Shown piece by piece: positions 1 through 64,000 of a stretch of 64,000 bases of DNA. Position numbers and translations under genes: made by a program. The notes beneath the pieces are model-generated. The model was not told where the DNA came from and ran no database searches. It saw only the letters and a program-made list of their open reading frames with translations. Numbering within the stretch: position 1 is the stretch's first letter; each line of letters opens with the position of its first letter. This DNA comes from a gamma proteobacterium SCGC AAA007-O20 (GTDB taxonomy: Bacteria > Pseudomonadota > Gammaproteobacteria > PS1 > Pseudothioglobaceae): assembly GCA_000213395.2 (NCBI GenBank), contig AFHY01000003.1, forward strand, positions 1 through 64,000, read 5' to 3'.

Positions 1-511
1 CATAAATACATGAGACTTGCGATTTAGCATCAGGCCTTAGCCAAGGAATAGAACCACTTAGCATTAGGTCTGCTTGTTGTCTAACAAGCTGATGAGCAAG
101 CATTATAGGAGCTGGCATTAATTCATCTGTTGAGTTTTCAGCATAACCAAACATCAGTCCTTGATCACCTGCACCTTGCTCATGGTTTTCACTCTCGGTA
201 ACACCCATAGAGATGTCTTGCGATTGTCTTCCTAGGAGGTTAGTTACTGAACAAGTACTTCCATTAAAACCATACTCTTCATTGTTATAACCAATCCCAA
301 GGATAGTTTTGCGAGCCACATCAACATAATCAATTTGAGCATTGGTAGTTATTTCACCAGCTAATACTACTTGGTTGTCTTTTACAAGTGTTTCAACAGC
401 TACTCGTGAATCTTTGTCTTGTTCAAGTGCAGCATCAAGAATCGCATCAGAAACTTGATCGCAAACTTTGTCTGGATGTCCGGCGGAAACGGATTCGGAA
501 GTAAATATCAT
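1..511 (-). CDS. metK: S-adenosylmethionine synthetase, N-terminal part (runs off the left window edge)
   Basis: Minus-strand translation from 511: [43 protein letters not shown]...[18 protein letters not shown]; classic MetK N-terminus. Confidence 0.95.
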
Positions 512-524
512 GGCATAGTCCTCA

Positions 525-556
525 AAATAAAAAAACCCATCTAAAGTGGGTTTTTG
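525..556 (-). terminator. Intrinsic terminator in metK leader (expression platform)
   Basis: Minus strand AAAACCCA-CTTTAGA-TGGGTTTT-TTTATTTT, 8-bp perfect stem plus U-tract, 5' of the metK start; competes with CTAAAGCTGG:CCACTTTAG pairing. Confidence 0.8.
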
Positions 557-566
557 TTTTGGAAAA

Positions 567-630
567 CACCAGCTTTAGCTTTTTCTTGCCACCTTTGGCG
601 ACAACGCTAGCAATCGGAACAAATCAGCGT
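567..630 (-). ncRNA. SAM-II-like (SAM-II/SAM-V family) riboswitch aptamer upstream of metK
   Basis: Minus-strand ACGCTGATTTGTTCCGATTGCTAGCGT ... GCTAAAGCTGG: P1 ACGCT/AGCGT, GATTT, GATTGC and GCTAAA motifs in SAM-II order; extra hairpin TTGTCGCC-AAA-GGTGGCAA (586-604) between P1 and GCTAAA; located directly before metK. Confidence 0.75.
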
Positions 631-636
631 ACAGTA

Positions 637-665
637 ATTATAGTCTGTAATTTTTTTAATGTAAA
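637..665 (-). promoter_or_regulatory. Sigma70 promoter of the metK leader
   Basis: Minus strand TTTACA (665-660) - 17 bp - TATAAT (642-637); predicted start ~630 coincides with the first base of aptamer P1. Confidence 0.75.
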
Positions 666-667
666 GC

Positions 668-1333
668 TTAATCCAAACTGGTCTTTAGGGCTATAGCACT
701 TACAAAAGGGGATGTCATTAAACTGATTAGCAGTATGCTTGCTAAAAAATAGAGTTGTGCATTAATCGGAAGATTAAATTGGGATTGTGATACAGCACTT
801 GTGGCAAAAATTAAAATAGGGATATAAAGGGGTAGTATCAATAAGGATAACAACATCCCCGAGTTTTTAATGCCAACAATCAGTGATGCTCCTATAGCCC
901 CTATTAGGCTTAAACTCGGTGTAGCTAATAACAGCGTCAGCACTAAAACATAGATACTCTTAGCTTCTAAGAAAAGTGTCATTCCAAGTAAGGGCGACAG
1001 TAAGATGATAGGTAGACCGGTTAGTAGCCAATGAGCAATTGTTTTAGCTAACAATATAAGAGGAAGTGAATGGTGTGAGATAACCATCTGTTCAAGAACA
1101 CCATTGTCATAATCATAATGAAAGAACGCATTAAGTGAGAGTAACACTGAAAGCATACAAGTTACCCAAACAATTCCAGGTGCAATGTTTGATAAAGTGT
1201 GTGATTCTGGACTAATTGCTAAAGGAAACAAAGAAATAGCAATAACAAAGAACAGTAAAGGGTTAAGAAAACTAGATGGGTTGCGTAGTGACATCTTTAA
1301 GTCTCTCGTAAGTGTTTTAGTGAAGATGTTCAC
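668..1333 (-). CDS. ccmB: Heme exporter protein CcmB
   Basis: RNPSSFLNPLLFFVIAISLFPLAISPE...; GTG start at 1333 gives a GTGA overlap with ccmA. Confidence 0.9.
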   Translation of the reverse strand: MNIFTKTLTRDLKMSLRNPSSFLNPLLFFVIAISLFPLAISPESHTLSNIAPGIVWVTCMLSVLLSLNAFFHYDYDNGVLEQMVISHHSLPLILLAKTIAHWLLTGLPIILLSPLLGMTLFLEAKSIYVLVLTLLLATPSLSLIGAIGASLIVGIKNSGMLLSLLILPLYIPILIFATSAVSQSQFNLPINAQLYFLASILLISLMTSPFVSAIALKTSLD

Positions 1334-1932
1334 AGGGTAAGAGTCCTTAGACTGGGTAAGTTGCATTTTTGATGAGTTGTGAGGACACAAATTCCGCCAT
1401 TATCGCAGTGTTTAGTGATTTGAGTTTCAATCACATTAATGCCATCAGAGTCAAGAGCAGTGAAAGGTTCATCTAGAAGCCAAACTTTAGATTGAGTAAT
1501 AAAAAGAGCTGACAAAACAACCCTTCTTTTTTGACCAGCAGAAAGGTTTGCAGCATATTCATTCTCGAAATTTTTTAAGCCAACATTTGTAAGTGCATCA
1601 TTAAGCGACTGATTAGAGCTACTAATACTGAGCTGAGTAAGGTAATCAAGATTTTCTTTACAATGTAACTCGGGACTTAATGCTGGGAGATGACCTAGAT
1701 AAAATATATCAGACTGGTAATCGTAGGATCCAGCCTTATTATTATTAATGGATAATCTGCCAGATTCTGCTGAGTTGAGTCCAGCAAGTATTTTTAGTAA
1801 TGACGTTTTACCAGAACCATTAGCTCCAGAAATTTTTAGTATTTCTCCCGAATTTAGTTCAAACGAGAGATTGCTAAAGAGTTCGTTATACCCTCTTTGA
1901 CAACTTAAATCACTAACGATTAATTTAGACAT
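1330..1932 (-). CDS. ccmA: Heme exporter ABC ATPase CcmA
   Basis: Walker A GANGSGKTS, LSAGQKRR signature, WLLDEP; adjacent to ccmB. Confidence 0.92.
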   Translation of the reverse strand: MSKLIVSDLSCQRGYNELFSNLSFELNSGEILKISGANGSGKTSLLKILAGLNSAESGRLSINNNKAGSYDYQSDIFYLGHLPALSPELHCKENLDYLTQLSISSSNQSLNDALTNVGLKNFENEYAANLSAGQKRRVVLSALFITQSKVWLLDEPFTALDSDGINVIETQITKHCDNGGICVLTTHQKCNLPSLRTLTL

Positions 1933-2021
1933 GATATCATTTTAGTAGATTAGTCTCTCGAAGGCGAAAAAACGTAATGAGCATTAGAAAAGTTACAGAA
2001 AGTTGTTTTTGTAACTTTTGA

Positions 2022-2432
2022 TTATTGATTGTTAGTTAAGCCAGATAGTTCACTCTTATCAATTTCAGTTAGAGCATCTCCATCAAAAATTAACCTTAAA
2101 CGATAATGGATTACTTGATCACCATTGAGAGTTGAATGATGGATATAATCCCATTGATATTGATGAAAGGGGTCCATAATACTTGGCGACCCAATTAAGT
2201 TCATTACGGCACTTTTAGACATCCCCAATTGAAGCTTTTCAACAGCTTCAATTTCGAGAACAGAGCCTTGCATAATGCTAGGTTTGTAGACATCAATTGA
2301 AGGCATTGAAAAATCAAGCCAGCTTGGCATTGAAAACTTTGGTAACTTAGGTGTTTCAGGAGATTTTAGTAGTGAGTTTGAGCAGCCACTTAAAGTCGTA
2401 AAGGCAAGCACAATCAAAGTTAGTCTTTTCAT
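2022..2432 (-). CDS. bamE: Outer membrane assembly lipoprotein BamE (SmpA/OmlA)
   Basis: Lipobox LSGC; VEKLQLGMSKSAVMNLIGSPSIMDPFHQYQWDYIHH; divergent from fur. Confidence 0.9.
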   Translation of the reverse strand: MKRLTLIVLAFTTLSGCSNSLLKSPETPKLPKFSMPSWLDFSMPSIDVYKPSIMQGSVLEIEAVEKLQLGMSKSAVMNLIGSPSIMDPFHQYQWDYIHHSTLNGDQVIHYRLRLIFDGDALTEIDKSELSGLTNNQ

Positions 2433-2484
2433 CTTTCTTTAAACGATTAAAATATTGATAGGATTTTACCTTAAGGATTTTTGA

Positions 2485-2901
2485 ATGGATGCTGAAGATT
2501 TAAAAAGTGCTGGTCTGAAAGTTACTTTACCGAGATTAAAGATTTTAGAGGTGTTAGAGAGATCATCTAATCATCATTTGAGTGCTGAGGATATCTATCG
2601 AGCGCTGATGGAACAACACGAAGAAGTTGGAGTGGCAACAATTTATCGAGTTTTAACTCAATTTGAAGAATCAGGAATTGTTAATAAGTTAAATTTTGAA
2701 AATAATCAGGCCGTTTATGAGCTCTCTAATGTTGAACACCATGATCACTTAGTTTGTGTTAAATGTAATGCAATCATTGAATTTCAAGATGATGTAATTG
2801 AGCAGCATCAATTACAAATAGCAAACAAACACGGTTTTCAACTTACAGATCATTCACTTTATCTTTATGGGCTTTGTAAGACCTGTAAAGAGTCTCTCTA
2901 G
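2485..2901 (+). CDS. fur: Ferric uptake regulator Fur
   Basis: [33 protein letters not shown]...[10 protein letters not shown]. Confidence 0.93.
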
Positions 2902-2917
2902 AGACTATTTAATAGAT

Positions 2918-4279
2918 ATGGAAGATTTTATTCTTAGAGCGTTAGTCGCCTCTCTAGGAGTGTCGGTAATTGCAGGTTCTCTTGGATGTTTTGTAATATG
3001 GAAACGTCTATCGTATTTTTCTGATTCGATTTCTCATAGCGCCTTATTGGGTGTTGCATTAGGTTTGTCGACGGGTCTTGGCATAAATTTTGGTCTAGTT
3101 ATTGTTGGTGCACTTTTTGCAACTCTTATTGTTGTATTACAGCAAAAAGGTTTTTGGTCAAATGATGCTATTTTAGGAATTTTCTCTCATATTTCACTCT
3201 CAGTTGGTATTGTCGTTTTGGCTTTTGTTGGTGATCGAAATATTGATTACTTCGCTTATCTTTTTGGTGATATTCTTTCGATTAACAGTCAGGATATTTA
3301 TTGGATTTTTTCAGTGATGGCTATGGTAGTAGCGATTTTGGTAATGCATTGGAGAAGGTTATTGCTATTAACTTTGAATGAGGAATTAGCAAGAGCGGAA
3401 GGCCTTAACAAAGTGACCTATGAATTGCTATTTATGTTTTTAATTGCACTAGCAGTTTCTGTATCGGTACAAATTGTTGGTGTGCTTTTGATTACATCAT
3501 TACTCATAATTCCTCCAGCTATTGCACGTGTTTATGCAAGATCCCCTCTTTTCATGATTTTTAGTTCTATCGTTGTTTCTGTTGTGTCGGTTCTATTGGG
3601 GCTTTTCAGCTCGATTCAGTTTGATATAGCAACAGGTCCAGCTATTGTAATTACTTTAGGTAATCAAATTGTAGGTATTGATGCAGTAGTGCTTTCAACT
3701 CAACACGATGGTGACATATCTCTTGATCAACTTAGAGAAGCAGTACGAGAAGAAATCATTAAACCAATACTTCCAGAAAAATGGTTAACAAACGGAACAC
3801 AGTATCACATCAATCCGACTGGAAATTTCGAAATCGGTGGCCCGGTTGGAGATGCTGGACTAACAGGTAGAAAAATTATTGTTGATACCTATGGAGGTAT
3901 GGCTAGACATGGTGGAGGTGCTTTTTCTGGAAAAGATCCTTCTAAGGTAGATAGGAGTGCAGCTTATGCTACTCGTTATGTAGCAAAAAATATCGTTGCA
4001 GCTGGCCTTGCTGAACGTTGTGAGATTCAAGTTTCTTATGCAATCGGTGTTGCAGAGCCAACCAGTATCAGCGTTGATACCTTTGGTACTGGAAAGATTT
4101 CAAACCAAGAAATAGTTCAATTAATAAGAGAACATTTCGATTTACGCCCCAAGGGTTTAATTGATATGCTCGATTTAAAAAGACCGATCTACCAACAAAC
4201 CGCTAGTTATGGTCATTTTGGCAGAACTGAAAACTCAATTAGCTGGGAAAAAACTGATCGGGCTCACCTACTAAAATAA
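2918..4279 (+). CDS. Chimeric ORF: zinc ABC permease ZnuB (residues to ~3658) fused in frame to the C-terminal half of MetK
   Basis: ZnuB-like ...[16 protein letters not shown] followed by [135 protein letters not shown]... (MetK C-terminus). Confidence 0.9.
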
Positions 4280-4300
4280 TTTTTTTCTGTTTGATTTTGG

Positions 4301-4306
4301 TATAAT
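4301..4306 (+). promoter_or_regulatory. Extended -10 box of the ahcY transcript
   Basis: TGGTATAAT immediately 5' of the SAH riboswitch. Confidence 0.65.
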
Positions 4307-4312
4307 AGATTC

Positions 4313-4375
4313 TGCCAAGGGGCGTTGCATTGGGGTTTTCTTCCCAACAGGCTTGGCATTCATAACGACGCTCAT
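4313..4375 (+). ncRNA. S-adenosylhomocysteine (SAH) riboswitch
   Basis: TGCCAAGGGGCGTTGCATTGGGGTTTTCTTCCCAACAGGCTTGGCATTCATAACGACGCTCA: P1 GCCAAG/CTTGGC, P2 TTGGG/CCCAA, pseudoknot GGGCGT/ACGCTC; directly before ahcY. Confidence 0.9.
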
Positions 4376-4399
4376 TTTTTTCAATTTAAAGGAAATAAA

Positions 4400-5785
4400 A
4401 TGAGCGATTCAATAATTGATTATAACGACTATAAAGTTGCTGATATGAATTTGGCTGACTTTGGTCGTAAAGAGATTGAGTTAGCAGAGGCTGAAATGCC
4501 AGCTTTGATGACACTTAGAGCTAAGTACAACAATTCAAAACCCCTAGAAGGCGCTAAAATTATGGGTTGCATTCATATGACTATCCAAACGGCGGTCCTT
4601 ATGGAGACTTTGGTTGATCTTGGCGCTGAAATTCGCTGGTCATCTTGTAATATTTTTTCTACACAAGACCACGCAGCATCCGCTATGGCAGCGAATAATA
4701 TTCCTGTTTTTGCTTGGAAAGGAGAAACAGAAGAAGAGTTTTTATGGTGCATTGAACAAACGATTCTTCATAATGGTAAGCCATGGAATGCCAATATGAT
4801 TCTTGACGATGGTGGTGACTTGACGAAAATGGTCCATGAAAAGTATCCAGAAATACTTGATAATATTCATGGAATCAGTGAGGAAACCACAACCGGTGTT
4901 CACCGATTATTAGAAATGATTGAAAGTGGTGAGCTAAAAGTTCCAGCAATCAATGTTAATGATGCAGTTACTAAATCAAAAAATGACAACAAGTATGGAT
5001 GTCGTCACTCACTAAATGACGCTATAAAGCGTGGTACAGATATGTTAATGTCGGGCAAGAAGGCACTACTTATTGGCTATGGTGATGTTGGAAAAGGCTC
5101 AGCTCAATCACTTCGTCAAGAAGGAATGATTGTTAAGATTAGTGAAATCGACCCTATATGTGCTATGCAGGCCTGTATGGATGGTTTTGAAGTGATCTCT
5201 CCTTATAAGAACGGCATAAACACAGGTTCAATGGACTGTATTAATAAAGAATTGTTAAGTACTACTGATTTAATTGTCACAACTACTGGTAACACTAATG
5301 TTTGTGATTCATCCATGCTTAATAGTCTTAAAGCAGGTTCAGTAGTGTGTAATATCGGTCACTTCGATAATGAAATTGATACACAATATATGCGTGATAA
5401 TTGGCAGTGGGATGAGGTTAAGCCTCAAGTTCATCGTATCTATAGATCGGAAAATAAGAAAGATTATTTAATCCTTCTTTCTGAAGGTCGCCTAGTAAAT
5501 TTAGGCAATGCTACAGGTCACCCTTCTAGAATTATGGATGGTTCTTTTGCTAACCAGGTATTGGCTCAAATGCATCTTTTTGATAAAAAATTTGCTGACT
5601 TACCTAAAGAAAAAAAACCAGCTAATATTACGGTTGAATTGCTTCCTAAAAAGCTTGATGAAGAGGTGGCTGCTGGAATGGTTGGTGGATTTGGAGGTGT
5701 GCTAACGGTGATGACTGATGCTCAAGCAGAATACATTCATACACCTAAAGATGGTCCATTCAAACCAGAAACTTACAAATATTAA
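4400..5785 (+). CDS. ahcY: Adenosylhomocysteinase
   Basis: [27 protein letters not shown]...[10 protein letters not shown]...GHFDNEID...[10 protein letters not shown]; start moved from the riboswitch-internal TTG to ATG 4400. Confidence 0.95.
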
Positions 5786-5811
5786 GTCCTGTTTAGTTCG
5801 ATAAAAATTAA

Positions 5812-6858
5812 TTAATCCTGATTAAGTCCAATTTCTATCGTAACCGATTGCACTTGAGGGTATTTTTGTTGAAGTTGGTTTGTTAAATTTTCTATGATAT
5901 GATCAATTCGGCGTACTGTTGCATATACGGCGGACTTTTCATCACGCATATCATCGTTTTCAGAAATTTGTATTTTTTCTTGTTCGATATCAAATTTAAT
6001 ATTGTCTATTAATGCCTCCTCTTTAACTTCTACTTCGGCAACAAGTACTATGTTATTTTCATCCATCACAATTGACTTTACGTCATGACATAGCTCAACC
6101 TCGTTATGTTCACTACATATTTTTGTGAAGTAATTTTCTATCTCTAGGTGACGAATGTCAGACAAATAAATCATATTTACCCGACCCAAAAAAACTGCTG
6201 CAATACCAAGTAATATTGCGATCAAGGAAGAGAACAAAATATCCCACACAGGATTTCCAGTGAGATAAGAAAGGGAAATACCCATGATTGCTAAAAAGAT
6301 TCCAATCATAGCAATGCTATCCTCTAGAATCATGGCAACCAGTGTCGGATCTTTAGCCTCAGATATATATTGAAAAACAGTTGTCTCAATATCCTTGGTT
6401 CTATGTTGATATTCTCGCATTGCAACTCGCCAGGCATTGCCCTCAATCAAGAAAGAAACAACTAACACTATGAACATCAATGTAATTCCAGAAATATTGA
6501 AATTTAAAATACTTATACTGACTGCTTCAGTTGCGTGTTGCCCCATCTTTAAGTAAGAGTGATAGGCATGATATAAACCTAAACCAGAGCCAATTGAAAA
6601 CAGACCAATTGCTGACCACAAGTTCCAAATAAATTTCTTTTGATGGTGACCAAATGCATAGTCTTCATCAGGCTCCTTTTCACTAGCTATCAATCCAAAC
6701 AACAAAAAGAGCTGGTTGAGCGTATCCATCAACGAATGGATTGCCTCGTTCATCATTGATGCAGATGTTGCAACTAATGCAGAAATAAATTTAAGGACCG
6801 TTACTATTGCGTTGCTGACTATACCTACGACAACAATTTTTTTACTACCAGATGACAT
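5812..6858 (-). CDS. Cation diffusion facilitator family transporter
   Basis: NAIVTVLKFISALVATSASMMNEAIHSLMDTLNQ...FGHHQKKFIWNL; CDF transmembrane layout. Confidence 0.8.
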   Translation of the reverse strand: MSSGSKKIVVVGIVSNAIVTVLKFISALVATSASMMNEAIHSLMDTLNQLFLLFGLIASEKEPDEDYAFGHHQKKFIWNLWSAIGLFSIGSGLGLYHAYHSYLKMGQHATEAVSISILNFNISGITLMFIVLVVSFLIEGNAWRVAMREYQHRTKDIETTVFQYISEAKDPTLVAMILEDSIAMIGIFLAIMGISLSYLTGNPVWDILFSSLIAILLGIAAVFLGRVNMIYLSDIRHLEIENYFTKICSEHNEVELCHDVKSIVMDENNIVLVAEVEVKEEALIDNIKFDIEQEKIQISENDDMRDEKSAVYATVRRIDHIIENLTNQLQQKYPQVQSVTIEIGLNQD

Positions 6859-7004
6859 TTAATCCTCAACAAGATTTGGTTAAAATAACTACTGAACTCA
6901 TTATATTCGATATTTATACTTTATTTTTCGCACAATCAAGTTTGTATAAGGGAAACCACCATTTGGCTATAATTAATCACTACATTGGTGAAAATTATTA
7001 ATAT

Positions 7005-8792
7005 ATGAGTGATCAATCGATTGTTTTTTTGCTGATTTCAGCTACCTTAGTATTATTTATTTGGGGTAGAGTTCGCTACGATTTGGTAGCCTTCATGGCA
7101 CTCATTGCTGGTACGCTTGTTGGTGTTATACCAACCCATGGCGTTTTTGCCGGCTTTGGTCATCCTGCCGTTGTAATTATTGCTCTTGTGTTAATCATTA
7201 GTAGAGGCTTGGTTCGATCAGGATCAGTTGAGTTAATTAGTTCTAATCTTTCTAATTTCACAAGCGGCGTTAAGACACATATTGCATTAATGGGTACTAT
7301 TTCTGCAACTCTCTCCAGTATCATAAACAACGTAGCTGCCTTAGCTATATTAATGCCAGCGGACACTCAGCTTAATCAAAAAGCCAAACGCAAACCTTCC
7401 ACAACTCTAATGGCACTTGCCTTTACCTCAATTTTAGGTGGCATGGTTACGATGATAGGTACTGCCTCAAATGTTGTAATAGCAACCTACAGAGAAGATG
7501 TTCTCGGTTCCCCTTATTCGATGTTTGACTTTACTCCAGTTGGTTTGATTGTCGCTATTTCTGGGGTACTTTTTATTGCTCTGTTCGGCTGGCGATTAAT
7601 GCCTCAAATCAAAGATTCAGACCTTAAAGATGGTAATGAAGAAATGCGACAGTATGTCTCTAATGTACTGGTTACAGAGGAATCTCCAATCGTCAGCAAA
7701 TATTTATCGTCTTTAGATGATGTTTGTGAAGGCGTTGATGTGTCAATTTTAGGGATTATTAGAAACGATGAGCGTCTAGAAGGTGAAGGATTTATCCGTA
7801 ATTTCATTATTCATGCTAACGACCTGCTCATTCTCGAAGGCTCTGTTCAGGGTATTGATGAATTTATGAAACAAACAAAAACTCACTATATCAGTGATTC
7901 TGAATCAGACTTTGAATTTAAACATACCTCACTAATCGAAGCTGTTGCTCCGCCATTTTCACGCTCGATCGGAAGAACCGCAACCCAATTAAGCCTACTC
8001 AAATTAAGACAGATATCTCTTTTGGGTATCTCTCGTGCCGGAAGATCCATTATTCATCACGTAAGAAACACCAAAATCCAACCAGGGGATGTTTTACTTC
8101 TTCACGGTAACAGTTCTCACCTAGAAAGTGCTGTGAAATGGATGGAATGTCTTACCTTAGAGAGGCGCGATTTGCAAATTCCACAGCGAAAAAAAGCTTC
8201 ACTAGCGATCTCTTCTTTCTTGATTGCAATTATCGCTTCGAGTCTCGGATATATAGACCTAACTATTGCACTGTCATTGGTTGTTATTTTCTATATCACA
8301 GCTAATGTTATTCCGAAAATTGATATCTACCGCTCAATACATTGGCCGGTAATTGTTCTTTTAGGCTCGATGATACCTATTGGTCAGGCATTACAAAGCA
8401 GTGGTGGCGCAGAGACAATCTCGAATATCCTTATTAATATGTCCTATGGTGCCTCACCAGTAACGATTCTTACCTCTATGCTCATCATTACGATGCTCCT
8501 TAGCGCTGTCCTTAACAACGTTGCAACCGTCCTAGTGGCAGCTCCTATCAGTGTCGAAATAGCCAAAACTTTGGCCGTTAATCCTGATACCTTTTTGATG
8601 GCAGTTGCGATTGGTGCATCATGTGCTTTCTTGACTCCTATTGGACACCAAAACAATACCTTGGTGATGGGTCCAGGAGGCTATCGATTTGGTGATTACT
8701 GGAAGCTTGGTCTACCTCTCGAGATTGTAATTACCGTTGTCAGTATTCCAACACTACTTTATTTTTGGCCACTAAATTCACTACCTATTTGA
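7005..8792 (+). CDS. SLC13/DASS-type permease with internal TrkA-C domains
   Basis: Multi-pass protein with TASNVVIATYRE and NNVATVLVAAP motifs and a central TrkA-C-like region. Confidence 0.8.
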   Translation: MSDQSIVFLLISATLVLFIWGRVRYDLVAFMALIAGTLVGVIPTHGVFAGFGHPAVVIIALVLIISRGLVRSGSVELISSNLSNFTSGVKTHIALMGTISATLSSIINNVAALAILMPADTQLNQKAKRKPSTTLMALAFTSILGGMVTMIGTASNVVIATYREDVLGSPYSMFDFTPVGLIVAISGVLFIALFGWRLMPQIKDSDLKDGNEEMRQYVSNVLVTEESPIVSKYLSSLDDVCEGVDVSILGIIRNDERLEGEGFIRNFIIHANDLLILEGSVQGIDEFMKQTKTHYISDSESDFEFKHTSLIEAVAPPFSRSIGRTATQLSLLKLRQISLLGISRAGRSIIHHVRNTKIQPGDVLLLHGNSSHLESAVKWMECLTLERRDLQIPQRKKASLAISSFLIAIIASSLGYIDLTIALSLVVIFYITANVIPKIDIYRSIHWPVIVLLGSMIPIGQALQSSGGAETISNILINMSYGASPVTILTSMLIITMLLSAVLNNVATVLVAAPISVEIAKTLAVNPDTFLMAVAIGASCAFLTPIGHQNNTLVMGPGGYRFGDYWKLGLPLEIVITVVSIPTLLYFWPLNSLPI

Positions 8793-8876
8793 TTTCTTAA
8801 ATATACAAATGTTTTTAAAAGACTCAACTAGAGTTAGTGGTGAGGTAAAATTTTTGTTATTTTTTGATCAATTTTA

Positions 8877-9779
8877 ATGTCCCCATCTGAGCTAGATACA
8901 AGCACATCATTTCAGAACTTAATTCTTAAATTACAAAATTATTGGGCTGACAAAGGTTGTGCTATCGTTCAACCATTTGATATGGAGATCGGTGCAGGAA
9001 CCTTTCACCCTGCAACTTTTCTTCGTGCAATTGGGCCCGAGCCATGGAAAGCTGCATATGTACAACCTTCTCGTCGACCAGGGGATGGACGTTACGGTGA
9101 AAACCCCAACCGACTACAACATTATTATCAATTTCAAGTCTTACTCAAACCTTCGCCTAGTGACATTCAAGACCTTTACCTTGCTTCATTAACAGCGATT
9201 GGTATCGATCTAAAAATTCATGATGTGCGTTTTGTTGAGGATAATTGGGAGTCACCTACTCTGGGCGCTTGGGGACTCGGTTGGGAGGTTTGGCTGGATG
9301 GTATGGAGGTGAGTCAATTTACCTATTTCCAACAAGTTGGAGGCCTTGCATGCAAACCAGTTTCTGGGGAGCTGACTTATGGCCTCGAGAGACTCGCAAT
9401 GTATCTTCAAGGAGTCGATAGTGTGTTTGACCTTACCTGGACGGAAGACTTGACTTATGGTGATGTTTATCACCAAAACGAGGTGGAGCAATCTAAATAC
9501 AATTTTGAAATTGCGGACACTGAGGTTCTTTTTAGACAATTCGATGAAGCCGAATCAATGAATACAAAGCTCATTGAAAAAGAACTACCTTTCCCGGCCT
9601 ATGAACAAACCATAAAGGCCTCTCACTTATTTAACCTTTTAGATGCAAGGCATGCGATCAGCGTCACAGACAGAGCTCGATTTATTCGCCGAGTGAGATC
9701 GATGAGTCAAAAAGTTGCTCAGGCTTATTACGAATCAAGAGAGAGACTAGGCTTTCCAATGTTAAAAAACAAGAACTAA
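8877..9779 (+). CDS. glyQ: Glycyl-tRNA synthetase alpha subunit
   Basis: [74 protein letters not shown]. Confidence 0.95.
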
Positions 9780-9793
9780 GGCTTGATCTCTGA

Positions 9794-10372
9794 ATGAGAC
9801 CTTTTTATACACTCTACAATAACATTCTTAAATGGTCATCAAGTCGTTTTGCTGTTATTTGGTTGGCCACAATTAGTTTCTTAGAATCTTCGATACTACC
9901 CTACCCTATACAAGATATCTTGCTGGCGTCTATGTCACTCAAGAGTAGAAATAGGGCTTACTACTTTGCAATTATTTGCACATTAAGTTCAGTACTAGGC
10001 GCAATCGCTGGCTACTACATCGGTATCTATGCCATCAACCTTATTATGCCATTTTTAGATACAATGAATTATCTACCAGAATTATATAAAGCTGAGCAGT
10101 ACTTTAACACCTACGGAATTTGGATCATTCTAATTGCAGGTTTTAGTCCAATACCATATAAGCTCTTCACTATTAGTGCAGGAATGATGTCAATGCCTCT
10201 CTTACCCTTTGTGATTTTCTCTTTGGTAGCACGCAGTGCTCGCTATTTGTTAATTGCTTTTCTGGTAAGAAAGTTTGGAAAACGTACCGATGCATGGTTA
10301 AATAAATACATTGATAGATTAGGATACGGACTGATTGTTATTGTTGTTTTGGGGATATGGTATGCGTACTAA
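9794..10372 (+). CDS. YqaA/VTT-domain inner membrane protein
   Basis: FLESSILPYPIQDILLASMSLKSRNRAYYFAIICTLSSVLGAIAGYYIG. Confidence 0.75.
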   Translation: MRPFYTLYNNILKWSSSRFAVIWLATISFLESSILPYPIQDILLASMSLKSRNRAYYFAIICTLSSVLGAIAGYYIGIYAINLIMPFLDTMNYLPELYKAEQYFNTYGIWIILIAGFSPIPYKLFTISAGMMSMPLLPFVIFSLVARSARYLLIAFLVRKFGKRTDAWLNKYIDRLGYGLIVIVVLGIWYAY

Positions 10373-10856
10373 ATATTTGATTCTTTTTTTATCTTTAATC
10401 CTATCAGGTTGTTTGACCAATGACCCAGGTCAAGTAACTGTTGTTGAGAAGTCATTTAACAAGGTATTGAATGACAATCAAAACAATTCAAAAGCCAAAG
10501 TAGTAAGCAACAATAAAAACTGGTCTCTTCCAGTTGATGCTGAAATACTCAAAAAGTTCTCAATAGAAAATAATCACCCAGGCTTGACCTATAATAATGT
10601 ACTTGGTCAAGATGTCCGAGCTGTCAGAAAGGGAGAAGTGGTCTATAGCGGAGACAAAATGACGAGTTATGGAAAAATGATTATTATCAAGCATGCCTAT
10701 GGCTTCTACAGTATCTACAATCAAAATCAAGAAATCTATGTTAGTGAGGGTGACAGTATTGAGAAAGGTCAAGTGATTGCTATAACAGGTAACAAGCCAT
10801 TCTATTTCGAAATGAAAAAATACGAAGAACCTATTAATCCGTTAAAATACCTCTAA
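10362..10856 (+). CDS. Lipoprotein with M23-type (LytM) domain
   Basis: Lipobox LILSGCL; GKMIIIKHAYGFYSIYNQNQEIYVSEGDSIEKGQVIAITGNKPFYFEMKK. Confidence 0.75.
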   Translation: MRTKYLILFLSLILSGCLTNDPGQVTVVEKSFNKVLNDNQNNSKAKVVSNNKNWSLPVDAEILKKFSIENNHPGLTYNNVLGQDVRAVRKGEVVYSGDKMTSYGKMIIIKHAYGFYSIYNQNQEIYVSEGDSIEKGQVIAITGNKPFYFEMKKYEEPINPLKYL

Positions 10857-11893
10857 TGAACGAATTCCTCCAAAATATAACCCCAATCCAGATGACCGGC
10901 GTATTGTTGTTGTTGGCTGTTATTGCCCATGTTGGTCTAGGCGTTATACTGAAACAAATAAATAAACACACTAGTGGCACTAAAACGCAGATAGATGATA
11001 TCTTTAGCGACGCACTCTCGGCACCCCTAAAATTACTCATCTGGTATTTCTGGTTATTCTTTTCATTACACGAACTGAAGGCTGAAATTTTAACCCTTGG
11101 CAAAGTTGTTGAATATATAGACATTGCTCCTATCTTTATTCTAACCTGGGGAGTACTCAGACTAATATCAAGCATTGAAAGCTTTATGTTAGAAAAAGAA
11201 GGTAATGTCGATAAAGATTCCGTTAGATTGTTCACCCGTCTAATCAAGATAGTGTTTGTTTTTTCAATCATTCTTGGTGTCGCACAATATTATGGTTATT
11301 CTATGTCCTCAATATTAACTCTCGGTGGTGTCGGCGGTCTTGTCGTTGGTTTTGCTGCCAAAGACATGCTTGCCAATGTTTTTGGTGGATTAATGATCCA
11401 GATGGACAAGCCCTTCTCAACTGGAGACTGGATTCGGACAACGGATAAAAGTATAGAAGGTGTAGTCGAAAAAATTGGCTGGAGAGTGACTCGTCTTCGT
11501 ACCTTTAACAAAAACCCTATTTATGTCCCCAACGGTATTTTTGCAACCGTTCCCATTGAGACACCTTCTAGAATGACTAACCGTGAAATTAACGCAGTTA
11601 TCGGTATCCGTTATGACGATATTGCACAAATGCAAAGTATTATTGAGAAGGTTGAAAAATTGTTGGCTGACCATGAACACATTGCTCACGATGAACCTTG
11701 TCGTGTGTATTTTGACTTGTTCAATGCCTCTTCACTTGATTTTGTGATTTGGGCTTTCTGTACGATCACCGCAGGTGCAGAATTTAAAAAAATTAAAGGC
11801 AAACTATTGCTTGATGTAGCAGACATTATTGCCGAGCATGGTGCAGAAATCGCATACCCAACCCAAACACTGCACATTCAAAAACCAGCATAA
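10856..11893 (+). CDS. MscS-family mechanosensitive ion channel
   Basis: [40 protein letters not shown]. Confidence 0.9.
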
Positions 11894-13215
11894 TGGGTCT
11901 CTCTAAATTACACATCCGCACCTTTGGGTGTCAAATGAACGAGTACGATTCTAACAAAATGAGTGACGTACTCAAACATTCTCATGGGCTCGAATTGACT
12001 GATGATATTGACCAAGCTGACGTCCTTTTAGTAAACACCTGCTCGATTCGTGAAAAGGCCGAGGAAAAACTATTCCATCAACTCGGACGTTGGAAAAAAT
12101 TAAAGACTACTAAACCAAATTTAGTGATTGGTGTTGGTGGCTGTGTTGCCTCTCAAGAGGGTGATCTGATACTCAAAAGAGCGCCCTACGTTGATCTAAT
12201 TTTTGGTCCTCAAACCCTACATCGACTGCCCAATATGCTCAATGATGTCCTTGATAAAAGTCAAGTAAGTATTGATATTTCTTTTCCGGAAATTGAAAAA
12301 TTTGACCATCTGCCTGAACCTCACAGCGATACTGCCTCGGCATTTGTTTCTGTGATGGAAGGTTGTAGCAAATATTGCACCTTTTGTGTTGTTCCCTATA
12401 CAAGAGGTGAAGAAATTTCCCGTCCCTTTAACGATGTGATTCGTGAAGTCGAGGTTCTGGCAGAACAAGGTGTCAAAGAAATCAACCTTTTAGGGCAAAA
12501 TGTTAACGCCTATCGTGGTCTTATGGATGATGGAGAAATCGCTGATTTAGCACTCCTTATTGCTATCGTCGCGCAAGTGTCAGGCATAGAACGTATCCGC
12601 TATACAACCTCTCATCCTGTCGAGTTTAGTGATCGCTTAATCAAAACTTATGCCGAAGTGCCTGAGCTTGTCTCACATGTACATCTACCTGTACAGAGTG
12701 GCTCAGATAAAATTCTCGGCTCAATGAAACGAGGTCATACCGTGATTGAATATAAATCAAAGATTCGAAAACTTAGAGAAATTAGACCTAATATTTCTTT
12801 GTCATCAGATTTCATTATTGGCTTTCCTGGAGAGACTGAAGAGGATTTTAATAACACAATGAAGCTTATTGATGAGATGGGCTTTGATAAATCTTTTAGT
12901 TTTATTTATTCTAAACGACCTGGAACAATTGCAGAAAATCTTCCCGATGATGTTGATCAGAGAGTCAAGAAACAACGACTTAGCGTTATACAAGATAAAC
13001 TCAATGAGAATACTGAAAAAATCTCTAGATCAATGATTGGCAGCGTCCAAAAAGTTCTTGTAGAAGGTCATTCAAAAAAAGGTAGTACTTTATCAGCTAG
13101 AACAGAAAATATGCGTACCACCCACTTTCAGGGCAATGAGGACTTGATTGGTCAAATAGTCTCTGTAAAAATTACCGAAGGTTTTGCCAACTCTCTCCAG
13201 GGAGAGCTTATCTAA
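11893..13215 (+). CDS. miaB: tRNA-2-methylthio-N6-dimethylallyladenosine synthase
   Basis: [16 protein letters not shown]; radical [15 protein letters not shown]-like C-terminus. Confidence 0.95.
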
Positions 13216-14240
13216 CTGGTTGGCCTTAACCAAAGCTTTGAATACCAGTAATATCGCCCCACCTCCTTCGATGGCATTGTACAGTTGTAACGACTCCTGC
13301 CCTTTGGCAGTGACTCTCTTGCTTGAACATTGACTTTATTAGAAGCTAGCCATATCAATTCGGGCTGATCTTGACCAGACACAAAACAGGAAAATTGTTG
13401 TTTTTCGTTGTTCGTCAATTCACGAGAAAAGGTAAGAGTTAAGGATGGTTTGAAGTTTTCAGAAATAAGTAGAGATTTCGGTTCTTCGAATTCAATTGGC
13501 ATTGTCAATGTTTTTATCTTTAAAGTAAAGCTGTCCATTTTTGCATAGGGCCCCGACATCGAAAACCTTGGTAAATTCAAAAAGTCGCTGTTTCTGCTTA
13601 TGGCGCCGGAGTGTTGTCCAAAACCGACATATCCAAGATCACTCATTAGACGATAAGTCTCGTCATCAAATTCGCCGTATGGGTAAGCAAAAAACTTCTC
13701 TTTAACACCTAACTCCTGTTGTATTCTTTGCTGTGCTTGAGTAATTTCACTTTGCACTACCTCAACACTCTGTTCAACCAAATGAAGATGTTTCACGCTG
13801 TGGTTATAAACATCTACAAGGTCTGACATTTCTTGGAGCTGTTGCCAAGACAACATCAGAGTATATTTCATGTCAATAGATTCTGTAGAAACAAATACCG
13901 ACATCGGCATCTGGTATTTGACGAGTAAAGGATAAGCGTTAGTGTAGAGTGACAAGAAACCATCATCTGCAGTCAAACTGACGCATTTTTTTGGCAACAA
14001 TTCTTGCATTTTAAGACCCTCGATGACTTCTACTAAGGGGAGCACTTTATAGCCGTTCTCGTAAAGATATTCTAGGTGCTTCTCAAAGACTTCTGGAGAG
14101 GTACTAGTAGACTGAGGCCCTTCGTCTGAAAAGCGGTGGTACAAAAGTAATACACATTGATTATCATCTGCAATAGAAGCGTACGGCCACAATACAAATA
14201 GCAAGAAAAAGGTATTTAAGATAAATCTAACTCTCTTCAT
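13212..14240 (-). CDS. Polysaccharide deacetylase (NodB homology) family, secreted
   Basis: Signal peptide; [47 protein letters not shown]. Confidence 0.8.
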
Positions 14241-14321
14241 GACATCAATGTTAAATTAAATGATGTAATAAATCATACAACTTATCAATTGTTTTAAATG
14301 TAAAGCAGTAAAATATTAACA

Positions 14322-15239
14322 ATGAAATTTACTCTCGATATTCAAAGCTCCGATCAGCTAGCAAATATTTGCGGCTCCCTAGATAAAAACCTCGATAACA
14401 TTGCCAAAAACCTGAAAGTAAACCTTTCGAACAAAGGTTCTGACTTTAATATCAAGGGTGATAATGCTCCACTAGCAATTAGTGTTTTGCAAGAACTTCT
14501 CTCATTATCAGAGAGTAAAACTATTGATTCTGGGGATATCAACCTTTGTATTAAATCTCAAAAAAGTGGCAATGGTTCAACCAAATCAGTCACTATTAAG
14601 ACAAGTCGCAAACATATTAATATTCGTAGCACTAACCAACAAAACTATGTCAATGCTATTATTGAAAATGATGCAGTTTTTGCCATAGGACCTGCAGGTA
14701 CTGGAAAAACATATCTAGCAGTTGCAAGAGCAGTTGAAGCTTTAGAGAACTCTAATGTTAAACGAATTATTTTAGTCAGACCTGCTGTTGAAGCAGGAGA
14801 AAAATTGGGATTTTTACCCGGTGATCTGAGTGAAAAAGTCGACCCTTATTTGCGACCTATTTATGATGCGCTTTACGAATTCATCGGCTTTGAAAAGGTG
14901 AATAGATTAATAGAAAAACACGTCATTGAAGTTGCCCCGCTTGCATTTATGAGAGGTCGCACTTTGAATGAATGCTACATTATTCTTGATGAAGCTCAAA
15001 ATACCACGATTCCTCAAATGAAAATGTTTCTGACAAGAATGGGTTTTGGCTCAAAGATGGTAATTACCGGTGATGTCACACAAATTGATTTGCCTAACCC
15101 TAGTCAATCTGGCCTGTTAGATGCAATAAAAATACTTGACAGCATTGAACAAATCGCTTTTTGTGAGTTAGACTCGCAAGATATTGTCAGGCATCAGTTG
15201 GTTAAACAAATTGTAAGCGCTTACGATAAAGCACAATGA
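14322..15239 (+). CDS. PhoH-family ATPase
   Basis: FAIGPAGTGKTYLAVARAVEAL...LVRPAVEAGEKLGFLPGDL...ILDEAQNTT. Confidence 0.92.
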   Translation: MKFTLDIQSSDQLANICGSLDKNLDNIAKNLKVNLSNKGSDFNIKGDNAPLAISVLQELLSLSESKTIDSGDINLCIKSQKSGNGSTKSVTIKTSRKHINIRSTNQQNYVNAIIENDAVFAIGPAGTGKTYLAVARAVEALENSNVKRIILVRPAVEAGEKLGFLPGDLSEKVDPYLRPIYDALYEFIGFEKVNRLIEKHVIEVAPLAFMRGRTLNECYIILDEAQNTTIPQMKMFLTRMGFGSKMVITGDVTQIDLPNPSQSGLLDAIKILDSIEQIAFCELDSQDIVRHQLVKQIVSAYDKAQ

Positions 15240-16327
15240 ACCCCTCTAAAGAAAAAATAATTGTCGGCCTGTCTGGGGGTGTTGATTCATCTGTTGCGGC
15301 TCTTGTTTTGCTTAAAAAAGGATTTCATGTGGAGGCCTTGTTCATGAAAAATTGGGATGAGGATGACGATGACAAATACTGTAGTGTCGCTGAAGACTTG
15401 TTGGACGCTCAACAAGTCGCAAACAAGCTTGGAATCAAACTTCATACAGTAAACTTTTCTCACGAATACTGGGAAGATGTTTTTGAACACTTTCTATCTG
15501 AACATAAAAAAGGGCGAACACCAAATCCTGATGTATTGTGTAACCAAAGAATTAAATTTAAAGCATTTTTAGATTATGCAAAAGACTTAGGTGCCAACAA
15601 AATAGCAACTGGTCACTATGCAAGAATTATCAATAATAATGGCCACTACCTACTGAAAGCTGGAATTGATGGGAGTAAAGATCAAAGCTACTTTCTTCAC
15701 CTACTTAACCAAGATCAACTTTCACAGAGCCTCTTTCCACTTGGAGATTTACATAAAAAACAAGTACGTGAAATCGCACTACAGAATGGCTTTGAAAACG
15801 CTGAAAAAAAAGACTCTACAGGCATTTGCTTTATCGGAGAAAGACCTTTTGCGGACTTTTTAACCACCTTTCTGCCTAAACAAAAGGGCGATATTGTAGA
15901 TGAGAATGGTCACTTTATTAAACATCACCATGGTTTACCTTTTTATACCATCGGTCAGCGCAAAGGCTTGGAGATCGGAGGGGGTTATAGCGATTCCCCT
16001 GAACCTTGGTTTGTCGCTGATAAGTTGGTCGAGTCAAATGAAATTTTAGCTGTTCAAGGAGATCATCCATTGCTTTATCACAATACACTTGTTGCAGATA
16101 GTGTCCACTGGATTGATCAGTCACCTGCTCTACCCCATAAATGCAGTGCTAAAATACGTTATCGTCAAGCATCCCAAGAGTGTCAGATATTGGGAATAGA
16201 TGGTGACTCTATTCGGGTTGATTTTACGGAATCTCAGAGAGCAATAACGCCCGGACAGTCAATCGTCTTCTATGACCGTGATATTTGCTTAGGTGGCAGT
16301 GTAATCAAATCAAAGTCTAATGAATAA
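15236..16327 (+). CDS. mnmA: tRNA-specific 2-thiouridylase MnmA
   Basis: GLSGGVDSSVAALVLLKKGFHVEALFMKNWDEDDDD...PNPDVLCNQRIKF...GQRKGLEIGG. Confidence 0.95.
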   Translation: MNPSKEKIIVGLSGGVDSSVAALVLLKKGFHVEALFMKNWDEDDDDKYCSVAEDLLDAQQVANKLGIKLHTVNFSHEYWEDVFEHFLSEHKKGRTPNPDVLCNQRIKFKAFLDYAKDLGANKIATGHYARIINNNGHYLLKAGIDGSKDQSYFLHLLNQDQLSQSLFPLGDLHKKQVREIALQNGFENAEKKDSTGICFIGERPFADFLTTFLPKQKGDIVDENGHFIKHHHGLPFYTIGQRKGLEIGGGYSDSPEPWFVADKLVESNEILAVQGDHPLLYHNTLVADSVHWIDQSPALPHKCSAKIRYRQASQECQILGIDGDSIRVDFTESQRAITPGQSIVFYDRDICLGGSVIKSKSNE

Positions 16328-16925
16328 AGCAGCAAAACAAACTCTAGCATTGGCAAGTATATTTCAAACAACTGCCCTAGTGCATCAACTTGCCTCTACT
16401 GGTCAATGTGATAACCATAGTAACAAAGCAAGCCTGAATAGTATTGTCAGTCAGAGTGACGATGTCGATGAAATTTTTTCATCGCCCGAGGATTTACGAG
16501 TCGGCTTTGAATCTCTAAAAACATTACTCGAGAAAAAACCAATCAGTATGCAAAATATCATGCTCTATTCAACAGCACTTATTAATCTTGAAAAGAAATT
16601 AATGAAAAAACCTCAATTACTAACTCAGATTTCAACGGAAATTGACCACATTAAAAAACAAGATTTTTTTGCTATTCATCACAGTAACTCAATTGCCAGA
16701 CTTGCTGAACTCTATAAAAATACCTTAGGCAGCCTCAACCCAACGATTATGGTTCGAGGTGAGCAAATCTATTTAACAAACAAACATACTGCAAACCATA
16801 TCAGAGCCTTGCTTCTTGCAGGCATTCGGTCAGTTTCGTTATGGAAATCACAGGGCGGTAAGACATGGCACTTGTTGCTTAACAAGAAAAAAACTCTTCG
16901 CTATGTTAACTCCTTGGACGCATAA
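16320..16925 (+). CDS. hflD: HflD family protein
   Basis: TLALASIFQTTALVHQLASTGQCD; immediately downstream of mnmA. Confidence 0.88.
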   Translation: MNKAAKQTLALASIFQTTALVHQLASTGQCDNHSNKASLNSIVSQSDDVDEIFSSPEDLRVGFESLKTLLEKKPISMQNIMLYSTALINLEKKLMKKPQLLTQISTEIDHIKKQDFFAIHHSNSIARLAELYKNTLGSLNPTIMVRGEQIYLTNKHTANHIRALLLAGIRSVSLWKSQGGKTWHLLLNKKKTLRYVNSLDA

Positions 16926-17009
16926 CCAAGTGAAAACAAATACTTGCATTAATAGTACTGAGACTTTATAATTCTGACTTTTGTAATTTAGCATTTAATT
17001 AAAGACAAT

Positions 17010-17270
17010 ATGGCCAATTCAGCAGGATCTAGAAAACGAGCAAGACAGGCAGTAAAACGAAATAAACATAACTCTCAAATCCGAGCTAAAGTTCGTACTT
17101 TTGTGAAAAAAGTGACTTATGCGGTTGCAGCTGGAGACAAAAAAGAGGCTGATAGCGGTTTTGAAGCAATGCAAAAAAACCTAGACCAGGCTGTTAGCAA
17201 AGGGTTAATCCACAAGAACCAAGCCGCTAGAAAAAAATCTCGTCTTAAAGCTCAAATTAAAGCCCTATAA
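17010..17270 (+). CDS. rpsT: 30S ribosomal protein S20
   Basis: MANSAGSRKRARQAVKRNKHNSQIRAKVRTFVKKV. Confidence 0.95.
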   Translation: MANSAGSRKRARQAVKRNKHNSQIRAKVRTFVKKVTYAVAAGDKKEADSGFEAMQKNLDQAVSKGLIHKNQAARKKSRLKAQIKAL

Positions 17271-17340
17271 ATACCCTCTCTATACTCTGGCTCGGTTTTT
17301 ACAAGGTTAATCTTTAAATAGTAAAAATCGTTGCTATAAT

Positions 17341-17366
17341 AAAAACCTTCCACGAGGGTTTTTTTA
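17341..17366 (+). terminator. Intrinsic terminator downstream of rpsT
   Basis: AAAAACCTTCCACGAGGGTTTTTTT. Confidence 0.65.
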
Positions 17367-17387
17367 TGCATCAAATTCAGCATTATT

Positions 17388-17885
17388 ATGATTGATGAAA
17401 GTGATAAATCGTTATTTAGAAGTGCCGTTAATCAACAAATGCCTATAGATAAAGATGGTGACAAGGAAGAGGTTTATAACAACAAAAAGCATTGGAATAA
17501 GCCTTTTGAAGATTATAGCTATTTACCTAAACCCAACCTATCAGCCTCAGACTCTATAAGCCACTGCCAAACGGGTGTATCACCTAAAACATTAAAAAAA
17601 ATGAAACAAGGTAGGATTGGCTATGCGCCCTCTATAGATTTGCATGGACAAAAGATTGAGGAGGCATGTCAATCTCTATCAAAATTTATTCATTACCATG
17701 GAGATGAACGTTTTATTCAAATAATTCATGGCAAAGGATATAACTCTGATCAAAACTTATCCATCTTGAAATCACAGGTAGTACACTATCTCAAGCAACA
17801 CCCACAAGTGCTTGCATTCTGTTCTTGTCCCCAAAAAATGGGCGGCACAGGAGCGGTGTTTGTTTATCTTAAAGGCAATGTTTAA
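17388..17885 (+). CDS. Smr-domain protein
   Basis: SIDLHGQKIEEACQSLSKFIHY...IIHGKGYNSD...GGTGAVFVYLK. Confidence 0.85.
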   Translation: MIDESDKSLFRSAVNQQMPIDKDGDKEEVYNNKKHWNKPFEDYSYLPKPNLSASDSISHCQTGVSPKTLKKMKQGRIGYAPSIDLHGQKIEEACQSLSKFIHYHGDERFIQIIHGKGYNSDQNLSILKSQVVHYLKQHPQVLAFCSCPQKMGGTGAVFVYLKGNV

Positions 17886-19143
17886 TCTCGACGAAGTCTA
17901 TTCTGTTTCTGATTTCTTAAACTTATGTAGAAATTCAGTTGAACAAAACATACCCCATTGCTGGGTCCAGGGTGAAATTTCAAATTTGTCCAGACCCACT
18001 TCTGGGCACTGGTATTTTTCACTGAAAGATTCAAAAGGGCAAATTCGATGCGCTTTTTTTCGTCTCAATCAACGTAAAGTCCAGTTCACTCCAGAAAACG
18101 GCATGTCTGTTGTAATAAGAGGTGCACCTACCCTTTATGAACTTAGAGGTGACTTCCAGCTGATTGTGCAACAAATGGAACCTGCAGGTATAGGTAATCT
18201 GCAGATTGCATTTGATCAACTAAAAAATAAACTTAGAGCTGAAGGTTTGTTTGATGCACAAAACAAAAAAAATCTCCCTATCTCTCCAAAAACCATCGGA
18301 GTCATCTCATCTTCTAGCGGTGCAGTGATCCGTGACATCATCCATGTATTAAAAACAAGATATCCATTTTCCAAAATTCTTCTTTACGATACTATAGTAC
18401 AAGGTGAAGATGCCTATAAAAAAATTATCAAAGCACTCCGAATTGCAGATAGCGATAATCGCTGCGATGTTCTTATATTGGCAAGAGGTGGTGGCTCAAT
18501 GGAAGATCTATGGTCCTTCAATGAAGAAGAGCTTGCGAGAGAGATTTTTGCTTGTACAACACCAATTATAAGCTCTATAGGCCATGAAACAGATACTACT
18601 ATTGCAGATTTTGTAGCCGACGTTAGAGCTCCAACACCTAGCGCTGCTGCCGTTATCGCAACACCTGATCGACTTGCAATAATCAATCAGGCAACAAAAC
18701 TTAGAAAACAATTGCAGGACAGTGTCAATCTATCTCTTGACAAAATAAAGTTCTCCCTTGACTTACTTCAAGTTAGAATTATTGACCCCAGTCAACAGCT
18801 TCAACGAAATGCTCAGAAACTAGACGAATATGAGTTTCGACTTTTCAGGCAGATAAAAAGAGCCCATCAACTCTATAGATCACAACTCCAACAACTAAAT
18901 ATTCGTCTACGTAATAATGCGGAATATTTTCTTAAAGATCAGGCAAATCAATTCGGTGACAAGGTCAACCGACTTAACCTACTGTCACCTCTAAATACAC
19001 TCTCTAGGGGTTACAGCATTACTCACGATAAAGACGAGAAGGTTTTACTTTCATCTAAGAAGATTAACCTTGGAGACCTTATCTGCTCTCAGCTTCATGA
19101 TGGAAAAGTTACTTCAAAGGTATTAAAGAAAGAGGATAATTAG
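17878..19143 (+). CDS. xseA: Exodeoxyribonuclease VII large subunit
   Basis: CWVQGEISNLSRPTSGHWYFSLKD...RGGGSMEDLWSFNEEELAR; start placed at ATG 17878. Confidence 0.93.
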   Translation: MFNLDEVYSVSDFLNLCRNSVEQNIPHCWVQGEISNLSRPTSGHWYFSLKDSKGQIRCAFFRLNQRKVQFTPENGMSVVIRGAPTLYELRGDFQLIVQQMEPAGIGNLQIAFDQLKNKLRAEGLFDAQNKKNLPISPKTIGVISSSSGAVIRDIIHVLKTRYPFSKILLYDTIVQGEDAYKKIIKALRIADSDNRCDVLILARGGGSMEDLWSFNEEELAREIFACTTPIISSIGHETDTTIADFVADVRAPTPSAAAVIATPDRLAIINQATKLRKQLQDSVNLSLDKIKFSLDLLQVRIIDPSQQLQRNAQKLDEYEFRLFRQIKRAHQLYRSQLQQLNIRLRNNAEYFLKDQANQFGDKVNRLNLLSPLNTLSRGYSITHDKDEKVLLSSKKINLGDLICSQLHDGKVTSKVLKKEDN

Positions 19144-19186
19144 TAGCCATTAATTTTACATTGTTAATGAAACTATCAAAACATAT

Positions 19187-19591
19187 ATGAAATCCAATGT
19201 CTCATTTCTACGTCGACTAGGTTCCATCATCTACGATTTTTTTCTTGTCTTCTCTTTTGTTTTTTTTATTGAAGGTGTGGTCATTATTATCAATAATAAA
19301 CAAGCAATAACCAGTAGTCTGTTCTTCTATCTTTTAACTTTACCTCTTATATATGTTTATTTTTCAATGTCTTGGGTTAGAGGTAAACAAACGCTTGGGA
19401 TGAGGGCTTGGAAATTTGAAATCATACAAAAAGATGGCTCACATGTCTCCCAAAAGCAGTCACTAATTAGGTTCTTATTAGCTATCATTTCAATGCTGGG
19501 TATTGGCTTTATTTTTCAATTTTTCAACCAATATAAGCTCCCGTTGCATGATTATTATTCAAAAACTTACCTGAAATTAACCTTGAAATAA
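19187..19591 (+). CDS. RDD family membrane protein
   Basis: RRLGSIIYDFFLVFSFVFFIEG...GKQTLGMRAWKFEI. Confidence 0.8.
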   Translation: MKSNVSFLRRLGSIIYDFFLVFSFVFFIEGVVIIINNKQAITSSLFFYLLTLPLIYVYFSMSWVRGKQTLGMRAWKFEIIQKDGSHVSQKQSLIRFLLAIISMLGIGFIFQFFNQYKLPLHDYYSKTYLKLTLK

Positions 19592-19629
19592 TATGATAAA
19601 GAATTACAAGAGCTCTATTAATTAAGTTT

Positions 19630-19989
19630 ATGCAAAATAATACCCATAAAGGCATAGTTGGTTTTGTTATTAAATACAAAATCTCATTAATATTAATTCT
19701 GATATTGATTTCACTAGTGAAGCAAAATATATTGGTTAATGACTTTCCCAATATTATTTTCCAAAAACAACAAACCATTGAAGGTATTGAATTGATCAAT
19801 AAACTGTTACAAAACAATAATAAACAACTACAAGAGCAAATTGACGGCTACACAGAGGAAGATTTAAGCCTAATTGAATCACATGCACGATTTAAATATG
19901 GACTCATCAAAGACGGTGAGGTTTTTTATCAAATCAACACAACTGTTGAAACTGAGAATGTAGTAGAGTCTAGTGAGTCTGCTTTATAA
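19630..19989 (+). CDS. ftsB: Cell division protein FtsB-like
   Basis: One TM helix plus short coiled coil and E..ARFKYGLIKDGEVFYQI; upstream of ispD-ispF as in many gammaproteobacteria. Confidence 0.7.
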   Translation: MQNNTHKGIVGFVIKYKISLILILILISLVKQNILVNDFPNIIFQKQQTIEGIELINKLLQNNNKQLQEQIDGYTEEDLSLIESHARFKYGLIKDGEVFYQINTTVETENVVESSESAL

Positions 19990-20034
19990 TAAAGACCATT
20001 AATTTCTCACTCCTAAAAGGATTTCGTAGCTGTC

Positions 20035-20733
20035 ATGCATGATGATAATTGTTTCTTAATCATTCCAGCCAGTGGTACAGGTTCGCGCATGAATACAGAC
20101 ACTCCTAAACAATATCTAAAACTTGAAAACGGCTCAACCATACTAGATCAAAGTCTGGAAACTCTTTTAGATATGAATCAGATTTCTGGCTGTGTTGTCG
20201 CTATCTCAGATAATGATGAATATTTTATGACTTCGCCCTATTACTCCCACCCAAAATTGCTTGCTACTGCAAAGGGAGGTCGAGAACGCTTTCACTCTGT
20301 TTTAAATGCCCTGAGTACTTTAATTGATTTTGCAAAAGATGATGATTGGGTGCTCGTACATGATGCGGTTCGACCCTGTATAAAAAAAGAAGACGTAGAA
20401 AGGTTAATAAATGAACTACAAAACCAGCCTATTGGGGGTATTCTTGCAGTAGAAGTTGTTGATACATTAAAAATAGTGGGCAATGAGGACGTTGTAAGAA
20501 CAATTGAACGAAACAAATTGTATCAAGCACAAACCCCTCAAATGTTTCGAATTGGACTCCTAAAGCAAGCCCTTGAGAAGGTGGTCGAAGATAATGATCA
20601 CATTACAGATGAGGCAGAGGCGATTGAACGTTTAGGGCATTCTATAAAAATTGTATTAAGTTCTAAAAGCAACATTAAAATTACCCACTCAGATGACCTT
20701 AAATTAGCCAATTATTACTTAAATAAACCATGA
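20035..20733 (+). CDS. ispD: 2-C-methyl-D-erythritol 4-phosphate cytidylyltransferase
   Basis: IIPASGTGSRMNTDTPKQYL...VLVHDAVRPC. Confidence 0.93.
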   Translation: MHDDNCFLIIPASGTGSRMNTDTPKQYLKLENGSTILDQSLETLLDMNQISGCVVAISDNDEYFMTSPYYSHPKLLATAKGGRERFHSVLNALSTLIDFAKDDDWVLVHDAVRPCIKKEDVERLINELQNQPIGGILAVEVVDTLKIVGNEDVVRTIERNKLYQAQTPQMFRIGLLKQALEKVVEDNDHITDEAEAIERLGHSIKIVLSSKSNIKITHSDDLKLANYYLNKP

Positions 20734-21206
20734 CAGCAATAACCGGAATCGGACAAGACTCTCACGCATTTGAAGAGGCACCAGGAAAACCTTTAATATT
20801 GGCTGGCATTAAGCTTGACCATCCTATAGGACTCAAAGGTAATAGTGACGCCGATGTAGTATTGCATTCGATAACAAATGCCATTTCGAGTATTACAGGT
20901 AGCAATATACTTGGCACGATCGCCGATCAACTTTGTCAAGAAGGTGTAACTGATAGTAGCAACTATTTAAAGCTAGCGCTTGATGATTTAGGAGATTGGA
21001 AAATTAGCCACATAGCAATCACTATAGAATGTTTAAAACCGAAAATTTCACTCCAAATTGATTCAATGAAAAAAAGCATCGCCAAACTATGCCATATCAA
21101 TAAAACCGATGTAGGCATCACTGCAACGACTGGTGAAGGTATGACGGCATTTGGCAAGGGAGAGGGAATTCAAGCAATAACCATCGTAACCGTTAATAAA
21201 ACATGA
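20730..21206 (+). CDS. ispF: 2-C-methyl-D-erythritol 2,4-cyclodiphosphate synthase
   Basis: GIGQDSHAFE...GNSDADVVLHSITNAI...ATTGEGMTAFGKGEGI. Confidence 0.92.
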   Translation: MTAITGIGQDSHAFEEAPGKPLILAGIKLDHPIGLKGNSDADVVLHSITNAISSITGSNILGTIADQLCQEGVTDSSNYLKLALDDLGDWKISHIAITIECLKPKISLQIDSMKKSIAKLCHINKTDVGITATTGEGMTAFGKGEGIQAITIVTVNKT

Positions 21207-22618
21207 CACTAGTTGACAACCCGACCCGTTCAAAAATAAATAAAATTCACTTCATAGGTATTGGTGGTTCTGGAATGAGTGGTATTGCAGAGGTGCTTGT
21301 TAATTTAGGTTATGAAATATCTGGGTCAGATATTCAATCAAATACTGCAACAGAAAAGCTTGAAAAATTAGGATGCTGTATCAGTTATAAGCAGGTAGCG
21401 GCTAATGTTTTAGGCAAGCAAGCAGTTGTTGTTTCTTCTGCAATCGACAAAACTAATCTAGAACTACAGGAAGCCAGGCATCAAAACTTATTAATAGTTC
21501 CTAGAGCAGAAATGTTGGGTGAACTGATGCGCTTTCGTTTTGGTATAGCGATCTCTGGCACTCATGGAAAAACTACCACTACCAGTCTAATTGTTCACAT
21601 ATTGACTGAAGCAAAACTTGATCCGACTTATGTTATTGGCGGCATTATTAATGCCACAGGTATGAACGCTAAGTTAGGGAAAAGTGATTATTTAATTGCC
21701 GAAGCGGATGAAAGTGACGCTTCATTCCTTTACCTCCAACCGATGTTGAGCGTTATTACTAACATTGATGAAGACCACATGGGGACATACAAACATAACT
21801 ACAAAAACCTTATTGATGCCTTTATAAGTTTTACCTCAAATCTGCCCTTTTATGGAGTCTGCGTTGCCTGTATTGATGACCAAGGTGTGCAAGATATTCT
21901 TAATAAAGTGCACAGACCCATCATGAGTTATGGTTTTAGCGATGATGCTGATGTCAGGGCCTTTAATGTTGAACAGAAGAAGATGAAAATGTTGTTTGAT
22001 GTTAATTGTAGTAAATACCAAAAAAACTTTCCTGTGACACTTAATTTAATAGGAAAACACAACATATTAAACGCACTGGCAGCCATTAGTGTTGCGATCG
22101 AGCTGGAAATTAAGCCAAAAATTATTCAACAGGCATTATCTAACTTTAGTGGCGTATCAAGAAGATTAGACTATCACCAAGCTTTAACAATCAATCAAAA
22201 ACCGATACCATTGTTTGATGACTATGGTCACCATCCTAATGAAATTGAAGCTGTTCTAAGCACCCTTAGAGACACCTATCCAACGAATCGCCTAGTTGTT
22301 ATTTTTCAGCCTCACAGGTACTCTCGAACTAGAGATTTATTTAATGAATTTGTGAGCTGTTTGTCTAAAGTAGATGTATTGATTTTATTAAATATTTATT
22401 CTGCTAATGAAGCTCCAATAAATACAATTAGTTCATCAACACTCGCCGATTCGATAAGAAGAAGAAGCTCTATTGACCCTATCGTAGCTAAAAATAGTAG
22501 TGAAATCGTGGATATACTGCCAAACGTTGTAACAGAAAACGACGTCATCCTTACACTTGGTGCTGGCGATGTCCATAAAATACCTCAACAATTAAAGAAT
22601 CACTTTGCCATTAACTAG
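21203..22618 (+). CDS. murC: UDP-N-acetylmuramate--L-alanine ligase
   Basis: IHFIGIGGSGMSGIAEVLVNLGYEISGSD...SGTHGKTTTTS. Confidence 0.95.
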   Translation: MTLVDNPTRSKINKIHFIGIGGSGMSGIAEVLVNLGYEISGSDIQSNTATEKLEKLGCCISYKQVAANVLGKQAVVVSSAIDKTNLELQEARHQNLLIVPRAEMLGELMRFRFGIAISGTHGKTTTTSLIVHILTEAKLDPTYVIGGIINATGMNAKLGKSDYLIAEADESDASFLYLQPMLSVITNIDEDHMGTYKHNYKNLIDAFISFTSNLPFYGVCVACIDDQGVQDILNKVHRPIMSYGFSDDADVRAFNVEQKKMKMLFDVNCSKYQKNFPVTLNLIGKHNILNALAAISVAIELEIKPKIIQQALSNFSGVSRRLDYHQALTINQKPIPLFDDYGHHPNEIEAVLSTLRDTYPTNRLVVIFQPHRYSRTRDLFNEFVSCLSKVDVLILLNIYSANEAPINTISSSTLADSIRRRSSIDPIVAKNSSEIVDILPNVVTENDVILTLGAGDVHKIPQQLKNHFAIN

Positions 22619-22620
22619 AG

Positions 22621-23454
22621 ATGCTGAAATACAACGAACCTATGTCAAAACACTGTTCATTAAGATCAGGTGGCCTTACTCGTGAATTCTTTTCACCCAA
22701 AAATGCAACCGAACTCTCAGAATTTCTAAGTGACAACTCAAAGCAAGTTTTGTTTATCGGACTGGGAAGCAACCTGCTTATTCGAGACCATGGTTTTGAT
22801 GGCGCAACTATTCATACCAAACACTTAAATGAACTCGCAATTTCAGAAGGTACCATTGAAGCTGAGTCTGGCACAACGCTAGCCAAATTGTCAAGATTTG
22901 CACAATCTAATAACAAGCACGGGGCAGAATTTCTTAGCGCAATCCCAGGAAGTGTTGGTGGAGCACTTGCCATGAATGCGGGTGCATTTGGTTCAGAAAT
23001 ATGGCAATATGTAGTGTCCGTGCAAACCATAAACTTGAGTGGCAAGGTGCATCAAAGAAACAAGAGTGATTTTGTCATTGATTATCGTTCAGTGTCGCAC
23101 AAACATATTGACGAGTTTTTTCTGAGCGCTCGATTCGATTTCAACCTGAAGCAACAAAATGATGACGTTCGTGACTTGCTTGAGAAGAGGAACTCTACCC
23201 AACCTATAGGATTACCTAGTTGCGGCAGTGTATTTAAAAACCCGAACGGTAATTATGCTGCTGAATTAATTGAATCAAGCAAGCTGAAAGGTTTTTGTGT
23301 CGGAGGCGCTTGTGTTTCAGAAAAACACGCAAACTATATTATTAATCACAACAATGCAACTGCTGCAGATATAGAAAATTTAATTAATCACATTCAAAAA
23401 ACCGTAAAGTCATTGCATGACATTGAACTTGAGACTGAAATAATAATCATATGA
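22621..23454 (+). CDS. murB: UDP-N-acetylenolpyruvoylglucosamine reductase
   Basis: GLGSNLLIRDHGFDG...EFLSAIPGSVGGALAMNAGAFGSEIWQ. Confidence 0.93.
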   Translation: MLKYNEPMSKHCSLRSGGLTREFFSPKNATELSEFLSDNSKQVLFIGLGSNLLIRDHGFDGATIHTKHLNELAISEGTIEAESGTTLAKLSRFAQSNNKHGAEFLSAIPGSVGGALAMNAGAFGSEIWQYVVSVQTINLSGKVHQRNKSDFVIDYRSVSHKHIDEFFLSARFDFNLKQQNDDVRDLLEKRNSTQPIGLPSCGSVFKNPNGNYAAELIESSKLKGFCVGGACVSEKHANYIINHNNATAADIENLINHIQKTVKSLHDIELETEIIII

Positions 23455-24329
23455 TCGCAGTTTTAATGGGTGGCTATTCTACCGAAAGAGAGATATCACT
23501 GATGAGCGGTAAGGCCGTTTATAAAGCCTTACTTAAAAACAATGTTGAGTGTTTTCCGTTTGACTTGACTGAAGACAACCTTGACAAATTATGGATCAAA
23601 GAATTCGACAAAGCATTCATTGTTCTGCACGGTCGAGGGGGGGAGGATGGCTATATACAATCCCTACTTGATAAAAGAAAGATCCCATTCACAGGCTCTG
23701 GAGTTGAGGCCTCTAATCTTTGTATGAATAAGGTTCATACTAAAGATGTTTGGCTCAAGCACGAATTACCTTTATCACCCTCAATCGTTGCCACTCAAGG
23801 CAAACCTATAGATCCAATAGACTTCCCGCTACCTTGGGCTATAAAGCCGACAATGGAGGGCTCAAGCATTGGCATCACCAAAGTAGAAAATAAAAATGAA
23901 CTGGATACGGCACTTGAACTTGCATGGCAATACAACGGCGAAGCATTGATTGAACATTGGATTGAAGGCGATGAATACACTGTGGCAATTCTAGGTAATC
24001 AAGCATTACCAAGCATAAAGATAATGTCAGACCACGATTTTTATGACTACGACTCTAAATATTTCAGCAATAAAACTGAATATTTATGCCCTTCAGATCT
24101 CTCAGAGCAGCAAGAGAAAAATATTCGAACGATCGCCATGAAGGCCTTTAATCTAACTGGAGCTTCCGACTGGGGTCGGGTTGATTTCATTTTAGATAAG
24201 AATAAAAATCCATACTTGTTAGAAATAAATACGGTACCTGGAATGACATCACATTCACTCGTCCCTATGGCCGCAAAAGCCGCTGGTATGAACTTTGAGC
24301 AACTAGTGTTAAAAATTCTACATGGCTAA
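23451..24329 (+). CDS. ddl: D-alanine--D-alanine ligase
   Basis: MIAVLMGGYSTEREISLMSGKAV...LLEINTVPGMTSHSLVPMAA. Confidence 0.94.
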   Translation: MIAVLMGGYSTEREISLMSGKAVYKALLKNNVECFPFDLTEDNLDKLWIKEFDKAFIVLHGRGGEDGYIQSLLDKRKIPFTGSGVEASNLCMNKVHTKDVWLKHELPLSPSIVATQGKPIDPIDFPLPWAIKPTMEGSSIGITKVENKNELDTALELAWQYNGEALIEHWIEGDEYTVAILGNQALPSIKIMSDHDFYDYDSKYFSNKTEYLCPSDLSEQQEKNIRTIAMKAFNLTGASDWGRVDFILDKNKNPYLLEINTVPGMTSHSLVPMAAKAAGMNFEQLVLKILHG

Positions 24330-25050
24330 AGAACGACTTAATCGCTTAAAAGAGCCGAGAAAACCTTTCAAACTCGTAATACTCGAGCTGCTAAAAAAAC
24401 TGACTTATTTATTTATACTTCTGTTATTTGCCGGCCTGATTTATGTCATTGACAGTTCAGATCTATTTGAACCAAAAATTTCTTGGGAAGTCGACGGAAG
24501 TCTGACAACCGAAACTGCACAATATGACCGAATAATCAAACCACTCCTAAACAACAAATATTTGATTGACCTGTCTCAGTTAAAAGAAAAAGTAGAGCAA
24601 TACCCATGGGTTGCCAAGGCTGAAGTCAGTCGACTATTTTGGAATAAAATTCGAATCGCTGTTGTAAGCCATGATATTGCAATGCGTTGGGGGTCTGAAG
24701 GCTATATTTCATATCAAGGGGTGTTGTTTAAACCAAACCTTTCAATTGACTCTGATGCACCCATAGCTATCGTTTCAGAAGACCAAATTGAACAGTTTTA
24801 CGTTGACTTTATTAACTATCAATCAATTCTAGGTCCACTAATCATCAACCAGTTTGAGAGGTCACATATTGACCAATTAATCCTCGAACCAAACGTGAAG
24901 GTTATTTTGGGCTACCAACAACAAGGTAAAAGATTACAAGTCTTTCTTAAAGCTTATAATCAGCTAAAGAGGTCTTCAAAAATTAGAAAAAGAGGTATTT
25001 TTGATATGCGCTACCCTAAAGGTTTTGCGCTGAGTTATTCGCCACAATAA
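24322..25050 (+). CDS. ftsQ: Cell division protein FtsQ
   Basis: Single TM, POTRA-like VEQYPWVAKAEVSRLFWNKIRIAV; downstream of ddl. Confidence 0.88.
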   Translation: MAKERLNRLKEPRKPFKLVILELLKKLTYLFILLLFAGLIYVIDSSDLFEPKISWEVDGSLTTETAQYDRIIKPLLNNKYLIDLSQLKEKVEQYPWVAKAEVSRLFWNKIRIAVVSHDIAMRWGSEGYISYQGVLFKPNLSIDSDAPIAIVSEDQIEQFYVDFINYQSILGPLIINQFERSHIDQLILEPNVKVILGYQQQGKRLQVFLKAYNQLKRSSKIRKRGIFDMRYPKGFALSYSPQ

Positions 25051-25690
25051 CTCGATAGCACAAGGCAAAGCTAATCGCCATCCAATAAATTATGATAATC
25101 ATGGCTCCCCAGAAAACAAACTCGGCACCAATCAATATTACAAGAGCAACTAGAAAGGAAGGCACACCCAACTTAATTAAGAACACACTTAATTGAACCC
25201 TCGCCGGTAATTTTATTTTTTTATAAGGAACGTCATTGGCTATAGAAACCAAATTAAGAGCAAATGGAATTAAAAGAAAGTAAACCAACGGAATCAGAAG
25301 CGGCGAAATAAAAAATAATGGCAACTGTGTTGCTATAGACAAAAGCAAAAATAAAACAAAAAAACGACCCAAACGAATGCTTGGCAAGACAACTCCAAAC
25401 CTTGCAACGGAAGTACCTCCTGAAACCACCAAACGATAGACATTGATTAGTATTGCTATATAACCATAGTCAAACATTAACAAGTAGAGTTGATAAAACT
25501 GAGGGTAGGCTTGGACTTGGCCGACCCCAAATAATTGTGCTTGCAGAACACCCATCATTTCTGGCAGAATGGTAACTAACGGAAGTGCCATCAACAATGG
25601 AAATACACTCACCTCTATTAACTTCTTCCAATTAGAGAATGCGAAAGCCAAACTGGCAAGAATAGTTTGTATAATCGGCATATTTGTCAT
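25016..25690 (-). CDS. Uncharacterised polytopic membrane protein
   Basis: Six-plus hydrophobic segments; convergent overlap of 35 nt with ftsQ. Confidence 0.6.
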   Translation of the reverse strand: MTNMPIIQTILASLAFAFSNWKKLIEVSVFPLLMALPLVTILPEMMGVLQAQLFGVGQVQAYPQFYQLYLLMFDYGYIAILINVYRLVVSGGTSVARFGVVLPSIRLGRFFVLFLLLSIATQLPLFFISPLLIPLVYFLLIPFALNLVSIANDVPYKKIKLPARVQLSVFLIKLGVPSFLVALVILIGAEFVFWGAMIIIIYWMAISFALCYRVIVANNSAQNL

Positions 25691-27225
25691 GACAAATTTG
25701 AGTTTACTACATTAATTGTAATGGTCAATTTTTCACCCGGTTGTAATATATGGTCTTCATCTAAATTGTTCCATGCACGAATATCTATAACTTTAACTTT
25801 GTATTTACTGGCTATTACTGAAAGGTTATCGCCAGACCTAACTGTGTAGACAATTTTTCGACTAATATCAATTCCTGTATTGGTTATTTTAGCTAATTCA
25901 GTTTTATTCTTATTCTCAAGCCAAATAACCAGTTCCTTTCCTATAGAAAGCGGTGCAGTAGGGATCAGCTGATTCCACCTCACAAGGCTATTAACAGTAG
26001 TATCAAATTGTACTGCAATTTTCCATAAACTGTCGCCAGAAACAACCTTATAAATAACTTTTTCAGAATTTTTTTGAGTATTCAGTCGGCTTTTCTCTCT
26101 CTGCTTCTCAGAAAGAGAATAGTACCCTTCTGTTTGCTGGGCCAGAGGCACAATTAGATAATCACCGACCCTAATCAAATCGCTACCTAGTTCATTAACA
26201 CTTTTAATTTGTTCAATAGTTGTCTTATATTTCTTTGCAAGATAGCTCAAACTATCACCAGATTTTACTTCATGTCGAGCCCAACTAATTTGAGGCCGTT
26301 CTCCAGCTTGTGATAACTTGTTCTCAAAGCGAGAAACCACATCCTGAGGAAGAAGGATTGTATACGGGAGAGTCACCGGAGTTGCCCAGCGCCTTAATCC
26401 TGGATTAAATGCATATATTTGATCAATACTTAAACCTGTCCACTGAGCAATCAATGCAAGATCGAACTGTGAGTTAAGTTCAATGGCCTTGAGATAGGGA
26501 TTACGATCTATCTTCAATAGATTCTGATTGTAACGCGATGGATCCTTAACAATCTTTGCCAAGGCCAATAGTTTGGGTACATACCTTGTAGTCTCTTTGG
26601 GTAAATTTAAATGCCAAAAATCTGTCTCTTGACCATTCTCAGCATTTGCCTTGATTGCTTTTTGAACTCGACCAGGACCTGCATTGTATGCAGCTATTGA
26701 TAAGAGCCAATCACCATCAAATAACTTATTTAGGTCTTTCATATATTTTACAGCTGCCCTAGTTGAGGCCAAAACGTCCCTTCTGTCCTCGTGCCACCAA
26801 TCTTGATCTAATCCATAAAGTTTTCCTGTTGAAGGTATAAACTGCCAAAGACCGACTGCGGTGCCGTGTGAAAAGGAGAAAGGGTAATAGTCAGACTCTA
26901 TTATCGGCAATAAAGCAATTTCGATAGGTAAACCCTCTTTTTCAACCTCGGAAACGACTAGGTAGAGGTAAGGCTGCGCCCTTTCAGAGATTCGGGTAAG
27001 GTGTTCAGGGTGTTTTTTATACCAATTAATAAACTCTAGAACCCTTGGATGATCTTCAATTAGAAGCTCTTGATGGCTGGCTATGTAGTTCCATAGGTTT
27101 GACTCATCAACATATTCAAAGCTATCAGCCGAATTAGTTGCTTGGCTACCTATCTTTTGAGAATTATCAATAATACTCTGACAACCAGAGACAAGCAACA
27201 ACGTCAATAAAAGAACAAATTTCAC
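25687..27225 (-). CDS. mltD: Membrane-bound lytic murein transglycosylase D with C-terminal LysM domains
   Basis: IALLPIIESDYYPFSFSHGTAVGLWQFIPSTGKLYGL; three LysM segments. Confidence 0.92.
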   Translation of the reverse strand: MKFVLLLTLLLVSGCQSIIDNSQKIGSQATNSADSFEYVDESNLWNYIASHQELLIEDHPRVLEFINWYKKHPEHLTRISERAQPYLYLVVSEVEKEGLPIEIALLPIIESDYYPFSFSHGTAVGLWQFIPSTGKLYGLDQDWWHEDRRDVLASTRAAVKYMKDLNKLFDGDWLLSIAAYNAGPGRVQKAIKANAENGQETDFWHLNLPKETTRYVPKLLALAKIVKDPSRYNQNLLKIDRNPYLKAIELNSQFDLALIAQWTGLSIDQIYAFNPGLRRWATPVTLPYTILLPQDVVSRFENKLSQAGERPQISWARHEVKSGDSLSYLAKKYKTTIEQIKSVNELGSDLIRVGDYLIVPLAQQTEGYYSLSEKQREKSRLNTQKNSEKVIYKVVSGDSLWKIAVQFDTTVNSLVRWNQLIPTAPLSIGKELVIWLENKNKTELAKITNTGIDISRKIVYTVRSGDNLSVIASKYKVKVIDIRAWNNLDEDHILQPGEKLTITINVVNSNLS

Positions 27226-27227
27226 TT

Positions 27228-27521
27228 CTAAGACTTGCTAGAACATTCTGGAGACTCTGGTGCACTTTGGCGCTTTTGCCATTCCTTCGGGGTATAAGTG
27301 TGCATAGCTAGGGCATGAATATGGCTAAGCTCTTCAGCAAAAAGTTTATTGATAAATCGATGTCGGTCTATGAGCTTCATTTCATTAAATAGCTCACTAA
27401 CGACCACCAATTTAAAATGGGATTCAGTTGCAGGCCCTGAGTGCTGGCTAGATTCATTAACAACCTCAAAATAATCGGGCTTTAGAGCTACCTCTAGTTG
27501 CGTTTTTAAATGGTTTTCCAT
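27228..27521 (-). CDS. BolA family protein
   Basis: FKLVVVSELFNEMKLIDRHRFINKLFAEELSHIHALAMHTYTPKEW. Confidence 0.87.
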   Translation of the reverse strand: MENHLKTQLEVALKPDYFEVVNESSQHSGPATESHFKLVVVSELFNEMKLIDRHRFINKLFAEELSHIHALAMHTYTPKEWQKRQSAPESPECSSKS

Positions 27522-27522
27522 G

Positions 27523-28539
27523 TTATTCTTCATCACTACTCTCAAAAGCATATTCAAAGGAATCTGAAAAGAAGTTCTTCTTACTTAGACCTTGCTCTAA
27601 GCAACCTTTTACTGCAGCCTTAACCATCACCGGGGGACCGCAAGCATAGACTTCATAATCCGACAAGTCTTCAAAATCTCTCATCACAGATTCATGAACA
27701 TAGCCACGCTCACCTTGCCAGACTCCACTTGCTTCTGATAATACTGGAACGAACTGAATTTTTGGAGATTTTTCAGCCCACTCACTCGGAAGTTTTGAAT
27801 ATATATCCTTTTCATCTCTAACGCCCCAATACAGATAAACGACTCTTTCTGAGTTAATAGCGATCAGGTGTTCAATTATAGCCTTGATAGGGCCAAAACC
27901 AGTACCGCCAGCAATCATAATAATTGGCCCCTCACTTTCCTCTCTAAGGAAAAAACCACCCTTAGGACCTTCAATCCTTAGAATGGTTTTTTCAGCCAAA
28001 CTATTAAAAATATAATTAGTAAATTTGCCATCTTCAACCAAACGTACATGGAGCTCGATTAAGTTTGAATTAACTGGCGCATTGGCAATCGAAAAAGCTC
28101 TCGGTTCGAAATCGGAATGCTCCAAGTCTAGGTATTGACCTGCTAGGTACTGCAAAGACTGAGCACCAGGAATTTTTAATATAATTTGAATGACGTCATG
28201 GTTCAAATGATTTATTTCTTCAACCCTGCAAGGAATGCTACGAACTTCAATATTGGCAAGAGCATCTAATTCATCAACGGCAATGTATAAATCACTTTTC
28301 GCCTTGCATTGACAAAGCAAAGCCATGTTGGCTTCAACTTCCTCTTCTGTGATAGCTGAAGGAATTTCGCCATCATATTCAATTTCACCATTCAAGATAA
28401 CGGCTTTGCATTTACCACAAAAACCATTTTGACAGCCGTATGGAAAATTTAAACCATGAGAAAGAGCACCATCCAAAACACTTACTTCGCCATTACTTTG
28501 AAAAGACTTTCCACTAACTTGATTCAATACTGTAAACAT
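27523..28539 (-). CDS. 2Fe-2S ferredoxin / FAD-NAD(P)H oxidoreductase (CDP-6-deoxy-glucoseen reductase-like)
   Basis: YGCQNGFCGKCKAVILNG; RAFSIAN; GGTGFGPIKAI. Confidence 0.85.
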   Translation of the reverse strand: MFTVLNQVSGKSFQSNGEVSVLDGALSHGLNFPYGCQNGFCGKCKAVILNGEIEYDGEIPSAITEEEVEANMALLCQCKAKSDLYIAVDELDALANIEVRSIPCRVEEINHLNHDVIQIILKIPGAQSLQYLAGQYLDLEHSDFEPRAFSIANAPVNSNLIELHVRLVEDGKFTNYIFNSLAEKTILRIEGPKGGFFLREESEGPIIMIAGGTGFGPIKAIIEHLIAINSERVVYLYWGVRDEKDIYSKLPSEWAEKSPKIQFVPVLSEASGVWQGERGYVHESVMRDFEDLSDYEVYACGPPVMVKAAVKGCLEQGLSKKNFFSDSFEYAFESSDEE

Positions 28540-28608
28540 TGTTTTGGAGCGAAATGCACAAAGCTGACATTATAATGTAGGTCTTAGTGTTATAAGCCTA
28601 GTATTCTT

Positions 28609-29526
28609 ATGAGAATATCGTCCAATGATTCAGTAGTTTTTTTGATGGGGCCAACCGCTTCTGGAAAAACTGAATTAGCACTAGAGATATTTGATCGCTT
28701 TGATATCTCCTTGATAAGTGTAGACTCTGCTCTAATATATCGTGGCATGGATATTGGCACCGCCAAACCGAACCCTGAAACACTATCAAACTATCCACAC
28801 GCACTGATCGATATTTGCGAACCCGAAGAAAGTTTTTCAGTCAATCACTTTGTCAATCTTGCAAAAGAGCATATCGACTTAGCGTTAAAAGAAAACAAGC
28901 TGCCAGTTTTGGTGGGTGGCACCTCTTTTTATTTCCATGCACTCGAATATGGGCTATCTGAATTGCCTGAATCCACAAAAGATTCGAGAAAACATTTTAA
29001 TAATCTTTTAAAGAATAAAGGTAGTGAAAAATTACACTCACAATTAGTAAAAATTGACCCAAAGTCTGCTGAGCGAATTCACCCTAATGATTCACAAAGA
29101 ATTACCCGGGCACTTGAAGTTTTTCACCTTTCAGGACAAACATTGAGTGAGCTTCAAGGCAATCAGGCGATAAATAAGCTGAATCATCAAATAAAAAAAA
29201 TTATACTCATGCCAGATCGCTCAGAACTTCACTTAAGAATTGAAAAGCGCTTTATGAAAATGATGGAGAATGGATTTCTGGATGAAGTAGAAATACTCAG
29301 GAATAACAAAAATTTGAACTTAGATCTAGCTTCTATGCGCTGCGTTGGTTATCGTCAAGCTTGGAAATATTTTGATGGGGTTTACGACAAGCAAGAAATG
29401 ATTGATAAAGCTGTTATTGCTTCGAGGCAGTTGTGTAAACGCCAGTGCACCTGGTTAAGGGACGAAAATAAAGCACTGATCCTTAAAAAAGCTAATATTG
29501 ATGAGGTGATTAAGTTTCTTCAATAA
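28609..29526 (+). CDS. miaA: tRNA dimethylallyltransferase
   Basis: LMGPTASGKTELALEI...ISVDSALIYRGMDIGTAKP. Confidence 0.94.
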   Translation: MRISSNDSVVFLMGPTASGKTELALEIFDRFDISLISVDSALIYRGMDIGTAKPNPETLSNYPHALIDICEPEESFSVNHFVNLAKEHIDLALKENKLPVLVGGTSFYFHALEYGLSELPESTKDSRKHFNNLLKNKGSEKLHSQLVKIDPKSAERIHPNDSQRITRALEVFHLSGQTLSELQGNQAINKLNHQIKKIILMPDRSELHLRIEKRFMKMMENGFLDEVEILRNNKNLNLDLASMRCVGYRQAWKYFDGVYDKQEMIDKAVIASRQLCKRQCTWLRDENKALILKKANIDEVIKFLQ

Positions 29527-29565
29527 GATGAAACTTTACCTAGATAAAATAATGGTGAACAACTG

Positions 29566-30099
29566 TCAACTGTTATCCTTGTTGGTAAATTCTTCCATAG
29601 TGTGAAGCATTGTCCTTAAGCTGTCTATAGTAGTTTCGAATTCATCACTCGTTAACTCGGATACAGCAACATCTTCGATTTTATGATATTTTGAAAAGAC
29701 TTTTTCCATAAGCTCTTCACCAGGTTTGTTGATATGAACAACAACTCGTCTAGCGTCATTTGGGTGAGCTAGTCTTTGACAATAACCATGTTTTTCTAGT
29801 GTTATTAAAATTCCTGTCAATGTACTTTTTGCAATGCCAGCATTTTTGGCTAGTTTTGCAGTCTCAAGATCCCCCCAAACCCACAATACCCACATAACAA
29901 CAAAGCCAGAAAAGGATAGGTTAAATTCCTTAAAAACATGTTTTTCTGCATAACTCCTGATAATTGATGTAAGTCTGAAAGCATTAGAAATGATTGAGAC
30001 TGATCTTCCATATAGTCCAACTGAAATTAAGTGCTGCTTGGCTTTCTCTTCAGCACTTGTGGCTTTAGGATGTGATTTATTTGCAGACTTATCCATCAA
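29566..30099 (-). CDS. MarR family transcriptional regulator
   Basis: Winged-helix AKLAKNAGIAKSTLTGILITLEKHGYCQRLAHPNDARRVVVHI. Confidence 0.87.
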   Translation of the reverse strand: MMDKSANKSHPKATSAEEKAKQHLISVGLYGRSVSIISNAFRLTSIIRSYAEKHVFKEFNLSFSGFVVMWVLWVWGDLETAKLAKNAGIAKSTLTGILITLEKHGYCQRLAHPNDARRVVVHINKPGEELMEKVFSKYHKIEDVAVSELTSDEFETTIDSLRTMLHTMEEFTNKDNS

Positions 30100-30126
30100 C
30101 GATTCTCATTAAATAGTTAACTAGAG

Positions 30127-30927
30127 TTAAGTTAAATTTTCTCTAGCCAGAGTTCTACCACCCTTCCAAGACACACCGACTTGGCGGTAATAGCCCTGAA
30201 TTAGTTCCTCAGGTTCGAGTAAATGAAACTCCTCAACAGGTGAGGAGAACAATTCAAGCTCAAAGGAACCTTTAAAGGTTAGGCCAATCTCAGCGTCAAA
30301 ACCTGACATTGTGACCACTTCATTCAAACTGTCTTTCCCATTGCATTCAATTGCAGGCATCCAACGGTTGTGAAGCATTGGTAAAGCATTGACAAAACCA
30401 GCATGATCTGATTCTGCCTCAATAGTGAACTTAGCTTGAACTAGGCGATGATCATAAGCTGCTAAAGTGGCTCCAAAAATACCCCCAGGCTGAAGTCGAG
30501 GTCCGGCTTTTCCTACAGTAGTTGACCTTGTTAAATGGATAGAACCAATTTTTTTCGGATAACCCTGAAATTGACCACGAGCAGCTGAAAAGTCCTTATC
30601 TACCCAAATATATATACAACGTGAGTAGATTTTTCCTTGATATTTACAACGAACAACAAAAAACACCTCTTTATATTGAGCACGTACAGGATCTAATAAT
30701 TCATTAAAGTTATCACTGCAGCTTTGCCAATCTGCCCAAATAACAGCAACAGCTCCGGGGTCTTCATCAGCTAACTCAATTCCATCAGGCAAGAGTTCAG
30801 CTACACGGTCAGGATTAGTTCGATATTCTAAGGTTAACAAGTCTCCCGAGTAGTGCCAAGGCACATTAGGAATTAATGACGAATTACCTGTGTGAGTTCT
30901 GGGAAAGAGAAAACCTTGTAAAGACAT
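30127..30927 (-). CDS. Acetoacetate decarboxylase family protein
   Basis: FQGYPKKIGSIHLTRS around the ADC-type lysine; overall ADC-fold pattern. Confidence 0.8.
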   Translation of the reverse strand: MSLQGFLFPRTHTGNSSLIPNVPWHYSGDLLTLEYRTNPDRVAELLPDGIELADEDPGAVAVIWADWQSCSDNFNELLDPVRAQYKEVFFVVRCKYQGKIYSRCIYIWVDKDFSAARGQFQGYPKKIGSIHLTRSTTVGKAGPRLQPGGIFGATLAAYDHRLVQAKFTIEAESDHAGFVNALPMLHNRWMPAIECNGKDSLNEVVTMSGFDAEIGLTFKGSFELELFSSPVEEFHLLEPEELIQGYYRQVGVSWKGGRTLARENLT

Positions 30928-30965
30928 TTATATAGCAATTAGAATTATTAATAAACCTATGATAC

Positions 30966-30981
30966 CATTCGGGAACGAATG
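30966..30981. promoter_or_regulatory. Palindromic operator CATTCGGGAACGAATG
   Basis: CATTCG-GGAA-CGAATG, same TTCGnnnnCGAA core as sites at 37388 and 42891; divergent promoter region. Confidence 0.7.
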
Positions 30982-31054
30982 AAATTATCAAAATTTAAAT
31001 ATATAGCTTTGAAATTAAGTCATAATTTATCAATCATCATATATAATATATAAT

Positions 31055-31073
31055 CATTCGTACCCAAACGAAA
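31055..31073. promoter_or_regulatory. Candidate degenerate operator in the FAH promoter
   Basis: CATTCGTACCCAAACGAAAT, TTCG/CGAA half sites with 8-bp spacer, next to TATAAT. Confidence 0.4.
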
Positions 31074-31087
31074 TATAGGAATAAATC

Positions 31088-31978
31088 ATGCCAACAAAAG
31101 AATATCGGAAAATACTATTAAATGGACACTCGATTCAAGTTACCTTAGAGGGAGATGAGCTGGTTACTGAAGACGGAAAAAGTGTTGGCATCGAAGAAGT
31201 GCAACATCTCCCACCAACTCAACCCTCGAAGATTATATGTGTACATTTAAACTATGAAAGTCGCGTTAAGGAATATATAACAAAGCTACCACCGGCTCCA
31301 ACATATTTTCATAAACCTATCACTGCACTTAATAGCCATAAAGGCGATGTTGTAAGACCTGAACGCTGCAAATGGCTAAATTATGAAGGAGAGATTGCCA
31401 TAGTTATTGGTCAAAATTGTCGTAATATAAGCCCTGCTGATGCAGGAGAATACATTGCAGGTTATACAATAGCTAATGATTACGGTTTGCACGATTTTAG
31501 AGATACAGATGCAGGGTCAATGCTTAGAGTTAAAGGTTCAGATACGCTTTGCCCAGTGGGACCAGGTTTAGTTACTGGTTGGGATTTTCATAACAAAGGA
31601 ATCCGCACAATTGTTAATGGGAAAGTTATGCAAGACGCCAACACTAACGAGATGGAGTGGGATATGCACTATCTTGTCGCTGATATAGCCCGCAATATTA
31701 CTTTAGCACCAGGAGACCTACTACTCTCAGGAACACCTGCAAACAGTCGTCCCGTTGAACCAGGTGATGTTGTTGAAGTTGAGGTAGAAGGTTTGGGCCT
31801 GTTATCCAATACAATCGTTAATGGTGCTGCTATTCGTGATGATGTTGGCGCACAACCTTCTAGCTCTGAAGAGGTTGTTTCTACTGCCATGGGTGGTGAC
31901 TGGGAATTTCGTGGCAAAAGAGCAGCAGGTGGGCAAGGTGCGAAACATTATAAATCTGCTGTAGAAACCAAAAAGTAG
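31088..31978 (+). CDS. Fumarylacetoacetate hydrolase family protein (HpaG-like isomerase/decarboxylase)
   Basis: YEGEIAIVIGQNCRNISPADAGEYIAGYTIANDYGLHDFR...LLLSGTPANSRPVEPGDVVEVEVEGLG. Confidence 0.85.
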   Translation: MPTKEYRKILLNGHSIQVTLEGDELVTEDGKSVGIEEVQHLPPTQPSKIICVHLNYESRVKEYITKLPPAPTYFHKPITALNSHKGDVVRPERCKWLNYEGEIAIVIGQNCRNISPADAGEYIAGYTIANDYGLHDFRDTDAGSMLRVKGSDTLCPVGPGLVTGWDFHNKGIRTIVNGKVMQDANTNEMEWDMHYLVADIARNITLAPGDLLLSGTPANSRPVEPGDVVEVEVEGLGLLSNTIVNGAAIRDDVGAQPSSSEEVVSTAMGGDWEFRGKRAAGGQGAKHYKSAVETKK

Positions 31979-32004
31979 TTGATTATTATCTCTCGGAAAA
32001 AATA

Positions 32005-33282
32005 ATGATCAAAACAGTTAGCCCAAATAACAATGACGATATCAATGCAGATATTACTAGTCACGATACTTTTGAAAAAGGCTTTCCACATTTGGCATTT
32101 AAACAGATGCGTGATGAAGACCCCTGTGCCTGGATAGATGAGACCGATGGTGGAAGCGGTTTCTGGTCAGTTAGCCGATATAAGGACATCAAAGAGGTTA
32201 ACGGTTTACCGAAAATTTTTAGCTCAGCTCAAGGAATTCGTCTAGAAGAGCAATCGAAAGAAGAATACGAGGCTCGCAAGACATTCCAAGAAACTGACCC
32301 ACCAGTCCATACCCGTCAACGAATGATGTTCCATCGTGGATTTACACGTAAACTAATCACAACCTATGAACCTATGATTCGTGATATTTGTAACGATATT
32401 ATTAATGAAGCGGTTGACTTGGGTGAAGTCGATGCCACTAAACAGATTGCTAGAAAATTACCAATGAGAATGTTGGGCCGTGTTGTTGGTACTCCAGATG
32501 AGGATGCAGAGTGGCTAGTTTCAAGAGGTGACTCAATGATTGCTAACAGTGACCCAGATTTTACAGACTATGTGATTGACAAGGTTGATACAGATGAATA
32601 TCGATTTTTGCCTTTTCGCTCCCCTGCTGGTAAGGAAATTTATGATTATGGAGAAAAACAAAAGAGGCTTCGTGAAGATCACGATATGGGTGATGTGATG
32701 TCAATGTTATTACAACCAAACAAGCAGGGCGACAAGCTATCAGACCTCGAATTTAAAAACTTCTTTGCACTCATGGTTGCTGCTGGAAATGATACAACCC
32801 GATATTCGATGGCATCTTCAATGCATGCTATAGCCAATAATCCCTATATTTTTGACTGCCTAAAATCTGCCCCTGATGATGCCCCAGTTTGGGCTAGCGC
32901 TACCGAAGAGTTTATCAGATGGGCTTCACCAACTATGCACTTTAGACGCACTGCAACGGAGGATTATGAACTTCATGGGAAGCAAATCAGAGAGGGAGAC
33001 AAAGTCGCTATTTGGTTTACTTCAGGAAATTACGATGAGCGCAAGTTTCTCGACCCATACAGTCTTATTTTAGAGAGAGAAAATAATCAACATATCGCTT
33101 TTGGTCAAGGTGGCCCTCATGCATGCTTGGGTATGTGGCTTGCAAGGCTAGAAGTTCGTGTGGCTATGCAGGAGTTACTTAAAAGGATTTCGAAAATTGA
33201 GCAAATCGGCCCCGAAAAATACTTACGCTCTAATTTTATTCGGGGAATAAAAAACTTGCCTGTTAAGTTAACATCAGCATAA
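32005..33282 (+). CDS. Cytochrome P450
   Basis: I-helix AAGNDTTR; EEFIRWASPTMHFRRTA; heme motif FGQGGPHACLG. Confidence 0.95.
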   Translation: MIKTVSPNNNDDINADITSHDTFEKGFPHLAFKQMRDEDPCAWIDETDGGSGFWSVSRYKDIKEVNGLPKIFSSAQGIRLEEQSKEEYEARKTFQETDPPVHTRQRMMFHRGFTRKLITTYEPMIRDICNDIINEAVDLGEVDATKQIARKLPMRMLGRVVGTPDEDAEWLVSRGDSMIANSDPDFTDYVIDKVDTDEYRFLPFRSPAGKEIYDYGEKQKRLREDHDMGDVMSMLLQPNKQGDKLSDLEFKNFFALMVAAGNDTTRYSMASSMHAIANNPYIFDCLKSAPDDAPVWASATEEFIRWASPTMHFRRTATEDYELHGKQIREGDKVAIWFTSGNYDERKFLDPYSLILERENNQHIAFGQGGPHACLGMWLARLEVRVAMQELLKRISKIEQIGPEKYLRSNFIRGIKNLPVKLTSA

Positions 33283-33314
33283 TATGGTATTAGATAATTA
33301 AGTAAAGGAGAAAA

Positions 33315-34601
33315 ATGAACAATTACAGAAGAGTTCGAGTACTATTTTCAGATCACTTGGGGTTAGCGAGAGGAAAATATCAACCTATAAATACTGCGGC
33401 TGGTGGTGAGGCAAGATTTTGTATTAGCCTTTACGGTCTTACCTATGATAAGCAGTTATTGCCAGTACCAGGTAGCGGCTTACTTGATGGATTGCCTGAT
33501 GTGGTTGCTAAATTCAAAGAAGAAGATGTTCGCCCTTCCTGGGAGGCTGACACGGGTGTCGTTATTCCAGATATTGAATTTAAAGGAGAACCGTTGGCAC
33601 ATTGTGGACGTAATGTATTGAAAAAGACAATAGCTCAGTTTGAAGGAATAGGTTTAACACCATATGTCGGAATAGAGCTAGAAGCCTATGTTTTTCAAAA
33701 GAATAGGTACGGCAAATGGGTTCCCTACGACACTCCAGGAGCCTACGTCTATGGTACTGGTTCAACAGTTGATCCTGCAGGTCTGATTGATGAGGTTTGG
33801 GAACAAGCTGAAGCTTGTGGTATTGAGCTAGAATCATTTAATTCAGAGTTTGATTCACCGCAATTTGAATTGACTCTAAAGTACGACAAGGCTTTGGAAG
33901 CGGTTGATCAGATATTCCTATTTAAAGCAATGGCAAAAGAGATTTTTGAACAGAATGGTTACTTATTAAGTTTTATGCCAAAACCTTTATCGAAAAATGG
34001 CGGAAGTGGAATGCACGTCAATTTTAGTTTCAATGACAAAAAAGGTAATAATGTCATTTATGATAAGTCTGCCAAAGATGGCTTGTCTGATATTGCAAAA
34101 AAATCGATTTCTGGTCTTGTACAGCACCATGAAGGTATGTCAGCTTTACTTGCGCCAACAGTTAATTCTTATCGAAGATTGTTGCCTGCAAGTCTTTCAG
34201 GATATTGGGCAAATTGGGGGTACGACCATCGAGGAGTGACAACTAGAATACCTGATGAACGTGGCGCAGGCACAAGAATTGAATTCAGAATGGCTGATTG
34301 CGCTGCAAATCCATATACTGCAGTTGCAACAGTTCTTCAAGCTGCTAAGTTGGGTATAGAGAATGACTATGAATTGCCTGACGCAGAAACTCTAGACTGC
34401 CTTGAATCTCAAAGCACAGATAGACATGTTCCAGATAACTTGGCTCTTGCCTTGGAGGCTTTAAATGCTGATAAAGATTTATGTCAAGCGGTAGGTCAAG
34501 AGCTGGTAGATAATCATACTGCTATCAAGGAGCAAGAGTGGCAAGACTATTCTGCTCATACAACAGATTGGGAATTTGACCAATACCTGAAATATATTTA
34601 G
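33315..34601 (+). CDS. Glutamine synthetase-like (putative gamma-glutamyl-amine ligase)
   Basis: FSDHLGLARGKY; KNGGSGMHVNFSF; NSYRRLLPASLSGYWANWGYDHRGVTTRIPDERGAGTRIEFRMADCAANPYTA. Confidence 0.88.
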   Translation: MNNYRRVRVLFSDHLGLARGKYQPINTAAGGEARFCISLYGLTYDKQLLPVPGSGLLDGLPDVVAKFKEEDVRPSWEADTGVVIPDIEFKGEPLAHCGRNVLKKTIAQFEGIGLTPYVGIELEAYVFQKNRYGKWVPYDTPGAYVYGTGSTVDPAGLIDEVWEQAEACGIELESFNSEFDSPQFELTLKYDKALEAVDQIFLFKAMAKEIFEQNGYLLSFMPKPLSKNGGSGMHVNFSFNDKKGNNVIYDKSAKDGLSDIAKKSISGLVQHHEGMSALLAPTVNSYRRLLPASLSGYWANWGYDHRGVTTRIPDERGAGTRIEFRMADCAANPYTAVATVLQAAKLGIENDYELPDAETLDCLESQSTDRHVPDNLALALEALNADKDLCQAVGQELVDNHTAIKEQEWQDYSAHTTDWEFDQYLKYI

Positions 34602-34610
34602 GATTGGGTA

Positions 34611-36074
34611 ATGTCAAATAGAATTTCTATAAAAGGCGTTGAGGTTTCTACGGATCACTATATTAATGGAAAGCGAGTTTCGTCTGATAAAAAATTTACC
34701 GTCATCAATCCAAATAACCCTAGCGAGGTTCTCGCCGAAGTCTCAAGAGGTGATGCGGAAATAGCTAAACTTGCAGTTTCTGCTGCCCGAGAAGGGTTTA
34801 ATATTTGGTCAGAAATGAGTGTTGATGAACGTGCATCGATTATGCACAGACTAGCTGATCTCATCGAGTCTAATATCGACAATATTTCTCTTATTGAGTG
34901 CTTGGATATGGGTATGCGCCATGAAAGTCTAAGAAACCGTGTCATTCCAAGGGGCGCTAGAAATTTTCGTTCATATGCAGATATAGCTAAAGAATATAAA
35001 CCAAGGAAATGGCATTCAAATACTACCAAGAATGAAATTCAACGTATGCCTAGCGGAATTAGTGTCATTATTACTCCCTGGAATGCTCCATTTATGTTGT
35101 CTACATGGAAATGTGCACCCGCCCTCGCTGCAGGCAATAGTGTAATTTTGAAGCCAGCTGAATGGTCACCATTGTCTGCATCATTGTTGGGTGATTTGAT
35201 TGATGAAGCAGGTTTTCCAGCTGGAGTTTTTAATATTGTCCAGGGTATTGGTGAAGAAGTTGGAGCGATACTAGTATCAGACTCAAATGTGAATCGTGTT
35301 TCATTTACCGGTTCCCCTGAGGCGGCACGCCATATTGGTAAATCAGCTGCTGAAAATATCACCCCATTCACTGGTGAGTTAGGTGGAAAAAGTCCATTAA
35401 TCATTTTTCCAGATGCAGATCTAGAAGTGGCTGTTGCAAAGGCGGTAGGTCAGTTTGATGATTCTGGTCAGATTTGTCTTGCGGGAACTAGATTACTAGT
35501 GCATTCATCCATAAAAAATGAATTTTTAAATCGCTTCTTAGAACTAACTGCCAAACAAAAACTAGGTCCAAGTTTTGATGACGAAACTGAAATTACCCCG
35601 ATGATCCACCCTGAGCACCTTCAAAGTGTTGCTGGTTTTGTTGACCGAGCTAGAATCAACGGAGACAAGATTCTGTGCGGTGGAAAGGTATTAAAAAATG
35701 GCAAGTTGTGGTACGAACCAACTTTAATCGAGCCTGTTTCTAATCAATCTGAAGTGGTTCAAAAAGAAATTTTTGGTCCAGTTTTGACACTTCAAACATT
35801 TAACACTGAATCAGAAGCAATCGAGTTGGCAAACAGTACTGAATATGGTCTTGCCGGAATGCTCTATACCAAGAATCGCGACATCGCTGAACGAGTTGGA
35901 CGTGCAATTCGCGCAGGCACGGTTTGGGTTAACTGTTTTCTTATTCGTGACCTGACAGCACCATTCGGTGGTTTTGGTCTGAGTGGTATTGGACGAGAAG
36001 GTGGTGATTATGGAATTGATTTTCATAGTGACTTAAAAACCTTTCAAATACTTGATGATTCTTTATCTGAGTAG
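34611..36074 (+). CDS. Aldehyde dehydrogenase (HpaE-like)
   Basis: ITPWNAPFMLSTWKCAPALAAGNSVILKPAEWSP; FTGELGGKSP; GQICLAGTRLL; GFGLSGIGREGGDYGIDFHSDLK. Confidence 0.9.
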   Translation: MSNRISIKGVEVSTDHYINGKRVSSDKKFTVINPNNPSEVLAEVSRGDAEIAKLAVSAAREGFNIWSEMSVDERASIMHRLADLIESNIDNISLIECLDMGMRHESLRNRVIPRGARNFRSYADIAKEYKPRKWHSNTTKNEIQRMPSGISVIITPWNAPFMLSTWKCAPALAAGNSVILKPAEWSPLSASLLGDLIDEAGFPAGVFNIVQGIGEEVGAILVSDSNVNRVSFTGSPEAARHIGKSAAENITPFTGELGGKSPLIIFPDADLEVAVAKAVGQFDDSGQICLAGTRLLVHSSIKNEFLNRFLELTAKQKLGPSFDDETEITPMIHPEHLQSVAGFVDRARINGDKILCGGKVLKNGKLWYEPTLIEPVSNQSEVVQKEIFGPVLTLQTFNTESEAIELANSTEYGLAGMLYTKNRDIAERVGRAIRAGTVWVNCFLIRDLTAPFGGFGLSGIGREGGDYGIDFHSDLKTFQILDDSLSE

Positions 36075-36101
36075 TATTTTTATTTTATTAGGATGAAGTA
36101 A

Positions 36102-36431
36102 ATGACAACCGTTAAATATATATTGGAAGATGGCTCTGAAGTCTTGATTGAAGCAGATGTAGGGCAAAATTTAATGCAATTGGCCCTTGATAATAATCTT
36201 GCTGGTATTGAGGGTGCTTGTGGTGGCTCCTGTATGTGTGGTACTTGCCACGTTCTAATTGAATCAGTTAAAGGAAAGCAGCTTGAAGAAAGAGATGAAA
36301 TGGAAACAGTAATAATAGAAATGGAAATCGATGAGCTTGCTCCGATTAATAGTCGCTTGGGATGTCAGATTACTATACAAGAAGGAATGGAGTCAATCAC
36401 GGCACGTATAGCCAATCTCAGTAATTTCTAA
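36102..36431 (+). CDS. 2Fe-2S ferredoxin (adrenodoxin/putidaredoxin type)
   Basis: GACGGSCMCGTCHVLIE. Confidence 0.92.
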   Translation: MTTVKYILEDGSEVLIEADVGQNLMQLALDNNLAGIEGACGGSCMCGTCHVLIESVKGKQLEERDEMETVIIEMEIDELAPINSRLGCQITIQEGMESITARIANLSNF

Positions 36432-36448
36432 TATATCTGGCGAAATAT

Positions 36449-37321
36449 TTAAGTCCAACCCTCAACAGGTTGATCAAACCAAAGATGAACTTGTCCTGTT
36501 CCTGTGGCGTTTTCGTAGTCACCAAACTGGCGACCTTTAGCTCGACAATTCACTCCACCAATAGCTTCTGCCATAATTAAATAATGTCCAAATTTACCCT
36601 CTGGAGAGTATTTATTATATTCATCCATTCCATCAAATACAGAGCGATGATCACCTTTTTTTAACCAATCAATTCGCTTCTCATCAGCTTTCCTTGCCCC
36701 TGATGTAATGATGTGAATAGGGTCAGAAGCTTCGTGTTTCTCGAGTTCATCAAGTGGCCAAAATCTATGACTTAATCCTCCACTAGCTAATATCACTACA
36801 CGCTTATCAGATTCCTCTATGGCTGCTTTCAAGCCCCTACCAACCTTCATAAAATGCTCTTTCTTAGCAGTACCACAAATACTCATAGAAAGCCACTGTT
36901 CATTACCTTGGAGATACTCAAGCAAATTAACAGTTGGATAATGTATTGGTAGGTGTTCATTGTCATTGGCAGAGCAACGCACCCCATTTTCATTGACACG
37001 CTCTACAATATTATTTGCTAATTCTGGGTTGCCAGTTATATCGAACGGAATGCTGTTCATTGTCCGAGGCAACTCCTCCGATGTATAAAAACCTTGACGC
37101 CTTTGATGGCTGGTGACAATGAACTCAACAATCGTAAACCAATGCGTGTCAATAACAATAACAACATCGGGATTGAGTGGCTCTAAGATTTCACGTCGCA
37201 TATCTTGAAAACCTGTCACTAACGAGATTTCTTTACCTTCATTTAGAGCATACCGCTGCTCTTTAGTCATCATGATTGTCGGCGCATGGGATACTAATCC
37301 AACCCCTACTATTTCACCCAA
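36449..37321 (-). CDS. LigB-family extradiol ring-cleavage dioxygenase (HpaD class III-like)
   Basis: VGLVSHAPTIMM; VIDTHWFT; HLPIHYPTVNLLEYL; ILASGGLSHRFW. Confidence 0.85.
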   Translation of the reverse strand: MGEIVGVGLVSHAPTIMMTKEQRYALNEGKEISLVTGFQDMRREILEPLNPDVVIVIDTHWFTIVEFIVTSHQRRQGFYTSEELPRTMNSIPFDITGNPELANNIVERVNENGVRCSANDNEHLPIHYPTVNLLEYLQGNEQWLSMSICGTAKKEHFMKVGRGLKAAIEESDKRVVILASGGLSHRFWPLDELEKHEASDPIHIITSGARKADEKRIDWLKKGDHRSVFDGMDEYNKYSPEGKFGHYLIMAEAIGGVNCRAKGRQFGDYENATGTGQVHLWFDQPVEGWT

Positions 37322-37387
37322 ATTTATTCTCCAAAAAAATCAAAAAACTCTCTAACTGCGTCAGCTCAATGGAATAAGCAAAAAATT

Positions 37388-37401
37388 GTTCGTATACGAA
37401 C
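37388..37401. promoter_or_regulatory. Palindromic operator GTTCGTATACGAAC upstream of the LigB-like gene
   Basis: Perfect 14-bp palindrome, identical to 42891-42904; follows minus-strand TTGACT-N17-TATATT. Confidence 0.8.
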
Positions 37402-37445
37402 GTTATTAATCAATATACTATAACCTCAACTCTGAGTCAAGGAAA

Positions 37446-38165
37446 CTAAGAATAAAAAAACTCCATAATCCACTGAGCCCAGATACTTGAATCAGACTTA
37501 CCATTTTCAATACGCAGCTTAGCATTTTCAAGTTCTTTTTCGGTTAGCACATTTTTAGTAACTTCAAGAAAGTTATACATAGCGCGTTTTGGTTGTTCTG
37601 GATGCCCCTGAAGACAAGCGATATTATTGCCAAGAGTATAAGCAAAATCTGGATAGTCTTTAGTGCTAGCAAAACTTATTGCGCCTTCAGGTAATTTAGT
37701 GACTCTCTCTTTATTAAAATGATATAGGTCAGTAGTATCTAATGTATTCTTCATCCAAGGAAATTTTTTTTTGATTTCTAAAGGGAAGCTCCCTATCATC
37801 CAGCCTTTTTCGTTATTACCAACAACACCGCCAAAATACTTTGCAATGAGTTGATGACCGAAACATACCCCGACGATTGGTTTATTTTTATTGTCTGCCT
37901 GGCCCACAAACTCCGAAAGCATTTTGATCCAATCATGATTATCATGCACACTAACTGGGCTTCCTGTCAACAAGTAACCATCATAACTCTCAATATTGTC
38001 AGGAAACTCGTACTCCGAAACATAAAAAATATCAAATTTTGCATTGACATTTTCAGGCGCTAGTAAGTCAACAAATTTCTGGCCATCAGTAACACCATTG
38101 TCATCACGCCAATGAAATTTTGGCACTGAGTCAAGTATCGCAATTTTAATTGGCTGCTCGTTCAT
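37446..38165 (-). CDS. Class I glutamine amidotransferase-like protein
   Basis: YLLTGSPVSV; PIVGVCFGHQLIAKYFGG; CLQGHPEQP. Confidence 0.85.
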   Translation of the reverse strand: MNEQPIKIAILDSVPKFHWRDDNGVTDGQKFVDLLAPENVNAKFDIFYVSEYEFPDNIESYDGYLLTGSPVSVHDNHDWIKMLSEFVGQADNKNKPIVGVCFGHQLIAKYFGGVVGNNEKGWMIGSFPLEIKKKFPWMKNTLDTTDLYHFNKERVTKLPEGAISFASTKDYPDFAYTLGNNIACLQGHPEQPKRAMYNFLEVTKNVLTEKELENAKLRIENGKSDSSIWAQWIMEFFYS

Positions 38166-39731
38166 CTACCATCTACCAATAATAATGCCTGCCTTCTCGT
38201 CTGCTTCAGGCGAGCGTTTATAAAGTTCATCTAAATGAACCACGGTTCTTTGCTTTCTTTGTCTTAGCCATGTAAATAATTGCTTTTCAAAGTCAGCTAA
38301 ACGCTCAGATTGGTCTTGATTTTCAGCTAAATCATTGAACTCATTAGGGTCGTTCAACAAGTCAAACAATTGTGCTCGGAAGCCTTCCCAATAAATATAC
38401 TTCCATTGAGTATTTTTTATCATGTAGCCTCGACACTTATAAGGGTGATGGTCAAGAATTTGTCTGGCACCACGATCGCTATAATCTATTTCGGCAAAAA
38501 CTGTATCACGCCAAGTTGGATTATCACCAAAAAGCAATGGAACAAGTGATCGACCCTCCATTCTATTAGATGCATATGAGCCTCCCATCGTTTCGACAAG
38601 GGTCGGCACTACATCAACGGATTCAATCATTCTATTTTCAGTAGATCCACGAAGATTTTCTGGCATTTCAGGCTCAACAATAATTAATGGAATGCGAATA
38701 GAAGGCTCATGAAATAAGTCCTTCTCACCAAGCCAATGATCACCAAGATAGTCACCATGATCACTGGTAAAAATAATTAAAGTATTTCTACTTAAATTAT
38801 TTTCATCCAAAAATTTTATAAGTCTACCAATATGATGGTCAATTTCACTTATTAAGCCCATATAGGTCGGAATTACGTGTCTACGTTTTTCCTCATCAGT
38901 GTAGTTTCGAGAATATTCAAGTTGCTGAAAAGCAGAAAAGACGGGGTGAGGATTTTTCATCTCGATCTTATCCTTAACAACCCCTATAACATCACTGTCT
39001 TTATACATTTTGTGGTACGGCGAGGGAGCAAGCAAAGGCCAATGAGGATTGAAGTAGCTCAAATGCAAACACCATGGCGTATCCTTATTTCGAGTAGAAA
39101 TATACTCCATTGCCCGATTAGTTAAAAAAGCTGTTTCTGAATGCTGTGCTTCGATATCTGAAGGCAAATGAGCATTTCTCATTTCCCATCCACTATATTT
39201 CAAACCGGATTTAGTGGCCGTATTGGCTGCGTTTTCCCAAGGATTATGCATCTCATAGCCTTGAGACAATAAATAATCGTTATAACCAACTCCATCATGG
39301 ACAATTGGCTCTGGATATAAACCTCCATAATGCTCAAAAGGGGTAAAACCATTGTCATGACGATTTAAAGCTATTTCAGAATCTAGTGGTATCTTTAAAC
39401 GTGACAAGCTTTCTTCATTAGGACGGCCTTCACTTTTACCTACAACATGCGCTTCGCAACCCAACTCACGCATGTAATCGCCTAAGGTAACTTCGTCCAC
39501 TTTTATTGGGTCATCATTAGCCATCACCCCATGGCTAGTCATATAACGACCTGTATAAAAACTTGCCCTGCTAGGACCACAGAGAGAGGCATTACAATAA
39601 CTATTCTCAAACAACATACCTCGACTGGCAAGCATATCAATATTTGGTGTTTTTAAGCTGGAATGGCCAGTACAACCAAGATAGTCATGCCTTAGCTGGT
39701 CACACATAATAAATAAGATATTTTTAGTCAT
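38166..39731 (-). CDS. Sulfatase / phosphonate monoester hydrolase-like, formylglycine-type
   Basis: LFIMCDQLRHDYLG; formylglycine motif LCGPSRASFYTGR; TLIIFTSDHGDYLGDH. Confidence 0.9.
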   Translation of the reverse strand: MTKNILFIMCDQLRHDYLGCTGHSSLKTPNIDMLASRGMLFENSYCNASLCGPSRASFYTGRYMTSHGVMANDDPIKVDEVTLGDYMRELGCEAHVVGKSEGRPNEESLSRLKIPLDSEIALNRHDNGFTPFEHYGGLYPEPIVHDGVGYNDYLLSQGYEMHNPWENAANTATKSGLKYSGWEMRNAHLPSDIEAQHSETAFLTNRAMEYISTRNKDTPWCLHLSYFNPHWPLLAPSPYHKMYKDSDVIGVVKDKIEMKNPHPVFSAFQQLEYSRNYTDEEKRRHVIPTYMGLISEIDHHIGRLIKFLDENNLSRNTLIIFTSDHGDYLGDHWLGEKDLFHEPSIRIPLIIVEPEMPENLRGSTENRMIESVDVVPTLVETMGGSYASNRMEGRSLVPLLFGDNPTWRDTVFAEIDYSDRGARQILDHHPYKCRGYMIKNTQWKYIYWEGFRAQLFDLLNDPNEFNDLAENQDQSERLADFEKQLFTWLRQRKQRTVVHLDELYKRSPEADEKAGIIIGRW

Positions 39732-39745
39732 TCAATTAATGTAGA

Positions 39746-41227
39746 TTAGTTAGTTTTCCTTCTGTATTGGCGCCATATTGACCAAAAATGAATTAATAGT
39801 GCTATCACAATTATCGCAAAAATTGTGCCTGATATGGGTCTATTTATATAGTCAAACAGAGTATCGATACGTGCCTGACTGGCACGAAACCTTTGTTCCA
39901 TAATAGTGCCTAATACCATTCCAAGAATGATGGGCACAATAGGTAAATTAAGTCTCTTTAAAGCGTAACCAAATATACCAAAAACTGCACACATTATGCA
40001 ATCAATCATAGAATTTCGTAGCGTATAAACACCAACAAAAGAGAGACCCAAAATTGAGACACCTAAAAAACGCTGTGGTATCTGAATTATTTTGAGTAGG
40101 TACTTTGTAGCAAAAAGCAAGAAAATCATCACAATAATATTAATTACAATTAAACTTTCATATAGTCCATACACAAAATCAAGATGTCTTACAAACAAAT
40201 CTGGACCCGGAATGATGTTGTGAACATAAAAAACTGACAGCATCATTGCGGTTAAAGCTTCGCCAGGAATACCGAGTGCTAAAAGTGGAATCATGGCTGC
40301 AGCTGGAACGGCATTGTTGGCAGCTTCAGAGGCGATAATGCCTTCTGGAGCCCCTTTACCAAATCTCTCAGGTTTGTCAGAAATGCCTCTGGCTATATTG
40401 TAAGAAAAAAATTGTGCTAAGAACTCACCTACACCAGGAATAATTCCCATTATCACTCCCATCGCTGAGGAAATGAGCGCAACAGTTTTATATTTAATTA
40501 GATCGAAAAAGCCTTCACTTTTTTTACCTTTTAAACTAGGCATTGACACTCGTCTATCGTTACCAATAAGTAGTATGAAAGCTTGAGAAACTGCAAATAA
40601 ACCGAGCAATACGGTAATTAAATCAAAACCTGATAAGAGCCACGATTGGTCAAAAGTAAATCGCTTTGAATATTTGACACTTTCCATTCCGATAGTACTT
40701 ATAAACATTCCAAAGAAAACTAGCATTCCAGCTATTAAGGTTTGTTTTCTATGTGAAATAACAACCAATACCAATCCCAACAAGGCTGCCATTAGTATAT
40801 CCCTAGAGCCAAATAGTGGGGCCACCTTGGCTATTAAAGATGTCATAAAAATGAGAGCTATGATTGAGAAAATACCGCCAGTAAATGAAGACCAATAAGC
40901 CAGAGTGATTGCTCGCCTTGCTTTATTGTCTTTCGTCATGCTGTAACCATCATAAGTAGTCAATGCATTGACAGGTGTACCAGGAGTATTAATCAAAATT
41001 GCAGGAATCGCACCACCATACATTGCAGAACCATAAATACCCAATAGCACAGTAATACCAATAATTGGGTCCATACTGTAGGTTGCAGGGAGCAAAATAG
41101 CAATCGCCACGGCTGGTCCGACGCCTGGAATCGCGCCTATAATCACTCCACCTATTGAACCAACTAATATAGCTACCCAGACATCCCATCGAAGGAATAT
41201 GTCAAAACTTGAAAGAATTAATTCCAT
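39746..41227 (-). CDS. Tripartite tricarboxylate transporter, TctA-type large permease
   Basis: GVIIGAIPGVGPAVAIAILLPATYSMDP; GIYGSAMYGGAIPAILINTPGTPVNALTTYDGY. Confidence 0.95.
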   Translation of the reverse strand: MELILSSFDIFLRWDVWVAILVGSIGGVIIGAIPGVGPAVAIAILLPATYSMDPIIGITVLLGIYGSAMYGGAIPAILINTPGTPVNALTTYDGYSMTKDNKARRAITLAYWSSFTGGIFSIIALIFMTSLIAKVAPLFGSRDILMAALLGLVLVVISHRKQTLIAGMLVFFGMFISTIGMESVKYSKRFTFDQSWLLSGFDLITVLLGLFAVSQAFILLIGNDRRVSMPSLKGKKSEGFFDLIKYKTVALISSAMGVIMGIIPGVGEFLAQFFSYNIARGISDKPERFGKGAPEGIIASEAANNAVPAAAMIPLLALGIPGEALTAMMLSVFYVHNIIPGPDLFVRHLDFVYGLYESLIVINIIVMIFLLFATKYLLKIIQIPQRFLGVSILGLSFVGVYTLRNSMIDCIMCAVFGIFGYALKRLNLPIVPIILGMVLGTIMEQRFRASQARIDTLFDYINRPISGTIFAIIVIALLIHFWSIWRQYRRKTN

Positions 41228-41236
41228 GAATTCTAA

Positions 41237-41764
41237 TCAAAAATAAATCATAAAAAATGTTGCCCAGCCATCTGGAAGATAATCATAAATTGCACCACTG
41301 GCTATCTTCACTTGTAACAAAGATTTAAATACAATCACAATTCCAAATCCCGTTGCCAAACTAACCCAGAACATTAAAAGAGTTCGATAACCTGCCCTAA
41401 TGGTTAGTAGCGAGAAAAACAATAAGGTTGAAAGTAAATAGCCTGCTAAAGGAACAGACCAAACATACAATACAAAATAAAAAACAAACTCTAAAGGCCT
41501 TAACCAGGATGATAATTCATTCAATTCACCCTGAACCTGGCCTAGTTGAATTTTATAGCTTCGCCAAATCTGAATACTATAAAGCAAACCAAAAAGAGCC
41601 ATTCCGACTAAACAAAATGTGGGCCAAAGTCTTGGCTGTTTAACTAATGGGACGCCATCAAACCACTTTGTTTCAAAGGGAATTGATACCAGTAAAACCA
41701 GTACAATAAACAACATCAGCATTGCAAAGACTAAATCACCTGCTTGATATTCTTCTCTACCCAT
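41237..41764 (-). CDS. Tripartite tricarboxylate transporter, TctB-type small permease
   Basis: Four TM segments, position between TctA and TctC genes. Confidence 0.85.
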   Translation of the reverse strand: MGREEYQAGDLVFAMLMLFIVLVLLVSIPFETKWFDGVPLVKQPRLWPTFCLVGMALFGLLYSIQIWRSYKIQLGQVQGELNELSSWLRPLEFVFYFVLYVWSVPLAGYLLSTLLFFSLLTIRAGYRTLLMFWVSLATGFGIVIVFKSLLQVKIASGAIYDYLPDGWATFFMIYF

Positions 41765-41802
41765 AAAGACCTATAAAATTATGATTAGTTTATATTTTAA
41801 AT

Positions 41803-41836
41803 AAAAAAAAGGAAGGTAAATGAACCTTCCTTTTCT
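41803..41836 (-). terminator. Intercistronic intrinsic terminator between tctC-like and tctB-like genes
   Basis: Minus strand AAAAGGAAGGT-TCATTT-ACCTTCCTTTTTTTT. Confidence 0.8.
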
Positions 41837-41853
41837 TTGTAGTTTTATCTTTT

Positions 41854-42792
41854 CTAAAGACCGGCAATAGTAGCCATGGTCGCCCTGTCTTTATTGATTT
41901 GTGCAGTTGAAGCATCAGCATCCATCCAGTAGATTAATGCACCGCTGTTGGCCGCAACTTCTTGCGCCCTATCACTTAGCATTGATCTCTTGGCAACAGC
42001 AGTAATCTTATCTTTAACATCCTGTGGTGTGCCTGCTCCGACAAATAAGCCGTTCCATAAAAATATGTCTAACTCAGGTATCAATTCACCAATTGTTGGT
42101 GTGTTCGGTACCTTAGAAATACGCTCATTTGTTATAGAAACTAAAACTTTAACGTCATTTAAGCATGGCAGGATTAGCTGAATCGTTGTATTAATAACGT
42201 CTGCATCACCTGAAGCTAAAGTATTACAGTCCAACATATCAAAGGCAGCATCTGAACCCCATTCGAAGCCCATTATCTTAGCTGCAGCTTTGGTCACCTG
42301 GGTTGGTGCCAGTGGGTCACCAAAGTGACCTAGCGTTACTTTGTTACTTTTAGCATGATAAGCTAATTGATGTAGTGAACTATATGGAGCATCGCCTGCT
42401 ACAGCTATCACAAATGGATAGGTTAGAAAAATCCCTAGAGGCTCAAAAGTTTCTTTAGTTAAACCCTCTATTCCAATTTCTGGTCCTACAACCGGTACAC
42501 CGATTACAAATGAACCTACCATGGAACCATCAGGATCTGCCGCCGCTACTTCCATTGCACCTGGGAATGGACCACCGCCACCACCTGGTTTATTAACAAC
42601 CGCTGCAGCAACACCATATTCAGCCTGAAAGTCTTCCGCAATCATTCTAGTTAAAACATCTTCAAGATCCCCAGGAGGCCATGGAACAACAAAAGTCACA
42701 GGTTTATCAGGATAATCAGCCTGTGCAATTGGCATACCTACCATAAAAGTTGAAAGTGCAAATAACACTCCAATAAAAATTTTATTCATCAT
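41854..42792 (-). CDS. Tripartite tricarboxylate transporter substrate-binding protein (TctC/Bug)
   Basis: Signal peptide; YPDKPVTFVVPWPPGDLEDVLTRMIA...VVNKPGGGG. Confidence 0.92.
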   Translation of the reverse strand: MMNKIFIGVLFALSTFMVGMPIAQADYPDKPVTFVVPWPPGDLEDVLTRMIAEDFQAEYGVAAAVVNKPGGGGGPFPGAMEVAAADPDGSMVGSFVIGVPVVGPEIGIEGLTKETFEPLGIFLTYPFVIAVAGDAPYSSLHQLAYHAKSNKVTLGHFGDPLAPTQVTKAAAKIMGFEWGSDAAFDMLDCNTLASGDADVINTTIQLILPCLNDVKVLVSITNERISKVPNTPTIGELIPELDIFLWNGLFVGAGTPQDVKDKITAVAKRSMLSDRAQEVAANSGALIYWMDADASTAQINKDRATMATIAGL

Positions 42793-42821
42793 TTATCTCC
42801 TTTTTTAAGTTAATTCAATTA

Positions 42822-42893
42822 TAAAAAAAACGTCTCACAAATAATCCAGTGGATTATTCTTTTCACTCAATTAAGTCATATTAAAGAGACGTT
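42822..42893 (-). other. Structured 5' leader of the tctC-like mRNA, attenuator-like
   Basis: Minus strand AACGTCTC (42893-42886) pairs with GAGACGTT (42836-42829) followed by T8; enclosed hairpin AATAATCC-ACT-GGATTATT (42858-42840). Confidence 0.55.
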
Positions 42894-42904
42894 CGTATAC
42901 GAAC
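42891..42904. promoter_or_regulatory. Palindromic operator GTTCGTATACGAAC upstream of the tctC-like gene
   Basis: Perfect 14-bp palindrome identical to 37388-37401, just downstream of minus-strand TTGATA-N17-TATATT. Confidence 0.8.
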
Positions 42905-42915
42905 AATCCAAATAT

Positions 42916-42982
42916 AACATAATACTTTTCAATTATCAAGTTATTCAATTCAATTAAAACATAATACTTATCAATTATCAAG
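42916..42982. repeat. Two direct 25-bp repeats (42916-42940, 42958-42982), 42-bp period, carrying promoter elements
   Basis: AACATAATACTTTTCAATTATCAAG versus AACATAATACTTATCAATTATCAAG, one mismatch. Confidence 0.85.
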
Positions 42983-44084
42983 AACGTGATCTAACTCTCT
43001 CAGGGTCATAAACTGGAGTTGCCACGATTTCTGCCTGACCATCGCTTTCCATACTTAGATCTAGTCTATTACCCACTGACGAGTTTTCCCGATTGATTCG
43101 AGCTAATCCAAGAAATTGTCCGTCTAGGTAAGGCGAAGGAATTGCCATTGTAACTATACCTACCTTCTTGTTATTGTCCATTAATTCGACGCCATCGTAT
43201 TCACCTTCCCCCGGCAATATAACACTAACGATATTTAATGAAGGGTTTTTCTGTGCTTCGATTAGAGCATCCTTTCCATGAAAATTATCCTTGTTAAGAT
43301 CAACTGACCAAGCCATTCGGCATTCGTAAGGGGTCATCGTATGATCATATTCGACTTCACCCATAATCAAGCCAGCTTCGATACGACACATCATTACGCA
43401 AGCAGCTCCAGCTGGTAATAAACCAAGTGGCTCTCCTACTTTAAAAAGAGCATCCCAGAATGCTTGCGCACTATCGACAGGTAGCATGATTTCATAACCA
43501 AGTTCACCAGTGTAACCGATTCGGCTAATTTGAACTTTCATGCCGGCCATATCGACATCAGTAATGAAATGATACCAACGAAGCGCATCATTACTTATAT
43601 CGCTACTTGTTAGTTTTTGTAATATTTCTCTGCTTAAAGGCCCTTGAACTGAGAGCTGAGCAAGTTCATCACAACGCTCACTAATGGTGACATTATTTGT
43701 ACGATAATGATCCAGTAAATCACCAACTATTGGATTTGCTCCAATAATTCGAACAAGTTCGGGACCGTATACAAAAACCGTGCAATCATCGACCATTTTG
43801 CCTGCTTCACTAACGACGACACCGTAGGCAATAGTTCCCGGTTTCATCTCACTTATATCGCGCGAAAATATATTATTCACGGTTTGTATTGCTCCCGCGC
43901 CTTCTACGTCCCATTTGAGAAGCATAGAAAATTCAAACGCTGCAGCTTGATTCCGAACTGCTGCACATTCAACATTAGGATCACCCCAGGTTAATGGGAC
44001 TGCATAACCGAATATATCAATCCATTCGACAACTCCATCAGGATAGGATGATGAAAATGGGGTTTGTTTTAATTCATCTGACAT
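42978..44084 (-). CDS. GcvT/DmdA-like THF-dependent aminomethyltransferase family protein
   Basis: ISRIGYTGELGYEIMLPVDSAQAFWDALF; folate-binding family pattern; paired with TMADH-like gene. Confidence 0.87.
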   Translation of the reverse strand: MSDELKQTPFSSSYPDGVVEWIDIFGYAVPLTWGDPNVECAAVRNQAAAFEFSMLLKWDVEGAGAIQTVNNIFSRDISEMKPGTIAYGVVVSEAGKMVDDCTVFVYGPELVRIIGANPIVGDLLDHYRTNNVTISERCDELAQLSVQGPLSREILQKLTSSDISNDALRWYHFITDVDMAGMKVQISRIGYTGELGYEIMLPVDSAQAFWDALFKVGEPLGLLPAGAACVMMCRIEAGLIMGEVEYDHTMTPYECRMAWSVDLNKDNFHGKDALIEAQKNPSLNIVSVILPGEGEYDGVELMDNNKKVGIVTMAIPSPYLDGQFLGLARINRENSSVGNRLDLSMESDGQAEIVATPVYDPERVRSRS

Positions 44085-44096
44085 AGCAAATTCCTC

Positions 44097-46250
44097 TTAA
44101 TGATATGGTTTAACCTTTATCACCTCAGCATCAAGCTGATAATCCTTTTCTGTCGCATTTATGAGACGACGTTCACGAATGAAAGGCTTATGTTGGTCGG
44201 GATTATCTGAATCAAATTCCCTTGCAAGACGAGTTCCAGAAAAAGTTGCCTGTGCAATTACGTTTGGCGTGTGAGCGTCACCGATTAAATGTATAGACTT
44301 AATTCCAGCATTGGACATTTCATCAGGCGACCCTTGTAGTTGATCATATAAATCGCAATTAGAAGTTCTGTGCGTGACTAACATAATACTATCGTATTCG
44401 ACAGTCATTTCCTCACCTTTCCATATATCCACAAGAGTTGCATTTCCGTTTTCAACAGCTACTGCGACATGCTGATGAATCGTTGTAACACCGAGCTCAA
44501 GAAGTCGCATTAACATTCGTTGCTCTTCTAAAACCAGACGGAGGTAAGGGCCAACGGTTTCTCCATAAGTAGCGTATGTTACTTCATGGCCATTTTCTGC
44601 AATAAGTTCCGCCATAGCAGAACCCATATAATAAGGATCATTGTCGATTACTAATACTCGTTTTCCGAGTTTTTTCCCATGTACACAATACTGTTCTGGA
44701 TTACAAATTTCCGGCTTTGAAGCGTCAGCACCAGCTATATAATCATGAAGTAGTGATGACATACCCGTTTCGTCCCAGTTAGAACCGGTTGCGAAAACAA
44801 TGCGCTCAGCTCCACATTCAAGAACATCTTGATAATTAAGCCGATTATTCAAGATAATTTGTACATTGGTTTTTGTTCTAATTTGCGTTTCCCGCCAATC
44901 AATAACACGCTTCCAAGCCCCAAAATTAGGCAGTTTAGAAACCCAACGTAAATGACCACCTATTTCAGCTTCAGCTTCAATTAGATGGACAGTATTATAG
45001 CCACGAAGACCGAGAGTCATCGCACACTCAAGTCCAGCAGGGCCTGCCCCAACAACAACAATTGGTAGATCAGGATTTTTTGTTGGAATATATTTTTCAG
45101 GATGCCATCCCCTACGATATTCTTCACCAGAAGTTGGATTCTGAGTGCACCAAATCGGCGGCCCACCTTTTTCCCATCGAGAAACACAAATATTGCAACC
45201 AATACATTCTCGGATATCATTGTATCGACCTTCCTCTATTTTTTTTGGCAGAAATGGGTCGGCAATAGATGGACGAGCTGCCCCAATAATATCGCACTGA
45301 CCTGAATTTATTGCTTTAATCATAACTTCCGGATCTGTAAAGCGACCAACATTTATAACTGGTTTTTTAGAGGCTTTTTTTGCATGTTGGGTATACTGGG
45401 CTTGATGATTTGAATCAAAGAACCGTGAAGATCCTGCATCCTCTCCCCAGTTTAGGGTGCCAATATTTATATCCCAATAATCAACCAGATCGTCCATTGC
45501 CTTGATGAAAGCTACGCCCTCATCTTCAGCTTTTGTTCCCAAATCTCCAAGACCAAAAGGTTCAGGCAAGGTATCAATTGGAAAACGTATTCCAATTGCA
45601 CAGTCATCAATTTCTTCTCTCATCATCTCTAACAATTCTCGAGTAAAACGACATCGGTTTTCAAAGGAACCACCATATTCGTCAGTACGTTTGTTGTGAG
45701 AACGGTACAAGAAATGCTGAGGTATTGTCGCGAGACCAACGAAAAGAGTCAGCAAATCAAAACCTGCTGCCCTTGCTCTTAAAGCTCCATCCACATGTTC
45801 ACGTTGTATTTGTCGAATTTCTTTAATTGTCATCGCCCTTGCACTTGCCATAGGTTCAAATTCATGTGGTATTTGTGAGGCTGCTCGAGCTGGTTCACGG
45901 GTTTCTGCATTGAAGCCAAAGGAAGTGGCATGAGTAAGCTCCACACCAGCAAGGCCACCATGAGCATGGATACTATCGCACATCAAGGATAAATTCCTAA
46001 CGTCACCTTCATCAATAATTTTACTTCCAACCCATGGATGAATATCACTATCATGTGTTATAAAACAAACTTCCGTAAAAACTGCCCCCCAACCACCTTC
46101 AGCTTTCATTCCTCGAAAAGATGCCTGCATTCCTGGTTTATCTGATCCAGCTCCATTACAGTGAGGTACTTGCCAGAATCGGTTTTTAAGGGTTTTTGGT
46201 CCAAGTTTGATTGGTTCAAAAAGAATATCGTGACGTTTTTCTCTAGCCAT
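44097..46250 (-). CDS. Trimethylamine dehydrogenase-like flavoprotein (Old-Yellow-Enzyme N-domain, 4Fe-4S, FAD/NAD C-domain)
   Basis: MAREKRHDILFEPIKLGPKTLKNRFWQVPHCNGAGSDKPG; CIGCNICVSRWEKGGPPIWCTQNPTSGEEYRRGWHPEKY. Confidence 0.9.
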   Translation of the reverse strand: MAREKRHDILFEPIKLGPKTLKNRFWQVPHCNGAGSDKPGMQASFRGMKAEGGWGAVFTEVCFITHDSDIHPWVGSKIIDEGDVRNLSLMCDSIHAHGGLAGVELTHATSFGFNAETREPARAASQIPHEFEPMASARAMTIKEIRQIQREHVDGALRARAAGFDLLTLFVGLATIPQHFLYRSHNKRTDEYGGSFENRCRFTRELLEMMREEIDDCAIGIRFPIDTLPEPFGLGDLGTKAEDEGVAFIKAMDDLVDYWDINIGTLNWGEDAGSSRFFDSNHQAQYTQHAKKASKKPVINVGRFTDPEVMIKAINSGQCDIIGAARPSIADPFLPKKIEEGRYNDIRECIGCNICVSRWEKGGPPIWCTQNPTSGEEYRRGWHPEKYIPTKNPDLPIVVVGAGPAGLECAMTLGLRGYNTVHLIEAEAEIGGHLRWVSKLPNFGAWKRVIDWRETQIRTKTNVQIILNNRLNYQDVLECGAERIVFATGSNWDETGMSSLLHDYIAGADASKPEICNPEQYCVHGKKLGKRVLVIDNDPYYMGSAMAELIAENGHEVTYATYGETVGPYLRLVLEEQRMLMRLLELGVTTIHQHVAVAVENGNATLVDIWKGEEMTVEYDSIMLVTHRTSNCDLYDQLQGSPDEMSNAGIKSIHLIGDAHTPNVIAQATFSGTRLAREFDSDNPDQHKPFIRERRLINATEKDYQLDAEVIKVKPYH

Positions 46251-46284
46251 AATAGTATCTCATAAAAAAAATTTAAGTCATTTG

Positions 46285-46300
46285 ACCGTCAATTGACGGT
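46285..46300. promoter_or_regulatory. Palindrome ACCGTCAATTGACGGT, probable TetR operator
   Basis: Perfect 16-bp palindrome between TMADH-like and divergent TetR genes; neighbouring GTAGTA-ATA-TACTAC at 46306-46320. Confidence 0.7.
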
Positions 46301-46397
46301 TTTATGTAGTAATATACTACTTGTTGAAATAAAAGTCAAAAAAAAATATTAGATGCTACGTACAATGACATTTTTGTAATTTGAATAAAATAAACTT

Positions 46398-47042
46398 ATG
46401 ACCAATCAACAATACGACTCACTGGAAAATATTTCGCCAAGGAAGTTAAAACGAAAAAGTTCGAAAAAACGCAACTTGGAGATACTGGAGGCGACAAGGG
46501 TGCTGCTTTCGGAAAAGGGCTATGATAAGCTTAGTTTGCGAAAGATAGCAGTCATCACAGGAATCCACTTAAAGACGCTTCAACACTACTTTCCTACCAA
46601 AGAGATCCTAATAAAGTCGACATTAGAATATGTGATTTCTTTGTATGACAAAAAAGTTCAGGAGATCTCAACACATTCGAGTGACCCTGAAAAAAACTTT
46701 AAAAACTACGTTAAATACTTAATTGAAGACACCAAAAATATTCAGACAGCTGGATTTTTCTATCAACTCTGGGCAATGTCATATGTTGATGAGAAGACTA
46801 ATAATATAATGAATAAAATGTATCTTGACCACACAAATAATATTGAAAACTTAATAGAAACACTTAATCCAGATATGGGTAATCATATGCGAAAACATCG
46901 TGCCGTGATGATTGCAGCATTAATTGAAGGAATGATGTTATTTGTGGGTTATGGGAAAAAACGTCCTAAAAATACAGCTCATATAGAAAAAGAAATTGTT
47001 GCACTTTGCACTAATCTTGCTGTATCTAATAATTCGCTGTAA
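46398..47042 (+). CDS. TetR/AcrR family transcriptional regulator
   Basis: ILEATRVLLSEKGYDKLSLRKIAVITGIHLKTLQHYFPTKEIL. Confidence 0.87.
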   Translation: MTNQQYDSLENISPRKLKRKSSKKRNLEILEATRVLLSEKGYDKLSLRKIAVITGIHLKTLQHYFPTKEILIKSTLEYVISLYDKKVQEISTHSSDPEKNFKNYVKYLIEDTKNIQTAGFFYQLWAMSYVDEKTNNIMNKMYLDHTNNIENLIETLNPDMGNHMRKHRAVMIAALIEGMMLFVGYGKKRPKNTAHIEKEIVALCTNLAVSNNSL

Positions 47043-47069
47043 TAACTACAATATATCGCTCGTCTCTAT

Positions 47070-48386
47070 TTATAGAAAATCCTTGTTGTCTTCAAGAACG
47101 TGACGCTTAAAAACTTCACCGCGTTCATTAAAATCAACAAACATATCAAAACTTGCACAACCAGGTGAAAGCAATATTGCGCCTTCCTTGGCAATAGCTT
47201 TTGATGAGATGACTGCTTGTTTCATTGATTCAACAATACTCACAGGACAACCATTAATCTGCTGAGAAAATAATGTTGCAGACTCTCCAATCAAGATCAC
47301 AGCATTAATCTTTTCACTTATTAACTGAAAAAGTTTTGAGTAGTCTTCTTTTTTTGCAATCCCGCCTGCAATTAAAACTATCGATTTATATCTATCTGAA
47401 AGAGCCTCAATAGCTGTGATTGTAGAAATTGCATTGGTAGATTTGGAGTTATTGAAGTAATCTACTCCACTAAGATTGGCAACCCACTCCAATCTGTGTG
47501 GTAAACCTGTAAAGGACTTTGCGACCTGTATCATCTCCTGTACTGATAGCCCCGCTTGTTGGCCAAGCGATAAGGCTGCAAGCACATTTTCAACATTGTG
47601 TTGCCCAACCACTATCAGGTCATCACTTGTCATTAGAATATTTTTACCCTGGTAAATGGTATAGATACCACCAACTTTTTTTGCACTAAATTCACAACTT
47701 TGAGTAGCCTCTTCAATGGCGTAGTAACTGTCACCCTTGATACCTTTCACTAAAGGTTCATTAAGGTTAACAACCGAATACTGGCAGTATTCATAAAGTT
47801 TTAACTTAGAGGCAATATAAATATCATAATTTGGGTATCTATCTAGATGGTCTGGACTGATATTGGTGACTACCCCAGTTAATAAATTAAGGTTGTTTGT
47901 ATAATCTAGCTGGTAACTAGACATTTCAACAACGTATAGTTCAGCTTCGTCACTCAAACTCTCCATAACTGGTTTACCAATGTTGCCGCAAATGACTGCG
48001 TTTTTCCCACTACCTATGGCCATTTCACCCAATAATTGTGTTACTGTAGATTTACCATTAGAGCCGGTAATGCCAACAATTGGCGCCTTTGTATAGCGAC
48101 CGAAAAGCTCAATATCACTGATAACGGGGATTTTTTGTAGTCGCGCCCAGCCAACAATTGATTCCGTTTCCGCAATTCCGGGACTGATAATAATTTCAGT
48201 GATATTGTCAAGTAGTGATTCTTTCCATTCACCAAGATGACAATCTGAGAGGAGATTTTCTTTTTTACATATATCCTGCATTGGCGGTGACAAACGAGAA
48301 TCCGCTATACGGTAGACAATATTATTTGATGAAAAAAAGCGTGCAACCGACAAACCGGTCAGCCCCATACCCAAAATAAGTTTCAT
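47070..48386 (-). CDS. murD: UDP-N-acetylmuramoylalanine--D-glutamate ligase
   Basis: GMGLTGLSVARFFSSNNI; GITGSNGKSTVTQLLGEM; FNNSKSTNAISTITAIEAL. Confidence 0.95.
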   Translation of the reverse strand: MKLILGMGLTGLSVARFFSSNNIVYRIADSRLSPPMQDICKKENLLSDCHLGEWKESLLDNITEIIISPGIAETESIVGWARLQKIPVISDIELFGRYTKAPIVGITGSNGKSTVTQLLGEMAIGSGKNAVICGNIGKPVMESLSDEAELYVVEMSSYQLDYTNNLNLLTGVVTNISPDHLDRYPNYDIYIASKLKLYEYCQYSVVNLNEPLVKGIKGDSYYAIEEATQSCEFSAKKVGGIYTIYQGKNILMTSDDLIVVGQHNVENVLAALSLGQQAGLSVQEMIQVAKSFTGLPHRLEWVANLSGVDYFNNSKSTNAISTITAIEALSDRYKSIVLIAGGIAKKEDYSKLFQLISEKINAVILIGESATLFSQQINGCPVSIVESMKQAVISSKAIAKEGAILLSPGCASFDMFVDFNERGEVFKRHVLEDNKDFL

Positions 48387-48448
48387 GAAAGCCTTGTGTT
48401 TTCAGTCAAAATTGACTATATTTTACACTTTTACTTAACTTTAAGATT

Positions 48449-49108
48449 ATGCGTACAAACGTTCAAACAACAACAAATGCGATTGTTATCAATCGTACAC
48501 TGAGAAACACTTATCAGCTACTTTCAGCAACACTACTTTTTAGCGGCCTGATGGCGTTCTTATCAATGTCCCTTAATTTTCCTTACTTAGGAATATGGAT
48601 TACCTTAGGTGGCTATTTTGGTCTCTTATTCTTAGTGACAAAACTAAGAAACTCAGCGGCTGGAATATTTGCGGTTTTTGCCCTAACTGGTTTTATGGGC
48701 TTAACCTTGGGTCCTATTATTGGTATCTATACAACGGCTTTTTCGAATGGTGCTGAGTTAGTAGCAATGGCAATGACGGGAACTGCTGCTATCTTTTTGT
48801 CACTGTCTTTCTATGCGCTTTATTCGCAGAAAGATTTTAGCTTTCTGTCTGGCTTTTTAACTGCAGGTATTGTGGTTGCATTTCTGGCAGGTATTGCTGC
48901 ATACTTTTTCCAGATACCAACCTTAGCGTTGACAGTGTCTACAGCATTTATTTTGTTGATGAGTGGTTTGATATTGTTCGAAACAAGCAATATCATTCGT
49001 GGTGGAGAAACGAATTACATCATGGCAACCGTCACCCTATATATTTCTATTTACAACTTGTTCTTAAGTCTGATTCACCTTTTAGGTATTTTTTCAGGCG
49101 ATGACTAG
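48449..49108 (+). CDS. Bax inhibitor-1 family membrane protein (YccA-like)
   Basis: Seven TM segments, LTGFMGLTLGPIIGIY; YISIYNLFLSLIHLLGIFSGDD. Confidence 0.88.
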   Translation: MRTNVQTTTNAIVINRTLRNTYQLLSATLLFSGLMAFLSMSLNFPYLGIWITLGGYFGLLFLVTKLRNSAAGIFAVFALTGFMGLTLGPIIGIYTTAFSNGAELVAMAMTGTAAIFLSLSFYALYSQKDFSFLSGFLTAGIVVAFLAGIAAYFFQIPTLALTVSTAFILLMSGLILFETSNIIRGGETNYIMATVTLYISIYNLFLSLIHLLGIFSGDD

Positions 49109-49641
49109 TGATAGATAGCGAGGGTTATCGCGCTAATATTGGCATTGTAATTACAAACGAAAAAAAACAAATCCTTTTAGCAAAGCGATACAAACAAGAT
49201 GCTTGGCAACTTCCTCAGGGCGGGATCGATAAGGGCGAAACTGAATTAGAAGCTCTTTATAGAGAACTTGAGGAGGAGGTTGGACTTGCACCCAAGCAGG
49301 TCAGTTTACTTGCGAAAACACCAAAATGGCTACGCTACGAATTACCCATGGAACATATAAGGCGTAAACAAAAACCGACCTGTATTGGGCAAAAACAGGT
49401 TTGGTACTTGCTAAAGCTAGTATCCAATGATAGTGATATTTCCCTTAGTCTACATAATAAGGTGGAGTTCGATGACTGGAAATGGGTTGATTACTGGAAC
49501 CCTGTTGATGAAGTCATTAACTTTAAAAAAGAGGTTTACGAAGACATGCTTAAAACCTTGGCACCTGTTCTGTTTGAGAACAAACATAGCATTCCATCAA
49601 AACTCTCTCGACCTTTGCAGTTCAGTGCAATCAAACTATAG
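49108..49641 (+). CDS. rppH: RNA pyrophosphohydrolase
   Basis: GYRANIGIVITNEKKQILLAKR...WQLPQGGIDKGETELEALYRELEEEVGL (Nudix box). Confidence 0.93.
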   Translation: MIDSEGYRANIGIVITNEKKQILLAKRYKQDAWQLPQGGIDKGETELEALYRELEEEVGLAPKQVSLLAKTPKWLRYELPMEHIRRKQKPTCIGQKQVWYLLKLVSNDSDISLSLHNKVEFDDWKWVDYWNPVDEVINFKKEVYEDMLKTLAPVLFENKHSIPSKLSRPLQFSAIKL

Positions 49642-50304
49642 TTGAGATAGACTCTTTTTAATAATCTCTACTGGTGTCATAATGTGTGCTTCAATAAGCT
49701 TTTTGGCAGATTTTTTATCCCTTTCAAGAGCTAGGATCAACAAAGCTGCATGTTCATTCTGATTGATTTTAAGTGCTGCAGTGTTAGTAACATTTTCTCT
49801 CAACCAAAGATTACGATATCTAGTAGATTTTTCGAATAATGAATCTCTTATTTGAAAAAGTCTTGGAGACATACAACCTACCACTAATGCCTCATGGAAG
49901 GCGGCATGACGACTCTGCCATTCGCCCATATCTATTTTGTCTGATTTACTATATTTATTTAAACGATGTGAAGCTGCAATCAAATTAGCCTCCCAAAAAT
50001 CATCTCCTTTCTCTATAGCCATTTCAATGCAAAGTGACTCTATTTTTGCTCTAGCTTGATAGATATCTGTCAAATCATCAATTGAAATATCACTGACATA
50101 GAAACCTCTTTGATTTTCAGATATCACTAAATCCTTTGCGATTAGTTGAGATAAAGCTTCTCGTAAGGGACTTGTGCCAACGTTGTATCGTTCTTTTAAG
50201 GTTTTTATATGTAGCTTCTGTCTGGGTGAGTATTCACCCTGAATAATATCATTAGTTAATGAATCAAGTATCTGAGCGGCTGTATTTTGCTTAGAATTTT
50301 TCAT
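49636..50304 (-). CDS. GntR family regulator, FCD type (CsiR-like)
   Basis: IIQGEYSPRQKLHIKTLKERYNVGTSPLREALSQLIAKDLV; divergent from glaH. Confidence 0.85.
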   Translation of the reverse strand: MKNSKQNTAAQILDSLTNDIIQGEYSPRQKLHIKTLKERYNVGTSPLREALSQLIAKDLVISENQRGFYVSDISIDDLTDIYQARAKIESLCIEMAIEKGDDFWEANLIAASHRLNKYSKSDKIDMGEWQSRHAAFHEALVVGCMSPRLFQIRDSLFEKSTRYRNLWLRENVTNTAALKINQNEHAALLILALERDKKSAKKLIEAHIMTPVEIIKKSLSQL

Positions 50305-50368
50305 AAACTATTTATTTTTATATTATTAATAATGAATAAAAAGTTAATACGATAAAAAATATTATAAT

Positions 50369-50397
50369 TTGAATTTTAACATAAATGTAGTTATAAT
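50369..50397 (+). promoter_or_regulatory. Sigma70 promoter of glaH
   Basis: TTGAAT (50369-50374) - 17 bp - TATAAT (50392-50397). Confidence 0.65.
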
Positions 50398-50423
50398 TAT
50401 AAAATGTCGACATTTTATAATTA
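50394..50423. promoter_or_regulatory. 30-bp perfect palindrome, probable GntR operator
   Basis: TAATTATAAAATGTCGACATTTTATAATTA, covers the predicted glaH start. Confidence 0.8.
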
Positions 50424-50436
50424 AGAGACATATATT

Positions 50437-51408
50437 ATGAAAAAAACGTTAAATAAAAGTAATTTTGGTTTTGAGACAAGCTCTCACCCTACTAATGAAA
50501 GGCTTCAAACAGTTTCGCTTAGTAAAGACACAGTTAAACACTTTGCTGAAAAAATCTCTAATCTTGATGTCCAATCAGTCGAATACAAGCCTTTTCTTAG
50601 GTTTTTGGTTGCAAATAGTCTTAATCAGACAACTAACAACACTCTCGGTAATTATTTATTAAACACAATCAAGGATCGTTCTACTGGAGCTGTTTTACTT
50701 CAATGCGAATCAATAGATGATTCATCACTAAATGGTATTGATTTGATTGACTTCAATATTCTCCTATCAACGGCAGTTTCTCATCTCATTGGTGTTCCCA
50801 ATCTTGATTCAATGTCCGGTAAATATTACGCAAGATTTAGTGTAAAAAATGATGATAATAGTGATAGTTATCTTCGCCAAGCCCACCGCAGAATGGAGCT
50901 TCATAATGACGGCACTTACGTTAAAGAACTTACTGATTGGGTTATCATGCAAAAGATGGTTGAAGTGAATGTTGAAGGAGGAGATTCGCTCTTACTCCAT
51001 GTTGATGACTGGCAAGATTTAGATAAATTTTATCAACATCCTTTAGCAAATGAAAATCTACAATGGGGCTCTCCAGCAAGTAAAAATGTTGGCTATAAGA
51101 CCTATCACCCTATTTTTCTTAAAGAGCAAGTCAAAGGTGAACCAAGAATGTCTTTTATTGATCAATTTGTAGAGCCATTAAATATGGATCAGGGTCTATA
51201 TTTGTATGAACTGGGAGAGTCACTTGAAAATGAAACTAAAACCTTTAATGTTAAATTGCAAGAGGGCAGTATTTTGATTATCAATAACTATATTTGGTTG
51301 CATGGTAGAGATAAGTTTATTGCCCACAAAAATCTTCATCGAGAACTTTTACGTCAGAGAGGTGTTTTTGTTGAAAATACCGGTTATGACAACAACAATA
51401 ATGTGTAA
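50437..51408 (+). CDS. glaH: Glutarate 2-hydroxylase (CsiD/GlaH)
   Basis: YARFSVKNDDNSDSYLRQAHRRMELHNDGTYVKELTDWVIMQKM; HGRDKF; followed by lhgO. Confidence 0.9.
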   Translation: MKKTLNKSNFGFETSSHPTNERLQTVSLSKDTVKHFAEKISNLDVQSVEYKPFLRFLVANSLNQTTNNTLGNYLLNTIKDRSTGAVLLQCESIDDSSLNGIDLIDFNILLSTAVSHLIGVPNLDSMSGKYYARFSVKNDDNSDSYLRQAHRRMELHNDGTYVKELTDWVIMQKMVEVNVEGGDSLLLHVDDWQDLDKFYQHPLANENLQWGSPASKNVGYKTYHPIFLKEQVKGEPRMSFIDQFVEPLNMDQGLYLYELGESLENETKTFNVKLQEGSILIINNYIWLHGRDKFIAHKNLHRELLRQRGVFVENTGYDNNNNV

Positions 51409-51446
51409 CCTTTGTGATTATTTCTTTTAGTATTTAGACTATCCAA

Positions 51447-52649
51447 ATGTACGACTATATAGTTATTGGTGGCGGAATAGTAGGAGTTTCAACCGCACTA
51501 TCACTCATTACAAAACAACCCGATAAGCGCATCCTTTTAGTGGAAAAAGAAAACTCCTTTGGTGACCACCAGACAGGCCATAATAGTGGCGTTATGCATG
51601 CCGGAGTCTATTACCAACCTGGTAGTCTCAAGGCTAAGTTTTGTAAGGAAGGTTTAAAAGAAACAATCAACTTTTGTACAACTCATCATATCCCCTTTAA
51701 CCAGTGCGGTAAGTTAATAGTAGCCACCTCTGATGAAGAGTTATCAGGTATGCATGACTTGTATCAGCGATGCAAAGAAAATGAAATTGAAGCTGAAATT
51801 TTAGATCAACAACAGCTTCTTAAAACCGAACCCAATGTTCAAGGAGTCGGTGCTATTTTGGTGAAATCCTCTGGCATTGTGAGTTACCGTATTGTTGCCG
51901 AAAAAATGGCCGAGCAATATGAAGCAATGGGTGGGGAATACCTTCTCGATACCGAAATAATTAATCTCAAAGAGGACTTAGACGAGATTAAAGTTATTTC
52001 CAAAAATGAAACCTTTATTTCAAAGTATCTAGTCTGCTGTGCAGGCTTAATGGCAGACAGAATGGCCAACCTTTTGGATATTAAAACAAGCTTTCAAATT
52101 ATTCCATTTCGTGGCGAGTACTTTAAATTACCAGAGAAACACAATACACTTGTCAAACACTTAATCTATCCCATACCAAACCCTAAATTACCTTTCCTCG
52201 GCATACACCTAACCCGCATGATTGATGGCAACATTACTGTTGGACCAAATGCCGTTATTGGATTTAAGCGAGAAGGATACGGTATTGTTAATTTCAGCTT
52301 AAAGGACACTATTGAAATGTTTACCTTTAAAGGTTTTGGAGGAGTACTTAAGAATCATTTTAGATCCGGAATGAAGGAAATGCTGAACTCTGTATACAAA
52401 CGTGGCTACTTGAAACAAGTACAAAAATATGCTTCCTCAATTACACTCAAAGATCTCCAGCCTTACCCTGCCGGCATTCGCGCAATGGCAGTTTCAAAAG
52501 ATGGATCATTGATTGACGACTTCTTGTTTGAGGAGACAAGGCGTTCTATCCATGTTTGTAACGCGCCCTCTCCAGCTGCAACCTCGGCAATACCTATTGG
52601 AAGATATGTCACTGAAAAAGCAACAACGGCATTTAACAAGCTAGATTAA
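51447..52649 (+). CDS. lhgO: L-2-hydroxyglutarate oxidase/dehydrogenase
   Basis: DYIVIGGGIVGVSTALSL; GHNSGVMHAGVYYQPGSLKAKFCKEG. Confidence 0.93.
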   Translation: MYDYIVIGGGIVGVSTALSLITKQPDKRILLVEKENSFGDHQTGHNSGVMHAGVYYQPGSLKAKFCKEGLKETINFCTTHHIPFNQCGKLIVATSDEELSGMHDLYQRCKENEIEAEILDQQQLLKTEPNVQGVGAILVKSSGIVSYRIVAEKMAEQYEAMGGEYLLDTEIINLKEDLDEIKVISKNETFISKYLVCCAGLMADRMANLLDIKTSFQIIPFRGEYFKLPEKHNTLVKHLIYPIPNPKLPFLGIHLTRMIDGNITVGPNAVIGFKREGYGIVNFSLKDTIEMFTFKGFGGVLKNHFRSGMKEMLNSVYKRGYLKQVQKYASSITLKDLQPYPAGIRAMAVSKDGSLIDDFLFEETRRSIHVCNAPSPAATSAIPIGRYVTEKATTAFNKLD

Positions 52650-53362
52650 TTTAAGAAAAAACGTCGAATAGTCTCAGCGAAGTGACTTGATTGAACAAGG
52701 CCTGGATTATCTTCAAGTCCAACCATTGCTCGGTCGACAAACTCTTTTGGAATAGTTACATCTCTTCTAGCGTTTAGAAGATCCTTAGTAAAATCAACCA
52801 AAAATTCTGGATGCGCTTGCATAGTCAAAACCTTATCTTTAATATAAAACCCAGCATACTCGCAAAAATCAGAGCGTGCATAGACGACAGCACCCCGAGG
52901 AAGGTTTGTTACTTGATCTTGATGGCAAATATTTAAAGTAATTTCTTCTGCCAAATTACCCATATATCCAGATTTATTGTCAATTTGATAGGTATGAAGT
53001 CCCAAACCCCAACCTTTCTGAGATTTTTCAACGTCACCACCGAGCGCTTGCGCAATCAATTGATGACCAAAACAGACACCCAAAATAGGCAAACCAGCAT
53101 CGTAGATATCATTAATCAATTGGCTAATTGTTTTCATCCATGGTAACTCTTCATAAACACCATGTGGTGAACCCGTAATAATCCAACCATCACACTCAAG
53201 ATGATCGTCAGGAAACTTATCATCAAGAATATTAAAAGTTTTAAATTCAAATATTTTCTCTTCAGAATTAATCAATGCAACCAACATATCTGCATAGGTA
53301 CCATACTGATTGACCAAATCTTCTGACGCCCTTCCGACTAGTAGTATGCCTATTCTCATCAT
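52646..53362 (-). CDS. Class I glutamine amidotransferase-like protein
   Basis: WIITGSPHGVYEELPWM; PILGVCFGHQLIAQALGG; MQAHPEF. Confidence 0.87.
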   Translation of the reverse strand: MMRIGILLVGRASEDLVNQYGTYADMLVALINSEEKIFEFKTFNILDDKFPDDHLECDGWIITGSPHGVYEELPWMKTISQLINDIYDAGLPILGVCFGHQLIAQALGGDVEKSQKGWGLGLHTYQIDNKSGYMGNLAEEITLNICHQDQVTNLPRGAVVYARSDFCEYAGFYIKDKVLTMQAHPEFLVDFTKDLLNARRDVTIPKEFVDRAMVGLEDNPGLVQSSHFAETIRRFFLN

Positions 53363-53380
53363 ATATAGAGTTTTAAATTA

Positions 53381-54343
53381 TTACTTTGCCTTCATTTTTT
53401 GCTTTGCACGGATTACTAAATAATCATGAGCAATGGTTGCTGCAGCAATAGCTGTGATTTCAGCATGATCATAAGCAGGAGCAACCTCAACGACATCTGC
53501 TCCGATAAAATTTAAACCATCTAGCCCCCTGATAATTGCCAAGGCTTGTGCAGAGGTTAGGCCACCAGCAACAGGTGTACCAGTTCCCGGGGCATATGCA
53601 GGGTCAAGACCATCTATATCAAAAGTTAGATAAGCTGGTCGATCTTTGATAACTGCAATTATTTTTTTAATAACCTTATCAACACCATTCTTGTGAACCC
53701 ATGGGGCGTCAAGAATAGTGACACCCTTGGTGTTACTATTATGTGTTCTGATACCAACTTGAATAGAATGTTTAGTATCAATCAGATCTTCTTTTATAGC
53801 CCTAGAAAACATAGTCCCATGATCTAATCGACCATCTTCATCAGGCCAAGTATCTGTATGTGCATCAAAATGAACAAGTGCTATCGGTCCATACTTTTCA
53901 GCGTGAGCACGTAAAAGAGGATAAGTAATAAAATGATCGCCACCAAAAGTCAGCATCTCTGTTCCAGATTCCAAAATAGTCTTAGCATGTGCTTCAATTT
54001 GAGAAACGACATTACTATGAAACCCATAATCCAGTTCACAGTCACCATAATCAATAACCGCTAAAGTCTTGAAAGGGTCAATACCATCAGGATACGCCAA
54101 CAGCTCAGCAAGCTGAACAGAGGCCTCTCTTATTGCTTTAGGTCCAAATCGTGCGCCAGGGCGGAAGCTTGTTGCAGCGTCGAATGGAATACCGCTAACA
54201 GCAATATCGACACCTTCTAAGTTCTTGGTGTATTTGCGTCTTAAAAAACTAAGAGCGCCGCCATAGGTCATCTCTCCATCTCTACCATAGAGAGTTTTTT
54301 TAGTAAACGCCTGGTCTGTAGTTACATCTTTAAAATCGCTCAT
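53381..54343 (-). CDS. speB: Agmatinase / ureohydrolase family
   Basis: GIPFDAATSFRPGARFGPKAIR; FGGDHFITYPLLRA; HFDAHTDTW; LTFDIDGLDPAYAPGTGTP. Confidence 0.87.
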   Translation of the reverse strand: MSDFKDVTTDQAFTKKTLYGRDGEMTYGGALSFLRRKYTKNLEGVDIAVSGIPFDAATSFRPGARFGPKAIREASVQLAELLAYPDGIDPFKTLAVIDYGDCELDYGFHSNVVSQIEAHAKTILESGTEMLTFGGDHFITYPLLRAHAEKYGPIALVHFDAHTDTWPDEDGRLDHGTMFSRAIKEDLIDTKHSIQVGIRTHNSNTKGVTILDAPWVHKNGVDKVIKKIIAVIKDRPAYLTFDIDGLDPAYAPGTGTPVAGGLTSAQALAIIRGLDGLNFIGADVVEVAPAYDHAEITAIAAATIAHDYLVIRAKQKMKAK

Positions 54344-54413
54344 TAACTTTGGTCTTTGTTAAAAAATTGTGGCAACAACAGTCTTCATTATATTAGATTT
54401 TCTTCCCCATTAA

Positions 54414-55682
54414 CTATAGGCGGTCAAGCAGAGCATGATAAAACATCCCAATCTTCATGGTAGGATTTCGTAGAAATCTGCCGCCAGGAAAACTCTGCAT
54501 TGGAATATTGGCCATAGTGTCAAATATCTCTCCATCACCAGTAATCTTTTCTGCAATTACCTTTCCAGCATAGCTTGCTAGAGCCACACCCTGTCCTGAA
54601 TAGCCCTGCGCACTCAACACCTTTCCTTTATTCATTTCTTTATAGAATGGCAACCTGTTCATTGTTATTGCCAACTTACCACCCCAAGCATAGTCAATCT
54701 TAACGCCTTTTAAGAATGGATAAATCTTTTCAAGCGGTTTTGTAACAATAGGAATGACATTATTACTAAGTTCTTGTGAGTAATTTTCACCACCACCAAA
54801 AAGCAGACGCTTGTCGGCACTCAATCGAAAATAATTGATAACGAACCTTGAATCGGCAAAAGCGATATCTCTTGGATTAATCTTTGCAACAGTTTCATTA
54901 TCTAGAGGTTTAGTGGCAACAATATAGTTGTTCATAGGTAATATTTTTGAATTTAAGCGTTTCTCAAGATTACCCAAATAGCCATTACATGCAAGTACCA
55001 CACGCTCTGCTTTAACAGAACCCGATTTGGTATTCACTTTAACATGGCTGTTAGACAATTCATAACTCGATACGTTACTATTTTCATAGATCTTTGCATG
55101 AGCCGATAGTGCAGCCTGTGCGATACCTAGTGCGTAATTAAGCGGGTGACAGTGAGCTTCGCCTTTGTCATAGCTGCCACCGAAATAGGTCTCAGAGCCA
55201 GTTACCTCTTTCATCTCATTGTCATTTAGATACTCAATATCGTTGTAATCGTAATTCTGGTTCAAATGTTCGACATAGCGCCGAGAATCTTCACAAAATT
55301 TTTGCTTGTGATTAGGGTGTGCGATACCTTTTTTATAGTCGCACTGAATTTCATATTCATCCATCAACTCCTTGGCATGGTATTTAGCTTTCTCACCTAT
55401 ATCCCACAAAACGCGTGCATATTCTTTGCCTAGAGCTTTTTCTATATAAAACTGATCTCTTCGCATCCCTCCAGAAACTTGACCTCCGTTGGCACCTGAG
55501 GCGCCGGATGCTAACTTATTTGCTTCGAGTAGTACTACACTGAGACCCTCTTTTGCCAAATATAGAGCACTCGATAGGCCTGTGTATCCACCACCAACAA
55601 TGCAGATGTCTGCTTCAATATCTCCTGATAGATGGGGCTGACTTATTTCTATATTACGACTGGCTTGGTAATAAGATTGCAC
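54414..55682 (-). CDS. FAD-dependent oxidoreductase (PuuB/gamma-glutamylputrescine oxidase-like)
   Basis: ADICIVGGGYTGLSSALYLAKEGLSVVLLEANKLASGASGANGGQVSGG. Confidence 0.87.
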   Translation of the reverse strand: MQSYYQASRNIEISQPHLSGDIEADICIVGGGYTGLSSALYLAKEGLSVVLLEANKLASGASGANGGQVSGGMRRDQFYIEKALGKEYARVLWDIGEKAKYHAKELMDEYEIQCDYKKGIAHPNHKQKFCEDSRRYVEHLNQNYDYNDIEYLNDNEMKEVTGSETYFGGSYDKGEAHCHPLNYALGIAQAALSAHAKIYENSNVSSYELSNSHVKVNTKSGSVKAERVVLACNGYLGNLEKRLNSKILPMNNYIVATKPLDNETVAKINPRDIAFADSRFVINYFRLSADKRLLFGGGENYSQELSNNVIPIVTKPLEKIYPFLKGVKIDYAWGGKLAITMNRLPFYKEMNKGKVLSAQGYSGQGVALASYAGKVIAEKITGDGEIFDTMANIPMQSFPGGRFLRNPTMKIGMFYHALLDRL

Positions 55683-55695
55683 GCGAGGGATTAAC

Positions 55696-57075
55696 CTACT
55701 TTATGGATTGAGCAGTCAAATCAAGACACTTCCATACCTTTTCAATAATTTCATCTATATGCTCGTTACTGCAGATTAATGGCGGCGCAATAACCATCTT
55801 GTTGACTATCGCCCTCATAACTAAGCCATTGTCATAGCAATAATCCTTACACCTTGTTACAATCTCTTTACTATTTTCGAAGCGCTTATAATTATTTTTG
55901 TCTTCGACTATTTCTAAGGCAGCAAGCATTCCAAGGCAACGAGCCTCACCCACTAATGGATGCTCTTCCAAAGTTTTCCACTTACTAGCTAAATAGGGAG
56001 CCGTATTGCTTTGTACTTGGTGCAAAATATTTGTTTCTTTCATCAATTCGAGATTAGCAATTCCTGCAGCCATGCAGGTTGGATGACCAGAATAAGTATA
56101 ACCGTGAGCAAATTCTTGTCCTGCAGAGACTATAACATCTACTATATCATCACGCACAATGACTCCACCTACGGGTAGATATCCAGAAGTCACCGCTTTT
56201 GCAAAAAGCATTAAGTCTGGCTGAATATCATAATAATCAGTCGCAAACCATTCACCTGTCCTACCAAATCCACAAATGACTTCATCAGCAACCAACAAAA
56301 TACCACGCTCTTTACAGATTCGAGCCACTTCTGGCCAATAGGTTTTTGGAGGAACAATAACACCACCTGCACCCTGGATAGGTTCAGCTATAAATGCTGC
56401 AACTCTGTCCTCACCCAGTTCATCAATTTTATTTGCCAGACTTTGTGCAGCTTTTATGCCAAACTCATCAGCATCAATTTTTTCTCCAGCTTCAACACAT
56501 GCTTCAAAATAGTAAGGCTGATCTACATGTTCAATATCAGGTATAGGCAATCCACCCTGAGCATGCATCGTGCTCATACCACCCAAACTAGCTCCAGCCA
56601 TAGTGGAACCATGATAAGCATTTTTTCGACTAATGATTACTGACTTAGTCGGCTTACCTTTAGCAGCCCAGTAATGCCTTACGAGCCTAATCATAGTGTC
56701 ATTTGCTTCAGAACCTGAACCTGTAAAATAGATCTTATTCAATCCTTCAGGGGTTAAATCTGTAATCATTTCAGATAACTTGATAGCTGAAGGATGACTT
56801 GTACCAAAAAAATTATTATAGTAAACAAGCTCTTTCATCTGATTATTGACTGCTTTGATAATTGACTGCTGACCGTAACCCATATTAACGCACCATAACC
56901 CTGACATACTGTCTAGTATTTTGTGTCCGTCACTATCATAAATATAAACACCATCTGCACGAGTAATGATGTGAGTTGCCGATGGGTTCTTTGTGTAAGC
57001 AAAATCGCTAAATGATTGCATGTGATGCTGTGCATTGCGGTTTTGAAGGTTTAAAGTGCTGTCAGTCATAGTCAT
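55696..57075 (-). CDS. Class III aminotransferase (SpuC-like putrescine/polyamine aminotransferase)
   Basis: SGLWCVNMGYGQQSIIKAVNNQMKEL; FTGSGSEANDTMIRLVRHYW; VADEVICGFGRTG. Confidence 0.87.
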   Translation of the reverse strand: MTMTDSTLNLQNRNAQHHMQSFSDFAYTKNPSATHIITRADGVYIYDSDGHKILDSMSGLWCVNMGYGQQSIIKAVNNQMKELVYYNNFFGTSHPSAIKLSEMITDLTPEGLNKIYFTGSGSEANDTMIRLVRHYWAAKGKPTKSVIISRKNAYHGSTMAGASLGGMSTMHAQGGLPIPDIEHVDQPYYFEACVEAGEKIDADEFGIKAAQSLANKIDELGEDRVAAFIAEPIQGAGGVIVPPKTYWPEVARICKERGILLVADEVICGFGRTGEWFATDYYDIQPDLMLFAKAVTSGYLPVGGVIVRDDIVDVIVSAGQEFAHGYTYSGHPTCMAAGIANLELMKETNILHQVQSNTAPYLASKWKTLEEHPLVGEARCLGMLAALEIVEDKNNYKRFENSKEIVTRCKDYCYDNGLVMRAIVNKMVIAPPLICSNEHIDEIIEKVWKCLDLTAQSIK

Positions 57076-57251
57076 TCCTTATATAAAACAGTGTAAATAA
57101 TCTTCAACGAATTATATTACCAAAAATAATAAAGTGTTATAGTGTAATCCATTTTTGCTTTTTGACAATAATTAATTTAATATAATCCGTTCAAGAATTG
57201 TAATTCGACCTACAAATATCAATCAAAAAAATGATTAGTGAAAGTTAATCC

Positions 57252-58610
57252 ATGAAAAACATTGCAAAAAAATTTCTAGATTTACATCCAGAGTTGGAAA
57301 AAATTGAGTTTATATATGTAGACTTTAATGGCATACCAAGAGGAAAAAACGCCTCACCAAAAACCCTAATAAAAGCATTCGATGGCGGTCTTAGAATGCC
57401 TATTTCAAGCTTTGTTCTAAATATCTGGGGTGACAATCCTAAGGGAACTGGCTTGATTATGACAGGTGACGGTGATGCAATTTGTAGACCCGTTGCAAGT
57501 TCCCTTGCAGTAACGCCTTGGAATTCTCGCAATACAGCTCAGTGCTTAGTGAGCATGGAGGATGGAGATGGCAAAGCTATTTTTGCCGACCCAAGACACA
57601 TACTTAGCAAGGTGCTGGATCGTTTTACTGAGATGGGCCTCAGGCCGGTTATAGCTCCAGAGATGGAATTTTATCTTATCGACAAAAAACTTCAAGCTAA
57701 TGGACACCCTCAAACTCCCTTAATACCTGGAAGCCATAGACGTTACCAGGATGTTCAATTACTTAACTTAAGTGAGATGGATGATTTTGAAGGCTTTTTT
57801 ACCCTTGTTGAAAAGAGCGCCCACTCTTTGGGAATTCCCGCAGAAACGGCAATCAAGGAATGCGCTCCTGGGCAATTTGAGATCAACCTGCTGCACCATG
57901 ATGATGCCCTATTGATGGCTGACCAAACATTCTTATTGAAACGCTTAATCAAAAATTGCGCCAGACAATTTAATATGAATGCCTCCTTTATGGCAAAACC
58001 ATTTTCTGAAGAAGCTGGAAATGGTATGCATGTTCATCTAAGTGTTGTCGATAAAGATGGCAATAATGTGTTTACTGTGGATAAGAATAAGCAACCTCAG
58101 GGTCTCTTTTCTCAGGCTATTGGAGGCCTTCTGAAAACGACTCCTGACTTTCTATCTTTTTACGCCCCACACTCAAACTCTTATAGACGTCTAGTTCATA
58201 ACGCTGATCACGCACCAACAACTTTAAGTTGGGGCAATGAGAATAGAACTGCCCTAATAAGACTGCCAGAAGCTTCCGCTGAAGCGACTAGGCTTGAGTT
58301 CCGTGTCGCTAGTGCCGACTCCAACCCCTACTTAGTATTTGCTTCAGTACTTGCGAGCGTGTATGCTGGCATACAAGGCAAACTTCCGCTTGGTAAAGAA
58401 ACTGTCGGTAATGCCCATGCACAACACCCACCATCACTAGGAGTTACATGGAGGGAAGCCGTAGAGAAAACAAGTGTATCATCTCTTGTAAAAGATTTTT
58501 TTGGAGAACAGTTTGTGCAATGCTATAAATGCGTTAAAGAATCAGAAATAAAGAGATTTGAATCAACAATAACAGATTTTGAATATCACTCTTACTTGAG
58601 GTGTCTTTGA
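57252..58610 (+). CDS. puuA: Gamma-glutamylputrescine synthetase-like (GS family)
   Basis: EFIYVDFNGIPRGKNASPKTL; EEAGNGMHVHLSV; SWGNENRTALIRLPEASAEATRLEFRVASADSNPYL; polyamine gene context. Confidence 0.85.
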   Translation: MKNIAKKFLDLHPELEKIEFIYVDFNGIPRGKNASPKTLIKAFDGGLRMPISSFVLNIWGDNPKGTGLIMTGDGDAICRPVASSLAVTPWNSRNTAQCLVSMEDGDGKAIFADPRHILSKVLDRFTEMGLRPVIAPEMEFYLIDKKLQANGHPQTPLIPGSHRRYQDVQLLNLSEMDDFEGFFTLVEKSAHSLGIPAETAIKECAPGQFEINLLHHDDALLMADQTFLLKRLIKNCARQFNMNASFMAKPFSEEAGNGMHVHLSVVDKDGNNVFTVDKNKQPQGLFSQAIGGLLKTTPDFLSFYAPHSNSYRRLVHNADHAPTTLSWGNENRTALIRLPEASAEATRLEFRVASADSNPYLVFASVLASVYAGIQGKLPLGKETVGNAHAQHPPSLGVTWREAVEKTSVSSLVKDFFGEQFVQCYKCVKESEIKRFESTITDFEYHSYLRCL

Positions 58611-58686
58611 TGGCAACTTCTGAATTGTGGTTACAAAAGAGTCTTTTAATTAGCAATAATTAAAAGTTTAATAATAAAGGAGAGAA

Positions 58687-59784
58687 ATGATGAAAATAAA
58701 AGTAAAAAGTCTGCTTATCACTAGTGCACTGGCCTGCTCAGCGCAAATCGCCGTAGCAGAGGAAAAGGTTGTACATGTCTATAACTGGTCGGACTATATC
58801 GATGAGCAAGTGAATACTGATTTTACTGCCGCAACTGGCATTAAAGTGATCTACGATGTTTTTGACTCCAACGAAGTACTAGAAGCTAAACTCTTAGCAG
58901 GTGGTTCAGGCTATGATGTAGTTGTGCCTTCAGCTGGATTCTTGGCAAGACAAATTCAGGCGGGTGTTTTCCAGAAGTTGGATAAGTCCAAACTGACAAA
59001 CATCGGTAATATGTGGGATGTTGTTGAAAAACGTGTTGAACAGTATGGACCTCTCAATGAATATTCTGTCAACTGGATGTGGGGTACAACTGGTCTTGGT
59101 TACAACGAAGGCAAGATCAATGAAAGAATGGAAAATGCTCCAGTCACTTCTCTGGCGATGGTCTTCGACCCAGACGTTGTATCTAAATTCGCTGATTGCG
59201 GTGTTCATTTATTGAATGCGCCAACAGAAATCATTCCTGCGGCTTTGGCATATATTGGTGAAGATCCATCAACAACAGATGCCGAAGTGTTGAAAAAAGC
59301 AGAAGGCGTCCTTGAAAAAGTTCGTCCATATATTCAGAAATTCCATTCATCGCAATATATTGATTCACTTGCCAATGGCGATGTCTGTTTAGTTGTTGGT
59401 TGGTCAGGTGATATCTTTATGGCTCAATATAATGCCTGGGAAGCTGACAATGGCGTTGAAATTGTTTATGCAATACCTGATGAAGGTGCGCTTATGTGGT
59501 TTGATCAGTTAGCCATTCCGAAAGATGCTCCTCACCCTGATAACGCCCACCAGTACATCAACTGGACAATGGAACCTGAGCAGATTGCTACAGCAACAAA
59601 CTATGTTTGGTATGCTAATGGTAATTTAGCTTCTCAACCTCTTTTAGATGAAGAGCTGTTCAATGATCCAGCAGTTTACCCAACACCTGAAATTCTTGAA
59701 GGTTTGTATACTGTGCCAACATACGATGCTGCAACACAACGTGTTGTGACCCGTCTTTGGACTAAGATTACAACAGGATACTAA
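58687..59784 (+). CDS. potF: Polyamine ABC transporter substrate-binding protein
   Basis: VVHVYNWSDYIDEQVNTDFTAATGIKVIYDVFDSNEVLEAKLLAGGSGYDVVVPS. Confidence 0.92.
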   Translation: MMKIKVKSLLITSALACSAQIAVAEEKVVHVYNWSDYIDEQVNTDFTAATGIKVIYDVFDSNEVLEAKLLAGGSGYDVVVPSAGFLARQIQAGVFQKLDKSKLTNIGNMWDVVEKRVEQYGPLNEYSVNWMWGTTGLGYNEGKINERMENAPVTSLAMVFDPDVVSKFADCGVHLLNAPTEIIPAALAYIGEDPSTTDAEVLKKAEGVLEKVRPYIQKFHSSQYIDSLANGDVCLVVGWSGDIFMAQYNAWEADNGVEIVYAIPDEGALMWFDQLAIPKDAPHPDNAHQYINWTMEPEQIATATNYVWYANGNLASQPLLDEELFNDPAVYPTPEILEGLYTVPTYDAATQRVVTRLWTKITTGY

Positions 59785-59799
59785 AACTGCACTATCATT

Positions 59800-59837
59800 A
59801 CCTCCATGGTTTTATTGCCATGGAGGTATTTTTTTTT
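59800..59837 (+). terminator. Intercistronic terminator between potF and potG
   Basis: ACCTCCATGG-TTTTATTG-CCATGGAGGT-ATTTTTTTTT, 10-bp perfect stem. Confidence 0.9.
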
Positions 59838-59849
59838 ATGTTATAGGTT

Positions 59850-60980
59850 ATGACAGAGACTACTACAACTGAACCGTGGCTGGATTCAAACCAGAAACCC
59901 TACATTCAAATAGTAAACGCTACAAAAAAATTTGGCAACTTTACAGCCATAGATAATTTATCCTTAGATATATATAAAAATGAGTTCTTCTCATTATTAG
60001 GGCCTTCAGGATGTGGAAAAACAACGCTACTTCGAATGCTAGCTGGGTTTGAAAGATTTACCGAAGGCAGAGTTCTTGTTGATGGTGAAGATATCTCTGA
60101 AATCCCACCTCACCTAAGACCTATCAATATGATGTTTCAGTCTTATGCGCTGTTCCCGCATCTGACGGTTGAAAAGAATATCGCCTTTGGTTTACAGCAA
60201 GACAAATTACCAGACAATATCATCAATCAAAGGGTTGAAGAAATGTTGGAATTAGTTGAACTGACTGATTTTGCCAAACGCAAACCTAGACAACTTTCTG
60301 GCGGTCAAAGTCAACGTGTTGCACTTGCAAGAAGCCTAGCTAAACAACCTAAATTGCTACTCTTAGATGAGCCATTAGGTGCACTAGATAAACGCCTAAG
60401 AGAACAAACACAGTTTGAGTTAATGGACATTCAGGAGAAATTGGAGGTGACTTTTGTTATCGTCACACATGACCAAGAAGAGGCAATGACTGTTTCTAGT
60501 AGGATTGGTGTAATGGATTCAGGAAAATTAATCCAAGTTGCCACACCTACACAGATTTACGAAGCACCTATCAACAGAGAGGTGGCAGACTTTATTGGTG
60601 ACGTTAATATCTTCAAAGGTATCTACAAGGGTCAAGACGAAAAGGGAACTCAACTACTCTCTGAAGATTCAAAGTCGATTATCTACGCAACTCAAAAAGT
60701 TGATGTGCCAGTTGGTAATAGAATATGGTTTGCACTAAGACCAGAAAAACTTGAAATATCAAAAAAATTACCAGAAGTTGATTGCAATATATTGAAAGGT
60801 AAGATTGAAGATATCGGTTATGGAGGTAGTTTTTCAACCTATCACGTTAAACTCGAAAACGGTAGACAGCTTACCGCCATCCGTGCTAACCGTGAACGAA
60901 CCGCTGAGCACCATTTAACCTGGGGAGATGAGGTTTATCTTCATTGGGTCCCCCATTCCGCTGTTGTTTTACTTTCTTAG
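59850..60980 (+). CDS. potG: Polyamine ABC transporter ATPase
   Basis: LLGPSGCGKTTLLRMLAGFE; LSGGQSQRVALARSL; TOBE domain. Confidence 0.92.
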   Translation: MTETTTTEPWLDSNQKPYIQIVNATKKFGNFTAIDNLSLDIYKNEFFSLLGPSGCGKTTLLRMLAGFERFTEGRVLVDGEDISEIPPHLRPINMMFQSYALFPHLTVEKNIAFGLQQDKLPDNIINQRVEEMLELVELTDFAKRKPRQLSGGQSQRVALARSLAKQPKLLLLDEPLGALDKRLREQTQFELMDIQEKLEVTFVIVTHDQEEAMTVSSRIGVMDSGKLIQVATPTQIYEAPINREVADFIGDVNIFKGIYKGQDEKGTQLLSEDSKSIIYATQKVDVPVGNRIWFALRPEKLEISKKLPEVDCNILKGKIEDIGYGGSFSTYHVKLENGRQLTAIRANRERTAEHHLTWGDEVYLHWVPHSAVVLLS

Positions 60981-60986
60981 TTTTTT

Positions 60987-61904
60987 ATGAATATAAAAGA
61001 AATACAAGTCCCATCCTTTCTGAGACGAGCCTTTAATGGAAGAAACGCCATAATTTCAATTCCATACTTGTGGTTACTTTTTCTGTTTTTGTTCCCATTT
61101 ATTATAGTACTTAAAATTAGTCTTGCTCAGCCTGTCATCGCAATGCCCCCCTATACAGATCTTCTTAAGTGGGGTGAGTCATGGTGGCCAACAATTCAGG
61201 CAAGTCTTGATAGTTATTTATTTCTTTTTAGTGATTCGCTCTATATCCATGCCTATCTTTCTAGCCTAAAAATTGCAATCATTTCAACAATACTAACGCT
61301 AATAATAGGCTATTCGATAGCTTACAGTGTCGCCAGAGCGCCTACACGCTGGCGCGGCATCTTGTTGATGCTCGTTATTCTTCCGTTCTGGACCTCCTTC
61401 CTTATAAGAGTTTATGCATGGATAGGAATCCTGAAGACTGAAGGATTATTAAACTTAGCATTAACAACTATTGGAATTATCGATAAGCCTCTTATTATTA
61501 TGAATACTGATCTTGCAGTCTATATCGGTATTGTCTATTCCTATCTTCCCTTCATGATTTTGCCTCTGTATGCAAACTTAGAAAAAATGGATATGAGTTT
61601 ATTAGAGGCAGCCGCTGATCTTGGTTGTCGTCCCTTAAAAACCTTTTGGACAGTAACTATACCTTTATCTCTTCCTGGAATATTAGCAGGCTGTTTTCTA
61701 GTCTTTATTCCTGTGATGGGTGAGTTTGTTATCCCAGATTTACTTGGTGGCTCACAAACCCTTATGATTGGCAAAGTTCTTTGGGGTGAATTCTTCTATA
61801 ACAGAGACTGGCCAGTAGCTTCGGCAGTTGCTATCATATTGCTAGCAATCCTAGTGGTGCCAATTATGTTCTATCAAAAATCTCAAGAAAAGGCAATCTC
61901 ATGA
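60987..61904 (+). CDS. potH: Polyamine ABC transporter permease
   Basis: LLEAAADLGCRPLKTFWTVTIPLSLPGILAGCFLVFIPVMGEFVIPDLLGG. Confidence 0.92.
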   Translation: MNIKEIQVPSFLRRAFNGRNAIISIPYLWLLFLFLFPFIIVLKISLAQPVIAMPPYTDLLKWGESWWPTIQASLDSYLFLFSDSLYIHAYLSSLKIAIISTILTLIIGYSIAYSVARAPTRWRGILLMLVILPFWTSFLIRVYAWIGILKTEGLLNLALTTIGIIDKPLIIMNTDLAVYIGIVYSYLPFMILPLYANLEKMDMSLLEAAADLGCRPLKTFWTVTIPLSLPGILAGCFLVFIPVMGEFVIPDLLGGSQTLMIGKVLWGEFFYNRDWPVASAVAIILLAILVVPIMFYQKSQEKAIS

Positions 61905-62695
61905 AAAAATTTGGTAACTTCAATATCGCTGCCTTAGTAATTGGGTTCTCATTTTTATATATCCCTATTATCTTATTGATTCTGTTTAGCTTTAATGAAT
62001 CCAGATTGGTCACTGTTTGGGGTGGCTTTTCAACAAAATGGTATGGTGAACTGATGCACAACCAAGGAATCAAAGATGCTGCATGGGTTACTATAAAGGT
62101 TGCCTTTATATCTTCTACTGTGGCAACCTTGTTGGGCACTATTGCCGGAATTGTGATGACACGTTTTGGTAATTTCAGGGGTAGAACACTTTTTTCCGGC
62201 ATGATCTATGCACCAATGGTAATGCCCGAAGTGATTATAGGCTTATCAACTTTACTTATGTTTGTATCCTTGGCAATTGACAGGGGTGTGTTAACAGTAA
62301 CGCTCGCCCATATAACCTTCTCGATGTGCTATGTCGCAGTGATTATTCAGTCAAGAATGTCTAGTTATGACGACAGTATTACTGAAGCCGCTCTTGACTT
62401 AGGTTGTACACCCTTTCGTACTTTCATGTTAATCACATTCCCAATTATTTTGCCGGCAATTGTGTCGGGTTGGCTATTAGCATTCACCTTATCCCTTGAC
62501 GATCTTGTTATTGCGAGTTTCACCTCTGGGCCAGGCTCAACAACACTGCCAATTAAGATATATTCAATGGTAAGGCTGGGGGTTACTCCTGAAATCAACG
62601 CCGTATCTACGATCTTAGTAGGCTTGGTAACAGTTGGCGTGGTAACTGCTTCATTAATAGGCAAAAGACAAAAACAACAACTAGCCCAAAGCTAA
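61901..62695 (+). CDS. potI: Polyamine ABC transporter permease
   Basis: ITEAALDLGCTPFRTFMLITFPIILPAIVSGWLLAFTLSLDDLVIASFTSGPG. Confidence 0.92.
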   Translation: MKKFGNFNIAALVIGFSFLYIPIILLILFSFNESRLVTVWGGFSTKWYGELMHNQGIKDAAWVTIKVAFISSTVATLLGTIAGIVMTRFGNFRGRTLFSGMIYAPMVMPEVIIGLSTLLMFVSLAIDRGVLTVTLAHITFSMCYVAVIIQSRMSSYDDSITEAALDLGCTPFRTFMLITFPIILPAIVSGWLLAFTLSLDDLVIASFTSGPGSTTLPIKIYSMVRLGVTPEINAVSTILVGLVTVGVVTASLIGKRQKQQLAQS

Positions 62696-62778
62696 CAAAG
62701 TTAAATATCATCAAATTATAATTAAGGGTATTATAATTTGCGACTTCGAAAACATTATTTGAACATCTTGGACAAAAT

Positions 62779-64000
62779 ATGCTGAACAATACTGAGCTCT
62801 TAAAAACCGCTGGATATATCAATGGTCAATGGCTGGGGCTTGACTCTGACAATAGATTTGAAGTGAAGAATGCTTATACCAAAGAAGTTATATGTACGCT
62901 TCCAAATATGGGTGCTAAAGAAACAAATATGGCAATTGATGCCGCTGACCAGGCTTGGCCAAGTTGGCGAAGTATGACTGCCAAAGAAAGAGCTGGTATT
63001 TTAAAAAAATGGTTTGAGCTGGTTATGAAGAATCAAGAAGACCTGGCTACTTTGATGACATCGGAGCAAGGTAAACCTTTGGTAGAAGCTAGAGGTGAAG
63101 TCGGCTATGGTGCTTCATTTATCGAGTGGTTTGCTGAGGAAGGGAAAAGAACCTATGGAGATGTCATCCCTACACCTGCAAATGACCGTAGAATTCTAGT
63201 CATCAAGCAACCTATAGGTGTGGTTGCCGCGATTACGCCATGGAATTTTCCAATTGCCATGATTACAAGAAAATGCGCTCCCGCACTCGCTGCTGGATGC
63301 CCGGTGGTAATTAAGCCTGCCTCTGAAACCCCACTATCAGCTTTAGCATTAGCAGAACTTGCAGACCAGGCAGGCATTCCAAAAGGTGTTCTTAATGTAG
63401 TTGTGGGAACTAATGCAAGTGAGATTGGTACTGCACTAACTGACAGTCCGATTGTACGAAAACTCTCTTTTACTGGCTCTACATCTATTGGTAAGATTCT
63501 GACTCGTAATTGTGCAGACACAATGAAGAAGGTCTCAATGGAGTTAGGGGGTAATGCACCATTTATTGTTTTCGATGATGCTGATTTAGATTCGGCTGTG
63601 GCAGGTGCAATGACATCAAAGTTTCGTAACACTGGACAAACTTGTGTTTGTAGTAATCGCATCCTAGTACAGGATGGTATTTATGATAAATTTGTAGCTA
63701 AATTAGCTGAAGCGGTTAAAATACTTGAGGTTGGAAACGGAATGAAGGAAGGAATTAATCAAGGCCCTTTAATCAATGAAAATGCGCTCAAAAAAGTTCA
63801 GGATCACATCTCAGATGCTGTTGATAAGGGCGCAGTTATTGTCACTGGAGGTAAACCGCACTCGAGCGGCGGTACGATGTTCGAACCAACCATTATTGGT
63901 AATGTAACAACTTCAATGAAGGTTGCATCTGAAGAGACTTTTGGACCACTAGCAGCTGTTTTTAAGTTTTCAACCGAAAAACAAGCAATTGAAATGGCCA
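62779..64000 (+). CDS. gabD: NAD(P)-dependent succinate-semialdehyde dehydrogenase (runs off the right edge)
   Basis: GYINGQWLGLDSDNRFEVKNAYTKEVICTLPNMG; AAITPWNFPIAMITRKCAPALAAGCPVVIKPASETPLS; MELGGNAPFIVFDDADLD. Confidence 0.87.
   Translation, partial: MLNNTELLKTAGYINGQWLGLDSDNRFEVKNAYTKEVICTLPNMGAKETNMAIDAADQAWPSWRSMTAKERAGILKKWFELVMKNQEDLATLMTSEQGKPLVEARGEVGYGASFIEWFAEEGKRTYGDVIPTPANDRRILVIKQPIGVVAAITPWNFPIAMITRKCAPALAAGCPVVIKPASETPLSALALAELADQAGIPKGVLNVVVGTNASEIGTALTDSPIVRKLSFTGSTSIGKILTRNCADTMKKVSMELGGNAPFIVFDDADLDSAVAGAMTSKFRNTGQTCVCSNRILVQDGIYDKFVAKLAEAVKILEVGNGMKEGINQGPLINENALKKVQDHISDAVDKGAVIVTGGKPHSSGGTMFEPTIIGNVTTSMKVASEETFGPLAAVFKFSTEKQAIEMA

Follow-up and report, generated by a model that had tools for sequence, protein, structure and literature searches.

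The gene cluster described here, from a Candidatus Thioglobus-like MAG that is 62 per cent complete, appears on balance to encode a route in which an arylethylamine, probably tyramine or dopamine, would be gamma-glutamylated, hydroxylated and ring-cleaved in the style of HpaE and HpaG, with an MppR-like enzyme ending the route. We infer the substrate, the step order and every reaction; gene content, conservation, common operator-like sites, active-site residues and neighbour families were observed directly. The broader claim would be that this is a widespread, previously undescribed pathway: glutamate would shield the amine of tyramine or dopamine while the ring is hydroxylated and meta-cleaved, yielding pyruvate, GABA and glutamate via a Puu intermediate. 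We regard that claim as evenly poised.

Gene order and regulation

The cluster lies in the window, the whole stretch of 64,000 nucleotides that was analysed, and comprises the following features.

29566 to 30099, minus strand: MarR-family regulator, probable cluster regulator (PF01047, 51 bits)
30127 to 30927, minus strand: ADC-superfamily enzyme, MppR-like (ADC PF06314, 175 bits)
30968 to 30979, unstranded: operator-like palindrome TTCGGGAACGAA, within the divergent ADC/FAH promoter
31057 to 31072, unstranded: related inverted repeat TTCGTACCCAAACGAA, immediately 5' of FAH
31088 to 31978, plus strand: FAH/HpaG-like isomerase/decarboxylase (FAA_hydrolase PF01557, 189 bits)
32005 to 33282, plus strand: class I cytochrome P450 (p450 PF00067, 70 bits)
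33315 to 34601, plus strand: GS-like protein, predicted amine gamma-glutamyl ligase (Gln-synt_C PF00120, 285 bits)
34611 to 36074, plus strand: HpaE-like semialdehyde dehydrogenase (Aldedh PF00171, 490 bits)
36102 to 36431, plus strand: 2Fe-2S ferredoxin (Fer2 PF00111, 42 bits)
36449 to 37321, minus strand: LigB/HpaD_Fe-like extradiol dioxygenase, TTG start (LigB PF02900, 116 bits)
37388 to 37401, unstranded: operator-like palindrome GTTCGTATACGAAC, upstream of LigB, kept in relatives
37446 to 38165, minus strand: class I glutamine amidotransferase-like protein (PF00117; PRK05665 family, 135 bits)
38166 to 39731, minus strand: type I sulfatase, CGPSR motif (PF00884, 165 bits)
39746 to 41227, minus strand: TctA, large permease subunit of a tripartite tricarboxylate transporter (tblastn to annotated L140 TctA, 62 per cent)
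41237 to 41764, minus strand: TctB, small permease subunit (tblastn to annotated L140 TctB, 37 per cent)
41854 to 42792, minus strand: TctC, solute-binding protein (tblastn to annotated L140 Tct binding protein, 72 per cent)
42891 to 42904, unstranded: operator-like palindrome GTTCGTATACGAAC, upstream of TctC, kept in L002, L004 and L005

An earlier note had reported an aromatic-degradation gene set with a P450, a ferredoxin and a GS-like ligase at 30127 to 37321, and ORF and Pfam checks bear this out: seven intact ORFs (ADC, FAH, P450, GS-like, ALDH, ferredoxin and LigB) all score above the Pfam gathering thresholds of their named families, and the five plus-strand genes from FAH to ferredoxin are separated by gaps of 9–32 bp. 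The core genes of the operon proposed there hold, but its limits do not, because MarR, the amidotransferase, the sulfatase and TctABC have operators in common with it; the cluster is wider, running from 29566 (MarR) to 42792 (TctC).

Exactly two exact copies of the 14-bp palindrome GTTCGTATACGAAC were found when the whole assembly was searched; the ADC/FAH promoter, next to the MarR gene, contains related sites. Related palindromes precede P450, LigB or ALDH in other Proteobacteria, in two of which such a palindrome stands between LigB and P450. These common operator-like palindromes appear to tie LigB to the TctC-TctB-TctA-sulfatase-amidotransferase operon and to ADC/FAH as one regulon, of which the MarR-family protein is the probable regulator; most complete loci have a MarR orthologue close to their core genes. 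A promoter scan gave a signal no higher than that of shuffled sequences.

A trimethylamine-dehydrogenase-like/GcvT pair nearby comes with a different palindrome, beside a TetR gene of its own. A methoxy- or methyl-aromatic substrate, considered on account of these GcvT and OYE-type genes, was set aside on those grounds and because the OYE-type protein is itself trimethylamine-dehydrogenase-like (702 bits); the cluster gives no support to the methyl-bearing substrate that had been suggested earlier.

Properties of the encoded proteins

We reject glutamine synthesis as the function of the GS-like protein on comparison with the genome's own GlnA, which retains FDGSS and GFEAP: the GS-like protein and its aligned relatives have other residues there and lack both the ammonia-site Asp and the flap Glu. 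Its scores fall below the cut-offs for the GlnA equivalog TIGR00653 (223 of 429 bits) and the PuuA family (226 of 650). Among solved structures it is distant from 8wwu, a chain that we take to be NpaA1 (101 bits, against 142–172 for methylamine ligases and archaeal GS). With a GS fold and replaced ammonia-site residues it resembles the glutamyl organic amide synthetases (GoaS), and we infer that it would act as an amine gamma-glutamyl ligase; amine-glutamylating GoaS enzymes are likewise reported to lack the ammonia-site Asp and flap Glu (PMC11335346).

The P450 belongs to a CYP124/125-like group (PDB CYP125MRCA, 311 bits; AGNDTT motif), and its closest relatives of solved structure hydroxylate lipids and steroids rather than phenols. 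It is proposed as the ring hydroxylase, with the ferredoxin (cysteines 40, 44, 46, 49 and 88) as its electron donor.

The LigB gene has TTG as its start codon, preceded by a good ribosome site (TTTGGAGAATAAATTTG). In the alignment of homologues H12, H60 and E241 are invariant; following LigAB numbering, these are presumably the 2-His-1-carboxylate ligands. The AF2 model (pLDDT 90.7) has 8iq8, a DHPA 2,3-dioxygenase, as its best fold match (TM 0.87/0.89), so that fold, conserved ligand residues and Pfam score together place the protein among LigB-type extradiol dioxygenases. Cys289 and Glu256 of the ALDH are conserved among homologues, and FAH matches PDB 1gtt HpaG with 206 bits. The HpaG-, HpaE- and HpaD-like resemblance noted earlier stands insofar as the nearest named families are TIGR02303 for FAH (198 bits), TIGR02299 for ALDH (478) and TIGR02298 for LigB (138); membership does not, since all three fall below the NCBIfam equivalog cut-offs (276, 638 and 316 bits, respectively) and none is thus an Hpa equivalog. 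Among the scanned window proteins there were no HpaB or HpaC and no HpaF, HpaH or HpaI family members (the MAG being 62 per cent complete), and no HpaF-type isomerase was identified.

The ADC protein had been called a decarboxylase, of which the family assignment is sound and the activity less likely. Its best family and PDB matches are to the MppR / Sbi00515 / Swit_4259 branch of the superfamily (TIGR04460 MppR, 196 bits against a cut-off of 380; PDB 4jm3 MppR, 180 bits). In the alignment with 4jm3, K125, the candidate Schiff-base lysine, falls opposite chain residue 156, and K125 and K126 are present in at least 97 per cent of 66 homologues. As MppR is an aldolase-type member of the superfamily, a hydratase/aldolase step is more likely than decarboxylation, and an independent proposal for phenol degradation in Saccharolobus assigns the aldolase step of that archaeal meta pathway to MppR-like ADC proteins (PMC7820114). 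Acetoacetate decarboxylation is therefore disfavoured, and we propose that the enzyme is a hydratase/retro-aldolase that would stand in for HpaH and HpaI.

The amidotransferase-like protein carries GVCFGHQ and GHPE motifs and is proposed as a gamma-glutamyl hydrolase; a homologue adjoins GS/P450 in L010. The sulfatase, with its CGPSR motif at 51, has a homologue in the Kiloniellaceae cluster L023/L132, but just some of the Proteobacteria with the cluster have a sulfatase alongside it; no FGE-type maturase for it was found in the 62 per cent complete MAG. TctA also occurs in L023 and L130.

Conservation across genomes

The earlier note had proposed a search for co-occurrence, and the core set proved to be conserved: at least five of the six core genes lie nearby in 46 of 80 GS-bearing loci, across several phyla. 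FAH, GS and LigB also co-occur genome-wide (contingency over 247 genomes). Neither a placement in unrelated families nor a lack of co-conservation, the outcomes set against that proposal, was found. Chloroflexi and Deinococcota loci have a VOC-type HpaD in place of LigB, and in trees their FAH forms a distinct lineage.

Proteins of the gamma-Glu-GABA-hydrolase type occur in many loci, and related clusters contain four PLP decarboxylase types, one of them tyrosine-decarboxylase-like. In plasmid clusters of Streptomyces canus and S. lunaelactis a second ALDH, with PuuC as its best match, adjoins an annotated gamma-Glu-GABA hydrolase. The GS-like proteins of both are only 33–36 per cent identical, and the S. 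lunaelactis plasmid stretch examined has no P450. The cluster neighbourhood in the window is without a PLP decarboxylase and a PuuC-like ALDH; the genome encodes a protein of the aromatic-amino-acid-decarboxylase type, which matches DOPA decarboxylase with 363 bits, and a PuuC-like ALDH on contigs separate from the cluster, and reading by eye around the decarboxylase revealed no related catabolic genes.

A proposed pathway and its alternatives

A sulfated or otherwise anionic arylethylamine would be imported by TctABC and desulfated, and the GS-like ligase would then form a gamma-glutamyl amide whose glutamate serves as a protecting tag, blocking cyclisation of the free amine onto aldehyde or keto intermediates, as for putrescine. 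P450 and ferredoxin may add a second hydroxyl to the ring, turning gamma-Glu-tyramine into gamma-Glu-dopamine, after which LigB would cleave the catechol in 2,3-extradiol fashion, ALDH oxidise the semialdehyde, and FAH isomerise and decarboxylate. Hydration and retro-aldol cleavage by the MppR-like enzyme would give pyruvate and gamma-glutamyl-4-aminobutanal, a Puu-pathway intermediate and PuuC substrate, from which a PuuC-like ALDH could, together with a gamma-glutamyl amidohydrolase (in this cluster the amidotransferase-like protein), release GABA and glutamate.

The arylethylamine reading draws on co-conservation, the common palindromes, loss of the GS ammonia site, the dioxygenase swap, the Puu-type and PLP decarboxylase neighbours, the genome's own aromatic-amino-acid-decarboxylase-type protein and PuuC-like ALDH, and the archaeal proposal (PMC7820114). 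Co-conservation, dioxygenase swapping and the PuuC-, PuuD- and decarboxylase-type neighbours likewise favour the earlier idea of a modified homoprotocatechuate route that activates and oxidises an amine-bearing aromatic before its ring is cleaved. Against the arylethylamine reading stand the off-contig decarboxylase and PuuC-like ALDH, the lipid- and steroid-type P450 relatives, the divergent Streptomyces GS-like proteins, the S. lunaelactis cluster without P450, the patchy sulfatase and the missing maturase and HpaF-type isomerase. So, too, does the GS-P450 pair that occurs without ring-cleavage genes in L006 and L007, which indicates that the pair has other uses.

One alternative is oxidative deamination, in which a gamma-glutamyl-arylethylamine hydroxylated alpha to the nitrogen would yield an arylacetaldehyde and glutamine; the ring genes would then serve the usual homoprotocatechuate pathway, with free 3,4-dihydroxyphenylacetate as their substrate. 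The GS/P450 pairs without ring-cleavage genes in L006, L007 and Ruegeria L140 would fit, as would the closeness of LigB, FAH and ALDH to homoprotocatechuate enzymes. Yet release of glutamine needs no gamma-glutamyl hydrolase, and one is present in many loci, beside the PuuC-like ALDH in Streptomyces; the route would still need a source of the catechol, a second hydroxylase not being conserved; and two aldehyde steps would face a single conserved core ALDH. Deamination seems unlikely. Rather improbable, too, is the same logic applied to another substrate, such as an amine of the aniline type, an aromatic amine with an aminomethyl group or a longer chain, or a catecholamine distinct from tyramine and dopamine. 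GS-like ligases do accept anilines and 1-naphthylamine (PMC11335346), and the specificity of the amine pocket is not readable from sequence, but neither a PLP decarboxylase nor a hydrolase of the gamma-Glu-GABA type would be expected in glutamylation of the aniline type, and the presumed NpaA1 chain 8wwu is a distant match.

It is also conceivable, and very unlikely, that two separate functions share the locus, alkylamine use by GS, P450 and ferredoxin on the one hand and ordinary meta-cleavage of an aromatic on the other. Each half does occur apart, with ring-cleavage genes lacking GS or P450 nearby in three related genomes (G444, G460 and G480) and GS/P450 lacking ring cleavage in L006/L007. 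However, of the genomes with FAH (17, at 63 per cent identity or more) and with GS (16), 15 have both; palindromes are common to both parts in Thioglobus and lie between LigB and P450 in the two other Proteobacteria; and the association recurs in Chloroflexi and Deinococcota with their distinct FAH lineage and different dioxygenase.

Comparison with known systems

Enzymes of each kind are individually known, and their combination is new to the open-access literature searched, in which nothing was found on this gene combination, on gamma-glutamyl-tyramine or -dopamine catabolism, or on Thioglobus with homoprotocatechuate or tyramine. If the arylethylamine reading is true, the route would merge extradiol cleavage with the protection of amines by gamma-glutamylation, both textbook strategies, for tyramine- or dopamine-like compounds, the MppR-like enzyme would gain a role as a combined hydratase/aldolase, and oceanic Thioglobus relatives would have an extra organic substrate. 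Carrying lineages include plasmid-bearing Streptomyces and Novosphingobium strains, such as S. canus NBC_00633 and Novosphingobium sp. EMRT-2.

The Hpa pathway draws its extradiol dioxygenase, semialdehyde dehydrogenase and FAH-type isomerase/decarboxylase from the same families, whereas the GS-like ligase, P450/ferredoxin and MppR-like ADC are found here and HpaBC, HpaH and HpaI are not among the scanned window proteins. The ADC protein, whose lysine aligns with the MppR structure, has its best matches in the MppR / Sbi00515 / Swit_4259 branch, and here it sits inside a ring-cleavage cluster, a setting also proposed in Saccharolobus (PMC7820114). GoaS enzymes (AtdA1, TdnQ, NpaA1 and the Ipu ligase) likewise combine a GS fold lacking the ammonia-site residues with a place in an amine-degradation cluster; aniline-type members pair with a Rieske dioxygenase, whereas the ligase here stands with extradiol genes and a P450. 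Mycobacterial piperidine/morpholine P450 loci, which are not known to include ring-cleavage genes, also combine a P450 and a ferredoxin with a GS-like gene. With the Puu putrescine pathway (PuuA-PuuC-PuuD) the route would share amine gamma-glutamylation, the PuuC-like ALDH and PuuD-type hydrolase of related clusters, and gamma-glutamyl-4-aminobutanal as a predicted common intermediate. The cluster has no PuuB-type oxidase and hence lacks a full PuuA-PuuB-PuuC-PuuD set; the aldehyde that PuuB makes by oxidising gamma-glutamyl-putrescine would here come from ring cleavage.

Gene set and conservation

The seven genes that the earlier note had read as a modified aromatic-degradation pathway (HpaG-, HpaE- and HpaD-like enzymes, an ADC-family protein, a P450, a ferredoxin and a GS-like ligase) are all intact and their family matches hold. 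The likeness to HpaG, HpaE and HpaD stands insofar as these are the nearest named families, but the scores fall below the curated equivalog cut-offs. Neither HpaBC nor HpaF, HpaH or HpaI turned up among the window proteins that were scanned. Intergenic distances among the five plus-strand genes are 9–32 bp, and gene order is identical in loci L001, L002, L004 and L005. Contig C164, which is the window, comes from a MAG (1.03 Mb, 166 contigs, 62% complete) whose closest relatives are Candidatus Thioglobus-type marine Gammaproteobacteria.

The expectation that the set would be co-conserved was borne out in two ways. Scanning genome contigs with GS yielded 80 loci, 46 of which carry five or all six of the core families (GS, P450, FAH, ALDH, LigB and ADC) inside the fetched flanks; among these 46 are loci from Alpha- and Gammaproteobacteria, Acidimicrobiia, Nitriliruptoraceae and Acidobacteria. 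FAH, GS and LigB were also searched separately, without GS seeding, in 247 genomes of the class of genome G379. FAH at ≥63% identity was found in 17 and GS in 16, with both in 15 (tables counted by reading), and LigB at ≥49% in 17, of which 16 also had FAH; Fisher tests on these co-occurrences (∼6e-21 and 5e-23) are overstated, as related genomes are not independent. Among 369 Gammaproteobacteria, FAH at E 1e-60 was found in the window's own genome only, so it is an accessory trait in that class. The Novosphingobium sp. EMRT-2 group comprises LigB, P450, GS, ALDH, ADC, FAH, a second ALDH and ferredoxin. Separately, loci in three related genomes (L111, L112, L113 and L127–L129) hold relatives of ADC, FAH, ALDH and LigB with GS and P450 absent nearby, and are a sister meta-cleavage module.

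Proposed ring cleavage

The window LigB retains invariant H12, H60 and E241, and its AlphaFold model (pLDDT 90.7) is nearest to 8iq8, a 3,4-dihydroxyphenylacetate 2,3-dioxygenase (TM 0.87/0.89). LigB is absent from five Chloroflexota and Deinococcota loci (L010, L011, L013, L016 and L018) that hold the GS, P450, ADC and FAH families; each has a VOC-type protein in place of LigB, with HpaD (TIGR02295) as its best NCBIfam match in the two tested. A search of four of these genomes (G371, G372, G373 and G375) recovered no LigB relative, and extradiol catechol cleavage therefore appears to be kept with the enzyme swapped. The FAH proteins of these loci form a separate, well-supported clade.

A proposed gamma-glutamyl tag and the predicted fate of the product

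Compared with the GlnA encoded by the same genome, the GS-like protein retains the core for glutamate and ATP, but two residues are lost: the Asp of FDGSS and the flap Glu of GFEAP. Similar residue loss is described (PMC11335346) in GS-like enzymes that glutamylate amines and make no use of ammonium. C26 hydrolases with gamma-Glu-GABA hydrolase as best match occur in many loci, and the window's class I amidotransferase-type protein has its catalytic motifs. A GS/P450 pair also occurs with ring-cleavage genes absent nearby (L006 8703–13480, L007 and L140), accompanied in L006 and L007 by ferredoxin, reductase and MarR; the pair would therefore serve another amine route too.

A catechol bearing a CH2CH2NH-gamma-Glu side chain would be cleaved, then undergo oxidation, decarboxylation, hydration and retro-aldol cleavage, which by homoprotocatechuate pathway chemistry would yield pyruvate and gamma-glutamyl-4-aminobutanal. 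PuuC acts on the latter, and PuuD hydrolyses the PuuC product. The first ALDH resembles HpaE in the plasmid clusters of S. canus and S. lunaelactis; the second adjoins an annotated gamma-Glu-GABA hydrolase and has PuuC as its top NCBIfam hit (568 and 554 bits against a cut-off of 850). A PuuC-like ALDH (538 bits) lies elsewhere in the window's genome. The window's ADC-family protein is closest to MppR, and MppR-like ADC proteins have been proposed as a meta-pathway aldolase in Saccharolobus (PMC7820114). At 50437–63999 lies a polyamine/GABA-type set (CsiD, DAO oxidases, GATase, agmatinase-like protein, aminotransferase III, a second GS-like protein, a Pot-type ABC transporter and an SSADH-like ALDH) that could be the source of later steps for the cluster.

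PLP decarboxylases accompany these clusters in four dissimilar types: RhbB/MfnA-like in Acidimicrobiia and Nitriliruptoraceae, AADC-like in Chloroflexi, a third in Deinococcales, and that of Streptomyces lunaelactis, which best matches tyrosine decarboxylases (TIGR03811, 129 bits, cut-off 905) and among PDB entries is closest to 5hsi, a 'putative decarboxylase'. On another contig, the window's own genome encodes a protein of the aromatic-amino-acid-decarboxylase type, which scores 363 bits to DOPA decarboxylase. A PF00282 member is present in 13/13 related genomes searched versus 8/14 controls, a count that is weak by itself.

Shared palindromes and neighbouring genes

TTCGNNNNCGAA occurs three times in the 64-kb window, always within a promoter gap (of ADC/FAH, LigB and TctC); 0.48 sites were expected from shuffles, and 3/100 shuffles had at least three anywhere in the window. 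GTTCGTATACGAAC has exactly two copies in the assembly, upstream of LigB and of TctC. The palindrome sites are kept in relatives, and related sites precede P450 in L006/L007, lie in the LigB–P450 gap in L130 and L133, and precede ALDH in L131. These shared palindromes suggest that TctC-TctB-TctA, the sulfatase and the amidotransferase join the unit. The Kiloniellaceae cluster L023/L132 likewise has TctABC and a sulfatase, and in L130 TctABC lies near LigB–P450. Ruegeria sp. TM1040 has a GAT-P450-GS set next to TctCBA and a PuuC-like ALDH, and the stretch covered contains no ring-cleavage genes. A strong hairpin in the TctC–TctB gap (41807–41834, AAAAGGAAGG...CCTTCCTTTT) is likely an attenuator following the binding-protein gene.

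Outside the cluster, a trimethylamine-dehydrogenase-like flavoprotein (44097–46250, 702 bits to PDB 1djn) and a GcvT-type protein (42978–44084), whose promoter has a distinct palindrome, ACCGTCAATTGACGGT, beside TetR at 46398, appear to form an N-demethylation unit of their own; the S. canus cluster also has a GcvT (46% identity) nearby. At 2867–4279 an ABC-3 permease domain and the middle and C-terminal portions of S-adenosylmethionine synthetase share a single open frame, which lacks the N-terminal part of MetK; this may be a join made in assembly and not a genuine fusion.

Interpretation

The cluster is a real and conserved catabolic unit that is apparently co-regulated. Taking sequence, gene context and one structure model together, on which the whole interpretation is based, it is most likely a gamma-glutamyl-protected arylethylamine meta-cleavage pathway, for which we infer the reactions, step order and substrate. 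We found no description of this combination of enzymes in the open-access literature; the kinds of enzyme that compose it are known.
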